A stretch of 64,000 bases of DNA from Lineolata rhizophorae (Eukaryota; Ascomycota; Dothideomycetes; Lineolatales; Lineolataceae), in contig MU001679.1 of NCBI GenBank assembly GCA_010093515.1, forward strand, positions 837,918 through 901,917, read 5' to 3'. This document shows positions 1 to 64,000 of this stretch, one piece after another. A model generated the notes under the pieces. That model did not search any database. It was not told the origin of the DNA and saw only the letters and a list, made by a program, of their open reading frames with translations. Both the position numbers and the translations under genes were made by a program. Position 1 is the stretch's first letter, and every line of letters starts with the position of its first letter.

Positions 1-1
1 T

Positions 2-241
2 CGGCAGCGCAAGAGAAAGCGTATCAGCACTCAGAGGCCTCTCAGCATGCTAGAAGGAATGGAATTGGTCGATCATCCTGCCATTGAGGCTCAATTGCAG
101 CAAGAAATGCTGGTGGATGCTCCCATCGCGGTGGGCGTCACCACCAAGAGAAGGCGATGTGGTCGCTGCGGCATTGAAGGACACAACTCCAGAACATGTC
201 AAGCTGCTACTCAGGCTGCTGCTGGTTCAAATGACGCTTAA
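2..241 (+). mobile_element. 3' end of a pogo/Tc1-mariner-like DNA transposase (partial)
   Basis: An open frame enters from the left edge and ends at the TAA at 239-241. It encodes a basic stretch (RQRKRKR), an acidic helix-like segment, and then a zinc knuckle, CGRCGIEGHNSRTC, near the C-terminus. This knuckle (CX2CX4HX4C) after a KR-rich linker is typical of the C-terminal tail of fungal pogo-type DDE transposases. The DDE catalytic core would lie outside the window, so whether the element is active cannot be judged. A free-standing zinc-knuckle protein is the alternative. Confidence 0.6.
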
Positions 242-305
242 AACACTCGAATCCGATGAGAATTGGCCAAGACATTGGCATTTTGCTGATGGAGATGTTG
301 CTGGG

Positions 306-339
306 TGGGCCACTAGGTGGTGTGGGCCACTAGGTGGTG
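306..339. repeat. Two exact 17-bp tandem repeats
   Basis: The unit TGGGCCACTAGGTGGTG occurs at 306-322 and again at 323-339. Each copy contains the near-palindrome CCAC-TAG-GTGG. It lies about 65 bp after the transposase stop codon, so it may belong to the 3' end of the element. No matching inverted copy was seen nearby. Confidence 0.8.
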
Positions 340-1711
340 GATTACGTTATCGTATTTTGTTTCCATGCTTCACAACTTTTTTGTTGCTTGCCCGCTGTGC
401 CGTTTGATATAAAATCGATATGGTCTATGAGGTTCTAAGGCAATCCAATGCGACTTTTCCGATGCTCTCTCTATTAGATTTACACAGGAGCTTTGGGTGG
501 TCTACGAGTTAGATCGCATTTTTCAAATTATGACTAGTTTTCACATGACCGGACAGCTAGTCAAGATCGAAATGTTATACTGTACCCCTTTCCTATTCTC
601 GTGCTTCAATGACCTCTTTCTACATTGAACAATGTATGAAGAGCGGGCATTGTTTTCTACTTGTCTCCAGCGTTCAATTTTCTCAATATTTCTAGCGCTT
701 ATTTTTGAAGCCTTGATTTCGACGCCATTGCTATGCGCACCATATCAGCCTAGAGGATCTATAATCGGATATGAGTCTCATACTCGTATAATCACCTGTC
801 TGTGTAGAAAAGAGTCATTATTTAGGTATTCACGTAGGTATTCATAAAATTTTGTTATCAAGCAATACTTATCCCCTGGAGTTGTTATGATTTTGTGTAA
901 TTGCCTGAACATCATTCCCTCGTCATCTGTTCAGCCTCATTCTGATTGGTTGAGTTTACTTCGTACGTTGCTGGTAATTTATTTTGCGTAGATCTTAGTT
1001 TCTCTCGATAACATTGTTTAGATCATACTAACATTTGGTGCCCCTAAAGCTATATCTTAGTCTACATTTCTAATAGGTTTTCGATTTCCCTTCGGATTTC
1101 TGTACCTCCAACTCCTTCTTAGCCTTACAAATATCTGGTTCATCTTGTTGCACATACTCGAGTTCTGCTATTCTCGAAAGATTTCTAAATAGCAGCCGTG
1201 GATTCCATCTGTTTTTCGAGTCATTTTATGAGCACGAGCTTCAAGTCCCTGATCGATCTCTTTTCGGCTCTGGGGCTCTTAATATTATGTGGAGTCTCGA
1301 GTCAATAGTGCGAGTTCGTACTCGCACTTGGGTTTCTGCATCACATGCGCCGTCCCATCATAGCCTTGAAGTGCAACTTCCATTTTGGGAAGCACGAGGG
1401 CATGCCGTCGGCCGCGCCTACCCACCGCAACTGCGGGAAGGCAGGACCAACCTCCCTTCCACCAAACCCGGCGGCACTTTCACATCGAGCGCGACTTCCG
1501 CGGCGATTTCACTTTGCGCCAGACCGCCGATTGCGGTGCTGCCTAGAGCATTGCGAACCTCGTCGCGCTAGGTACATAAACCTACCAATCCGCACCCTTC
1601 CAAACCTCTTCTTTTCTTCTTTCTTTCTTGCCCGTCCCCGCCTTCTGGTCTGCCGCGTTTATCACGAATTTACACGGCATACAATACTCTTCAAACCATC
1701 AAAACTTCACG
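340..1711. other. Intergenic stretch with no recognisable gene
   Basis: The left half is AT-rich and carries only short, unconvincing reading frames. The right half, from about 1340, is more GC-rich and becomes pyrimidine-rich at 1595-1640. That looks like the promoter and 5' leader of the gene starting at 1712. Confidence 0.5.
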
Positions 1712-4004
1712 ATGTCTGGGAGTCGCCCGAGCACGCCGACCAACCCTGGTGGCGGCTTCGCGCCCCATGGCGCTTCACCTTTCCGCTCTCCTTCCCGGCT
1801 TCCTCAAATCTCTCGTCCAGATGTCCCCTTCGCGCCCGCCGATTTTGCTAATGGGCTGTGGAATTCACCTTCGACCGGTGACCTCCTCTCAAGCGAGCAA
1901 CTCAGCCCGCACACCCGTAAGTGAATTCTACCGCCTTCTGCCCAACCCAGCCTGTCTCCATGGATTTCATATACCATTAAATTTGTGAAACCTTCACGCT
2001 CATGCACCTTCTCATCTACGACTGTACTAACATGAATTCTTCCATAGACGCAGCGTACGTCCGCTCTCGCCTAGCCCCATGGGCTGATCAAGAACCGTTC
2101 GCCATCAACCAGACGCCTCCGGTCCCCCCCCCGGGAGAGACCCGTGGTGGCAGTGGCGACGGTAATAGCGACTCGGAGTCTGCCGACTCCGACAAAACGG
2201 TGAGGCCCTCGGCCCGTGGCATGTTGCGTAAAGCTTTCCGTTCGGTGGCCAATTTGCGCTCCAAGAGCCGTCATCGCGAAGCCCAAGAGGAAGAGGAGAA
2301 CAAGAAGGCAGCCAAGAAGAAAAAATCCTTCAAGCGCCCCTCTGATGAATGGCTTGGATATGTAAGTCATCCTTTAATCTTCCAAAGCTGTCTTAGATCC
2401 TTTTTTCAGAGCAGTCATAAAGTAGCCGTTGCTAACCTATTTACTGCAGGGTGGCCATCATCCTTCATCGAAGCCTGCGAAGAAGAAGAAGGCAAAGACA
2501 AACAAACGAAAGGAGGACGATGACATGGATTTCGTATGTCCACAATCTTGTTCGCTAAGAATAACCTCCGCCCTTACTACCATCAGGTCTGCCGCGGTGA
2601 CAAGTCCGACTATGAACGCCTTGAGGCGCTGGATGAGGTCTTCGCGCCCTCTCCGAATTCTTCCCCTCCCCCTCCTGTCCCACCTCTTCCGGCAGAAATT
2701 CAGGACAAGAGGTCACTTGGGCCTAGCTTCGTCCCCCCGCCTACGCCTACGTCGTACAGCACACCCCGCGCCAGCGTCGAAGAAGGTGACTCTGGAGAAG
2801 TCCCTCTCGGGTTGCCCATGCCTCGACAACGTCCGCAGATACCGAAGTCGCGGCTGTCAGAATTCGTGGTCAATGATGCTGCTCTTCCGGACTGGGTAAG
2901 CTCTTGCTCAAAGCCGTCTTTAGCGGATCCCTCCTACATTTCTTGGAACTATTCAAGGCAGACATCAAGCTAATCATAATAATAGGCTGCATATAAAGCT
3001 GAGGCCACCAAGGAGGACGACACGGCGAAGGAGCAAGATCGCCAGGCAGAAGATCAGCCGAGTACTCCGGCTTCGAGCAGTTCAAAGAGTTCAAGGCCTC
3101 CACTGAGCCGGTTGGCGCGGGAGCTCGTTGCCGAGCGCGATGCAAGCGAGAAATTTGGGAGCGGCAGCCCACGCCAGGATAACGATTCAGTTGGCTCCGT
3201 AAGGAGATACTATGGCATCCACAACTCAAGAACAAGTTGCTTATCCAAATAACACTGCAGGCATCAAGCGGACGCCCGTTGCTTCAAACTTCGCCGCCGG
3301 CCCCTGCCCAACCTACGCGTACGCCTCCCAAATCGATCATCAAAAGCCGCTCGCGTATCTTTCGCCGTTTTGAGACATCTTCAGACGATCAAGAGTCCCT
3401 ATCGCCCGAGTCTCTGCGTGCCCCTCCGCCGATACCTCCAAAGAGCCCCTTGAGGGCACCGCGCCGCCACCGCTCCTTCTTCAATCTTCGCGGTGCAGCT
3501 GCCTCCGCTGAGAACGTCCCTCCTGTGCCGCCTCTCCCTTCGCAGATCCCGCCTCCTATCCGGCCTCTTCCGCCGATTCCCGCGGCACCAGTGCAGACAG
3601 CACCTGCGCGGCCGCCACCTCCACCCCCAGAGCAGCGCCCATTGATGAGGGTGCAGACTCCAATTGTCACGGGACTAGATTCGGTGCCTCAGAGGCCTCG
3701 CGGGCCTATTCCACCCCCGCTCCCGCTGCCGGGCCCGAATGAGCCTCTGCCCCCCCATTTGGTCGGCCACCCAGCGCTGCTCTCCCAGCACCTCGGTGCT
3801 ACTATGGAACAGGCTCGGCCTACCACGGCGCTATCCTCCCCCTCGGACCATCCGGGTCCTCCGGTCGGGCCACATCGTCACGTGCGGACGCACGCAGTTT
3901 CGGGCTCGGCGGACTTGTCGCCGGAGGATCTCCTCGCGCATGCTACGCGCCGAGGAAAGTTCCCGGATGGACCGGGGGCGGATAGAGTCCGCCGTTGGAT
4001 CTAA
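1712..4004 (+). CDS. Proline-rich, low-complexity protein of unknown function (6 exons)
   Basis: The gene model has exons 1712-1916, 2048-2361, 2450-2533, 2587-2895, 2986-3198 and 3261-4004. All joins keep the reading phase and use GT-AG sites, giving 622 residues. The start is the ATG that opens MSGSRPSTPTNPGGG. The protein is rich in Ser, Pro and charged residues. There is a Lys-rich block in exons 2-3 (KKAAKKKKS, AKKKKAKTNKRK), an acidic/Ser patch, and long polyproline runs in the last exon of the PPPIPPK and PPVPPLP type. No enzyme domain, signal peptide or membrane segment is visible. The PxxP runs suggest binding to SH3, WW or EVH1 domains, so a scaffold or cytoskeletal role is possible, but I do not recognise the family. 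Confidence is high that the locus codes and moderate for each splice site. Confidence 0.75.
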
Positions 4005-5013
4005 GGACGGGGCTGTGGCCCTGGGAGTGAGTTCAGGAGTTCAGGAGTTCAGGACGATCATGGGTTATTCATATCTAGTGAAGTCCACAAGCACGGGTCA
4101 CGAAGGCATGACAGTTTGCCTAGTTTGAACGGGTGACGTGCACCTTTTCTGGGATTGATAGTGCTTTGGATTGGGAGTCTCTCTAGTTTAGCTTGCGGGT
4201 CTTATTCCACTTGAGAGTGGCTTTTTGCAATTGTTGTATTGAATGATTTGTACGGTCGTTGAGCTGTTTTGTCATCTGGATTGTAAGATTTGGGTTTGAG
4301 GTTGAATTGTACATCTAGTTCTATGAAAATGCGATCACGAGTTTTGTCGAAATTGACTTTTTACTGCTGTGATGTTTTGATTTAATTGCTCTGACGTAGC
4401 GTCAAGAATTTATGGCAGACTTCCACGTATCATGCGCGGTATGCTCATAATATTGGGCTCTACAAAGATTGCAATTTTGTTACGCGCTCGCGCAATCCTT
4501 AACGTGTTTAATTCCTGCGGCTCATTTAAGATCAAAGCGTATCTAGTAACGACATCTGGGCTCAAACGTAGAGAGGAGATAGATGGTAGGCTTCGACCTT
4601 ATTTTCACTCCACAAACAGTGGCAAGCTTTACGAGAATGGGTCAAGGTTATACAAGTAGGAAGCATTACATAAGTTTTTACGATATGCTTATACATACCT
4701 AAGTTTTAGGATATATAGTCAGAACCCGTGTAGTCATAAAATGTTTCATCATTTCCTGAAGATGTCAGATTCCGGTGAAAATCTGGAATAGGTAGGCCAA
4801 AACCATTGACATTGGAAAATGGTGCTATCTAAGGCTGCGTAAATACACTTGTAGAATTCCTGTCAGAGGGAGGACTAGGCCCAGATAGGCCACCTGATAT
4901 TCTGACAGAAGAGAGTTGCCCAATCAGGAAATTTAAGGATTATACTGACTTAAGGATTGTAGTGTATATGTATTACATATTTGAAAAATATGATTATTGC
5001 GCTAAAAAACTTC
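4005..5013. other. Intergenic, AT-rich, no gene seen
   Basis: This is the 3' flank of the proline-rich gene followed by AT-rich sequence. A short inverted pair, CTGTCAGA near 4860 and TCTGACAG near 4901, could form a hairpin but resembles no known element. The frame at 4432-4659 has no recognisable content. Confidence 0.4.
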
Positions 5014-5085
5014 GGGCCCGTAGCTCAGTGGTAGAGCGCTCGCTTTGCATGCGAGAGGTCCAGGATTCGATCTCCTGCCGGTCCA
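5014..5085 (+). tRNA. tRNA-Ala, anticodon TGC, no intron
   Basis: The 72-nt sequence folds as a cloverleaf. The anticodon stem CTCGC/GCGAG closes the loop TTTGCAT, which puts anticodon TGC at 5046-5048. The T stem CAGGA/TCCTG is perfect around TTCGATC, and the A box reads TAGCTCAGTGG. The acceptor stem GGGCCCG/CCGGTCC has one G-T pair and one mismatch at the sixth pair. The discriminator is A. A TTTT run at about 5092 can end Pol III transcription. Confidence 0.95.
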
Positions 5086-5393
5086 AAATTCATTTTGCCG
5101 ACCTTTGTTCTCCGGCCTAGTTGAAATAGCTTCCAGTGTTTATAATCTCGGTGTGAAAAGCAGAGGTGTAGAGTTGGGAATTTTTATGAGCCCTCGGACG
5201 CCGATGTAGTAAGCAAAATCCGCCCAATGCGCATTAAATGGGGCCCCCTCGCCCCGCCAAGCGCGGAGCCGGACCCTTAGCGTACCAAAGGGAAGTCGCG
5301 CTTGGCCCTGCGCGCGCGCGTCTCCACAACTCGAGGCATGGATGAATTCCGCCGGCATCCACCGACTCTGCTGCCCTGCACTATGCTGCAACG

Positions 5394-6672
5394 ATGAAGC
5401 CAAACGAGAAGCTGCTGCCATGGCTGCTCGTGTCCATCGCGCTGCTCGCGCGCCTGTCGGCCGCGTCGGCCGGTGACTACCTGCCAGATTTTCGCAGTTG
5501 CGTCCAGGTAGGGCCTCAGGCGTCTCCTTTTTTTCTATATGGAGCGCACATTGAAGGGTCTCTCGTCGACGTTCATGGCGCATACGAAGGAAGTGGAAAA
5601 GGATTGTATCTGATGACCTGATTTAGGTGTGCATTGAGACCAACTGCGGCCATGATGGTCCTTCAATCCGTACGTCCATCTTTTCCTGTGATCCCAACGC
5701 GCGAAATGCTCCTCGAACTGACCTGTTCTTGGAATCGCTTCAGCCCTTCAACGTCGCCTCCTCCTCTGGGACTGCCCCTCGGAATGCGACTATACATGCC
5801 AGCACGTCATAACAAACAAGCGCCTTGCGCGCGACCCTCCGTACATGCAGCCGGTGCTGCAATTCCACGGCAAATGGCCCTTCCACCGCTTCATGGGGAT
5901 GCAAGAGCCCTTCTCGGTCCTCTTCTCGCTCCTCAACTACCTCGCGCACGACTACGGCATGCGACGCGTGCGCGCCGAGATCCCGGCCTCGTACCCGCTG
6001 CGCCCCTTCTACCTCGCATTCGGCTACTTCGGTCTCGTTTCGTGGGTCTTCAGCATGCTCTTCCACGCCCGCGACTTCAACCTCACCGAGAAGTTCGATT
6101 ACTTTGCTGCCGGCGCGTCCGTCCTGTACGGATTGTACCTCGCCGTCGTGCGCATCTTCCGCCTCGACAACGTCGACCCTACCGCTGGGGGAGCCCCCCG
6201 TCGTCGCTCGGTACTGCGCGCATGGACTGTAGTGTGTGGCACGCTGTACCTAGCTCATGTCACGTATTTGACGGCTTGGAGTTGGGATTATACGTACAAT
6301 ATGGCGGCTAATGTCGCCGTAGGAGTACTGCAGAATATCCTGTGGAGTTGGTTCAGTGTCGAGAGGTATAGGAGGTTGAAGCGAACGTGGGCGGCGTGGC
6401 CAGGCTTGATTGTTGCGTGGGTTGTACTCGCAATGAGTCTGGAATTGTTGGACTTCCCGCCTTGGGGCGGCATGATTGACGCGCATAGCTTGTGGCATTT
6501 GGGGACTGTGGGACCGACGGTTTGGTGGTACAGGTGAGTGCATTTTTGGGAAGCGGGTTGTTGGATTTGTTTTCCAATAGACTGGAGAATTGTTGGACTG
6601 ACTTGCGGTTGTGATAGTTTCTTGATCAAGGACGCCAAAGAAGACCTCCAAGGGACGAGGCTCAAAGCATAG
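5394..6672 (+). CDS. per1: PER1-like GPI-anchor lipid-remodelling protein
   Basis: The exons are 5394-5507, 5627-5669, 5744-6533 and 6618-6672, giving 333 residues. PER1-family proteins sit in the ER membrane and remove the unsaturated sn-2 acyl chain from GPI anchors. An N-terminal signal peptide (LLPWLLVSIALLARLSAASA) is followed by the family start GDYLPDFRSCVQ and paired cysteines (CIETNCG, CPSECDYTCQH). The conserved block DPPYMQPVLQFHGKWPF comes next, then about seven membrane segments. The PER1/CREST-type signature MIDAHSLWHLGTVGPTVWWY lies near the end, with its conserved Asp and His residues. The length fits the family. The joins restore the family sequence LLLWDCPSECDYTCQHVI across frames that look broken unspliced. 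The gene is tail-to-tail with the siderophore synthetase. Confidence 0.93.
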
Positions 6673-7020
6673 CAGTATTGATGCTTAAATTGTGTGGTCG
6701 GCATGTAGTCATACGGAACTATCGCGTCTGTGATCGGCTTTCTGTAGCTAACCATTGGGACACCATTGGTATCTCTGTACAGATTTTGGAGTTCATAGAG
6801 CAGGTGGAGTCTTTGATCCATAAGTTAATTTGAATGTCATTCATTTGGAGTATACTAAAAGCACAGCACGATGGCAAAAGAACCGATCTAAAACTGCAGA
6901 CCAAGATGATTCAGAAGCACAGAGACCAAACAAGAATCAATGCAAAGACGTATCAACAACATGAGCAGATAATTCAAGAAAAGTGGGAAAGTAGAGAGAC
7001 ACAGGAGACAAGAATCGGCG
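6673..7020. other. Short convergent intergenic region
   Basis: About 350 bp separates PER1 (plus strand) from the synthetase (minus strand). It should hold both 3' untranslated regions and polyadenylation signals. No gene is seen. Confidence 0.5.
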
Positions 7021-10000
7021 TTACGTGTTTAGTCCTGCCAGACCAGTTTTCAGGTCCTCCACCACTTGCTCCGCGCCTGACAGCCCTAGCATTTCTGCTG
7101 GCGCAAACACGCCAATATCCAGTGCGCTATCTCGCACCGCAGCTTCAATATCAATTGATTGCTGCCATTCAGTGTTAGCACCAGTCCGATTTTTAGGGAA
7201 AGCAGACCGTCCAAGACAGCTTACCAAATACGCTGCCTTAACCACATTTCCCTCGACTTCAAATGGCTCCTCAAAGCAATCCCGACTTTCCACATGAGGC
7301 TTCACTACTCTGGCATATCCCCCTGAGCGTTTGTCATTCATTTCTCCGATCCGCACAATATCCTCCCCATTAGACGTTTCTTCACGACCACACAGCTTCT
7401 CTTCCGCCTCCGGCAACGTTAAAAAGTTCACGAACGCATCCACTTTTATCCCCATCCACTTCTCTACCTCCCATAGCCCCACCCCTGAATTTATCAGCGA
7501 ACGAATGTCCTGTAAATCGCGCTGAATCTGCGCCGCGGACTCGAGTACTTGTTCTGGCCGGCGCACGGACAAAGGAACGAGATTGACGGTCGGGGCGGCG
7601 GCTTCGGCTAAGCCGGCGATCGCGTGTGAACGGTTAGCTAGGTAGATCCCGAAGACGACGTCCTCTTGTCCGGCGGTTGTCGCGCGGCCACTTCCTCGTT
7701 GCGTTGCGGCGAGAGAAGCGTACACGTTCGCAAAGGTAGCGAAGAAGAGCGACTGGAAGTTTATGCCACGCGAACGGGCCCAGTTTTCCAACTTGGCGAC
7801 GTTGCTTAGGGCGCCGGGAACGAAGAGTTCCACGCGCTCGCCCGCTGGCTTTGTGGGTTGGATAAGCTGCTGTGGAGTCTGGTCGGAGAGGTACCGTGTC
7901 CAGAACTCTCGGCGACGCGATCGCACTCGCGAGGAGACAGTGGAGGCAAGGAAATGATGAAACGGCGGGGCCGAGGACAGGATGGAGACGGTCGGATCGG
8001 CGATGAGATTTTCGAGCTGGGATATCAGAGCCGGGAGACTGACGCCGTCGTAAAGGGAGTGGTGGATCTTGAGCAAGAGATCCCACTCGCTATCTCCGAC
8101 TTGTTTGGCAGTGAGCTTGACTCGGGGCTGTGGATGTCGCTGCTCGCTCGAGTTGGGCAGACCGTTGGGTTCGATCGCGAAGTTGTCGTCGACTGTGCTG
8201 AGTACGACTTGGACGAAAGGGAAATCCTGGTCCCCGGTTGCTAGTAGGACGGTTCGCAGCAGTGGATTCTCTGCAACCAGCGAATCCCAGGCCTCTTGAA
8301 TTCTCTCCACACTCTTGACACCTGTGAGACGGTACTGGAGTGTGGGGTGGAATAGTTCTCCTTGCGAATTCTGCCATACACTCATCATATATATCTGACC
8401 TGCTGTCGCCGGTAACAACTCGTCAACATTTTCCCACGGAATCGTGAAGTGGCTGGGGATAAGACCGTTGAGGTCGACCGACTTCACGAGCTCGATTGTC
8501 TCAGCGGAACCGAGTTGCTCGAATTCTACAAGTTCTGTGTCTTGTGTGCCGGAAGTGGCTTTTGCCATTTCTCTGACGGTGGCAGCTCTAAGCAGTTCGC
8601 TGACACTGAGAGTGATATCTCTCTTTCGAAGAAGGGATGAGACTTTGATGGCGCTGATGGAGTCTAAGCCGAGGTGGAAGATAGACACATCCTTGGATAT
8701 CTCTGCCTTAGAGGCCTTGGACACTGCGGAGAGGACTTCCCGGATAGTTGATTCGATCACCGACCATTCGTCAGACTCTCCCGCCGAAAGAACAGCGTCG
8801 GATTCGTCCGCTGTCTTAGGATGTATATGCTCGATTGAAACGGCCGGTAGGTCGCAAATGGTGGTGTTCCCTTCGGCAAATGAAAGTATGGGCTGCGTCG
8901 GTTCGTTGATAATGTGCGCAAACACGGATTCGACCCTTGCCAGTAGCACCTCGGCACCCTCGCCATTAAAGACAGAGTCTTCACAGGCGATGCGCCAAAC
9001 AATGTCTCCACTCATCAATTCCATCTCGACACAAATAGGATACTCAACATAAGATTCGCTGCCCACTGACTCGTATAGTGGAGCGTCGGTTGCGTAGTTA
9101 TTCTCCAGCCCCTCGGGACGCTTTTGATAAATGAACAGTGAGTCGAAAAGAGAGCCTTTGCCGGTATCAGCCATTGCTTGAGCTTTTCGCAGAGGAAAGA
9201 ATTGGTGTGGTCGGATGTCAGCAATGCTGTCTTGCATGTACCGCAGCATCTCGGTGGCAGAGCCGTGCAGAAGCGAACGAACGGCAACTGTGTTCATGGT
9301 TGGAAACATAACTTCGTTGGCTTCTTCATCGTCTCTTCCGGATAAGACGAGCCCAAAGACGACATCGAGTGTCCGTGTATAGAAGGCTAGAATGCACGAC
9401 CAGCAACTTTGGGCAAAGGCCTGGAGACTGATACCTTGGGACTTGCAGAATGCCTGTACGTCCGTTGCGGGAATAGCAAAAGTGCGCTCTCTTCGATGTA
9501 CAAGTGGCCTTCTTGTCGATACTTTATTCCGCGGGAAGAAAGCTCCTGGCGCGCCAGATAAATAACCCCGCCAAAAGTCTCTGGCCGCAGCACCTGACCC
9601 ATTCAGAATTTCGCCGAGGATCGGTTCATAGCTTGGACGATCCACTTCTTTGCCATTGTATGCTGCGCGTACATCTGAGTGAATGAGACCCAACGACCAG
9701 CCATCGTAGAGCGCATGCGCAAGAGAAACGACGAGGAGTGTTTCTCCGCGGCTGATAACGAGGGCTAAATGGAAGAGATTGTCTTGGCCTTTAGCTGAGG
9801 CTGCACGATTTGTGATTTCCTCTAGGACTGAGCTAACGTCCTCTCCATCCCTAAGTCGGAATTCTGGAAGATTAATTTCAGACTCTTTCCTAATAACCTG
9901 GGCGAAAGCGGCGTCGACGTCGGGATTATCGATTTCAACGAATATGGTTCGAAGAATCGGCGAATGAGCTACAACCTTCTGCCAGGCGTCTTCCAGACGC

Positions 10001-13000
10001 AACACATCAGTTTGGGCTGACAGTTTTAGAACATCGTGATTGTAGTATCTCGAGAATCCGGAACTCATCATATCCGCAACCATTCCCTCCTGGAGAGGAG
10101 TTAGAGGAAGAACTTGATCGACGCTAGCCATGTCGAAATCAGCGCCTGCTAGTGCATTTTCAAGTTGTGCTTGCAAACTCTCTCTCCTATTCCCGTTGAG
10201 ATGGCCTTTGATATGAGTAGACTCGCTACTCAAAGTTTGCACCATCCTTTCAATCGTTTCATTCCGGACTATAAGGCTCACAGGGATATGTATCCCGGAC
10301 TTCTTTAGCCTTGAGGATAGTTTGATCGCGTCGATGCTGTCGAGGCCTAGCTCGAAGATAGATGTGCGAGCGTTTACTTCAGAATGTTGGACTTCGGCGA
10401 GTTGGGAAATCTCTCCTTGAATAGCCCTTGCCTTGTCATTCCAGACGAACTCGGCTTCATTCCAAGAACAGACACCGTTCGTAAACGCAGGATCTCTTCC
10501 CTCATGTCCACCGTCGACACTCTCGGTGATTGCAATGAGCTCAGATATCGAGGCTTCTGCATTATGGAGAAGTGTCCGCAATGCGCGTCGAACTTTTTGG
10601 ACTGTTGCAGTAGCTTCTTCCCAGTTCATGACGTGGCTTTGTGTGATGAGCGTGAGGTGCAATTTCTCGTCCAGCCGTAGAACAGCTTCAAGAGCTAGTG
10701 GATAGTCTGCTTGAAGATCATCGGCCAGCGGAGACCAAGGCGCCAAATTTTCAACCTCCATGGAATTTTCGGACGCGATTTCGAACACAAATAGTGTATC
10801 GAATAGTTGCTTTATTGTACCCTGCTTGGTCCATTTCAAGATATCACGCAATGGAGTATGTTGATATGGCACGGCCGAAGTGTTAAAAGCGTGACATTTC
10901 CGAATAATGTCTGCCCATGTGTCATTCCTCTCGAACGCAACATGAAAAGGAATTGTATTGAAAAGCGGGCCGATGGCGCGATCCGCGCCATCGTAATCAA
11001 TCGATCTCCCGGAAACAATAGTTCCAACTGTCACGGGACCACCAATCAGTTCGTGGAGTACTGTCGACCAGCAAGCTTGGACGAGAGCTTGATGTGTAGT
11101 GTTGAGCTTCCTTCGGATATCATCGAATGTGGCGGAGTCGACTGAAAGTTCTGTTGCAATATGGACAACTTCCGGCTCTTTATCAGGGTGCTTTAATGGG
11201 AGCGGTTTATATTCCGCGGCCGCCAACTGTTTATTCCAGAAAGATTGCGCGTCGTCGATGCGTCGTAAGGGGCCAAATGGAAGAACATCGTGGAAGGATG
11301 GGCCATAATCAATGTTCTGGGTCCCACTGTACTCCCGAACAAGCTTGGACATGAGTATCGAGAAGCTATTTCCGTCATAGAGAGCGTGAAACAGATGAAG
11401 CACCATGATGCACTTATTATGTGATCGTGCAATGACAACTTCAAATGGGCGTTTCAAGTCTTCCTTGTTTTCAAGCCACCACCGGAAATGTTGGCGTGAT
11501 AGAAACTCGTCCAACGCTCCATCTAGTGCTTCTTCTCTCCACGGCAAATTTTGTTTAAGCAACACCACTTGAGCGTGTCCATCGTCGGTAGGAACAAACA
11601 GTGTTCGCAACACTTGTACGTTTTCTTGCACCCTTGTCCACGCTAGTTGCAGCCTCTCAAGGTCTACCCCTTCTTCCAAAGAATAGCGGAAAGCGCCAAA
11701 GTATAGAGGTTGATTGGCCTTGAGCGACCTGGAGATCAGTCCTTGTTGCAAAGGCGTGCACGGTGCAATGACCTCTATGTTTTGATGTGAGACACCCAGT
11801 GACTTCAACAATCTCTGCTTCTGTCGGTGCTGGAATGCGGCAATCGCTTGCTTCGAAGCCAGGACAGACCCTTGATCAGAGGTGGCCAAACCACCTTCAG
11901 CAAGGACTCTAGCGAGTTGGTCGATTACTGGATCTGTATTATTGTTAACTTTCTTATTTCGCAGTTGACTCGGCATTTGACTTACGTTTCATAATCACCG
12001 AAGGTTGGGCGCCCTGAAATCCAGCTTTTCTTAAAGTTTTAGCAAACGAGATGACTGAGATTGAGTCTAGCCCCAACTCAAAGATATTTGACGTTCGTCC
12101 TACGTCTTGGTTCTTGACTTGAGACATAGTGCTCAACACTTTCGCAATTGATCTTTCCTGGTGCGTCCACTCTGTAATTGAACTGGCTTGGGCACCCGAA
12201 ATATTTTGCAGAAGTTCCGAGGGTAAGTTCTGATACAACTCCCTGAGCTTCTTTGTGTCCGCCTTGTTGTTGGTTGATAGCGGCATGAAAGAGATAGGAA
12301 TTATATGCGTTGGAACCATGTATCCGGGCAGTTTCCCCCTGCATGCATACCGGATACTCGTAATCGTATCAACGATACTCGTATCGATGCACACTTCCAA
12401 TCCATTCCTCTTGTTATGCGCCGGACTGACATCCACGAAAGAGACAAGCTGCTCCCTTTGTTGATTCGGGTGCTTAATTACGAGAGTCGTAACGTCGCTG
12501 ACGTCTCTGCTGGATTGTCTCACGACGCTATTGATTTCTCCGATCTCAAGGCGTTGGCCCCGAAGCTTGACTTGGTCATCTGCCCGCCCGACAAATTCGA
12601 AGGATTTGTTGTGCAAAATACGCACTAGGTCGCCTGTTCTGTAGACCTTCTCACCAAATCTCTCTAGGTAGGGGAATCTGGACTTTGTGAGATCTGGTCT
12701 GTTCAGATAACCCTTTCCTACCAACTTTCCGGAAACACAAAGCTCGCCCAATCCACCACGCAGAACCGGAATATCAGAATTCGGCTTTAAAACGAAAGAA
12801 CCGACGTTCAAAAACTGAGTTCCGATATTGGATGGCTTGTCCACCTCTGATACTCGAGGAAGCATGGTAACACCGATGGTTGCTTCGGTAGGGCCGTAAC
12901 CGTTGTGAATGGCACCTACCGGACCCCAGACATCGAGAATTTCCTGTTTCAATTGCTCTCCACCAGTAATGAACACACCATGACATAGACTAGGTACGTC

Positions 13001-16000
13001 TTCCGGCTGGAGAATTCTGGCCAGGCTTGGTGTCAAGTCGATGTGGGTAATTTTTAGGGCCCGGATTGCTTCTGCAAGATCCTGGAAAATTAAGTCGCGT
13101 GGAGCTGAGACTAGCCGAATGCCGACGGACCAACTCCAGTATTGTTCTAGCACGGATACGTCGAAGTGGAAGGACGCAAATTGCAACCATCTCGAGTTCT
13201 CATCCCAACGACCAGTAAACAATCTTTGGAATGAAAGCATCGCTTGCACAGCATTTTCATGCGTAAGTTCACAACCCTTGGGAGTTCCTGTTGTCCCCGA
13301 TGTGTACAAACAGTAACTTAAGTCTTCAGGAAGGATTTTGCGAGAAAGTGTCGGTCTTGAAGTTGGCAACTTGAATCTCGCAAACTCGTCCAAGTTGACG
13401 ATCGGCACCTCAACCTCTCCGAGGTCATCTGATTGGCCTCTCATTGAGAGGATAAGCAAAGATTTTGAATCCCGTACCATAAATATCTTCCTTGCTTTGG
13501 GAGCGTTGGGATCCAGAGCGACATATGCACAACCGGCCTTTAAGATCCCAAGTATCGCGAACGAAGCTTCAGGACATTTGTCGAAACAAATGGCGATTTT
13601 GTTGCCAGGAGTGACCCCATGTCTGGTTATCAGATGTGCAAGTTTGTTTCCAGCTGTGTTCAATTGCGCATACGTCCACGTCTTGCTTCTGACCTTGGAC
13701 GTTTCTATTGCAGTGGCGAATTCTAAGGCTACTTTGTGAGGCGTTTTCTGCGCGCTGACTTCCACGAATTCGTGTAACAAACGCACGTCCGAAGGCAAGA
13801 CTGGAATCTCTGGGGGAGTGATTGACAGAAGATTCGGCCTGAGCATAGAAATATCGTCTGACGTCCCGTCCGGATTTGAGAGAATGTGTTGAACTAGTTC
13901 ATCGAGCTGATCCAACAGCAGCGGGCCTTGTTCCCTAGGCAGAACATCGCTGGCGAAGGTGAGTCTATAACATAACCTGTTCTCGGAAGTCGGCTCGACT
14001 TCAATAGAAACCGGGTACTACGTTCCGAATTAGTGGTGAGGAATGAGAATAGAATGCACAACTGACTTACATCTGCCGTTGCTTCATCTCCAACCAACTT
14101 CCAAATTTTCTCACCCGGCATAGCCGCGGTGGTGAACTTTTGGAAAGCAAACAGTGTGTCAAAGAGTGCTTCATTTGGATGCCCTGTCCAGCGCTGAATG
14201 TCCGCTAATTTGGAGAATTGATGCTTTTGCATTGATGCTGTGAAAGACATCACCGACTCGAGAAGTTTCCGATTCTCTGCGTGGTTGGTACTGGGGAATG
14301 GGACTGTAGTAATACATGGAAAAGACGCATTTTCCAATGTGTCAGATATGCGACCCGATAGCACAGTTCCAAAGGTCACGGATTGCTCTCCGGTGTAGGA
14401 CGATAGCATTCGGATCCAGGATGCCTGTGCTGCGACTTGCAAAGTTATGTTGGCATTTCGACATCGCAGTTGAAGGTTTGAAAGCTCCGCCGAAGACACC
14501 TTACTAGCCACAATGGTTTCATTTTTGGCGGTCCGGGTTGGTGAGAGGTTCGGGAATCTTGTGATGGCCAGGTTGCTTCCTACATCCTCCCAGAATGCCA
14601 TATGCTCCTGGACGTTTTCATCTACGCCATCCAGGATAGATCCCAAAGCCAAGTCAATTGAAAGACATGGTCCAACTTCCCCACCTTGGTAAACAATATC
14701 GAGGTCGTTAAGAATCAATTGGAGACTGTGAGCATCGTACAGGGCGTGTAGGAGGCCAAGATGTGCCTCCAGCCCAGTATCTGTCTCCACGACAAGCATC
14801 CGCCAGGGTGGTAAATGCAGCGTATGCAATACATCATTGGTAGACTCTTGTTTCCAGACCTTGATAGACTCTGATGTGCAGCCGCGGGCCGTCCATACTT
14901 CAATCAAAGGTCGAACGTAAGGTTGCTCGTAAGTGAGCATGGCGAAGGAGCTGCTAGCACTTTGGAGCTCGACGAATCCGGTTCGCAGCATCTCGTGTTT
15001 GTGACACACAGTCTTCCATGACTCGTGTATCGCGCTGCCGGCTAGCCCTTTTTTCAATTGAAGATGCAAGAAGTTGAAATATGATTGACCGTTCGTCTGC
15101 ACAAAACGTGCAAGTAGCGCCGCTTGCAAAGGTGTGCACGGGCGAACTTTCTTAACTTCCCTATTGGCAACTCCAACTTCCTGCGTAATTTGCTCTTTGT
15201 ACTGCTTCTCAAAGTGTTGGAAGTCTCGTTCGTGCTCGGCTCCTAGTCTTTGGTTACTTCGCTCGAGGAAGTCAGCCATGGACTCGCAGGTGGGATTTTC
15301 AAGAACGTCTCCTGCAGTAATGCCAAACCCGCGTTTTCGTAATTTAGACGCAAGCTGAACTGCACTGATGCTATCGAGACCGAGTTGGAATATTGTGGTG
15401 GAGCGGCGTATTTGACCATGAGCTACTTGGGATAGCTCTGACAGTGTGCTTCGAACATCCTGTTCTAGGCTGGACCAGTCGCATTCATTGTCCAGCCCAT
15501 CGTCGGGCCGAGCAGAGGTCGACTCGGGCGAGTTCCGGAAGATTGCAGCCAATGCTCTCTTGTCGCTCTTCCCGGCCGGAGACAATGGTAGCCGATCAAT
15601 TAGTATATAGAAGTTCGGAACCATGTTAGAAGGAAGTTTCTTCATTGCCATGTCTCTGGCGACCATCTTCACTTCTTCTTTGGCATCTGTGGACCTTACA
15701 GCTAAAAAGGCTACAAGTTGGTCCTTAGAGTTGCTGGAGGTTCGAAGTACCTGGACTACAGCTGACGAAATAGAATGATGAGCCGATCGAAGGACGTGGC
15801 TAATCTCGTCCAATTCCACCCGAAGCCCACGGATCTTCACCTGATCGTCGGCTCTTCCAATAAATTCGAAGCTACCGTCGCCAAGCATTCTGACTAAATC
15901 CCCTGAACGATAGAGACGACAAGTACTCCTTTCGATGAACCTGGAACTTGTGAGTTCCAAGTTCGCGTGGTAGCCTCTGGCGACCTGCGAACCGCCAATG

Positions 16001-19000
16001 TAAAGTTCGCCGACTGCAAAAACTGGAAGTGCTTGATTGCAATCATCTGACATGATTGCAAAACTTGTCGTTGGGAAGGGTTTGCCGATGATATTGGACT
16101 TGACTTCCTCCCTCGTTTGGAAAATAGTGCAACAGAATGCAGCCTCGGTAGGACCGTAAGAGTTGACACAAGTTCCAGACCAATGTTCCACTAATGCCTG
16201 AGGCATAGCCTCGCCGATACAGTATAGATACTCTACCGATGGCACATCAGCCCTGTTTAGTTGTGACGCAACTGATGGAGTGAGGTCGAGCATGCTGGCT
16301 TCCATCCAATTAATGACGGAAGGGAGCTCATTGAACATCAGCTGCTGTTCCGAGGAACACAAGGTAAAGCCAAACGACCAGGCAAGGAAACAATCATAGT
16401 AACACATGTCGAATGTGATTGCTGCAAACTGAAGCAAACGGGTCTGGGGAGCCCAGGGTATAATAGAACGAGAAGTCTCGATTGTTTGGACGGGGTTTCG
16501 GTGTTCCACGCTGACCGCTTTCGGCGTTCCTGTCGATCCGGAGGTATAGAGACGATATGCTAGATTGGTTTCGCCCAGGGCAGGTACTTCGATATTCTCC
16601 GTTGAAAGAGACTTGGTGCTTTCGATCTCCAATGTCGCATAGCCTTCGATCCATGAGACGTCGGTTTCGTCGTCGAAAAGGACAACCGATGCGCCAAGAT
16701 CCGTGACCATTAGATTCTTTCGGTCTTCTGGGAGCTTCGGATCAATTGGAGTAAAGGCACATCCGGCTTTGAGTACCCCAAGAATACTTGCATAGAAGTT
16801 TGGGCTTTTGGCTATGCAGATCGGGATTGCATCTTCAAAATTCACCCCCCGATCGACAAGCGCATGTGCAATTTGGTTGGAGCGTTCGTTCAGCTCTCGA
16901 AAAGACAGCTGAGTCCGTGAGTGATCCGCATGCAAGAAGTCGAGTGCTGTTCTTTCGGGAGATTGCGACGCAACGGCTTCGAAAGCCGAATGAAGTAGCG
17001 GGCCGTGAGGTGGATGAAGAGTTTGGAAATTGCCATTGGAAATGGACAGACATTGTCCAGATCGAATGACCAAATCTGATACCCTAGCAGATGGATACTG
17101 AATACAAGAATAGAAGGCTGAACTGAACATGTCCTGAATGTGATTGACATGCTCCGGATGCACAGTAGAGCTACGCATGTTAGACTTGTATAAACTTATG
17201 CCAATGGAGATACTTACTTTTGGCTGTGTACAATAACAGCGAGGGTATCGTTTTGAGGTGATGGTACAAGTTCACAAACAAGTGGAAGCTACAAGATATT
17301 AGCATGACAACATTTCGATAGCAAGCAGAAGTGAGAACTCACATCCATCACGCCAGCATCTTCTTCTAGTGTCCAGATTCTAGAGTCTAACTCCTTCGAA
17401 CGATGCTGCAAAATGAAAAGGGTATCAAACAGACGGTTTCCGGATACGCCGTACAGAGACTGAAGGCGCCGCAAAGGCGTCAACTGAAGAGGCAAAGAAT
17501 CGGCATTGAGCCTTTGTAGGACAGAGACAAGGTCTATGTTTCTCTCCGCATTGCGAAGGCCAATCCTTAGAGGCACCGTGTTAAAGCATGGGGCCACAAT
17601 TTTGTCGACTCCATCGATTGCCACAGTGCGGCCGCTCACAACGTTCCCGAAAGTAATGTCCTCTGATCTCTGGTAATGAGAAAGGAGCTTGACCCAAGAC
17701 GCCTGAGCTAACGCTAGCAATGTCGTCGACAGTTTCTGACACTCAGATTCGACTGAACTCAAGGAAATGTCAAGAATCCTTGAGACCGTATGCGTCCCGA
17801 CAAGCTGTTTTTGTGCGGTTGTCGTTTTCCCAGTTAGGTTTGGGAAAGGTGATGCTTCGAGATCGGCAAACATTTCCTTCCAGAAATGGTCTTTTTCTAA
17901 AGGCCCCATTGCGACCATGTGTGCAAGAAAAGGCTCGAAAGAGGCTGGCGCAGGAAGTATCTTGCCATTCAGATAGTCCTCAGCTTCAGCTAGAAGTTGA
18001 GACATAGCAATACCATCGTACATAGCATGATGGCAACAGAGCGCGACCTCGGTGATTGTGCCACTATTGACAAAACATAGCGCTAACGGAGGATGATACG
18101 GATTGGAGAATGAGGCGGCAGCTTTTTGCGAGAATTCATCGATCTTCTTGCGCATCTCCTCAGGGTCTGAGCGGATCACACTGTACGACATGTTGCAGTC
18201 CTGTAAGACAACCTGGGCATATGCGAACCCGGCATTTTCGGTAGGATAGAAGCAAGTTCGAAGGATTTCGTGTCGAGAAACCATGAAATTCCAGCAATTA
18301 ACCATCCTCGAGATGTCGATTGATGTCTTGAAGACCATTCTGTTTAGATACGCAGGCGATGGAGACAGATTTCCTGCAGACAGCATCGCTTCTTGCAACG
18401 GGGTGCATGGGAGAATCTTCTCGACTGACTTCCTAGATTGACGGAAAGAGCGGCGGATATTCTCTATGGTTGCGCTGTCGAAGACTGTCTTCAAAGTATC
18501 AGTCGAAATTAGCGTTGCATTAGATGGTTCTAAGTTTCTCGCCAGCTTTGAGACGGTCGGATGCCGAAGAATTTTGGAGACAGGCACAGTAACGTTTTGA
18601 TGTCGCAACAAGCTCGAGAGATTGATTGCTGTGATCGAATCCAGGCCAAGGCCGAAGAATGAACTGTTTCGCCCAACATTTGATTGTGGAACATTGAGCA
18701 CTTCACCAAGAGAATCGGCGATTTTACGCTCTGTTTCCGACCAATCACCCTCACTACCATCGCGCACATTGCGACCGACTGCATTCAAATACTGAATGTC
18801 CAGCCCGGCGAATGTTGACAGCAGCTTGCTTTTGTCAATCTTCGAAGTGGCCGTCATGGGCAACATTGTGATAGGCACGAGGGCGCTAGGAATCATGTAC
18901 GTTGGCAAAGATGCCTCCAAGGATTCGTAGATCTTGTCAATGGAGGTTGTGATGCCCTGTTTCGTCGGAAGAAGATTGAACTCCCGAGAAGACAGACTGA

Positions 19001-22000
19001 AAGGTACCCAAAAGCTGACTAGCTGTTGAGACTTTGCTCGAGAGGCTTCCACGACTAGGGTTACGCAGTCGGACGCATCTCCGGAGTCCAAGAGGCATTG
19101 GTTTAGTTCACCCAATTCAATTCGTTGACCTCTCAGTTTTACCTGGTCGTCGTTGCGACCAGCAAAGAGGATGTACCCGTTTGGAATAAGCCTACCAAGG
19201 TCGCCACTTCTATATAGGCGACCATATTCGGCGTGGTGGATGAGTCGTGACTCTGTGAGCTCAGTGGGCCCAAGATAGCCTCGGAATACTTGGTCTCCCC
19301 CAAAGCAAAGCTCTCCAACACCGCCCGAAGGAACCAATTTTTCGCTTGAGGGGTCAACAACAAAGGCTGATGTGTTCCTCAACGGAGGCCCAATGTTGTT
19401 GATCAAATCTGTGGTTTTCACTCTCGGGTTCAATGTACAGATATTGGTCGTTTCCGACGGGCCATAGCCTGGATTTTCTGATTAGTACCCACGAATGAGC
19501 TAGAACACAGTACCTAAACTTACCTTGATAAAGTCCTTTGCCAGCCCAGGCTCGCATGACATGCTCAGTAACTGCTTCTCCAGCAGTCACAAGAAATTTG
19601 ACTGTTGGCACGTTCTGAGGATTGACAAGCCCGGCTACAGTTGGGGTCATGCTGAGATGTGTGACCCTAAACTCTCGAATTGCACGCTCCAAGTCATTGA
19701 AAAGATCATCCTTGCTTGCTGAGCAGAGACACATCCCAGAATACCAAGAGAAGAAGATCTCGAATACAGATACATCAAATGCGTGGGAGCAAGACTGCAG
19801 AAGTCGGGAGTCGTCTGTCACCGGATATATCTCGCCAAGAACCCGCAGATTGCTGGCGAGATTGGCGTGAGTGACAAGTACGCCTTTAGGCTTTCCGGTG
19901 CTCCCTGAAGTGAAGATTGCGTACGAGAAGTCCGAACCTTGAAACGGGAGGTTGAGATTGTGGTCCTGGAAGCCTTTAAGATTTACTGCTGGGACATCTA
20001 CTACTTCGCCGAAGCCAATATTTTGGGTTCTAGAGAATGTGGTGTCATCGCAAAAACAGACGCTAACACCGGATTGCTCGACAATAGATTGGACTCTGTC
20101 ATATGGCGTTTCCGGTACCAAAGGTACATAGCCCGCCCCAGCTTTGATCGTTGCAAGGATTGCAATGTACAAGTCGATCGATTTCGTCATCCATACACAA
20201 ACAAGTTCACCTTGTTTGATCCCTCGACTTCGGAGGAGGCGAGCGAGTTTATTTGCGCTCTTGTTGAGTTGTACATAAGTCACAACTTCTGTTTTCATGT
20301 CCTTGTCTGCGCCCAGTCTCCCAAACGCGATGGCTTCCTTTTCTGGGCTTTCCCTTGCCATTGCCTCAACAGCACCTGAGAGCCCGTTGTCGATCAGTAG
20401 AGTGTCCGGGTAGGGGTTTTGTATCGAGAGGGAAGGAGTGCTGAAGCAGGAGTCGACTTGCTCAATCGGCGCGTCGTAGTGAGCCATCAAGAAGTCTACC
20501 AAGTCATCAAGCTGCCGTAGAAGAAGGTCCACTTGGGACGCCGGCAAACTTGATGATCGATAGTTGACTTTGACAGTTACTGACTCTGGGAAAGGCTCAA
20601 CTTCCAGAACAAGGTTGAACTCAAGTTTGTCTTTGCTGTCGATAATTGTGACTGCGTCGGACGTCGACATCCGCGAAGATAGTGTCTCCTGCCAGACGAA
20701 GAGCACGTCGAACAAAAGAGAACCAGGCCGAAATCCGCACAGACTCTTGAGCTCTCGTAAAGGAACGTCGCCATGTTCCAACATCGACCGGTTTTGAGCT
20801 TGTATAGTAGATAGCAGATCTTGTACAGTCCGCATCTGGGAAATTTTGGCCCGTACTGGAAGTGTGGTGATGCATGGTCCAATGATTTCCTCGATATGAG
20901 TGACTGGAATTGACCGACCAGACGAAACACTCCCAAACACGACGTCACCGTTCCCTAGGTAAGACGTCAAAATCCACGCCATAGCTGCTTGGAAGAAGAC
21001 TTGGGGCGTACAACGAGCTGCCGCCGCTGCTTTCTTCAATCTGTCTAATGGAAGGTCGAAGACATGTCTTGTTGAAGTGAGATGGTCATCTTGAACTACA
21101 GTACCATTGAAGTTGGGAAGCAAGCATGGTCGGAAATCCTGCATTAAGTTCTGCCAATGCTCTGCTGATTCTGTACGTGGTCCAGATCCTGTCAACTTCG
21201 ACGTGTACTTGACCACCTCTCGAAACTGTGGACGGTCTGGTAAGTTATTCCCTTTAGTCGCTATTTTCAGGTCCTCGACCATCAAGTCCATGGACCAGCC
21301 ATCGTAGAGAAAATGAGGAATTTGAACCAGTACACGAGAGTTGTCAGATTTCAAGAGCTGAAACCGTAGTGGACGAAGCAATGATTCTGTCGACGATAGA
21401 GTGTAATCTCTTGAAAATTCGTCCACCATTTGAAACTGCGAATCTTCAAGGCTCCTCCAGATGATCTGAACAAAGGAATGCTTGGCCGCCTTGCAAAGTA
21501 AAAATCCCGAGCGAAGGATTTCATTCTTCGATGCAAGAGCATTAAGCATCTTCACAAGATCGTAGACCTCGCTACCCGGCGAAAATGCCAGCTCGACCCA
21601 GTTGCAGTAGGACGAGCTTTGCACTGCAACTTCAGCGAGCATTGCAGCTTGCACTGGCGAGCAATCAATTATGTCCTCAATATGAAATTTGGAATTTGAT
21701 ATTGCCCCGTCGTCCAAAGCGGCCTCCCGCGAATTTTTGAAGGGGTCAAGCAACTGCGCTGGCTCCTCCGGACGCGGTTGTTTCCCGGGCGATTGTACTC
21801 TTGCGAGAAGATCCAAGAAAGTATGAGCGCCAAGAACATCTACCACCGCGAGTGGGTAACCGGCTGATCTTAGCGATGAAGCAACGCGAATGGCGAGAAG
21901 AGAATCGATTCCAGAAGCTGTAAGGGACGACTCGGGATTAATATTTTGACCTAGAACATCCTCCAATATCGAGAGGATCTCTCTCCCGTTGGAGTCAAGT

Positions 22001-24119
22001 CCCGAGTCATGTCGCGTGTTCTGAGTATTTCTCCTCTTGTAGTCCGCTTCCAGTCTTTTCCTATCCACTTTTCCCGATGGCAGTGATGGAAGTTCCCTGA
22101 GAATGATCACATCTCCGGGGAGCATGAACGCAGGTAGCCAATCTTTACAGACTTGCATTATGTTTTCCACGGAAAGATCATCATTTTGTGCCAGGCAAAA
22201 GACGACTAGGATGCCGTCGACGACACTAGCCACAGCAAATCGACATCTGTGAGCCTTGCTGGCCACTTGTTCCACCTCGCCCAGCTCTATTCGCTGGCCT
22301 CTGAGTTTCACTTGGCCAGATTGTATGCGACCTAGACATTCCAAAGTCCCATCTAGGAGCATCCTGGCTTTGTCGCCAGTTCGGTACAGAGTACCGAACT
22401 CTTGATGGCCAAATAACACAGCCGCCGTCTGCTCAGGGCGATTGAGATACCCCTTGGAAAGTTGATGGCCACCTACGACCAACTCTCCTACCTGCCCTAC
22501 AGGAAGAACTTCGAAGTCGCTATTTTGAGGACTTTTGTTCGCAGATGGAGGTGCTGCAATAAGGGCGGAAACTGTGTCTAGTGGAATTCCAATGTTTCCT
22601 ACCCGGGAATCTTTGCGAAAACTCGTTTGGAGAGTGCAGTGGATCGCAGCTTCGGTAGGCCCGTACATTCCCCACAAAATGCTCTTTTCATCGTTGTTTC
22701 CTCCAAACTCTTGAACGACAGTTGACGTGAGCATTTCCCCGATTGTCAAGAGTAACCGCAAGCCCGGAACTCGACTTCTCCTTTCCAACAGCGTGCTTGC
22801 CACCGTTGGAGTCAATTCCGCAGCATCGATGTTCAGCTTATTAATTGCGCTGGGGAGATCGGAGAGGAGCTGCTTTCTGTCGCAGGAAACCAGCGTACTT
22901 CCCCTGAACAAAGGGAAGAAAATTTCGAAAACTGAAACATCGAAAGTAGGCGCAGCAAACTGCAGAAAGCGAGAAAATGCAGGAATGTGTCGGTCGTGGG
23001 CCAACAAACTCTGCGTGACCGCTGAATGTTGGATTCCAACTCCTTTGGGCGTGCCTGTCGAACCAGATGTGTACATGACATAGGCAAGATCGCTTGGCCG
23101 CGTAGCCGTATCAAACAGAGCCTTGCTTCGCAGACATGGCGAATTACTTTCGCTATCAATTTCCAAAACCTGAAGACTGTCGACAGGTGGTATTTTGTCT
23201 TTGAGTTCCGATGTCGTGATCACGACACGAGCAGAGACGTCCTGGATAACGAAACGAACGCGTTCTATTGGAGCATCCAAACTGAGAGGACAGAAGGCTG
23301 CTCCAGCCTTCAAGATTGCTATAAGCGCAACGTAAAGCTGTTGAGACTGGGGGACGAGGACTGGAACAACACAGGGACCTCGGACGCCGCTCGACAGGAG
23401 TAATTGTTGTATTTGCGCCGCCCAGTCGTTGGTAAGCTGCTCAAGCATACTATAGGAAAGTGACTGATGCCAACCGGCCAGGTCCGAGTACTCGATCGCA
23501 AGAGATTCCCCGTCCTTAGCTTCAAGTCGGAGGAGCTCATGGAGTAGGCCCGAGCCATCCAGCATGGATGGTTTGGGATTTGCAACGGAGAGCATGAGAT
23601 CGGGATTATTCAGCGATGCCATTGCATTTTCCGGGCTAACTTTGCGTAGAACTGCAGCCTCCAACTGCAGTACTAGCTGAGACATATGGGCCTTGGGGAT
23701 TTTCGAAGACGCCGCCAAGCATCCAGACTTTCGTGATACATCGTAGCAGAGTTCCAAATCCAACAGATGAGCCGGCCGCTAAGCATAGGGTTAGTTTCAA
23801 ACTACGAATCTTTCAAGAAGTATGTACTCACATGTTTGAAGAATATCCCAGTCCCTCTATAATCAGGTGATGCGGAGTTTGTCTTCTCAGTTTCGTTGAA
23901 GTGGGAATTTGCCACATTAACTTCCAGTACGGATTCATCAGAAAGAATTGTGACAAGATCACGGTCACAATAGCCTCCTATGAGCGTCGCAAAAGAAAGT
24001 ACAAGAACCTCCTCTGGAAGGTCAATGCCAATGGAAACCTTGGCTTCTTGACGGGATATATCATTGTGTGAAGCGGGAGAAGCAAGGTTTGGAAATGGTG
24101 TGAGCGTGCGTGCAGCCAT
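7021..24119 (-). CDS. sidC: Ferricrocin/ferrichrome-type nonribosomal peptide synthetase (8 exons)
   Basis: The exons are 24119-23832, 23778-19524, 19468-17343, 17288-17218, 17170-14071, 14017-11986, 11933-7225 and 7161-7021. Phases agree throughout and give 5,573 residues. An upstream in-frame ATG at 24167 would add 16. Domain order by core motifs is A1 (YTSGSTGTPKG, ~residue 331), T1 (Ser722), C1, A2 (~1381), T2 (Ser1792), C2, A3 (~2455), T3 (Ser2847), C3, A4 (YTSGTTGTPKG, ~3518), T4 (Ser3932), C4, T5 (Ser4490), C5, T6 (~Ser5048), C6. The T-C-T-C end is the hallmark of iterative ferrichrome synthetases, which join glycine/serine/alanine and three N5-acyl-N5-hydroxyornithines into a cyclic hexapeptide. 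C3 reads HALYDA instead of HHxxxDG. Neighbouring sidA and an ABC transporter support intracellular siderophore synthesis. The final 63-bp intron has no stop and was placed by family similarity. Confidence 0.93.
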
Positions 24120-24243
24120 TTTGGGCGAATTCGTCAAAGCTAGCACTGACGACCCAAATCGCAGCAAACTTGACGGGTATCAAGTGGAATGAAGTTGCTT
24201 CAGATCTATCCAGAAGGTTGAAGATGGTCGCGCATGCCGCATC

Positions 24244-24252
24244 TTATCAGAT
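24244..24252 (-). promoter_or_regulatory. SreA-type GATA site ATCTGATAA
   Basis: The plus strand reads TTATCAGAT, so the minus strand reads ATCTGATAA. It lies about 125 bp upstream of the synthetase start. It matches ATCWGATAA, the extended site reported for fungal SreA/Sre1 iron-responsive repressors. Confidence 0.65.
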
Positions 24253-24867
24253 GATGGCAAGTCTTGACTACCTACTTTCCGTCAACGCCAAACCATCCAC
24301 CTCCAAGCAACCCGACCAAGATCCACGGAGCGCACCCGACAAAGCAACGTCCTCCTAACGTGGTGAAGCGCACGGGGTAGAGCATAGGTAGGATTACGGC
24401 TGGCGCTAATCGCAGCCTTCTGGCATGTCACGACTGCCTTGACATCAGACGAGGATGGGTCTCTAAGAGCGGCGGCATGTGTCATGATTTCAGCCATGGC
24501 GAGGGGGCGAGCTAACGCTTCGCGTTCCTACGCGACCGAGGTCGCGTTCACCTTTCCTTTCTAACAGCCGGGGGTCCGCCGATACAATACGTTTACGACA
24601 GGACTATTACCAAGATGGAAGCTAGATTCCAAACAGCAAGTGCTCCACTTCTAATAACTTTCCAGTGTCACGTCGCTAACTATTTCTTGAGCAGGGTTAT
24701 GCCTCCGCTCTATCACTGAACACCAGGACCAAGTAAATTATGAATAGCGTTTGGTCTTTGGAAGCGCCAGACATTCAAAACCAACGACTTTGGGCCGTCT
24801 ACGGTGCGCTGACGCAAGCAGAATTTGAACAATGTGACTGCGTGCGGAGCCCTTTGGCAGATCCTCG

Positions 24868-24876
24868 ATCAGATAA
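24868..24876 (+). promoter_or_regulatory. SreA-type GATA site ATCAGATAA
   Basis: An exact match to ATCWGATAA in the divergent promoter, 67 bp from the next copy. Confidence 0.65.
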
Positions 24877-24934
24877 TCGCGCCATTCTGTCCGAGGCGTT
24901 CCCGAAGGCCCGAGCTCGCGCCCGAGATCGGAGC

Positions 24935-24943
24935 ATCAGATAA
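24935..24943 (+). promoter_or_regulatory. SreA-type GATA site ATCAGATAA
   Basis: The second plus-strand copy in the divergent promoter. Repressors with two zinc fingers often act on such clusters. Confidence 0.65.
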
Positions 24944-25819
24944 ATCCACACCACCACATTGTGCCGTGCACTAAGTGACGAAATTTTCGTATGCCGACGA
25001 GTACGGCTGTCTACGTCGGAGGAAGTTCCTCAACGGTAACTATGATCTAATCTCCGTGGGCTGCGAGTACCAGGGCGCGGCAATATCCGATCATCAGATT
25101 ACCAAAAGTTATTGGAGACCTGTGGATCAATAGCAGGGGTGAGACTGCCCGTGCAGTTGCAACGACCACGAGGGCTGCCGCATACGCCATGCTGCATGCC
25201 AATGATGGCATGGCTGATATTGCAGCCGCATTATGAGATCCTGGCTTATGCAGGGTATCGCGGTTGTGCGGCTCCGATCGGCCTGCTACGGCAGCTAATC
25301 GGAGCCGTGAATGCAGCGGCTCTCATTCCTATGTGGGTTCTAAAGTCTTCACCTAGGCTAGCCTGTACGTGAACCCAAGTAGGCGACGACAACAAAAGTG
25401 CTCCATTAATGCACAGTGCTTGGAAACGAGTGAGTTCTTGGGACCTGCCCACAATGGCTCAATTACGTGTCCTTCTTACTTGGGACCCGTAGCTTTGAAG
25501 CTGCGATGGAACCCAAGAAATTGATTTGCCGACCGATTACCGGATGCGTCACACGCCAGATCAACAAACTGTGCCGGGGATTATGCGGAGCTAAGTGGAA
25601 CCTTTTTTGTGGTCTCTCTCCTCGGTAGCTTGGTTTCGCCAAGCACGAGCACAAGGGTAGTGCGGTCATTTCAAGTGTTGCTATTGTACGTAGTCTAGGA
25701 TGAGGGTAACCACCTTGTTCAACAGTCTGTGAATCGAATGTATCCAATGTCAGCAGACTTGTTAGAATCCAACTTTCTTCACCTCAGCATTTTACCATGA
25801 ATTTCAACTGTTTATAGCT

Positions 25820-28800
25820 TTGCAATCTTTGCGGGGCGTCTTTGTGTGCACTTTCAGTATCATGAACGATGAACCAGCCTCCCGAAGGCTCTCGCAGCCT
25901 CGAATCGGCGTGCATCGCTATCCGGAACACAGTTCGATTCATAATACCTCGGCGTCCAATCCGGAAGGGAGGCCGCAGTCGAGAAGGGAGCGACGATGGC
26001 AACCTGAGCTGGATAGCATTTCTTTGAGTGCCCCACGGCCTCGGGCGTGGATTTCCGACATCTCGGATGCTCCCAAACAGCTCTTGCGCCAAATTCTTGG
26101 GATCAATCCTTTCCGGACATCCTACTTCAACCTTTACCGACCGATGAAAAGCACCCAAAGCCGACTTCTACTCCTCGCTGGCATAATATTCGCCATTGCC
26201 GCTGGCGTACCTTTGCCTATAATTGGTGTTGTGTTCGGCGAGATTATCAACCACTTCCCTCCACCTGAAGACGAACTTCGAACGCGACTTACTCAACTCC
26301 TCACAGTCGCGGCGGCGTATTTTGCGGTAACATGGGGCTGGGCGGTATGTTGGGGCACAATCGGGGAACAGATCTCAAGACGCCTCCGAGAGGACCTAGT
26401 TGAACGAGCCTTAGGAATGGAAATCTCTTACTTCGAGGTCGAAGCACCGGATATGTCCACTTTATTGACTGAGAAAATCGAAACAATTCAACTCGGAACT
26501 TCCGAGAAGGTTGGCCTCTTCATCCAATCAGCGAGCTATTTTGTAGCGGCCTTCACAGTAGGTTTTATCCTAAACGCACGACTTACGGGCATTCTCCTCG
26601 CGGCGATTATTCCGACCATGACCTTGGTTGTCGTTTGCGGTACGAGGACCGTCTCTCGACTCTCAAACAAAGTTGCCGACTGCACGGAAAAAGCTGGTGC
26701 GATTGCGGAAAGTGCCATATCTGGTGTCCGGGTTGTCCAGGCATTTGGGATTTCCGATCGGCTTGCCGCTGACCACCTTCGACTGCTGAGATCGGCTGTG
26801 CGTATAGGCGTAAGGAAGTCTATTGCAGGGGGTGTCATGCTCGGCTGCATCTACTTTGTTGCCTACGCCGCCAATGCGTTAGCGTTCTGGCAAGGCTACA
26901 ATATGCAGAAGTCTAGTCCAGAATCCGGGTCCGGTGGAGCTGGCACAGTCTATGCTGTTGTGTTTCTTATTCTAGATGCCTCTTTTGTCGTTGGCCAGTT
27001 TGGACCTTTTATTCAGACCTTTGCACATGCAGCGGCTGCTGGAGAACGAGTCTTTGCACTTCTTGATCATCCCGAGCCTATTATCAATGTGTATTCAGAA
27101 GAAGGAGCCACAGCAAACGAATCGACCTTTTCAAGGGAGATAGTATTCCAAGATGTCACGTTTGTCTACCCGACTCGGCCTTCGGTTCGCGTTTTGGACT
27201 GTCTGAATTTGACTCTAAAGCCAGGAGCGTTGAACGGGTTGGTTGGGTCGTCGGGTTCGGGCAAATCGACAATCGCGGCGCTTCTTCTGCGGTTCTACGA
27301 CCCATCCTCCGGCCGTATTGTTTTGGACGGTCGGGACATCAGAGACTACAATGTTGCGGCATTACGATCTCAAATCGCGTTTGTCGAGCAAGAGCCGACG
27401 CTGTTCAGGGGAACCATTTTCGACAACATTCGTCATGGACTGGGCGAGAACCACGGTCTATCCGACGAGGACGTCATGCAGAGATGCACCTATGCTGCAT
27501 ATGAGGCGAACTGCGATTTTATCGCTGACCTTCCGCAAGGCATTCACTCTCATGTTGGGGACTCCAAAAGTACTTTATCCGGTGGCCAGAAGCAACGGGT
27601 GGCGTTAGCGAGGGCGCTGGTCGGCAACCCCAGACTCCTCATTCTCGACGAGTACACCAGCGCTATGGATGCAAGCTGTGAAGCCTTAGTACTGGAGGCG
27701 CTGAAGCGAGCATCATCAATTTCGGGCCGGACCACTGTGGTCATAGCTCACCGACTAGCAACAGTCAAATCTGCTGACAAGATTATGGTGATGAGGGACG
27801 GCTGTTTGCTCGAGGAGGGAACACATGAGTCCCTCATTGCTGCAAACGGCGCATACAGCTCGCTCGTGGACGCGCAGAAGTTTGAAACATCATCTTCCAG
27901 CTTTCCTGCCACTCCTGCGGAATATTCCTCTGCTTCGGAGCACAAAGTCGTTCTTCCAGCGGAGCAATCATTATCTGATACTCATTTATTATCCAACAAC
28001 ATTGTCACAACTCAAGAGCAGAGGACTCCGGAGAACGATCCGAAACATTCGCATGTTCTTAAACTTGTGGGACGATGTTTTGCTCTGAGTCGCCCACAGG
28101 CGCCCCTCATTGCCGTAGGACTGATTGCCTCGATGATTAGTGGCAGTATCATCATAGGCGAATCCGTTGTGTTCGGGAACCTAGTCGAAGTATTGAACGC
28201 GCAATCATTCAGCAGCGCTCTAGACGAAAGAGCGTACTTCTTTTGTCTCATGTTCTTCGTGTTGGCGCTTATTGCATTATGCGCATATTCGACCAGTGGA
28301 ACAGCATTCGGCATTGTGTCACACAACCTCATTAGTCGTGTTCAGGACATTTCTCTTCGAACGATCCTCGGCCAGGATGTTGCTTGGTTCTCGGAGCCCG
28401 GGCACTCTACTCATAATCTGGTTTCGAAAATAAACACCGACTCCGGGCATCTCAGTGGATTATCCGGTGTTATTATTGGAACGCTTCTGTCTGTGTCTAC
28501 TTCGATTTTTGGCGGAATCATTTTGGCTCATGCTGTTGCATGGAAAATTGCTGTTGTGCTTTTGGCTGCCGTTCCTGTTATGCTTGTCGCTGGTTTCGCG
28601 CGACTACGAGTATTAGCCAAGGCTGAAGAGCGCCACCAAACTGCTTACAATGAGGCAGCAGCGCTGGCTTCTGAGGCATGCTATGCGATTCGCACAGTTG
28701 CTGCTCTTGGACGAGAACCAGATGTCTTGAGGCTCTACAAAGACTCTCTCCGCGAGCCGTACGAAAAGTGCCTGAAGTTTGTCGTCATGAGCAACATTCT

Positions 28801-29922
28801 TCTAGCATTTTCTCTATCAGTTACTTACTTTGTATATGCCCTAGCATATTGGTGGTACGTATTTCCCAAGTCACTTGCTTTACTTAGCCTCACACGTTTA
28901 ATAGGGGTTCACAACAAGTCCGTAATGGTTACCGATCAGAAGTCGATTTTTTCATCGTGCTTCCAGCCCTGCTATTTTCTGCGCAGGCAGCAGGTCAAAT
29001 GTTTAGTTTAGCCCCTGAAGTCACGCAAGCAAAAGCTGCCGCTAGGAGCGTCTTCAGCTTACACGACCAACGACCAACGATAATGCAGTCAGCCTCATCT
29101 GATAGCATTAACTCGAGCGATACGGAGAGCAAGTGCGAGGCCGACGTTAAAACGTCAATAGAATCGTCGCCGGGAATCCAAAGAGGCTGTGTTGACTTTG
29201 TCCAAGTCAGCCTCATCTACGCCCGTCGTGACACGCCAGCCCTCCGCAACACCAGTATTACCATCCAACCCGGCCAACGCGTCGCCTTCGTTGGCCGCTC
29301 CGGTGCTGGGAAATCCACTTGCATCTCTCTCCTCGAGCGATTTTATGACCCTTGCTCCGGCGCCATCCTCATCGACGGTGTCGACATCCGCAAACTTCAC
29401 GTGGGAAAGCACCGCGCCCGCCTCGGTCTCGTGGCCCAAGAGTCCGACCTGTTTCCTGGCTCGGTCGCGTTCAACGTCGGGCTCGGCGCGTCGCCGGGTC
29501 AGATCGTCGACCACGACAAAGTAGTTGAAGCGTGCAAGCGGTGCGGCATCCATGACTTTGTGCTCTCGCTGCCTGAAGGGTATGAGACGGAGTGTGGCCG
29601 TAATGGCTCGCGGTTGTCTGGTGGACAAAGGCAGCGCATTGCACTCGCGCGTGCTTTGGTACGCGATCCAGATATTCTGCTTTTGGACGAAGCAACAAGC
29701 CAGTTAGACGCACATAGCGAGGTGGAGATCCAGAAAGCGATTGAGGAGGCGTCAAAGGGCAGGACTACGGTTGTGGTGGCGCATCGATTGGCTAGTGTAC
29801 AGAAGGCAGACAGAATTTTTGTGTTTGATCGGGGAAGTGTTGTTGAGCAGGGAACTCATGATGAATTAGTAGCTTTGAGGGGGATATATGCGAGTATGGT
29901 GGAGGCCCAAGAACTAGGTTAA
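25820..29922 (+). CDS. Full-size ABC-B (MDR/TAP-type) transporter beside the siderophore synthetase
   Basis: The exons are 25820-28854 and 28905-29922, joined across a 50-bp intron with donor GTACGT. The join restores the family sequence AYWWGSQQVRNGY followed by DFFIVLPALLFSAQAAGQ. The product is about 1,350 residues; a start at the ATG at 25862 (MNDEPASRRLS) would give 1,336. The order is TMD1-NBD1-TMD2-NBD2. NBD1 has Walker A GSSGSGKST (~475), signature LSGGQKQRVALARAL and Walker B LLILDEYTSAMD, with Tyr-Thr where Ala-Thr is usual. NBD2 has GRSGAGKST (~1142), LSGGQRQRIALARAL and LLLDEATSQLD. Both ATPase sites look complete. Relatives sit beside siderophore genes in other fungi, for example SitT-like proteins, so export or compartment transfer of siderophore or its breakdown products is likely. 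The substrate is inferred. Confidence 0.92.
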
Positions 29923-30885
29923 GCTACTGAGTGGTCTGAATGACCAATGATAGATTTTACGTGGGTTGGTGCAATTGAGATTTGGTTCCATCGGAGTTGG
30001 AGTTGTTACTCTTTATTTAAATTTTCGACGCTCGTCTTCTAAGATGGAACATATGATATTCAAAATGTCTACGAAGCAATTGAGGTTTTGCAGAGCTGTG
30101 TGCTCAACCCATCTTCTAGTTTACTGCAGTCTCCACTCGGTGTACAGAGGCCACCAAGGGAGTTCTGTGCCTAGGTTCTATCTGTTCCAATTTCCAAATT
30201 TTCCTGGCCCATATCTTGTACTACTCCAGTAATACGCCCGCTACTGTGAATTTCGCTCTTTTACTAATCGTTGACTCTTGCCATATTGTCAACTCACCAC
30301 TCAGTGGAAACTAGCTAACCTGCTTTCTTCCGAAAGCTCCCTCAAACTCTTAGATCATGGTCGACAACTACGTCAATCGCGACTGCACGATGATGACTCC
30401 CTGATGAAGCAAAAATACCGTGTTCGCGTAGTGAAAATGCTTCCGCTCAGATGAGACGTAATGGAAACTTCCCATCCCGCCTTGATCTTCGCAAGATGTA
30501 AGCCGAGGAGTAAAGGCACTGAGGCCGCACCTTGGCCCGCAGACGTGACATACGAGGCGGTAATTAGAAACAGAAAAACCTGATCTCAGGCCGAACACTG
30601 TCTGAATGCGTATGTGACAAAGTGTATGTTGTCTAGCCTTTGCTTTGTTTCGTCCTTGCGCAGCTAGTCAACGCCGCTATAGTAAATGAAGAATGGGGGT
30701 TTCTAGAAAGTACCTCACCCCACTACAACACACAATCTCAGCGCAACTTGAAGGGTCTGTTTCGGTCTAGAGCGGGTCGCAAATGGAGGGAGTACGTGGT
30801 AGTTATTGCAAACTGCCTAAATGGGACGCTCGGCGCTATCGTGATCGAGAGGCCGCTCCATCTCCGAGGTCGGAACAGGGTGCGG

Positions 30886-30894
30886 ATCTGATAA
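30886..30894 (+). promoter_or_regulatory. SreA-type GATA site ATCTGATAA
   Basis: An exact match to ATCWGATAA about 1.16 kb upstream of the likely sidA start. Confidence 0.6.
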
Positions 30895-31361
30895 CTTTAA
30901 CGGATTGGCGCCAAGCGTGATCTGCAGCGGCCCACGCCGCTGCCGCCTTCGAGCGTCTCGGGGCCTTCTGCAACTCTGGGGAAGCCATGAGGCAAGCCAG
31001 GACAACTTTGTGTAATGCCGCTCATTAGCGCTGCTGGCCTCATTTTTGGGGCCAGGTTACGGGGCGCTGGCGGCCTGGGCTTCCCTGCGTCGTGCGTTTT
31101 CTCTTCCTGACTATGGAACCCTTTCCGCCGCGTCCTACCGCTCCAATGTGATGCCATCCCGCGCTAGACAGCCCACCCCCCGCATGCCACAGCGCACCGG
31201 GTACTCCATGTGTCCGTCCATGCTCGATGCGACCCTGCCCTTTCTCGAAAGCTAGAGAAAATTTTTTCTCCTAGGTTGCTCGCTAGACTAGCCAGCAGGC
31301 GAACCGGGCGGCAAGTCCTAATTCTGGAATTCGAGGCCGACGATCGAAGGTGGCCATTGTC

Positions 31362-31370
31362 TTATCTGAT
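31362..31370 (-). promoter_or_regulatory. SreA-type GATA site ATCAGATAA
   Basis: The plus strand reads TTATCTGAT. The site is about 680 bp upstream of the likely sidA start. Confidence 0.6.
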
Positions 31371-32050
31371 CCGAGATTAGATGAAGATCGCAGCATCTAT
31401 TGCAAGGAGGGATTGACGACGCGGGACGCAAGCTCCTCGGCAGGACGCGCGATGCGACGTCCCAAGGCGCGCAGTGAGGCGCATCCTCAGAGCACATAGC
31501 GGGGCCCTGGTACTCCACTCCCCGCCTGCCCAAGTGAACACGTTCGCCCATCATCAGCCCATTGTGCGCTGACACACGCTGCAATCCCTGGCGCTGCTTG
31601 CTGCTTTTGTGTCAGGCCGACGTGCGCCGCCGGCTCGCCCCGGTATGCGGAGTGGGTTAGCGGCTGGTGTCCCGGGCCTGTGTGATTAAAAAGAAGAAGC
31701 TAGGCAAACTAAAAAAGAAAAATTATTCGGAGTTCGCGTGTCTCTCGTGCTAAAGGCTGTGTTCCGCGACTGTACACCGGCCGAGGCGTGCGGATGACAG
31801 CTTTGACAGCTCCTTGCCCGCAATTGCTTCTTTCCAAGCGACAGGGAAGGTCGTGAACAGCTCTGCTCAGCCAGTCAAGTGCGTCATAGGATGCCCTGTA
31901 GTGGTCCAATCGCGTCAGCCGCCGTGGCGCATCATAAATTACACATCTACTGACCAGCATGTGTCTCCAAAACAGTGTCTCATCCCAACTTTTGATCCAG
32001 GAACTGGTGATTGTCCCTCCGAAACGCTTCAATTACACCTAGACGCCATC

Positions 32051-33892
32051 ATGAGCCCTCATGTAGATGACCTCGAGATGCCTAGTGAGGAGTTTAAGGG
32101 CACGAACGGACTTGATGGCATCAGAAACGGGTCCTACAGCGATCATCACGACAATCACACTTTCTACGACGATGCAATGCGTCCCTTATCGGCGACTGCA
32201 GGGGTGAATTCGTACCTCGAGCAAACACACCCGGAGGAGATGCACGACTTGGTTTGTGTTGGGTTTGGGCCTGCCTCCCTTGCGATCGCAGTGGCTCTAC
32301 ACGATTTCTTGGAGCAATCCAAAGCGCCAGCAGAGCTTTCCAGCCTTCGCGGAAGGTCACCGAAAGTCGTGTTTCTTGAGAAACAGAAACAGTTTGCATG
32401 GCATGCGGGCATGCTGCTTCCCGGCGCAAAAATGCAAATAACGTTTCTGAAAGACATGGCTTCTCTAAGGAACCCCCGGAGCGAATTCACTTTCATCAAT
32501 TATCTCTTCAAGCACGACCGCCTTGTCCAGTTCACAAATCTCGACACATTTCTCCCGCAACGTATTGAGTACGAGGACTACATGCGGTGGTGTGCTCAGC
32601 ACTTCGACAATGTGGTCGAGTATGCTCAGGAGGGGCTAGAGGTCCTTCCCGAAAAATCGGACAGGAACAGCGCTCAGATTGACTCGTTTGTAGTCAAGTC
32701 GAGGGACACTGGTACGGGAGAAGTGACTGCCCGACGCGCAAGACATGTAGTCATTGCGGTTGGTGGGCGGCCATCCTTCCCGAAAGCGTTCCCGGCAAAC
32801 CACCCGCGCGTCATTCACTCCTCTCAGTACACTTCTGCGGTCCCCAATGTGTTGAAAGAGACATTATACCCGTATTCTGTAGCGGTTGTTGGAGCTGGCC
32901 AGAGTGCGGCAGAGATCTTCGACACAATTCATTCTCAGTATCCCAATTCGAAAACGCGACTCTTGATAAGGGGCAGTGCATTACGACCCAGCGACGATTC
33001 ACCCTTGTAAGCAACCCCCCCTTGCGAATTATAGATTTCGGAACCTAGGCATTTTAACTCAGACGGAACGTGCTAACTCGGGCTGATTGATCTTATAGTG
33101 TCAATGAAATCTTCAACCCCTCTAGTGTTGACGATGTCTATCATCAATCGCCTGAGCTTCGTGCTACTGCCCTTGCGGCCGATCGTGCAACGAACTACGG
33201 TGTGGTGCGCTTAACTCTTCTGGAGAAGATTTATTCCACTCTGTACACGCAACGCATCCGACTCGGGCCCGAAGAGGAGAAGTGGCCTCACAGAATTCTG
33301 TCGCATCGCAATGTTAACCAAGTAGAGGACTCCCCGGTAATTCCAGGAGGGGTTCGTTTGCATATGTCGAATCGGAGCGGCGATTTCCAGTGCAATGCAT
33401 GCAATGTGGACGACGAAGTACTCGACGTTGACCTTGTGCTCGTCGCATCGGGCTACTCGCGGGATGCCCACGAAGGCCTTCTACGCGGGGCGCAGTGGCT
33501 GAAACCCGCTCACGATGAGGACAAATGGACAGTCCAGAGGAACTACAGGGTGAAATTCACAGAGGGGCGAGTAAGCAATGATGCGGGAGTGTGGTTGCAA
33601 GGTTGCTGCGAGAATACCCATGGAGTGAGTTACAACACATTGCTCGTTACTGATTTCTTTGAATGGCAACACGAGTTTAACTTTGTAATAGCTTAGTGAT
33701 ACCCTCCTTTCCATTCTTGCGACACGGAGCGGAGACCTCGTGCAATCCATGTTCGGGACGGACATTGAACAGATTGGACGTGGCTGCGCTCGAAACGGTG
33801 GTCCCGTTAAAGAGTGTTACGAAAACAGCCACTCAAACGGGCATTCACGATGTGACGATGAGTCATCTGTCGCAAATGGTACGAGTGCGTAA
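32051..33892 (+). CDS. sidA: L-ornithine N5-monooxygenase, first step of hydroxamate siderophore synthesis
   Basis: The exons are 32051-33006, 33099-33624 and 33692-33892, giving 560 residues. The enzyme is a flavin-dependent N-hydroxylase that uses FAD, NADPH and O2 to make N5-hydroxyornithine. Visible motifs are the FAD-binding [18 protein letters not shown] (~residue 67), [17 protein letters not shown], the NADPH-binding [12 protein letters not shown] (~279), the family motif [13 protein letters not shown] (~434), and the C-terminal [15 protein letters not shown] made by the last splice. I chose the start [10 protein letters not shown] because its distance to the FAD motif fits the family. 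An in-frame ATG at 31814 would add 79 unrelated-looking residues. The tail after the catalytic region is Asn/Ser-rich. The gene lies downstream of the ABC transporter in the same orientation, and its promoter shares the GATA motif with the synthetase. Confidence 0.95.
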
Positions 33893-36266
33893 AGATCGTC
33901 CGGAATTTTCTCCGCTCCTTTCTTCCACGTTACGAAGCGTACGCTGAAGCGGTACTGTGCTGGCGAGAGTGGATTATAATAAGTCGAACGGGATTGGCTG
34001 TTTTTAAAGCGGCGAGAGCTACCTATGTATTGTTCTTGCGTTGCTTTTTTTTAGCTCGGCGATTTGGCGGGAGAGCACTCCGTCAACGAGAACCTAGACT
34101 CGCTTTTACTAGTTTCCCATTGGCCAACCCATGGCCAGCGCTCTCGTGTAGGGTGTGTGTCAAACGAGCACGGCATGCGTGCATACATGAGGTGTGGACG
34201 CCTCATTGATAGTGATGACATTAGGAGCGATGTGACTGGATACCGGAAGAGAAATTTTGACAATTTTGGTCTGTCTTAGATATGGATCATACCGTGATAG
34301 ATCGGGTTGCTGACTTCGTCCTAGCATTGAGACATTCTAGACAATTCCAGAACCTCTACGGTCTGTAGAATGACTTCTGGACGTAATGAGATGTGTCAAT
34401 GGTGACTGCCTGCTTCAGCCAGAAGGTGTTTCTACGTGTCCGCCTCGTCTGTTTGTTGAGATCACGTTCCTCTGAGCATTGGAAGGGAAACTCACTTGTT
34501 CCACCTGATGCTATGTCGCTCTTCGATTTAGGGTAATCCTTGCTTTTCTTCATAAGTAGTGGTGCCCAATGCATGTCACATCTCGGCTCTAGCTGCTTAA
34601 TACGGTCCCAAACATCGTGTCTTCATATTCGCAAGACTAATGAGGAAGTGGTTCAAGGTCAATCCCATGCTTCTCATCTGGCCTCATACCACGATAACCA
34701 GATAGGGCTACAGGTCTCCAAATCCTCATTCAGAACTTTCTTTGCTTTTTAGCCCTTGAGTATCTATTGGATCAGTTCTAGTCTTCGCTCGATCTTAAAG
34801 TATGGTACGTATTTTCGTTCCTGTTTCCTCCAACAGGATTCGTCCCTTTAGAACAAGAAGAGATTTGTCTACTTCAATCGAGTCTTATCACTTGCAAGAG
34901 CAAAATATATCCCAATTCTTAGGTTTTATTATCATTGGGCACGCCGCCCACTTGTAATTAGTTGCTTGCATGTGATAATCTTAGTAGCTTTAGAAATAAG
35001 CACGGTTATTCCATAGTGATATTATTCTATTTACAATGATAATTTAATTTAGGTAAAGGTATAACGTTATAGGAAATAGGATATACGAAAACCGCAGAGA
35101 CAAATGTCACGTGATAAGGTTGAAACCAGCAGTCGCTTTCCAAGATGGGACTCAGTTCTATAGAATAGGTTCCTGGCATCGTTCCTATTATTATCCTTAT
35201 TTACTAACATTCGACCTCCCTGCAACGTTTCCTCCGGCCCATATTCCGAATTTTTCAAAATGAGCCTTATATCAAACATTTCAATGACGTGCTCTTCCAA
35301 CGTAGTATTCCGTAGCTCTGCGATTATGGTCACCTCTTCACGCATGGTCCACAGCATTGCGGGTCTACCTCGATGGTGTAACAGCTCAGGAAGGAGATTC
35401 CGCAACAAACTTAACTTGAGAACGATTTCGACAAGTATGAGTCCCTCTAGACGCGTCTTGGATATAGTGGAATAAGTCCTCTTCTTTTCTAGTCGGCCCA
35501 CGTAAAAGCACCCAGCAAAAGGCCATGTATGCCTGTCCTCAGACGACACAGACAGTAGTGGCGTTTCATAACAGAATGCTGTCCATCGCACCGTACGTGC
35601 GCATGCGTTTGATGCCAAAATTCAATTCCTTTTTTTTCCCTTTAGAGTCGTCAGCAAGTTTGGATGTTAGTCACACGAGTTATGACTACAGTTTCAATGG
35701 AGTTAATGGCCTTGTCCTCAAATCGGCCAGCGTGTCGTATGGCTAGAATACTGCGATCGAAATCCGGGTAGGCTTGTATGGCCATGTCTGCTCAAGTCTG
35801 TTCATTTCTGTTTTCCCAACATGCAAGTCAAGAGCACTCTGAATGCCCGACGAACATAGCATAGTGCAAAATCACCTGCAATATTCACCGTAATTTGAAC
35901 GTTGTAGTCGTATCAAAAGACAGAACACGCTGTTGTAAATGATATCTAAATGATCCGAATGTAGATCAAAACAAGATCTTTTGAGACCATGAGGGTCCAT
36001 GAGGCAAGCCGATCAACAGACCGCCCAAACGAAGCTCTAACACCTGCCGTAATCTGTCCAAGAAGTATCCCAAGAGACAAACACCAGCTAATCCCTTAAA
36101 CACCACAGAGCACCACCTAAACAGATCTCCCATCCCAATGCCCATCCGCGACAAAACGCCTCTCATCCTTCGAACAGCCGAAACGATAACGTCACATTCA
36201 CACTCCCTACCCACCTATCTACAAAACATCTCCTATCCCTCTTTTCCGCGGACCCCATACCCACAC
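33893..36266. other. Intergenic region, partly AT-rich, no recognised gene
   Basis: These 2.4 kb separate the siderophore locus from the VPS9 gene. A very AT-rich block lies at about 34900-35090. A minus-strand frame at 35067-35618 (183 codons) is open but has no motif I recognise and is not called as a gene. A CACGTG E-box lies at about 35107. Confidence 0.4.
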
Positions 36267-39010
36267 TCACCCCTCCCTAATCGTCCTCCTCAACGCTTCC
36301 GCCAACCTCTGATACTCCCTCAACAACTCCTCCACCTCCCCCACCCTAACCTCCTTCGCGTCCTTCATCTCCACAAACCGCTTGACCGGCGGCGCCGTCT
36401 TCCGCAACTCCTCGATCGCCTTCGTCGCCCTCGCCCCCTTGGCCGTGCGCTCCTTCTCCGCCTTGCTCTGCTGCGGCGACACCTGCGGCAGCTGCTCCTG
36501 CGACCGCCCCTCCTGGGCCGCGGTGCCATTCTCGCCGGCCGCGACGCCGTCTGCCGCCGCCGCAGCAGCGGGAGGAGGCGGGGAAGCCGCTTCTCCGCCG
36601 CGCCCGAACCGCGGCAGCATGCCCATGCCCGGGAACCCCTTCAGCGGATTCAAGCTATTCCCGAAGCTTCGCATGCTCTCAACTGCGCCGGCCGGCGGCA
36701 CCGTGCCCGCCGTCGCCGCGCCGGAGACATCGCCCGCCGGAGCAGCAGCCGCAGCACCGGCGTCGCCGCCGGCGCCCTCCCCGCTGCCCTCGGTGCCACC
36801 AAATAGCACCTTCCGCGCGCTCAGCCCCGACAAGCTGCTCCCGCGACTCCTCGTCGCGCCGCCGGTAGTCGCCTCGCGCGCCGAGTCGGCGCTATGATCG
36901 CGACTATTCGCCGGTTTGCCGCCGACCAGCTCGACGATGCGGCTGGTGCGGCGGCTGCCACCGGGGGTCCCGCCAGCTGCCCCGACGGCGGCTGCGGCGG
37001 CGGGTCCCAGCGACGCCGAGTGCTCGCTGACGCCCGAGCGGACGCTGCTGGCGTCGGCGTCGTCGTGCTGGACCGCCTGCTGCGCCGCGGCCTCGGTGCC
37101 GCGTAGTGGGGCCGAAACGAGGCGGCGGGCGTCTTCGAGGGTCTTGGGGACGACGACGACGCTGGTGGTGGGGCCGTTGGGGGTTCCGTTCGCGGCTGTA
37201 CCGGCGGCGCCGGCGGCGGCAGAGGTAGGCGTGTCTTTGAGCACGTGTTGCTGCTGCTGTTGCTGCTCGCGTAGCCGCCCGAAGACGAAAGCGAGGCTGT
37301 TCTCCACGGTCGAGTTGATGGAGTGTATGGCCTGATCGGCCGAGTCGAGCACGGAGGCGCGGACGGATTCGGAGGCGGCTTCGAGGCGGTTTGTCTGGGA
37401 GGCGATGAGGTTGGAGAGGCGGCGTGGTGAGCGTGGAGCGTCGCCTGTACTGTTGGGTGTTGGGGGAGGGTTCAGCAAGGGGTCTGTGGCAGTGAGGGCG
37501 TCCTTGGAAGGCGGCGAGAGGGTGGTGGGCATAGTAGACGAGGTGGAGAGGACAGGTTTGGCGGGGGATGAAGGGGTGGTTTTGTTGGGAGCGGACGATG
37601 ATGTGTCTGTGCGGGATGGAGGCGGGTGGCTCGGAGATTTGTTGCCGTTGTCAGGACCGGAGGGGACCTCGTCCGCGCGGAGAGAAGAGAGGTCGACAGT
37701 TTCGAGGAAGGAAATAGCAGCTTCGAGATTTACGAGGCAATACGCAGCCTCGCCGTCGACTTTGCTGGATGCCCGGAACCGCTGGATAAAGTGTAGATTG
37801 CTAATGACGTTGATGTCCTCCGGTGCAGAGGTGATGAGTGTGTAAATGAGGGTCGGGAGGATTTCATCTGCGGACGACGATGCTGGGAACAGCTGAGATA
37901 GTGTCTCGACAATGCTCTTATGGGCGGCGGTCAGATGCTGTAGCTTGCCGAGCGGATACTTCACGTCGTCCATCTTATGAATGTTCTCCCTTGCACCAGA
38001 GAGCCATTCCTTGACTTCATCCTGCTTCTCCACAGTGGACTGGCGAGCTGCCTCCGTAACGTCGTCAGCACTCACGAGAAGTTCCTTCAGCCCGATGCCA
38101 ACAACAGAGAGCGCCGCGGTACGCGACCGCAGCTTCGAGTCACGTTCCTCATCGTCAGTGCTACGATGCCGCCACACACGGTCGTACACCTTCTCGCAGA
38201 CCGCACGTTCGACGGCCTCCTCTAGCGCCACTTTCTTCAGTTCTAGGAGCTTCCTCGCCCGTCTCCGACCTTGTATCTCCGACGCCGTGAGCATCTCACC
38301 GCCCGTCACGTCGTCCTGCGATGTAGTCCGCTTCGCGCCAGACCCCGCACCGCTTGTCTTCGACCCGGTGGACGTTCGCGATGCCACCGAGGGCGAAGGA
38401 GACTTGTCGCGACCAATTCGAGCCGACAGGGTCGCGATATGCGTGGCAATATGAGATTCGGCGCGTGCGTAGAAGTCCTGGAACATCTCGGCGAGGGCTT
38501 CGATGGAGAGAGGGGACGGATGCACTTTGGCCGAAAGCGATTCGAGGAAACTGTGACACGCATCTTGTTAGACCTCAAGTAGCCGGCCCCGGAAACCACT
38601 TTTCCTAGCTGACGTTGGTCTCCATACCGCTCTGTCTGGCTCCGGATTTCAATCGGCAGGTCGTCGAAGCTTTCCGGAAGCTGCGGATGGTTCTCACCAC
38701 CCACAGCGGGATGGTCGGCTGACGAGCCGCCATCTTTGTTGCGCTTCTCCGCCCTATGGCTGTCATCGCCGTCAGAGTCTACGCGCGGCGCGAAGATATC
38801 AGCTTTCTCGGCGCCCCCGTCGCCGGCATCATCCACCAGGGCCGCGTTCGACTGGTACATAATCTCCGGGATAGGACCGGCGGTGCCTTGGACGGTGCTG
38901 GCCCTGCCCCGCGAGCCTGGCCTAGGACCGGGATTCGGATCGAATCGGCTGAACGACTTGGACATGTGCAGGGGTTGCGGCCGGGCGTCGGCGTCGGCGG
39001 CAGAGCTCAT
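36267..39010 (-). CDS. VPS9-domain protein, probable Rab5-type guanine nucleotide exchange factor
   Basis: The exons are 39010-38628 and 38550-36267, giving 888 residues. The 77-bp intron join reads SQTERFLESLSAKVHP. VPS9 domains activate Rab5/Vps21 GTPases on endosomes. The domain core lies at about residues 325-420, reading LFPASSSADEILPTLIYTL and SNLHFIQRF, then GEAAYCLVNLEAA. The Asp (~356) and Tyr (~398) used for nucleotide exchange are present. A helical region upstream fits the helical layer usual before VPS9. The C-terminal half is low-complexity, rich in Ala, Gly, Ser and Pro, with a polyglutamine run encoded at about 37246-37270. It ends in a charged helical segment (KERTAKGARATKAIEELRK). 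The start MSSAADADARPQ was chosen over upstream frames that look like leader sequence. The gene is divergent from atg15. Confidence 0.88.
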
Positions 39011-39505
39011 GGCGCTGCGGACTCCGATGGCGGGGACGGAGCACGGGAGAGAGAGGTTAGAAGTAGACTGGGACGACAGGCAGGTCAAGACATGGAGGAA
39101 TACTATGAGGTGAGCAAGTGACGGCGAGAGGCCCGCCGCTGCGCTCGGAGCAAGGAGCAACAGGAGCAGGCGGCGGCGGGACGCGGCGGGAGCGTGCGGC
39201 GTTTCGAGGAGTCCTGGACCTGCGGCGCGTGTGGCTCCACGCGCACGTGGCTTGGCCTGCCGGCCGCGCCCCGTGCGCAGCCACCCGCGATGTGCGAACA
39301 CGTGCGTGCGTCATCAACGCATCTCCACCTCGCCAACCCGACCATCGCCTTTCCAGCCCTTCGTCTGCCTGCTTGACCTCGCTCGCGACCGCGCGCACGC
39401 CATCTGCTGCTCTCGCCCACCACGCTCCCTTGTCTCGAGATTGTGCTTCTTCTTTTCCCTTGGGTTCCTGTCATGCATTCTACCTGACCTCTGGGCTCCC
39501 CCGCC
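39011..39505. promoter_or_regulatory. Divergent promoter between the VPS9 gene and atg15
   Basis: This is a 495-bp GC-rich spacer between two head-to-head genes. Frames running through it on both strands are compositional. No specific site could be named. Confidence 0.45.
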
Positions 39506-41468
39506 ATGCCGCACGCGCGCAACCTGCTACTGTCTTTCCTAACCACATCCTCGGCCGTGCTCCAACCGGCCCTCGCCTTCTCGCTATTTGGGCCCGCCGC
39601 CGCCGGAGATGACGCACAACTCCCTGTTTTACCGCCGCTAGAGCCGGGGCAGCCCGGCGGTTCACCTCCGCCGGCACAAGCCGCCGAGCTTGACTTTGTA
39701 CGTGGCGCCACCCGAAAAACCCGACAACATTCGAGGAGGGAGGTAAACACTCGGGACCGAAGGTCGCATACTTACAACGTATTTTATGCAGAAACTACGG
39801 CATATATTCCACCACGGAACTTACAAATATCCCGAACTCCACCGCCGCCTAGATATCCCCGATGATGCTCGCCTTACCGTGCAAATGGAGGGTGACTCCG
39901 GCCCCTCGCCTGCGCCAGAACACCTCTACGCCCGTTCGCGCCCGCTACGAATCCAACGGCTGGTTGACCGGCGTCGGTCCACAATCGACGAAATACTCGA
40001 GCAGGGCCGAATGCGCGGGAAGGCCGTAGAGCTACCAGCCTCAGCATGGACGACGGACGAGATCCCCGGTCCCAATGTAACTGACAAAGAGACGGTACTC
40101 AGCTTCGCGCGGATGGCCGCCAACGCGTACGACACGGGTCCGGAGGAGTCCGAGTGGACCGAAGTCGGCGGTGGTTTCAACCTGACTGATGATTTTGGCT
40201 GGGAAACGGACGGGCTCAGAGGCCACATATTTACCGCAACAAACAATCAGACGGTGGTCATCGGACTCAAAGGCACCTCGCCGGCCGTCTTCGATGGTTC
40301 TGAAACCACCACCAATGACAAGGAGAACGACAATCTCTTCTTCTCCTGCTGCTGCGGCCAAGGCGGCCAGTACCTCTGGCGTCGCGTTTGCGACTGCCAG
40401 ACTGGCACCTACACTTGCAACTCAACATGCCTCACCCAAGAACTAAAGGCCAAAAACCGCTATTATCAAGCCGCACAGGAGCTATACCACAACGTGACGG
40501 AGCTGTACCCCGAATCCGACGTCTGGATGGCTGGGCACTCGCTCGGCGGCGCCGTGTCCTCCCTTCTTGGCCTGACCTTCGGCCTCCCGGTCGTGACATT
40601 CGAGGCCGTGCCGGAGGCCATGCCTGCGGCTCGCCTCGGCTTGCCCACTCCGCCGGGCTTCCACGTCGGAATGCACCAGCAACGGCCCGACACTGGCACG
40701 TTCCACTTCGGCCACACGGCGGACCCCATTTACATGGGCACGTGTAACGGCGCGTCGAGCTTCTGCACGCTGGGCGGCTACGCGCTGCAGAGCTCGTGCC
40801 ATACGGGCCACGTGTGCGCGTACGACACCGTCGGCGACTTGGGCTGGCGGGTCGGGCTCGGCACGCACAAGATCCGCTCCGTGATCAAGGACGTCATCGA
40901 GAAGTACGACGAACCGGCGGCGTGCGAGAGGAGGGAGAATTGCACCGATTGCTTCAACTGGAAGTTCTTCGAAAGCAACGGTACGGAGACTACGACGACT
41001 AGTGGGCTGGCGACGAGCACGTCGAGTTCGACGAGGACGAGGACAGAAACGTGCAAGACGCCGGGCTGGTGGGGTTGTCTGGATGAGACGACGTCGACGG
41101 GCTCCGCGACCACCACGATCAGTTCGAGCTCGACGTCGACGTGCGAGACTCCGGGCTGGTTCGGTTGCAAGGACCCTACGATGACGACTACGTCTTCGAC
41201 GTCTACGTCCAGCAGCGCGGCGCCGTCGCCGACGGTGACGACGACGTCAGAGCCGTCGTCGACGACGACCACGTGCGAGCACCCCGGTTGGTTTGGCGGT
41301 TGCAATGACCCGACGACGACAACGACGAGCTCGACCTCCTCGTCGGCAGCGGCGAGTACGACGTCGACAGCGAGTAGCGCGCCTCCGGCGAGCCCGACTT
41401 GCGTGGCGAGAACGTGGTATGGCCGGTGTAAGGAGTGGAGCGGGGTGTTTGGGAGCTCGGAGCTGTAG
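39506..41468 (+). CDS. atg15: Atg15-like vacuolar/autophagic-body phospholipase
   Basis: The exons are 39506-39742 and 39792-41468, giving 637 residues. Atg15 breaks down autophagic-body membranes inside the vacuole. The N-terminus holds a hydrophobic signal-anchor segment ([20 protein letters not shown]). The family block [19 protein letters not shown] begins right at the splice join. The lipase core includes [13 protein letters not shown], the Cys-rich [20 protein letters not shown] and the nucleophile motif [12 protein letters not shown] (Ser ~329), with acidic and His partners expected further on ([24 protein letters not shown]). After about residue 470 the tail alternates Thr/Ser-rich linkers with four short Cys units: [28 protein letters not shown] and [10 protein letters not shown]. 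The core is standard for the family. The repeat tail varies between fungi. Confidence 0.93.
41049..41436 (+). repeat. Four imperfect Cys-unit repeats coding in the atg15 tail
   Basis: Each unit encodes C-x-x-P-G-W-(F/W)-G-(G)-C, the last one degenerate. The units are separated by ACG/TCG-rich stretches coding for Thr and Ser. The pattern suggests expansion of a short module within the gene. Confidence 0.75.
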
Positions 41469-42563
41469 GTATATCAGAGGAGGAGGATCAAGACTATTTG
41501 TTCACCAATAGCGAGGAGAATGGTTTACTGCTGCATTTGAATTGAGGATTGTGGAACATTCAGTTCAACGGCGCTTTTCTCGTCTTCTGGTCTTCCATGG
41601 GTTTCGGGTGTATGTAGGCTGCGCGCATTGCCATTGTTGCTTTCCTGCTTGTGGTTTATCATCTGAATATGGGTGGCGGAGCCCAACGAATTCGGGTCTT
41701 CATCGGATAGTCCATGGGCCCAAAGCATATATATAGAATCATAGTACTTCATGCTGAACACATCATCAGCCAAATCATCACACTCTTCGTAATATTAGAG
41801 TGCCATGGAACGCTTTTCATCTCCTATACCAAGCCAACAATGCATCGAAAGTGGCCGGAAGAAACTAAAATACAAAATGCAGATCGTCTAACAGCTCAGA
41901 GCAAGGAAATAAGTCTATCTTGCAATCTCGACACCCTCACATTCACACCTCCACCTCCAACGGCTTACTGATACAGAGATATATAAAACAAGAAAATAAT
42001 TCGCGCCGGGCCCTCTCCAGCAACACCACGTCCCACGCCGCAGGTCATCGTATGTACAGAGAAAACGTTAAACGTAAGAGTGAAGAGGGCGGGCATAGAT
42101 AGGTCATGGTATTACACACCAGGGGTTTCGACCTGTCCAGGAGAGAGAATACAGGTGCGAGTGCGAAATTATGTGGTTCACATAAACGGGGAGTGTGCCT
42201 GCGCCGCTGAGACTCCGTGGAACGCCGAGCCATGCCTTGTGAAACCAGAAGCCTAGAAGGAAGAGAAGAAAGAAAAGAACGAATTTTGGGGGAAAGACGA
42301 GGCACGAGGCTGATAAGACGGGGATCGGTGCCGCGGGCAGTGGCAGTCGCCCTGAGGTCTCCTTGCTAGTCCGGGCGGCCTCGTTTGGGACGGTAATAAT
42401 CCTGTCCCGATATTGCCTTGGCCGCTGCGAGGCCACCACGGCCTATCCTGGACGGAAGTACGACAACCGAGCAATGGTTCCAGACATGTACCGCAACCGG
42501 CGGAGCAGCGACGAACAACGGCGATTATCACCCAGCCCATCAAGCACCGCGGGCTCACGCTCC
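41469..42563. other. Convergent intergenic region, no gene seen
   Basis: The 3' flanks of atg15 and pam16 meet here. A TATATATAG run lies near 41727, but no coding frame with recognisable content follows it. Confidence 0.4.
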
Positions 42564-43103
42564 TTACGGTCTCGGCTTATCCTTGTAAATCTTAGGTCCA
42601 TCCCAATAATCCCCCTTCCTATACCTCTCATGCGTGGCCTCCTCCTCCGCGGCCCTAACCTCGGCCTCGATCCTCTCCCGCGCCCTCAGAATCTTGCTCT
42701 GGAGGTAGAAGCTGCCGCCGCGCTTGGGCTCGTTGAGGTCGAACAGCTTCTTGAAGCGCTCGTACACGTGGTCCATGTCGGCCTTGCCGCCCTTGGGCGG
42801 CGCCACGTTGAGTATCTTGCACGCCTCGTCCATAGTGAGCCCGGCAGAGGAGGTCGCCGCCGCGCGAGCGGCGCCGCCCGGCCGCTTCAGCTCCGCCGCC
42901 TTGTGCTTCTGCGACGCCGCCGCTTGCTTCCAGGCTTCGGCGAAGGCGCGCCCGAAGACGCGGGACCCGGTTAGGACGACTTGGGTTATTATTCGGTGGG
43001 CCTGGGAGGGGAATGCGCAGGAGAAAGTTAGCCGTATTATTAACGAAGTGACGGCTTTCGCGCTTGGTCCGACTGGGACGTGTGCGGAAACCGGACTCAC
43101 CAT
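42564..43103 (-). CDS. pam16: Pam16/Tim16, J-like subunit of the mitochondrial import motor
   Basis: The exons are 43103-43101 (only the ATG) and 43001-42564, giving 146 residues. Pam16 pairs with the J-protein Pam18 at the TIM23 channel and controls mtHsp70. The spliced start reads M-AHRIITQVVLTGSRVFGR, the usual family N-terminus. The J-like domain follows: LTMDEACKILNVAPPKGG, then YERFKKLFDLNEPKRGGSFY, then LQSKILRARERIEAE. It lacks the HPD motif, as expected for this regulator. The 99-bp intron (43002-43100) has GTGAGT and CAG ends. It is a multiple of three and has no stop, so an unspliced reading would insert 33 unrelated residues after Met1. Confidence 0.93.
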   Translation of the reverse strand: MVSPVSAHVPVGPSAKAVTSLIIRLTFSCAFPSQAHRIITQVVLTGSRVFGRAFAEAWKQAAASQKHKAAELKRPGGAARAAATSSAGLTMDEACKILNVAPPKGGKADMDHVYERFKKLFDLNEPKRGGSFYLQSKILRARERIEAEVRAAEEEATHERYRKGDYWDGPKIYKDKPRP

Positions 43104-43645
43104 TGTGAATATGTGTATGATGCGGAGAGAGTGGTGGCCCGAAGCCAGCCAGCAAAGTGCGACAGGTGGTAAAAGAGTGCGATGACGAGGCTTGTGCTTG
43201 GTTGAGGTGTGCGGATCGCGGATGGCGGCGATGTCGGACGATGATGGGATGGCGACTCACGGCCAAAATTTCTTGGGATGCGCCGATGGGCCGATGCCCC
43301 GAGGCCGGTGGTCCGAGCGCGGAAACCGCTGCATTATGATTGGTGAGAGCCGTGGTAAGTCTTGGCAATGTGAATTTCCTAGTTGGGTAACGCACCGAGG
43401 TCTTTAGGATTCTTTGCGCACTTGAAATTGGACAGGTTTCTTCCCACTATATGTTTGCCTTTTTGAATCTAATAACTCCAAATGAGCACTATGCAATTGA
43501 GATATCTCTATGAAAAAGACTTCTGAAACTACCAGCGATAAGATTCAGTGGTAAAATCCGTTCTAGAATGATACATAGTATTTTATCATGAATTCGGAGG
43601 CGTTATACTTTCTATCAAGCCTGGATACAACTATAATGTATTCTG
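43104..43645. other. Intergenic between pam16 and the GH92 gene, no gene seen
   Basis: The first part is GC-rich and should be the pam16 promoter, since pam16 is transcribed leftwards from 43103. The second part, 43410-43640, is AT-rich and is the 3' flank of the mannosidase gene. Confidence 0.4.
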
Positions 43646-46403
43646 CTAATCAAATGAATACTCCCTCAACTCCACACTCCCCATACCCGCCGCTTCCCTC
43701 CTCAGCATTCTCACCCTTGTCCCCGACAGCGTTGCATTTGACCCCGGTTCCGTCCCATTAAACTCTTCAAACCCCACATACTCACTCAGACTCGGCGGTA
43801 CATCCTCTACCCTAGTACCCCATGCACTTTCATTCCTCCCCAGCGTCAAAACCAACTCGCCTCCATTCAAAAAGAAGCTATGCTCGATCCAATTCCTGTG
43901 ATACGGCTCACCATCTAGCGTCGCGCTCTGTATATAAATCGCCTCATAAGTTGGATCGAAGCCGACATTCCTTACACGTGCGGTCTTCCCAGTCAACCGA
44001 CTCGTAATCGCTACCTCTTCGAAGAAAGGGGGCAGGATTAAGTAGACGTCCTGGCCCGGATTGGGGAAGAAGCCCATCATCGCCATCGCGACGAAGGAGC
44101 CCATAGCACCGCTGTCGTCATTGCCCGGTAGACCATCGGGCCGCGCAGCGAAGTAGCTTGGAATGTAAGCGTGGGCCCGCTTCGCCGATAGGCCAGGTCT
44201 ACCAGCGTAGTGATACTGGAACACAGTTAGGAAGGCGGGTTCGTTCCCGATGTAGGTTATGTTTTGGTCGTGGAGGTAGTCGAGGCGGCGGACAAATTCG
44301 GCGGGCCCACCGAAGAGGGTCATGAGGCCTGCCTGGTCATGGGGTACGAAGCTAGGGTAGTAAGGTCAGTACTAAATACTCGTCTTACGGTTGACGAGAG
44401 AGAGAGGGATGATTGGAGATATGGAGAAAACAAAATGACTGGATAAGGATTACAACGTACTAAGAATACTCCCATATACTGCTTTCGAAGGTCTCAGCAC
44501 CACTATTCTGCAGAGAGCAAGTGGAGCCATTATTGTCGATATTGCTGCACTCAAGGGGGTCTTGGAAGCCCCACGTTTGATTGAGATACTTTGGCTGAAA
44601 GAATCCCACGAATCCCGTATCAGTTGCGCTACCATTTTGCGATATGTAAGACGTTTGGTCCTCCTTGAACAGATTCCTCCAGTTCCGACTCCGCTCTGTA
44701 TATTTAGCCAGGCCCTCCGTCTTCCCTAAACCGCTTGCAATCTGTGCAATAGTAAAGTCGTTGTAGCTATACTCTAGTGTCCGCGATATGCTCCGCGTCA
44801 TGGTACCAGAACCCTTGTAGTCGAAATCTTGGACCGGAATGTAACCGAGCGATTTCCAACTGTCCAAGCCGCCACGGCCCTCAACGGACCAGAAGAACGG
44901 TTCAACTTCGGCGTCCTTGACAACGGCCTCATAGCCTGTTTCCCAATCGATGCCGTCGCTGAGGCCCTTTAAATAGGCGTCGGCGAGGACAACATCGGCA
45001 TTTGAGCCGCCTTGGGTGAATCCCTTACAGAGGCTCATGCGACAGTCGGGGAGATAGCTTTCGTGACGATACACGTCTATTAAGGATCGAATCATCTTTG
45101 TAACGCTTTGAGGGTCCACTATCGTAAGGAACGGAAGCTGGGAACGAAATGAATCCCACAAACTTCATGGAGGGTTAACGTTAGCTTAATGCGTTTTGAA
45201 CGTTAACCGAATCCAAGCAGAATCTGCGGGTTGTAATACCAGTAAAATGAGTCAAAATATGGCTCCTCACTCTGCCACTTCGGATTCTCCCCCGTATAGT
45301 CCTGCGGATTTACCATTGTTCTATAAATCCCACTGAAGAACGTAATAAGATACTCTAAGTCGGTCCCGCGAGTAGAGACTTGGATAGGACTCAGTTTCTC
45401 TCTCCATGCGTCCTCTGCCGCCACCCGCACTTCCTCAAAATTGAAGTCCGGTATTTCCTCTTCGGCACTTGCACATGCCTTTTCACTGCTGATAAAGCTC
45501 ACACCCATCCGAGCGAGAATGGGCGAGTTTACGCTCGCCTCAGTGAACCGCACAAAGCCACCGCCAGGCAGAGGATAGCCGTTGATAGAGCGCGCAATCG
45601 TAAGATCCTTTACCTCCGTGCTAGCGCGGCTGTCAGAATAAATCCCGGCGTCTCGCACCTCCGCACCATGAAAATCGGCGCAAAAGTATAGCACGTAAGT
45701 GCCTTGGCCAAAGCTTGGCTCGAACCTCGCGTTCCCAGTGATTCTTCCGGTCTCGCTGTCAATAGATACGGTTCCGTTGTCCTGCCGCGAATCGCTAAGA
45801 TCCGTCAAGTCAACTTGGATGAGCGGACTCGACGTGTCGCTTTCCGGAAACTGGAAGCGGAACAGCGACGTATGCTGCGCAGTGGTCATGTCTACCTCAA
45901 TGCCCGACGCGAGCGACAGGCCGAAGTAGCCCGGCTTGGCCTCGACCGTGTCGTTCAGGTAGGGCATCTTGCGTGAGCGCTTCGGATACAGGCACCCGTT
46001 CACGATGTCACCGTCGCAGCCGACGTGCGGGAACAATGCGAAGTTGCCTAGGCTGGGCGAGCCGCCCGTGCCAGAGTCGTGCATGCTGGAGAAGCCGGTC
46101 ACGTTGGAGCCGTCCAGGACAAAGCCGCCTTGGTTGCTTTCGGAGTCTGTGTCGGCAACGGCTTTGGCCATACCGTAGGGGAGTGTGGCACCGGGGAAGA
46201 CATTTCCTAGCGTGGCGATTTGTTAGATGTGGTAAGGAAGAGGCTGAAGTCGAGGTTTTGTTCAACTGCCTACCGCCCGCGTCGCTCCCAATCAACGGAT
46301 TTACGTAAATGAGAGGGTCAGTCGTGAAGTTGCCGTTTGAATTCTGGCCAGTGACGAAGGGCAAGGAAAAGCAGAATAAAACGAGAGACGCAAGTCTATT
46401 CAT
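43646..46403 (-). CDS. Secreted GH92 family alpha-mannosidase
   Basis: The exons are 46403-46274, 46206-45240, 45162-44461 and 44351-43646, giving 834 residues. GH92 enzymes are calcium-dependent exo-alpha-mannosidases, mostly alpha-1,2, that trim mannans or N-glycans. A signal peptide (MNRLASLVLFCFSLPFVTG) is followed by the family start YVNPLIGSDAGGNVFPGATL. Other family blocks are TGFSSMHDSGTGGSPSLGNF, DSFYCLWDSFRSQLPFLTI (made by splicing), DVVLADAYLKG, EYSYFVPHDQAGLMTLFGG (made by splicing) and LPGNDDSGAMGSFVAMAMMG, which carries the Gly-Asn-Asp-Asp-Ser-Gly-Ala signature. Several NxT/S sites fit secretion. The donors GTATTA and GTACGT are less common, but each join restores the family sequence. 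Confidence 0.93.
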
Positions 46404-47759
46404 CGTGATATCTACGACTCTAGTGACAGACAGAAAGAGACGTCAAATTTAAGCTCAATAGCAACAAGGTTGCTACCGCCAACTTTAAGTAACCTCTTCT
46501 TTGGAACCCTACCTCTGCCACTATAAAAGCGACTAGCCTGCAGCTGGTAACACAATTTATGTTGGACGCCTCGAGTTAGGAAGGTGCAATGTGCATCGTT
46601 GCGCCGATGAATTGTCCTAAAGGTCAATTAAAATTATGTGCAGGGAGTATCACAAGGGTGCCAGATGAGCGCCGGGGTGGAAGGAACTCCTAAGGCGAGG
46701 GTTCGACATGTTAACTTCGCGCCGGCAGCCCATCAAAGAAGAAACTACCAAAGATCCGAAAGGCATTTAGGATGGCCATGGAAGGGAAATTGGGCGGATC
46801 GCAATGGACGACATTCAAGACGGATTACATGCGACTTGAGGCCTCGTGTGTGCGCGCAACCGGCCACGAGGCTCCGTGCTGTTGATAAGTACTCAAGTCT
46901 TAACCAGGTTGTACCCATGGAACCACGGTGCGCACAGTCAACCAAGACCTTGGAACGAGTGCTCCGTAGAGTGTGTTCTGCGCGTCCGCCCGCCAAAGAC
47001 CTCTTGGAACTTCTAGAGGTCTAGAGTCGTGCGATAGCGGCAATTTTCCAATTGGTTGTTCCCACGAGACATGGGTGTGACATATTTCAGCAATTGTGAC
47101 GAATCCCCAAAGGCGAGGCTGGACAGCAAGGTAGTCGGCCTGACAAGTATATCAATAGCGCGGTGTGAGGACGGCCCGGGCGTTGTCTGCGCCCCTTTCT
47201 CACATTTCACTCACTTGGAGGACATTCCCTACGCCCACCGCATCCCGACGTCCTAGATCCTGGGCAATCCCTCGTGTGCTCATCAATCTCGACCACGCAT
47301 CGTTTGCGCACCGCTCGCTATCCACAGCGGTTGATCGAGGGATGAAGGTCAGGAGTCGCAGGACGCTCGCGCGCTCCTTGTCGCCGAACACATGCGACCG
47401 GGGCCACTGGTTGACTAAGCGAGCAAGCCAGCCACAGTTAGGTCCCGGCGGCACCGACCGCCGACGTGCCGAGGTGGGGACGCATGTGATGTCGACGTGC
47501 GTGTGAGCTCGCCCGGACCCAGCCCACGGATGCTGAGGAAGTCGCTGTAGCTGCCCGTACTTCGTAGGACATGGGGAATCTCCGTCCCTCAACATCGGCT
47601 ACGGCTTGCAGAAGAAAGCGCTCGACGATATCCGTGGACCCCGAGCTTCGCCCGCCCTCTTTCCCGACTTCCCCGTCCGTCACTGCTGTTCCCGCGAGGT
47701 GGAAGTTAGTTGTGGCTCCCCTCGAAGACCCACGTGGAGCAGCATAGGTCCGTCTATGC
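46404..47759. promoter_or_regulatory. Divergent promoter region between the GH92 gene and the peroxin gene
   Basis: This is a 1.36-kb spacer between head-to-head genes. Short frames on both strands show no recognisable protein content. No specific regulatory site could be named. Confidence 0.4.
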
Positions 47760-49671
47760 ATGGCAGCTTTTGGCAAGCAATCCCTTCCCACCAATAGCAA
47801 CATATCGCGAGACTTCGTGGAGCCGGCGGCTAACTATGGGATGGAGGAACAACCAGACACACCGTGGACCTCTCACATGTCCTCAACTGAACGCTCCGCA
47901 GACGGCGGCTCCTCCCAGTTCGCGTCTGACCCTAACCCACCGACCTACGCCGCTTTCTCCCCCGCAACCCTCGGTCACTATCCTACAGTGAACAAGCAGC
48001 GCTCCACTATCCTCGTGCACCAGAAGTCGCCCTTGCTTGTCGCGACTCCGCCGCAAATCACGCGCGCGCTTGCCTACTCGCATCCCTTCATCCACCCGCT
48101 TAACAAGTTCGTCGGCCTACTGTCATGGACAACGGGCGACCCGTGGGAGAGCTTCCTGCTCGTTGCCGCTTTCTGGGCCGTCACGCTCTACGGTGATGTC
48201 GTCGTGGAATGGGCAGGCCCCGTAGTCGCGGTCATCGGACTCATCTTGGGCATGTACGCGCGACGCTACTCGCCGCTGTCATCGACGGGATGGACAGGGG
48301 AGAAAGGGCAGAAGGGCCATAAGCGAGCTGTGTCGGAAGGGAGCACGCGACATCACAAAAGTCTGGACGAGATCGTGGACACGCTCAAGCTCTTTACGTC
48401 GCGCTGCAACATATTGCTAGACCCGATGCTGCGGCTCACGGACTTCCTCTCGACGCAGCGCACGGCCACGTCGGCGACGACGCGCCCGGCTCTGACCACG
48501 CTATTCATCCGCACTTTGTGCGTCACGCCCATCTGGGTCGCCCTGACCCTCCCGCCGCTCCAAATCATCAATACCAAGCGCGTCGTCCTTACCCTCGGCA
48601 CCATCGTCCTCAGTTGGCACTCGCGCCCCGCGCGCGTCTCGCGTACCATACTCTGGCGCTCCAATACCATCCGCCGCATCTGTGCAACTGTCACAGGCCT
48701 CGATTTTGGGGAGCCAGAGCTCCCGTCGGCCAAGAAGACCGACGGGCCGTCCTTATCTGCGCGCAAGCAGCCCAAGTCTGCAAACGAAATCGCTGCATCC
48801 TTGGCTGCGAAGCGTCGCCCAGAATCGACGGGAATCCGCTTCACGTTCACCCTGTATGAGAACCAGCGACGGTGGCTGGGAATCGGGTGGACGGCATCGA
48901 TGTTGGCGTATGAACGTGCGGCCTGGACGGATGAGCACCTCAATCCGGCGCCTCCCATCGACCGGTTTGAACTGCCGGAGGTAGAAGGTGGACACGCGCG
49001 GTGGCGGTGGGTGGAGGGCAGCGAGTGGAAAATCGAAGGTGCAGAAAAGAGTAGTGGGAGTAATGGATCGAAGAACAATTCGCAGGAGAACGCCGGCTGG
49101 ATCTACTACGATAACAAGGTAGGCCACAATTAATTTCCTCTCGGGAACGTCGGAAGGTCCCTTTGCTCGCGGTGCTGAACAAGAGATTCCCTCACAGTGG
49201 AGAGACGGCCGCCGCGGCCAAGATGGCTGGGGTCGATACACGCGCCGCCGCAAGTGGTACAGAGATGCGGAGCTCGTCGAGGTGACGCCTTCGACTGAGA
49301 TCACCCCATCGCCCACGCCCAACCCCTACGGCGCCAGCCGCAGTGAAACCAACATTTCCGAAGCCGACACCGTCCAGCCGCCCGACGACGGGTCTGGAAG
49401 CGGCTCCGCCCACGGCGCAGACTCCATGTCGATTAAGTCGGACATTACCGACGCAGCCAGCTCGAAGTCTGGCGCGCGAAAGCGACGCTGGTTCCGCCGC
49501 AACAGGCCGCCAAGCGAGATGAGCGCGGCGGGCGGCAGCTCGGGCAGCGTCGATACGGCGGCCACGGCGGCCGATAAGAGCGAGGATACGGATGAGATTC
49601 ACAGCCCAATCAGGCACGAGGAGCGCGATCCGTGGGGTCTGGGTGACGACGCGCGTATGGAACTCGGTTGA
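47760..49671 (+). CDS. Pex24/Pex28-29-type integral peroxisomal membrane protein with dysferlin domain
   Basis: The exons are 47760-49118 and 49198-49671, giving 610 residues. Members of this family sit in the ER/peroxisome membrane and control peroxisome number and size. Hydrophobic segments are FLLVAAFWAVTLYGDVVVEW with VAVIGLILGMYA (~125-165) and a hairpin at about 265-295 (VALTLPPLQII, VVLTLGTIVLSW). The C-terminal DysF region has FTFTLYENQRRWLGIGWT, RFELPEVEGGHARWRWVEGSEWKIEG and, across the intron, AGWIYYDNKWRDGRRG. DysFC ends with DGWGRYTRRRKWYRDAELVE. The tail beyond is acidic and Ser-rich. The first Met was taken; Met28 (MEEQPDTPW) is an alternative. Which yeast peroxin it matches best cannot be settled by eye. 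Confidence 0.88.
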
Positions 49672-49715
49672 GTAAAACAGGGCACGCGACTTGCTCTTCA
49701 CGATTGGATCGGACC

Positions 49716-49743
49716 CTTTTTTCTTTTCTTTTCTTTTCTTTTC
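49716..49743. repeat. (TTTTC)n microsatellite
   Basis: About five TTTTC units lie just after the peroxin stop codon, probably in its 3' untranslated region. Confidence 0.85.
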
Positions 49744-50678
49744 GTCTCTTGTATGGTGTGGCTAGACGTTCGCTCTGGCAGGGTTGGGTGTGTGGGCTTT
49801 GCAAGGTGATAGTGCGGATCCACGGTTAGGCGAATGGAGACTTCCACGCGCGCACACGCACACATGGCGATGGATGGTTCGGCAGCTGCTGGAAAGTCTC
49901 ACTGCAGCTTGTATTGGATGCCTCGTGATTTCTCTCTAAGACCCCTAGACCAACCTGTTAGTGCCTCCGGTAGGATCCCCCGCGGGATCTCCGAGTTTGG
50001 AGATGCCGAGTTGGTGGTCTCATGGGGACTAGATACTAGAAAATAGTCTTTGGAGAGACTCGCGTATAACTCTAATCTAATGTTTTCAGGTAAGAGAACG
50101 AATGCAAGCGCGAGACTTAAGTGTTCCTATTTGCAGAAGCTTCTCTCTTATTATGTACTAGACGGCCTTTTAGCGTAATCCTATTCTCGGCGGATGTAAC
50201 GCTATTTTGAGCGACTAGCAATACGTAATAGCTACTAAAGAATTACTAGGTGTCCTTACTTGGGGGACACGATTAGATTCTTCCCGCAGATCAAGCCCAC
50301 TTCTCATCGCTATGTGATTGCCTATCAGTGCGTTGTCTCTTTTCTACTAAAGCATCCGGGTGGACTTTCGTCTCCGCTGTTTGTTTCACTACACGGCCAC
50401 CTCCCGCGATAAGTGGTTGGCTCGATTCTGCGGTGTCTGGAAGAGGTTAGCATCGACGTAATGCAAATACGCCTACGAAAGAAGCAAGTCGGTTGGCGGA
50501 ACCGAATGTGGGGGTGAAGATCGAGCCAAAACCCCCCGTGTCACCCTCCAAATCCTGCATTATGCTAGGCTAAGACACTACCGCGTGATTGTGGCTTCAA
50601 TGGTAATCTTCCCCGCGGACGCGCGGCAAGCGCGGGCGCCCGCCTCTAAGGAAGGATATCCGTTCTGCAAGGCATAGG

Positions 50679-50687
50679 TATATAAAG
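50679..50687 (+). promoter_or_regulatory. TATA box of the first metallothionein gene
   Basis: TATATAAAG lies 147 bp before the ATG at 50834. A strong TATA box is expected for a sharply inducible gene. The GC-rich segment just upstream may hold metal-response sites, which I cannot name. Confidence 0.6.
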
Positions 50688-50833
50688 ACTGATATCCCGG
50701 GCCAGAAAAGCGAAAAGACCTAGTTTTCTTCAAGGTCCTCATTGTGCCTAAACGTCCAAGCTACCACGTTCCAGGATCCTCAGAAACGACACACTCAGAT
50801 TCCCGAGTCACTTTTTGCCCTTGCATATCCACC

Positions 50834-51280
50834 ATGTCTCCCTGGTAAGTGCAGTTAACCCGGCGTACATGTACATACATATATACGAACACACCCGGCA
50901 TGATCTTGCTATATCGCCCCACTCTCTCCCAGCCTACGTAGATGGGTCCTGGAGTTTTTTCCCGAAACCTATTTACCTCCGCCAACGCTCCGCCCCGTTC
51001 TGGCCTAGTGAGCTGACCAGTGTCCTAATTTAAATGTCCAGTGACTGCGCCTCCTGCTCCTGCTCCGGCGACTGCAACAGCTGCGGCTGCGGCGACTGCT
51101 CCGTACGTCGATGCGTCCCTATCTCCACATAAAACCACTTCATAAAGTGCCTCAATCCTTCTCAACCCTCTTAACCCTTGCAACAATGTTCTCTCGCTGC
51201 TGTCGGGCTGCCCCATTTACAATGCTGGGATCCTTATAACTGTTCTGTCTGCTAATACATTCGGACACCCGTAGCACTAA
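50834..51280 (+). CDS. Metallothionein-like Cys-rich micro-protein 1 (25 residues, 3 exons)
   Basis: The exons are 50834-50844 (11 nt), 51042-51102 (61 nt) and 51275-51280 (CAC TAA). The introns are 197 and 172 bp. Exon 1 gives M-S-P plus TG, and the join to T makes Cys4. Cysteines then fall at 4, 6, 9, 11, 15, 18, 20 and 23, in C-D-C, C-S-C, C-G-C spacing, with no aromatic residue and a C-terminal C-S-H. This is the pattern of fungal copper metallothioneins such as Neurospora CuMT and Magnaporthe MMT1, which bind Cu(I) in the cytosol. Both introns have good ends: GTAAGT/CAG, then GTACGT with branch GCTAAT and TAG. If the second intron is retained, the frame ends at TAA 51130-51132 after the extra tail VRRCVPIST. 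The small size and odd exons explain why it is easily missed. Confidence 0.8.
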
Positions 51281-52127
51281 GTTTGCTCTCCACGAACTGT
51301 CGTCTCCTCGGCCACCGCCATGCCTTTCCTTTTCGGCCTAGAACGCGTAGTGGACAAGTGAAGAGCCGGAAGGAAGAAAAGCCAAGACAATGCGAAGCTG
51401 TTCAAGGATGGCTGCAGCGGGCTGCGTCGGAGACCAGGCGTCTACTGCGAGTCCTTGACCAGCGGCGTGGCTCGTGGGAATTGAGCTAGTTTCTGTTGGC
51501 CAATCAATTTCTCCGACAGCAGTTATCAAATGGGTCAGATAGCTAGGTGGAAATACAACAATCGTTCCTCGAAACAAGTATTTTTGCAGTAGTGAGATTT
51601 GCCTCTGCCATAAGTTCTACGCCCACGCAGTTCCAACGTATGGGTTTTTTTATCGAAAAGTGGTGTTAGCTCTAGCACAATAATTACATAAGCAACTACA
51701 GCATGAGTGCGTCACGACAGAGTTATCATTGGGAGTCAGGGTCGGGTAGGCAAATAGGTGTAGAACTAGGTTACCCAAAAACATGACGTCACATCAGGAG
51801 AATCTCGATAAGAGAAACAAGTATAGTAAGCAGCCTTAAGACTGCAAATTTCTATTTGCTATCCTTGAATGGTATTGCCTTTTTCCCCAAGCTCACTTCA
51901 GCCCCGCATCCACCCACCAAGACAACCTCCTGACACTCTCATACCTCCTCAAATGTGCTCAGTGAAGCCGCTCCATTGTACGAGCTTGTCCATTTGCTGA
52001 AAGGAGTGACCAGCCGAAGTCGAAAGTGTTGCCGTCAAGAGAGTGACGAGAGAATGGAGAGATCATCGAATGTGCTTTGCAGAACTGATGTGTGCAAGGA
52101 CGTAATGTGCAAGGACTGGCCGAAGGT
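51281..52127. other. Spacer between the convergent metallothionein genes
   Basis: About 850 bp of 3' flanking sequence lies between the two micro-genes. No further Cys-rich exon or other gene is visible. Confidence 0.45.
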
Positions 52128-52285
52128 TTACTTCTGCAAATGGAGGTCAGTATAGGTTTACCATCGAACATGAAGAGCTTCCACCAGCAATGTGGAAGCT
52201 CTTAGCATGAGCGTACCGGGCAAGAGCAGCCGTCGCCGCAGGAGCAGGAGTCGCCGCAGGAGCAGGTGTGGTCGTCGCCGAGCAT
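52128..52285 (-). CDS. Metallothionein-like Cys-rich micro-protein 2 (24 residues, 2 exons)
   Basis: The exons are 52285-52217 and 52133-52128 (AAG TAA), with an 82-bp intron at 52135-52216 plus its acceptor base. The protein starts MLGDDHTC. It has six cysteines in three C-S-C pairs (residues 8/10, 14/16, 20/22), separated by G-D-S and G-D-G, and ends P-K. The spacing and Lys end match fungal copper metallothioneins. The donor GTACGC is weak, but the branch-like CTGAC and the TTTGCAG acceptor are good. If the intron is retained, the frame instead ends ...CPVRSC and a TAA, giving 27 residues with a seventh Cys. The two metallothioneins differ in cysteine number and layout, so they are not a recent duplicate. 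It faces the first gene tail-to-tail. Confidence 0.75.
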
Positions 52286-52420
52286 GATGACTGAAGTGTG
52301 TAGTTTGGTTTGTGTGAAGAGTTGTTTCCTTGGCTGTGGGTGTACTGAAGATTCTGTTGCTCTGTTGCCGGATGAGAAGAGAAAAGAGAAAGAGAGACGC
52401 GAGGGCGGGGCAGACGACCG

Positions 52421-52427
52421 CTTTTAT
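52421..52427 (-). promoter_or_regulatory. TATA-like box of the second metallothionein gene
   Basis: On the minus strand ATAAAAG lies about 136 bp upstream of the ATG, almost the same distance as in the first gene. Confidence 0.5.
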
Positions 52428-54216
52428 CTTGCGGCCAGCTGCCCCTCCGCACGTGACGTGGCCTCCCCCTCCCTCCGTCAAGCACGGCGCGCCTCACCAA
52501 CACAACCTCCTAAACCCACAAGGGACTTTTCCACCCGCGACCGTCAGCTCCTCTCTGCATGCTCCACGCGTCTCCAGGTTCGGATGCGGCCGTTCGCCTT
52601 CGCTTCGGCGGCTTCCAGGGGTCGCCGGCCAACCAGCCTCTACCGCCTCTCGCAGTGGAAATAACGTAGCAAGAGGAGGATGCAAAACCCGCCCTGGTCG
52701 CGCGCCCCGTGTGGTGGTGGCGACGCGATGCGCCCCGCGTCGCCCGCAGCCGCTCCACGCCGTTAGGTTCCAGCCCGCGCAAAGGGAAAGTCTCTTCTGA
52801 ATCGGGTCAACCAGAACGTCGGAACCAGGACTCCCAGATAATGGTCAATGGATCGCGGACGACAAATCCATCGAGGGGGAAGCGAGAGCTGGGTTGCTCG
52901 CTCCGCAAACGTAACTCGATCTTCCCCGCCACCACCGCCAACCACCCCTGCGATGTGGTTGCTTGCCGGCTGCCGGCAAACGTAAGACCTTCTCTCGTGA
53001 CAATCGAAGGCCGCTATCGACGCCGCGCTGCTGCAGGTCGCCTCGAGCCGTCCTCCTCCCCGATGCGGCCAGGTCAGCCGGCCCGGACCCAATCAACAGC
53101 CCCGTCACATCGCCGACGAAAGGAGCTTCGAGAAAACCTTGGAGAGCTTAGCGGGCGACCGGGGCCGGCGCTGGAGGGCCGCGGGCTGGAAAGTGCCGGA
53201 TGTGACCAACCACGAGAACCAAAAGCCAAACCGGCCGGGGCGCGGGGCGCCCGCTTTGAGCAGGTTTCGTGGGAGGCGTCCGCCAGGGATCCGGCTCGGG
53301 TCGCGGATGGTGTGGTGTGTGGCCTCCGTTCGTCTCCGCTCCCCACACCAACCACCAAATCGGCCGACGCGCGGTTGGGACGCCGCTCGGAAACAAACTT
53401 CGCGTCTCCCGGCTATCGCTGGGGGCGCGCCCCGTACGGTCGGGACGCATGGCCCTGGCCAACACCTGCGCCAATTGTGCGGAGGCGAGCGGCGCGCCGT
53501 GCGGGCAGGCGGGGAGCTGGTTGCTTTGCTTCGCTCTGCTTTGCCCTGCTTTTGCCCTGCTTTGCTTCGCTTTGCTTGTTCGTCTTCCCCGCCGGCCTAT
53601 CGTCGGACGTCCAATTACGTCCCCAAGCTATCTGCCTGGATCGGACTGGCGTCCTCCATGCTGCGGCACTTGTGCGGAACGCCGGCTCCGCGCCTACCGC
53701 CCGCCGCTACGAGCTTCAGGTCGGCCGCATAATTGCCTTAAACTAAGAGCGCGGGACTCGCCTGTCGTCCCGCATTCGCTTGCTGATCCTCCTTCTGGAG
53801 TCCCTGCTGCGCTCGATGCCGGCGGCGTTGGCATGGGCCCTTCTGGACCGCCGCCTGGCGCGTGAAAACTAGGTGTTTCGGGCCGCTAGTGCGGATTGAA
53901 AGTCAGTGGTAACAAAGGTGATTAGAGCCGTGACGTAATTCCAGGTACGTACTCTGGGAGGCTAACTGGCGTCAGCTTGACAAGATGTTTGGAACGTGGT
54001 ATTGTACCCTGCGGGGAACGTCGCGACAACTTCCTACACCGGGGCGAGTTGCGAGAATAGATGGCATTTGAGGAGTAGACTGTATACTGATTTGTAAAAC
54101 GCCACAAGAGAAATGACGGGGATACATAAGAAGGAGCAGGTGTGTTTCTTCTTTCTCTGAATGTTTTTAGGTCAATACATCGACTATTTCAACTTTCTCA
54201 ATCCCTCTTTGCCATA
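52428..54216. other. GC-rich spacer with long but unconvincing frames
   Basis: From 52690 to 53870 both strands carry open frames of up to 345 codons, rich in Arg, Pro, Ala and Ser and overlapping in several frames. That is expected from GC-rich DNA. None shows a domain. The stretch may hold a noncoding transcript or promoter elements. Confidence 0.4.
53521..53578. repeat. Imperfect CTTTGC-type tandem repeat
   Basis: About nine variants of the hexamer-like unit (CTTTGC, CTTCGC, CTCTGC, CCCTGC) follow one another. This makes a strongly pyrimidine-biased strand within the GC-rich spacer. Confidence 0.75.
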
Positions 54217-55362
54217 ATGACCGACGATTCTACCACCACTGTCCGCGGCTCCTGCCTCTGCCGCCGAACCTCCTTCACCATCCCGCTGCCCACCTCCTAC
54301 GTTCCCCAGGCCAAGCACTTGTGCCATTGCAACGTCTGCCGCCGCACCTCCGGCACACTTTTCACATCCTACTTGACGCTCCCTTCCGACCCTTCGACCA
54401 CACCGCCATCGGGTCTGGACCTCGCTCTTCTGACCCCGTACACCTCCTCGACGCTCACTCGCTACTTCTGCCCTACCTGCGGCACGCACGTCGCCGTGCG
54501 GGGCCACACCGACGGCGCGCTGCTCGTCTGTGCTGGGACGCTGGAACGGACACAGGGCGTGGTGAAGATCGTCGGCCACGAATGGATCGAGGACTCCCGC
54601 GATGGCGGCGGCAGCGTATGGCTGCCTTCTTTGGGGCCCGACCGCGTGCCGGCGGAGCGGTGGCTGCGTGACCCGGGCACGAGTCCGCAAGCGCCGCTAG
54701 AATGGCGCGACTCCGTCGCGGGACCCGGGGCCGCGAGGACGGATGAGCACCTCCCCGAGGACACCCTACCCGCACGATGCCACTGCGGCGGCGTGCAGTT
54801 CCGCATAAAGCGGCCCAGCGAGCGCTCCGCGCGTTCCGCCGCCGCCGCCGCGGCGCCCTTCCCGGACCTCCTCGTGCCGTACCACTCGGGCGCGTCGGCC
54901 GCCAACCCGGACAGCGAAGCCTGGTGGCTGACGGGCCCCGACCTGTCCCGCTTCCTCGCCGGCACCTGCGCGTGTCGCTCCTGCCGCCTGGCGCTCGGGT
55001 TCGATGTCGCGGCGTGGGCGTTCGTGCCGGCCGCGGACATCGTGCTGCCGGACGGGGGCGCCTTTAGGCGGGAGTTCGGCGCTGTGAAGACGTATGGGAG
55101 CTCCGAGGGCGTGACGAGAGGGTTTTGCGGCACGTGTGGGGCGGGCGTGTATTGGAGTGGAGATTGGAGGGAGGAGTTGGTGGATGTGGCGGTGGGGTTG
55201 TTGGATGCGCCGGAGGGGGTCAGGGCGGAGGACTGGTTGGGGTGGGAGAGGGGGAGGGTGAGCTTTGGGGAGGAAGGGAGGGAGAGGGATGTTGTTGAGG
55301 CGTTGGAGAGGGGGTTGGGGGAGGGGAGAGAGGAGGAGAGAGGAGGAGGGAGGGCTAGGTAG
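54217..55362 (+). CDS. Protein with two GFA/CENP-V-type zinc-binding domains
   Basis: This is a single exon of 381 residues. The start MTDDSTTTVRGSC was chosen because the first Cys motif follows directly; an upstream in-frame ATG at 54142 would add 25 hydrophobic residues. The first GFA domain has GSCLCRRTSF, LCHCNVCRRTSG and RYFCPTCGTHV. The second has ARCHCGGVQF, GTCACRSCRLALG and GFCGTCGAGVYWSGD. Both therefore have full sets of zinc-binding cysteines. GFA proteins take their name from glutathione-dependent formaldehyde-activating enzyme, though for most fungal members the reaction is unknown. The C-terminus is low-complexity, Glu/Arg/Gly-rich. The role in this neighbourhood is unknown. 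Confidence 0.88.
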   Translation: MTDDSTTTVRGSCLCRRTSFTIPLPTSYVPQAKHLCHCNVCRRTSGTLFTSYLTLPSDPSTTPPSGLDLALLTPYTSSTLTRYFCPTCGTHVAVRGHTDGALLVCAGTLERTQGVVKIVGHEWIEDSRDGGGSVWLPSLGPDRVPAERWLRDPGTSPQAPLEWRDSVAGPGAARTDEHLPEDTLPARCHCGGVQFRIKRPSERSARSAAAAAAPFPDLLVPYHSGASAANPDSEAWWLTGPDLSRFLAGTCACRSCRLALGFDVAAWAFVPAADIVLPDGGAFRREFGAVKTYGSSEGVTRGFCGTCGAGVYWSGDWREELVDVAVGLLDAPEGVRAEDWLGWERGRVSFGEEGRERDVVEALERGLGEGREEERGGGRAR

Positions 55363-56257
55363 GGAGTTGGTGGTGGTTTTGAAGAGTCGGTGAGATAGGC
55401 CCCTTGATGTTGAGGTATGAATTTTCTTTTTCTTTTTTTTTTTTTGGCTACGGTTTATTTCTAGCGCCAATTGATGCTTGATTGGAGTGCAGGTCTCAAT
55501 TCATTTGCCAGGTGGATCGTTCCGGCCACTGCTATTCATGCACAAGACAAGAAAAGGAACCAAAAACATCAAAACTTCTAGTGCAAAACGTATGTCGCCG
55601 GGCATAGACTTATTGTCTTTTGAAGACCATAATATAATGTTTATTCCTACAGCCTACCAATACAAATAGCAAGTGGGAATATCGAAGCCAGAAGCCAATT
55701 TCATTAACGAAAAACATTCAGGATGCATTTACTTAGCTGGAGTAATCTAGAAGATAATACCAAAGCTTCTTGAGTCACGATTATATTAGAAGAAGGACAA
55801 TTTACTCCAATCTGGTGCCATTTGGTTTTTTTTTATGTCTAAATGTTGTCCGTAGCTAGTTATCCAAAAGTGGGATATGTGGTTTCGCAAGCACTAGTAC
55901 CTTTACTACTTAGACCACTCACATCGATAAGTCTGGCGACCCCACCCCACCGCGGGGCTATCTCCCACTATAAATGCAAATTTTTGCTTGAGACAAAACT
56001 AGTACACATACCAGAGGAAAGGAGTGATCACGCCTCTCACAAACAATTGGCGACATTGGCGCCATTACGGTGAGGAATTGGCCTTCATGTTGGGAGCTTG
56101 TCAAGTTTAGACTAGCAAAGCTGGGCGGTGCAACTCTTCCCGAACATTTCTCGTTACAGTATATTTCTGTAGCACAGTTGCACCATTTTTATCTTACCTT
56201 ATTTCTTTTGTCCAACCTGCAACGTTGCGGCAAAGGTCGATCTCAATCGCATCCGTC
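55363..56257. other. Intergenic, AT-rich, no gene seen
   Basis: A poly-T run lies at about 55428-55445. The rest is AT-rich promoter and flanking sequence of the amine oxidase. Confidence 0.45.
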
Positions 56258-58619
56258 ATGGTTGCAGCCGCAGCGAGGCTCTCCAACCCGCATCCGCTAG
56301 ATGACCTCAGCCCTAGCGAAATCTCACAGGTAAGTTAGATCTGCATACTTGTTCCTGCATGCACACATGCATGCATTTGAGCTTGAACTTGCAGGCACCG
56401 TGGCATGTGAAAGCGGAGATCCCAAGAAGATTTGAGAAAACTAACCGCAGTAGGCGGCTGAATACATCCGCGAGGCATACCCAAATGCTCACATCAACTT
56501 CCGAGTCATCACCTTGTCGGAGCCACCCAAGGCGGTGCTTGAGCCGTACTTGCGCACCGAGCGCAGTGGCTTCAAAAGTTCAGCACCAGCTAAACCGGCG
56601 CGGATGGCATACGTGCAGTACTACGTCAATACGCCGCAAGATTTCCGCGAAGTGCACGTAGATTTGGACAAGAGGGAGCTTCTTAATAAAAATGTTCTAA
56701 AAGGAGTGCATTCATTTAGTGTTAGTTCCGATATGGAGAAGATTGAGAAGGCTTGCATAGAGTCTCCCGAGGTCAAGGAAGTGATCGACGAGCTACTATT
56801 GCCTGAAGGGTCTACTGTAGTCGCTGAAACATGGACTTATGCTACAGACGGAGAAAATGATATGAAAAACAAAATTGTAATGGTGGGTGGTAATCTTTGT
56901 TTATCATCCAGGATTTCAATCCCTCGACTAAGGATCTCATCTAGTGCTACATGTATATGCGGCCGGGATCGCACCTGGATACAAACTATTATGCGTATCC
57001 TTTGGACTTCTGTGTGGAAATGTCCGGAGACGGGAAAGTCCTGAACATCATTGCGCTTCCATTGGGGATTGATGGCAAGATGAAACCTGCAAAAGGAAAC
57101 CTAAAACCATTTGACCGGAAAAAAATCCATACGGGAAGCGAATACCACCCAGATATACAGACAGAGAAAAGAACCACCGTTACGCCGTATAATGTTGTTC
57201 AGCCACAGGGGCCCTCGTTCCGAACACAAGGGCAACTTCTAACGTGGGAGAAATGGCGACTGAGGGTTGGCTTCAATTACCGTGAAGGCATGGTCCTGCA
57301 TGACGTTTCTTATGATGGGCGACAGCTCTTCTACAGGCTTTCATTGGCAGAAATGTTTGTGCCTTACGGAGATAGCCGAAGCCCGTATCCCAGAAAGGCA
57401 GCATTCGACCTAGGGAATGACGGAGCTGGAGTGAATGCAAACAATCTGAAACTAGGTGAGTGTGCCTCGCTTGAAGTGGAACTCTGTTCCTAATTGACCC
57501 AATTAGGGTGCGATTGTCTCGGACATATCAAGTACTTCGATGGTTATCATCACACCACTTCAGGGGACCCAATCAAGCTACCCAACGTGATCTGCTGTCA
57601 CGAGCAAGACGACGGCATCTTATGGAAGCACATGAATACTCGGACCAAGAATCCAGTCACGACCCGCTCTCGCGTACTGGTCCTCCAGTCCATCATCACT
57701 GTGACAAATTACGAATATATTTTTGCATTCTACTTAAATCAGGCAGCCGAGATCAGTTATGAAGTTCGTGCAACCGGCATCCTCAGTACGGTTCCAACCG
57801 GTGTAAGTAAAGTTCCGGTCACCCACGAGTCTGACAAGTTACACGATGGCTGACGCACACCACACGGGCTTCGTGCAGCCTAGCAACGCAGCCCAGCCCT
57901 ATGGCACCGTTGTAGCACCTGGTGTCCTCGCACCCTACCACCAGCACCTCTTCTGCCTACGGATCGACACGGCTCTGGACGGACCGAGAAACTCCTTCGC
58001 CACCGAGGAAACATATCCGCTGCCGCTAGGCTGCCCCAGCGGCCGCAATGCTAAAGGCGTCGGCTACACGACGCGTCAGCAATTCGTTGAACACGAAGCC
58101 GCGCTCGACGTCGACATCGGAGCTGGCCGTGTCTTTAAAGTGATCAATGAGGGCGTCACCAACCCAGTCAACGGCGGGCCAGTTGGCTTCAAGATCGTAC
58201 CTCATTACTCACAGATGCTGCTCGCACACCCGACGTCGCACCACGCCGTGAGGTCCGAGTTCGCGGCGCATCCGTTCTGGGTGACACGGTATGCCGACGG
58301 CGAGCGGCATCCAGCCGGTCAGCATACCATGCAGTCGGAGCGCGGCTCCGGCATCGCCACCTGGCTCAGGAATAGGCCCAAGAAGCTGGGCGTGCGTAAC
58401 GAAGACATCGTAGTTTGGCACACGTTCGGTGCGACGCACAATCCGAGAATCGAAGAATGGCCGGTGATGCCTGTTGAGAAGATGATGGTTACACTGAAAC
58501 CGGTAAACTTCTTCAGCAGGAACCCGGCCGTGGATGTTCCGATAAGTAACCAGGAACAAAACCAGAGTGTACTAGTTGAGGATTCTAGAGATGGGCGTTG
58601 CTATAAATCAAAGCTATAG
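56258..58619 (+). CDS. Copper-containing (TPQ) amine oxidase
   Basis: The exons are 56258-56329, 56454-56882, 56945-57455, 57507-57802 and 57879-58619, giving 682 residues. The enzyme oxidises primary amines to aldehydes, releasing ammonia and H2O2. The N-terminal region reads HPLDDLSPSEISQAAEYIRE across the first intron. The catalytic base region is AFDLGNDGAGVNANNLKLG. The cofactor motif VTNYEYIFAFY has Tyr406, the residue that becomes topaquinone. The copper ligands His457 and His459 are in YHQHLFCLRID, and a third His is expected in the C-terminal WHTFGATHNPR region. The tail PVMPVEKMMVTLKPVNFF fits the family. No PTS1-like or signal sequence is obvious. The length is normal. The gene is convergent with the ferric reductase gene. 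Confidence 0.95.
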
Positions 58620-58941
58620 ACATCTTATACTGAATTGTACATCATGTTGAATTTACGTGGAGAATTGCTACCGCACTTTTCCTTCTTCAGGCAGAAAAAT
58701 ACTAGATAAATTGATGAAGATCCTTTTTTTTCCTAAGAGTATTTCTGAGGCATGATGCTTCAAGCAAACATGAAGGTGATGCAAAAATGTGTAAATAGAG
58801 AACACGTAATAATAAAAGGGGAAACCGAACCAAGGGGCTCAAAATGTCTGAGTTCGCACTCATGTCTCCTTGGAAAGGTCTAATACGAGAACACTCCTGG
58901 AACGAAACAAGATACCGAATAAAAAAGCCAAGTGAGGGAAG
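58620..58941. other. Short convergent spacer
   Basis: About 320 bp of 3' flanks between the amine oxidase and the ferric reductase. No gene is seen. Confidence 0.5.
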
Positions 58942-60972
58942 TTAGTAAGTAAAAGCTTCCTCTTCGAAGTCGACCCACCCAAGTGTCACCTTCTTCCTCG
59001 CACAAGCTCTTACCTCATCCGAAAGCGGGCCCGGGCCGCACACCCCCACTACCATAGCCCCATCCCTATCGTGGAAAACGTAATCCATCACCTCGCCGAC
59101 GTTACACCTGCGATTCTCCACCACGATGTTTGCCCTTTCCATCAGCTCCCTCTGGCGTACCGACAGCTGCTGCTCAGTGGCCGTCTCTCCATCGCCACCT
59201 CCTCTCGCGGTTCTTTGCCTAGCAGAAGCGAAAATTCTGACCTTCAGAATGCTAGCACCCATGCCGCCGCCGAGCTGGCAGATTTCTTCGAGCCAATCGG
59301 CAGCCCACTCCAGCGCGGCGAGATCGCGCACCGCCCATGCGAACACGACCTTGCGCGCGCTCGCCGTGCCGCTTAGGCTGCCCTGCACGAGGGCCCGGGC
59401 GTGCGTCAGGTATGCGGTGATGCCGACGCCGCCAGCGAATAGTAGCACTGTGCCGTACGAGTCGAAGCGGACCTGTCCGCCGTAGGGGCTCTCGATGAGG
59501 GCTGTGGCTTTGTAGATTCCACTGGGCTGCGCCGCGGCGAGGTCATAGATGCGCCTGGTGAAGCCCGTGCGGCGGGCGACGAGGAGGGAGAGCGTGTTTG
59601 TGGCGGTACTGCACGCTGAAGTTTGCGAGATGGAGGAGTCCACGCAGGTGGCTTCGGACTTGTTGTCAGAGAGGTGGATGTCTTGGTGAGTCATGGGCAG
59701 ACTTTCAGCTGAGGGCGAGGAGAGCCTTGTTCCGTACCAGGCGACGCTGAATGGGTGCGAGATCAGGTATGAAACGCGTGGGACGTAGATGTGCAAATGA
59801 GCACCTGGACGTGGAGTCCATGGTCGGACGAGGGAAATGGTTACTCGGCTTGTTTCGCCAGGGAGAGCTTCGACAGTAATAGTAGTGAGTTGGCGGTATC
59901 GTATATTGTAGTACACGACACTGATGGCTCGAAGGACGTATTCGAAACCCCAGAGCGCGAAGACCGTATATATGAAAGGCTGCTGGGGTAGAGTGTGGAG
60001 GTTCAGGTGCATGTAGACTGCAACAACTGCGGTGAGGGCAGAGATCCGGTGGATGTTGAGAAAGGTGTCATAGAACGCATGGCGGAGAGGAGACCAAGCT
60101 TGTAGGCCGACGAAGACGAAGACGATTGAGCCAACTAAACCCCACCGATACGATACAGCCCCAGCTATGGCGTCTCCAACACCATCCCAGGAGCCGGCAT
60201 TGTAAGTATTGGCCAGCCAGCATGCGACGTGCATGATAGACTCAAAAATAACAATCCGAGCAACCCAACGATGAAGAAGATTGAACGTATCGTAACTGAC
60301 ACGAAGAAGCCATATCATGGGGTTGTTGCGGAGTGCAAAGAGAATAGTAGGAATTAGGTTCAAAGTAGCCAAGTGTCCGCTTCTGCCACGAAGTGCTGCC
60401 GTTACAGAACTTCGCGACCCATCCCATGGAATCGCAAGACAAAACCCGATGTTGGCGAGGACATATGAAATAATAAGGATGATATGCAGTCGGGAAGGAA
60501 GTGTTCCCAAGCCTACGGCTTTGGATAGTTGGAGCTCTCGGTTGTGGCGATGCTTCCAAAGCGGAGCATAGACAAGGTGCTTCTTTACCATTGACCAGAC
60601 CGGGAACAAGTTCATAGACCAGATTCTCTGGCTCTGGTGAGTGTCGACGGTCGATATTCGACGGAGGAATGCGCCGATCTGTTCGCCAATGCAGACCACG
60701 ACTGTAAAAAAGGCCAGTCCGACAAACATGTATATGAGTATCTTGTCGTAAAAGTAATTCCCAATTTGGTCAACTCCCGTCAGTCCATGCGAGAACCGGA
60801 AAGGGTCTGTAGAGTCTAGGTTTGGTTCTATGTCGTTGAAGTCGGTCTCTGACCGTAGGGACAAGATTGGCGAACTGATAGGCATTGCCATGGTTTGAGG
60901 TGAAGGAGCAGCTCGCGTCGCTCCAATGTGTGTTGACTTTGCGTGATGCGATATTATGAACAGAAGAATCAC
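58942..60972 (-). CDS. Ferric-chelate reductase (FRE/NOX superfamily membrane flavocytochrome)
   Basis: This is a single exon of 676 residues; a start at Met28 (60891, MAMPISSPILS) gives 649. FRE proteins pass electrons from NADPH through FAD and two hemes to extracellular Fe(III) or Cu(II). About six to seven hydrophobic segments are visible. Heme-ligand histidine pairs occur in HRWVARIVIFESIMHV and HAFYDTFLNIHRISALTAVV. The FAD motif is HPFSVAWYG, the NADPH motif is LLFAGGVGITAYLTHARAL, and the terminal nucleotide-binding loop is VGVCGPGPLSDEVRACAR, ending FEEEAFTY, close to the usual aromatic end. A Ser/Thr-rich insert lies in the FAD domain. Only a plain GATAAG (61225-61230) was seen upstream, not the full ATCWGATAA, so iron control is uncertain. 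Confidence 0.9.
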   Translation of the reverse strand: MILLFIISHHAKSTHIGATRAAPSPQTMAMPISSPILSLRSETDFNDIEPNLDSTDPFRFSHGLTGVDQIGNYFYDKILIYMFVGLAFFTVVVCIGEQIGAFLRRISTVDTHQSQRIWSMNLFPVWSMVKKHLVYAPLWKHRHNRELQLSKAVGLGTLPSRLHIILIISYVLANIGFCLAIPWDGSRSSVTAALRGRSGHLATLNLIPTILFALRNNPMIWLLRVSYDTFNLLHRWVARIVIFESIMHVACWLANTYNAGSWDGVGDAIAGAVSYRWGLVGSIVFVFVGLQAWSPLRHAFYDTFLNIHRISALTAVVAVYMHLNLHTLPQQPFIYTVFALWGFEYVLRAISVVYYNIRYRQLTTITVEALPGETSRVTISLVRPWTPRPGAHLHIYVPRVSYLISHPFSVAWYGTRLSSPSAESLPMTHQDIHLSDNKSEATCVDSSISQTSACSTATNTLSLLVARRTGFTRRIYDLAAAQPSGIYKATALIESPYGGQVRFDSYGTVLLFAGGVGITAYLTHARALVQGSLSGTASARKVVFAWAVRDLAALEWAADWLEEICQLGGGMGASILKVRIFASARQRTARGGGDGETATEQQLSVRQRELMERANIVVENRRCNVGEVMDYVFHDRDGAMVVGVCGPGPLSDEVRACARKKVTLGWVDFEEEAFTY

Positions 60973-62795
60973 AGAACGTTGAACAGGATTGAGCCAGGTA
61001 GCTCCACCGCGAAGATGAAAGTAATTGAACGAAGTAATTGAGAAACGTCAAATGAATGAAAGAAAGCCGGCGGTCTAGGTCGGAATCCCTTCGAGCGGAC
61101 TCTTGAACTGGGTTAACTACTAGAAGCCTTCACAGAGCCGACGTGAACCCACTTATATAGACAACTACCACGCTCGGACATACTGTATTGGGTACCCTAG
61201 ACCTCGTAACCGGTGCTCCGTTGAGATAAGCAGCCCACAGTACTAACCAGACCTAACGCCTCGTCAATACGAACCACTTCGACCGGTCACCAAGTTAAGA
61301 CTCATGATGGTGCACCCCAAAGATCGGCCTAGAATAGCTACCATCCTTTGGTACAACGTAGCACATGGCTCCGTCTTGGAACTAAAGTTCGCGATGAGAC
61401 CAGGAACGTGGTGACAGTGGCAGAAAGAGCCGGAATAAGTCGGTATAAGCGGTAGGTGAAGCGAATTCCCCCCGAGAATCATACCACACGTTTTTAGCTC
61501 GTGTACGAAGGCGGCAATTGCAAATATCACCTATCAAATGACTTGAAAAGGCAAAACGTGGGATGCGATCTTTACCACTGGAATCGAGCAGAGGATCTAT
61601 TCCCCACAAATGACTCGAGCATGTCGTCGACTACCGACGGAATACTGAAACCACCTTCCAATCAAGGGAGCTTCACGTCGGGATCCGCACGGCCCTACTA
61701 GGTTTGTCCGCTGTCGTGTTTACAGTGTGATCGAGGAGTTGACTCTGCACGGACTGGCAGCAGGGTAACTGCGAGGTATCCTAAGGCAAGCTTCACCGGA
61801 CAATACATAGGCATAATCGCGGCTTAATGGCATGAAGGGCACGTTGACGTGCTACCCTGCCGTAAGCTAGCGATGATTTGCTAAGACACGCTACTCGTGC
61901 AGAACGCCAAGTATGTCTAGGTCGTCGCCACCATTCCACGACGCCGTCAAGCCACCGATGCAGGGGCACGGAGATCGGTGAAGCCGAAGAGGTGTTCGCC
62001 GACCAGTTTTTTATCGAGGAATCATAGAAAAACAAGATGGCTAGGGCTTCGAGCGGGGTCTCATTGCGGTCGAGAAACGGCAGCTGGTTGCTAGAACTCG
62101 AGAGGTTGATTTTGGCCCTTTAGGGTTGGACAAGGGCGGCCTCTTCGCAGCTCACGCAGATCAAGGCTCCTAGTCGGCTTCACTTCACTCGAGTATCAAG
62201 AGTGTGAAGAGTGCAAAGTGATCGCTTTGTGCCGGTACGAAAAGGAACTTCGTGACCGGGAGGATGGCGCACGCGATGCCTGGCCTCAAGGCCTTTGTTG
62301 GGGTTGCATAAATCGTACTAGGGCCGTGCAGAGTTAGACCGGAGAAAAATATACGCCTAAGGATTTCCTTTCTAAGCAGTCAGTAGTAGTATCTGCTGTA
62401 GCAAGTTAGATCACTACGTACGATAGCCGTGCAGCATTTCTTAGTCACAACTCCGAATTTGGGAAGGGTGTTTTAAGCCAAAAGATTTGCAATAGAGCTG
62501 AGGTGGACCAATATACGAGGGACTTACGTAAGGTAGAGAGGAGGTGTGGTCACGTGATTGTGCATATTTGGTTAGCGCATTGGCGGGACGCGACCCACAC
62601 GTGTTGCACTTTCTCGCACACTTCACGAGCTGCTACCAAACATCTCTCTCGTCCTCCTAACACACCTCCGCCCCTTTTCGAACGCCTGTCCTTGCCCTCA
62701 AACACGAGGAACTACGGTGTCAAATTATCCGTTCCTCGAGCAGGGCTACCCTCTTTCCCAAGCAACCCGTTCCTTTGCCACTGCGCGCTGCAAAA
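60973..62795. other. Divergent intergenic region, no recognised gene
   Basis: These 1.8 kb lie between the reductase (minus) and the last gene (plus). Short frames on both strands have no recognisable content. A GATAAG is at 61225-61230. A CACGTG lies near 62550 and another, ACACGTGTTG, near 62600, in the promoter of the right-hand gene. Confidence 0.4.
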
Positions 62796-63898
62796 ATGTC
62801 AGGCCGCGGGCGCGACTCGTGGCGGCCGGCGGCACCTGCACGCAATGGTGATCCGCGCTCATCACGTCTGCTGTCCCCACCTCAGGTCCCCGATGTGTAC
62901 TCGTTCCATGGTGGAGATAGCTATAGGCCGTCTCCGCCAGATGGACCCCGTCGCCAAGCTCGTTCGCAGCGTGGAGACTTCCGCTTCCGGTCTGACGTGC
63001 CAGCGTCTCGATTCTCGCGCGACGATGTCGCGTATAATCCTATGCGCACGCGTCGCGATCTCCAATTCCGCCACGGCGATCGTGCGTCGGGCCCTTCTAA
63101 TCGGCCCATTCTACGTTCCAGCAAAGAGAAGACCCCGGAGCAATTTGACGGCATGACCGATGGGAATGCTCGCTTCAAGCCATTAGAGGATTTGTCAGAG
63201 AGTGAGAATGAGATGGACATATCCGTAGCGAGCGACAACGAGGAGTCTGGTCCTGAGGCTAAACGCGCCCGAATCAGCAGTGTCCCGACCGAGGAGGAAG
63301 CCGCTAAGCCCAAGTGGTCGAACCCGGATCCCTATAGCTCGACATCGACTCTGCTAGATGCCGGCCCCTCCAAGGCCAAAGGCGTCATGCAGCTGATCAA
63401 GAAAGCAAAGGCAGCGTCGTTGAAGGAAGATACCAAGCCCATTGCGAATAACGCGGATTTCATTTCTTTCGACGATGGAGACCAGAGTGACGATGAATCG
63501 TCCTCTGAATCCTATTCGCCTACTCTGAAGTCACGACTTGCCTCTGGTTCCCGCGGCTTGGAAGACCCCACTGGGAAACAACCTCCCCAAGCAGCGTCGT
63601 TTGCAGCGACTGGCGGCTTTACAGCCATCAATGATAATAGCGCTACTTCCGCAGAGGCATCTGGCGGCTTTGCTGCCATCAACTCCAACAACGCTACTTC
63701 CGCAGAAGCGTTCTCTCACAGCGAGACTTACCTACGTCTCAATCTGACCGGTTACCAGCCTCCTGTGCCAAACAGGAAGCGGAAGCGTGAAGAAATCTCT
63801 GGGGAGGTTGTGCAAGGTTGGAAGGGCGCAGAATCTAACAACAACCCTACCCCGTGGGTTGCTGAGGGTCTTCCTGAATTGGCCGACGTGAGCCTTTG
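62796..63898 (+). CDS. N-terminal exon of a probable Trf4/Cid14-like non-canonical poly(A) polymerase (partial)
   Basis: The exon starts at ATG 62796 (MSGRGRDSWRPAAPARN) and ends at a GTAAGT donor at 63899, after which the gene leaves the window. The visible 367 residues are mostly disordered: Arg/Ser-rich at the start, then acidic (EDLSESENEMDISVASDNEE). Two short blocks look like the N-terminal extension of Pezizomycotina TRAMP-type polymerases: KPKWSNPDPYSSTSTL with GVMQLIKKAKAAS, and NPTPWVAEGLPELADVSLW, after which the family continues with LHxEIxDFY. That continuation should be in the next exon, beyond 64000. The call rests on these short matches from memory. An in-frame ATG at 62775 is a less likely start. 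Confidence 0.55.
63616..63720 (+). repeat. Internal tandem duplication in the partial polymerase exon
   Basis: Two 54-bp-like units encode GGFTAINDNSATSAEAS and GGFAAINSNNATSAEAF in tandem. The unit lies in the disordered region and probably varies in copy number. Confidence 0.75.
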
Positions 63899-64000
63899 GT
63901 AAGTGAAATTCGTGTTAGACAATCATTCTTGCCACTTTGCACGTTGCGTAACTGCTATACGTGGTAGACACTTTTGAAACCCGCGTAAAATGTGGCCTTG

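Follow-up and report, generated by a model that had tools for sequence, protein, structure and literature searches.

Metallothioneins (MTs) are recognised as short proteins in which cysteine makes up 13-35 mol% of the residues (PMC12508003), and fungal members of 22-26 residues, along with MT genes split by small introns, are already known (PMC12508003, PMC4755600), in keeping with the remark in an earlier sequence-only reading of the present locus that fungal copper MTs can be as small as the peptides described below. The copper MTs of family 8 (fungi-I) carry seven cysteines in the order CXC-X5-CXC-X3-CXC-X2-C over 26 residues (PMC4755600), and the Neurospora protein binds six Cu(I) with its seven cysteines (PMC13107397). 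Other described systems include MMT1 of Magnaporthe grisea, of 22 residues (PMC12508003) and located to the cell walls of infection structures (PMC9036806), the MT of Podospora anserina, which ends in Lys as read off printed reverse primers (PMC2654708), and a small MT with eight cysteines from Heliscus lugdunensis (PMC13107397). MT genes can also lie close together or multiply, as in Yarrowia lipolytica, where MT1/MT2 and MT3/MT4 are neighbours (PMC13107397), and in mushrooms, for which MT duplication is described (PMC12508003). The available portions of PMC3532157 and PMC11708227 contain nothing on small ascomycete MT genes, and a search of the gene-pair literature, most subscription papers lying outside it, had no "fungal metallothionein" among the 20 papers listed out of 2,489.

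Here we describe two predicted convergent genes for metallothionein-like peptides in a 64-kb stretch of the Lineolata rhizophorae genome (the window, 64,000 nt in full), with 847 nt between their stop codons (Table 1). In models rebuilt by script, gene 1 (50834-51280, + strand) encodes MSPCDCASCSCSGDCNSCGCGDCSH, 25 residues with 8 cysteines, and gene 2 (52285-52128, - strand) encodes MLGDDHTCSCGDSCSCGDGCSCPK, 24 residues with 6. The rebuilding reproduced to the base the exons of 11, 61 and 6 nt and of 69 and 6 nt proposed by the sequence-only reading, together with its peptide lengths and cysteine counts, and the computed distance between stops agrees with its figure of about 850 bp; its central claim of two split, convergent metallothionein-like micro-genes is supported by the sequence evidence. 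Both peptides are short, cysteine-rich and free of Phe, Tyr and Trp, with three CxC pairs each, as is characteristic of MTs.

Table 1. Features of the metallothionein-like gene pair and of its surroundings, in window coordinates
Feature	Position	Strand	Details
TATA-like box, gene 1	50679..50685	+	TATATAA; 155 nt upstream of ATG, no intervening ATG
Gene 1 exon 1	50834..50844	+	11 nt; M-S-P-C, split after TG
Gene 1 intron 1 (predicted)	50845..51041	+	197 nt; GTAAGT...CAG
Gene 1 exon 2	51042..51102	+	61 nt; Cys core
Gene 1 intron 2 (predicted)	51103..51274	+	172 nt; phase 0; GTACGT; CTAAT 23 nt from end; TAG
Gene 1 exon 3	51275..51280	+	6 nt; CAC TAA = His + stop
TATA-like box, gene 2	52422..52428	-	GATAAAA; 143 nt upstream of ATG, no intervening ATG
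Gene 2 exon 1	52217..52285	-	69 nt
Three tandem repeats, gene 2	52220..52274	-	18-19 nt; encode G-D-x-C-S-C-like units
Gene 2 intron (predicted)	52134..52216	-	83 nt; phase 0; GTACGC; CTGAC 17 nt from end; TTTGCAG
Inverted repeat in gene 2 intron	52173..52203	-	perfect, 12 bp; 7-nt loop
Gene 2 exon 2	52128..52133	-	6 nt; AAG TAA = Lys + stop
Pex24p gene	47760-49133
GFA-domain gene	54142-55362
Copper amine oxidase	56951-57493, 57846-58619	+	matches in ORFs
Ferric reductase	58942-60972	-
NRPS domains, ORF	19354-23763	-	Pfam
Other NRPS-like ORFs	down to 7021		visual inspection only
ABC transporter	25820-29011	+	Pfam
L-ornithine/L-lysine monooxygenase	31814-33010	+	Pfam

Read without splicing, the gene 1 ATG runs into a stop after four codons, and of the eight AG sites between 50886 and 51102 that could close intron 1 only those at 51041 and 51080 leave the frame open; acceptor 51080 loses most of the cysteine core, which is kept whole only with 51041. 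Both introns of gene 1 are long against the norm for such fungi. The predicted peptide (32% Cys, one His) has the layout CXC-X2-CXC-X3-C-X2-CXC-X2-C, in which six of the eight cysteines lie within the three CxC pairs and two are single, so that the earlier description of all cysteines as paired holds for gene 2 (6 of 6) and fails for gene 1. We take the closest known peptide to be Neclu_MT1, a 24-residue MT of Cd/Zn type, induced by cadmium, from Heliscus (Neonectria) lugdunensis, a fungus of aquatic habitats. Aligned without gaps to the presumed sequence of the Heliscus peptide, for which a literature search returned no match, gene 1 is identical at 15 of 24 positions, all 8 cysteines among them, and differs at the other 9; the two would have in common their cysteine spacing, an SPC start and a CSH end. 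For this presumed sequence, the score was reached by 9 of 20,000 shuffles that kept cysteines fixed and by none of 20,000 full shuffles. The comparison also speaks to the exon structure, because gene 1 has its SPC start only with the 11-nt exon 1 and its final His only with the 6-nt exon 3. The count of eight cysteines is that of the small Heliscus MT (PMC13107397). Heliscus lugdunensis is a sordariomycete, whereas the host of gene 1 is a dothideomycete, and we know of this kind of peptide only from an aquatic sordariomycete. Because of this probable resemblance, gene 1 is a candidate of Cd/Zn rather than copper type and, judged by its eight cysteines and C-terminal His, most likely a peptide of the Heliscus kind, in which the terminal His would perhaps assist Cd/Zn binding.

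The gene 2 peptide (25% Cys, one His) is built of three G-D-x-C-S-C-like units, the first of them longer (GDDHTCSC), which give the layout CXC-X3-CXC-X3-CXC; in the underlying DNA repeats, spaced 18 nt apart, identity to the first copy is 84% for the second and 74% for the third. No named counterpart of this peptide was found. MMT1 has six cysteines, as does gene 2, and by analogy with known MTs gene 2 would most likely be a short CxC peptide binding Cu(I). The two peptides thus differ in both CXC spacing and cysteine count (8 vs 6), as had been stated earlier. They resemble MMT1 in size and the family 8 MTs of Neurospora crassa and Agaricus bisporus in length and CxC motifs but depart from the family 8 pattern, gene 1 having 8 cysteines in another order and gene 2 having 6 (PMC4755600 and PMC12508003). 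The earlier comparison of the pair with copper MTs is not supported in that form, as gene 1 appears to resemble a Cd/Zn MT and neither peptide shows the seven-cysteine Neurospora/Agaricus pattern.

Cysteine richness does not by itself set the pair apart. We used as background 200 kb in 20 stretches of the same genome, in which a rule of at least 6 Cys and 3 CxC per 24 stop-free residues picked out 4 places. By this rule the window yields a single place, gene 2, and order-3 Markov DNA one in 30 x 64 kb; gene 1 escapes because an intron splits its first CxC. Under a rule of 6 Cys per 21 residues counted from a Cys, 24 places qualify in the 200 kb and 5 in the window; gene 1 is one of these five, and gene 2 drops out, its open frame stopping 20 residues past the first Cys. 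The window is unenriched for cysteine clusters, and cysteine richness alone is therefore not significant. Better evidence comes from the promoter and leader, the terminal intron and the codon bias. A TATA-like box 60-200 nt upstream with an ATG-free leader is found at 31 of 5417 background ATGs and at the ATGs of both genes (the distance of about 140 bp given earlier fits gene 2, at 143 nt, and falls short for gene 1, at 155 nt), and of the 1427 donor-like sites in the 200 kb, 12 could open an intron that leaves a single codon plus stop, figures that serve as guides and not as p-values because the splice models were picked for good fit. Both gene models have such an intron, in phase 0, with a GTACG(T/C) donor, a CTRAY element 17-23 nt from the end and a YAG acceptor. 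Among the exon codons of the two genes 42 of 49 end in C and none in A; C-ending codons make up 28-40% in six further ORFs of the window, Pex24p through NRPS.

We therefore consider it very probable that genes 1 and 2 are two real, separately transcribed small cytosolic metallothionein genes of a filamentous ascomycete. Each transcript would start shortly past its TATA box and carry an ATG-free leader, and splicing would leave the last codon and the stop alone in a final 6-nt exon. Both peptides, which have no hydrophobic segment, would stay in the cytosol, where, by analogy with the Neurospora MT, the Cys thiolates of each would enclose metal ions in one cluster. The opposite reading, that these are low-complexity open stretches rich in TGC, TCC, GGC and GAC that chance has placed near splice-like signals, could draw on the background frequency of similar clusters, about one per 8 to 50 kb depending on the rule (24 and 4 per 200 kb). 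Against it stand the scarcity of such clusters in the Markov DNA, the concordance of leader, codon bias and terminal intron in both genes, and the residue make-up of gene 1: gene 1 lacks a CC doublet, and 86% of the residues between its cysteines are small or polar, whereas none of the 24 background clusters combines that lack with a share of 80% or more, by a cut chosen after the rows were seen. We regard chance as extremely unlikely. Nor do we see much in the proposal that the two are decayed or silent former metallothionein duplicates, now unexpressed; it accords with the finding that each gene matches only itself in the genome, with no paralog elsewhere (one candidate scored for each), and is made highly improbable by frames, splice sites, promoter-like boxes and a strong codon bias that are intact in both.

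A different question is whether the terminal introns of otherwise real MT genes are kept, in which case gene 2 would be an intronless 27-residue peptide with 7 Cys ending in -CSCPVRSC and gene 1 would end in -CSVRRCVPIST. Both readings stop early and remain short, both begin V-R-x-C and so add one cysteine at the same place, a Cys at the fourth codon being uncommon past donor-like sites (57 of 1456 in the background), and the 7 Cys in 27 residues of gene 2 come near the 7 in 26 given for family 8 (PMC4755600). The C-ending bias nevertheless breaks off exactly at the predicted donors: 5 of the 13 codons of the kept readings end in A (Fisher p 0.0002), or 3 of 11 when the donor codon is left out (p 0.005). 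Good donors, branch-like sites and acceptors give one codon plus stop in both genes, the His end of spliced gene 1 fits the presumed end of the Heliscus MT, and spliced gene 2 shares its terminal Lys with the P. anserina MT (PMC2654708). Constitutive retention thus appears unlikely to us, and we think it very unlikely that the introns act as switches, retention adding a V-R-x-C tail to yield 7-Cys gene 2 and 9-Cys gene 1 forms. Were that so, the hairpin in the gene 2 intron could set the balance and each gene could yield two peptides of different metal capacity. This hairpin, located downstream of the donor and upstream of the branch-like site (52146-52150), is the only 12-bp stem in the window, which has three more of 10 bp; the 200-kb background holds 1 place with a stem of at least 12 bp and 4 with at least 10 bp. 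For the intron as a whole, the folding energy is -25.7 kcal/mol (z -3.2), a value equalled in 2 of 200 shuffles. The hairpin may bring donor and branch-like site together or govern intron retention, or it may be due to chance.

The origin of the pair is less easily read. The last intron lies in an identical place and phase in both genes with a common GTACG donor, and this shared position, as predicted from sequence, would favour common descent, as would the V-R-x-C with which both kept readings open; a last intron at such a position might equally be common among small MT genes generally. The score between the two proteins was reached by 17% of 2000 shuffles and that between their introns by 35% of 500, both within the shuffle range, and similarity therefore does not support a common origin. 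An inverted similarity of the two cysteine cores was considered as a sign of duplication and rejected, as shared codons can produce it. The pair may plausibly have arisen by inverted duplication. The arrangement had been called unusual, a view against which the neighbouring MT genes of Yarrowia lipolytica (PMC13107397) and the MT duplication of mushrooms (PMC12508003) speak. Two MT genes lie close together in Yarrowia as here, but the Yarrowia MTs are longer, highly alike and marked by a CCC motif, whereas genes 1 and 2 differ in cysteine layout.

Database searches added little to the assignment. In Pfam, gene 1 has no family and gene 2 only a CXCXC repeat under the cut-off (E 0.74); NCBIfam had no family above cut-off for either peptide; a sequence search of the PDB returned a single match, to gene 2 (E 0.69), and nothing for gene 1; and Rfam at gathering score over 49200-54200 returned nothing naming the peptides. 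A protein database that includes dothideomycete proteins offered no candidate for the 40-residue frame holding gene 2, in a search that needs three 5-residue words in common and has little power for so short a frame. A loose CxC pattern matched the whole genome 936 times forward and 1108 times in reverse (338 and 346 for a reversed-pattern control); the matches listed all lie on contig C1, and many are TGC/TGT repeats. Five of the listed regions were inspected, of which three hold a cysteine cluster in a frame that is longer or has no start ATG, and none is convincing. Two cysteine clusters were noted in passing, CSCANKCCSGLGCDGCKQNPK in the background (L024, 9932, + strand), metallothionein-like and rich in small and polar residues, and CSCSRCGCLCCDC (L031, about 868, + strand), lying early in a 98-residue stop-to-stop frame with no upstream ATG. 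We searched the 800 nt upstream of each gene for metal-response motifs (Ace1-like, CuRE, MRE, STRE and GATA). Neither stretch contains an Ace1-like or CuRE site; genes 1 and 2 have 2 and 3 GATA-like sites (background 1.46 per 800 bp), 0 and 1 MRE-like (0.92) and 0 and 5 STRE-like (1.58), respectively.

The surroundings are those of a dothideomycete genome in at least one gene, the best named relative of the Pex24p neighbour (47760-49133) being from Glonium stellatum, a dothideomycete by taxonomy (78% identity over 91% of the query). At roughly 4.5-8.5 kb from the promoter of gene 2 are the copper amine oxidase and the ferric reductase (56951-60972), a neighbourhood that is either metal-related or a coincidence. 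Farther away, the window contains a siderophore-like cluster (7021-33696). A search of the 31-Mb assembly for 5.8S rRNA had no match at E 0.001 (39 of 869 candidates scored), and the rDNA may therefore be missing from the assembly.

Overall, genes 1 and 2 look like real and fairly ordinary metallothioneins whose tiny last exons make them easily overlooked. If the models are right, they would add two members to the sparsely sampled small metallothioneins of ascomycetes, gene 1 being the apparent dothideomycete counterpart of the aquatic-sordariomycete peptide. Short-gene filters are likely to discard genes of this kind; a common last intron that precedes the stop by one codon would serve as a simple structural marker in finding more. 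Finally, with two neighbouring genes that differ in cysteine layout, metal preference could be compared directly within one cell.
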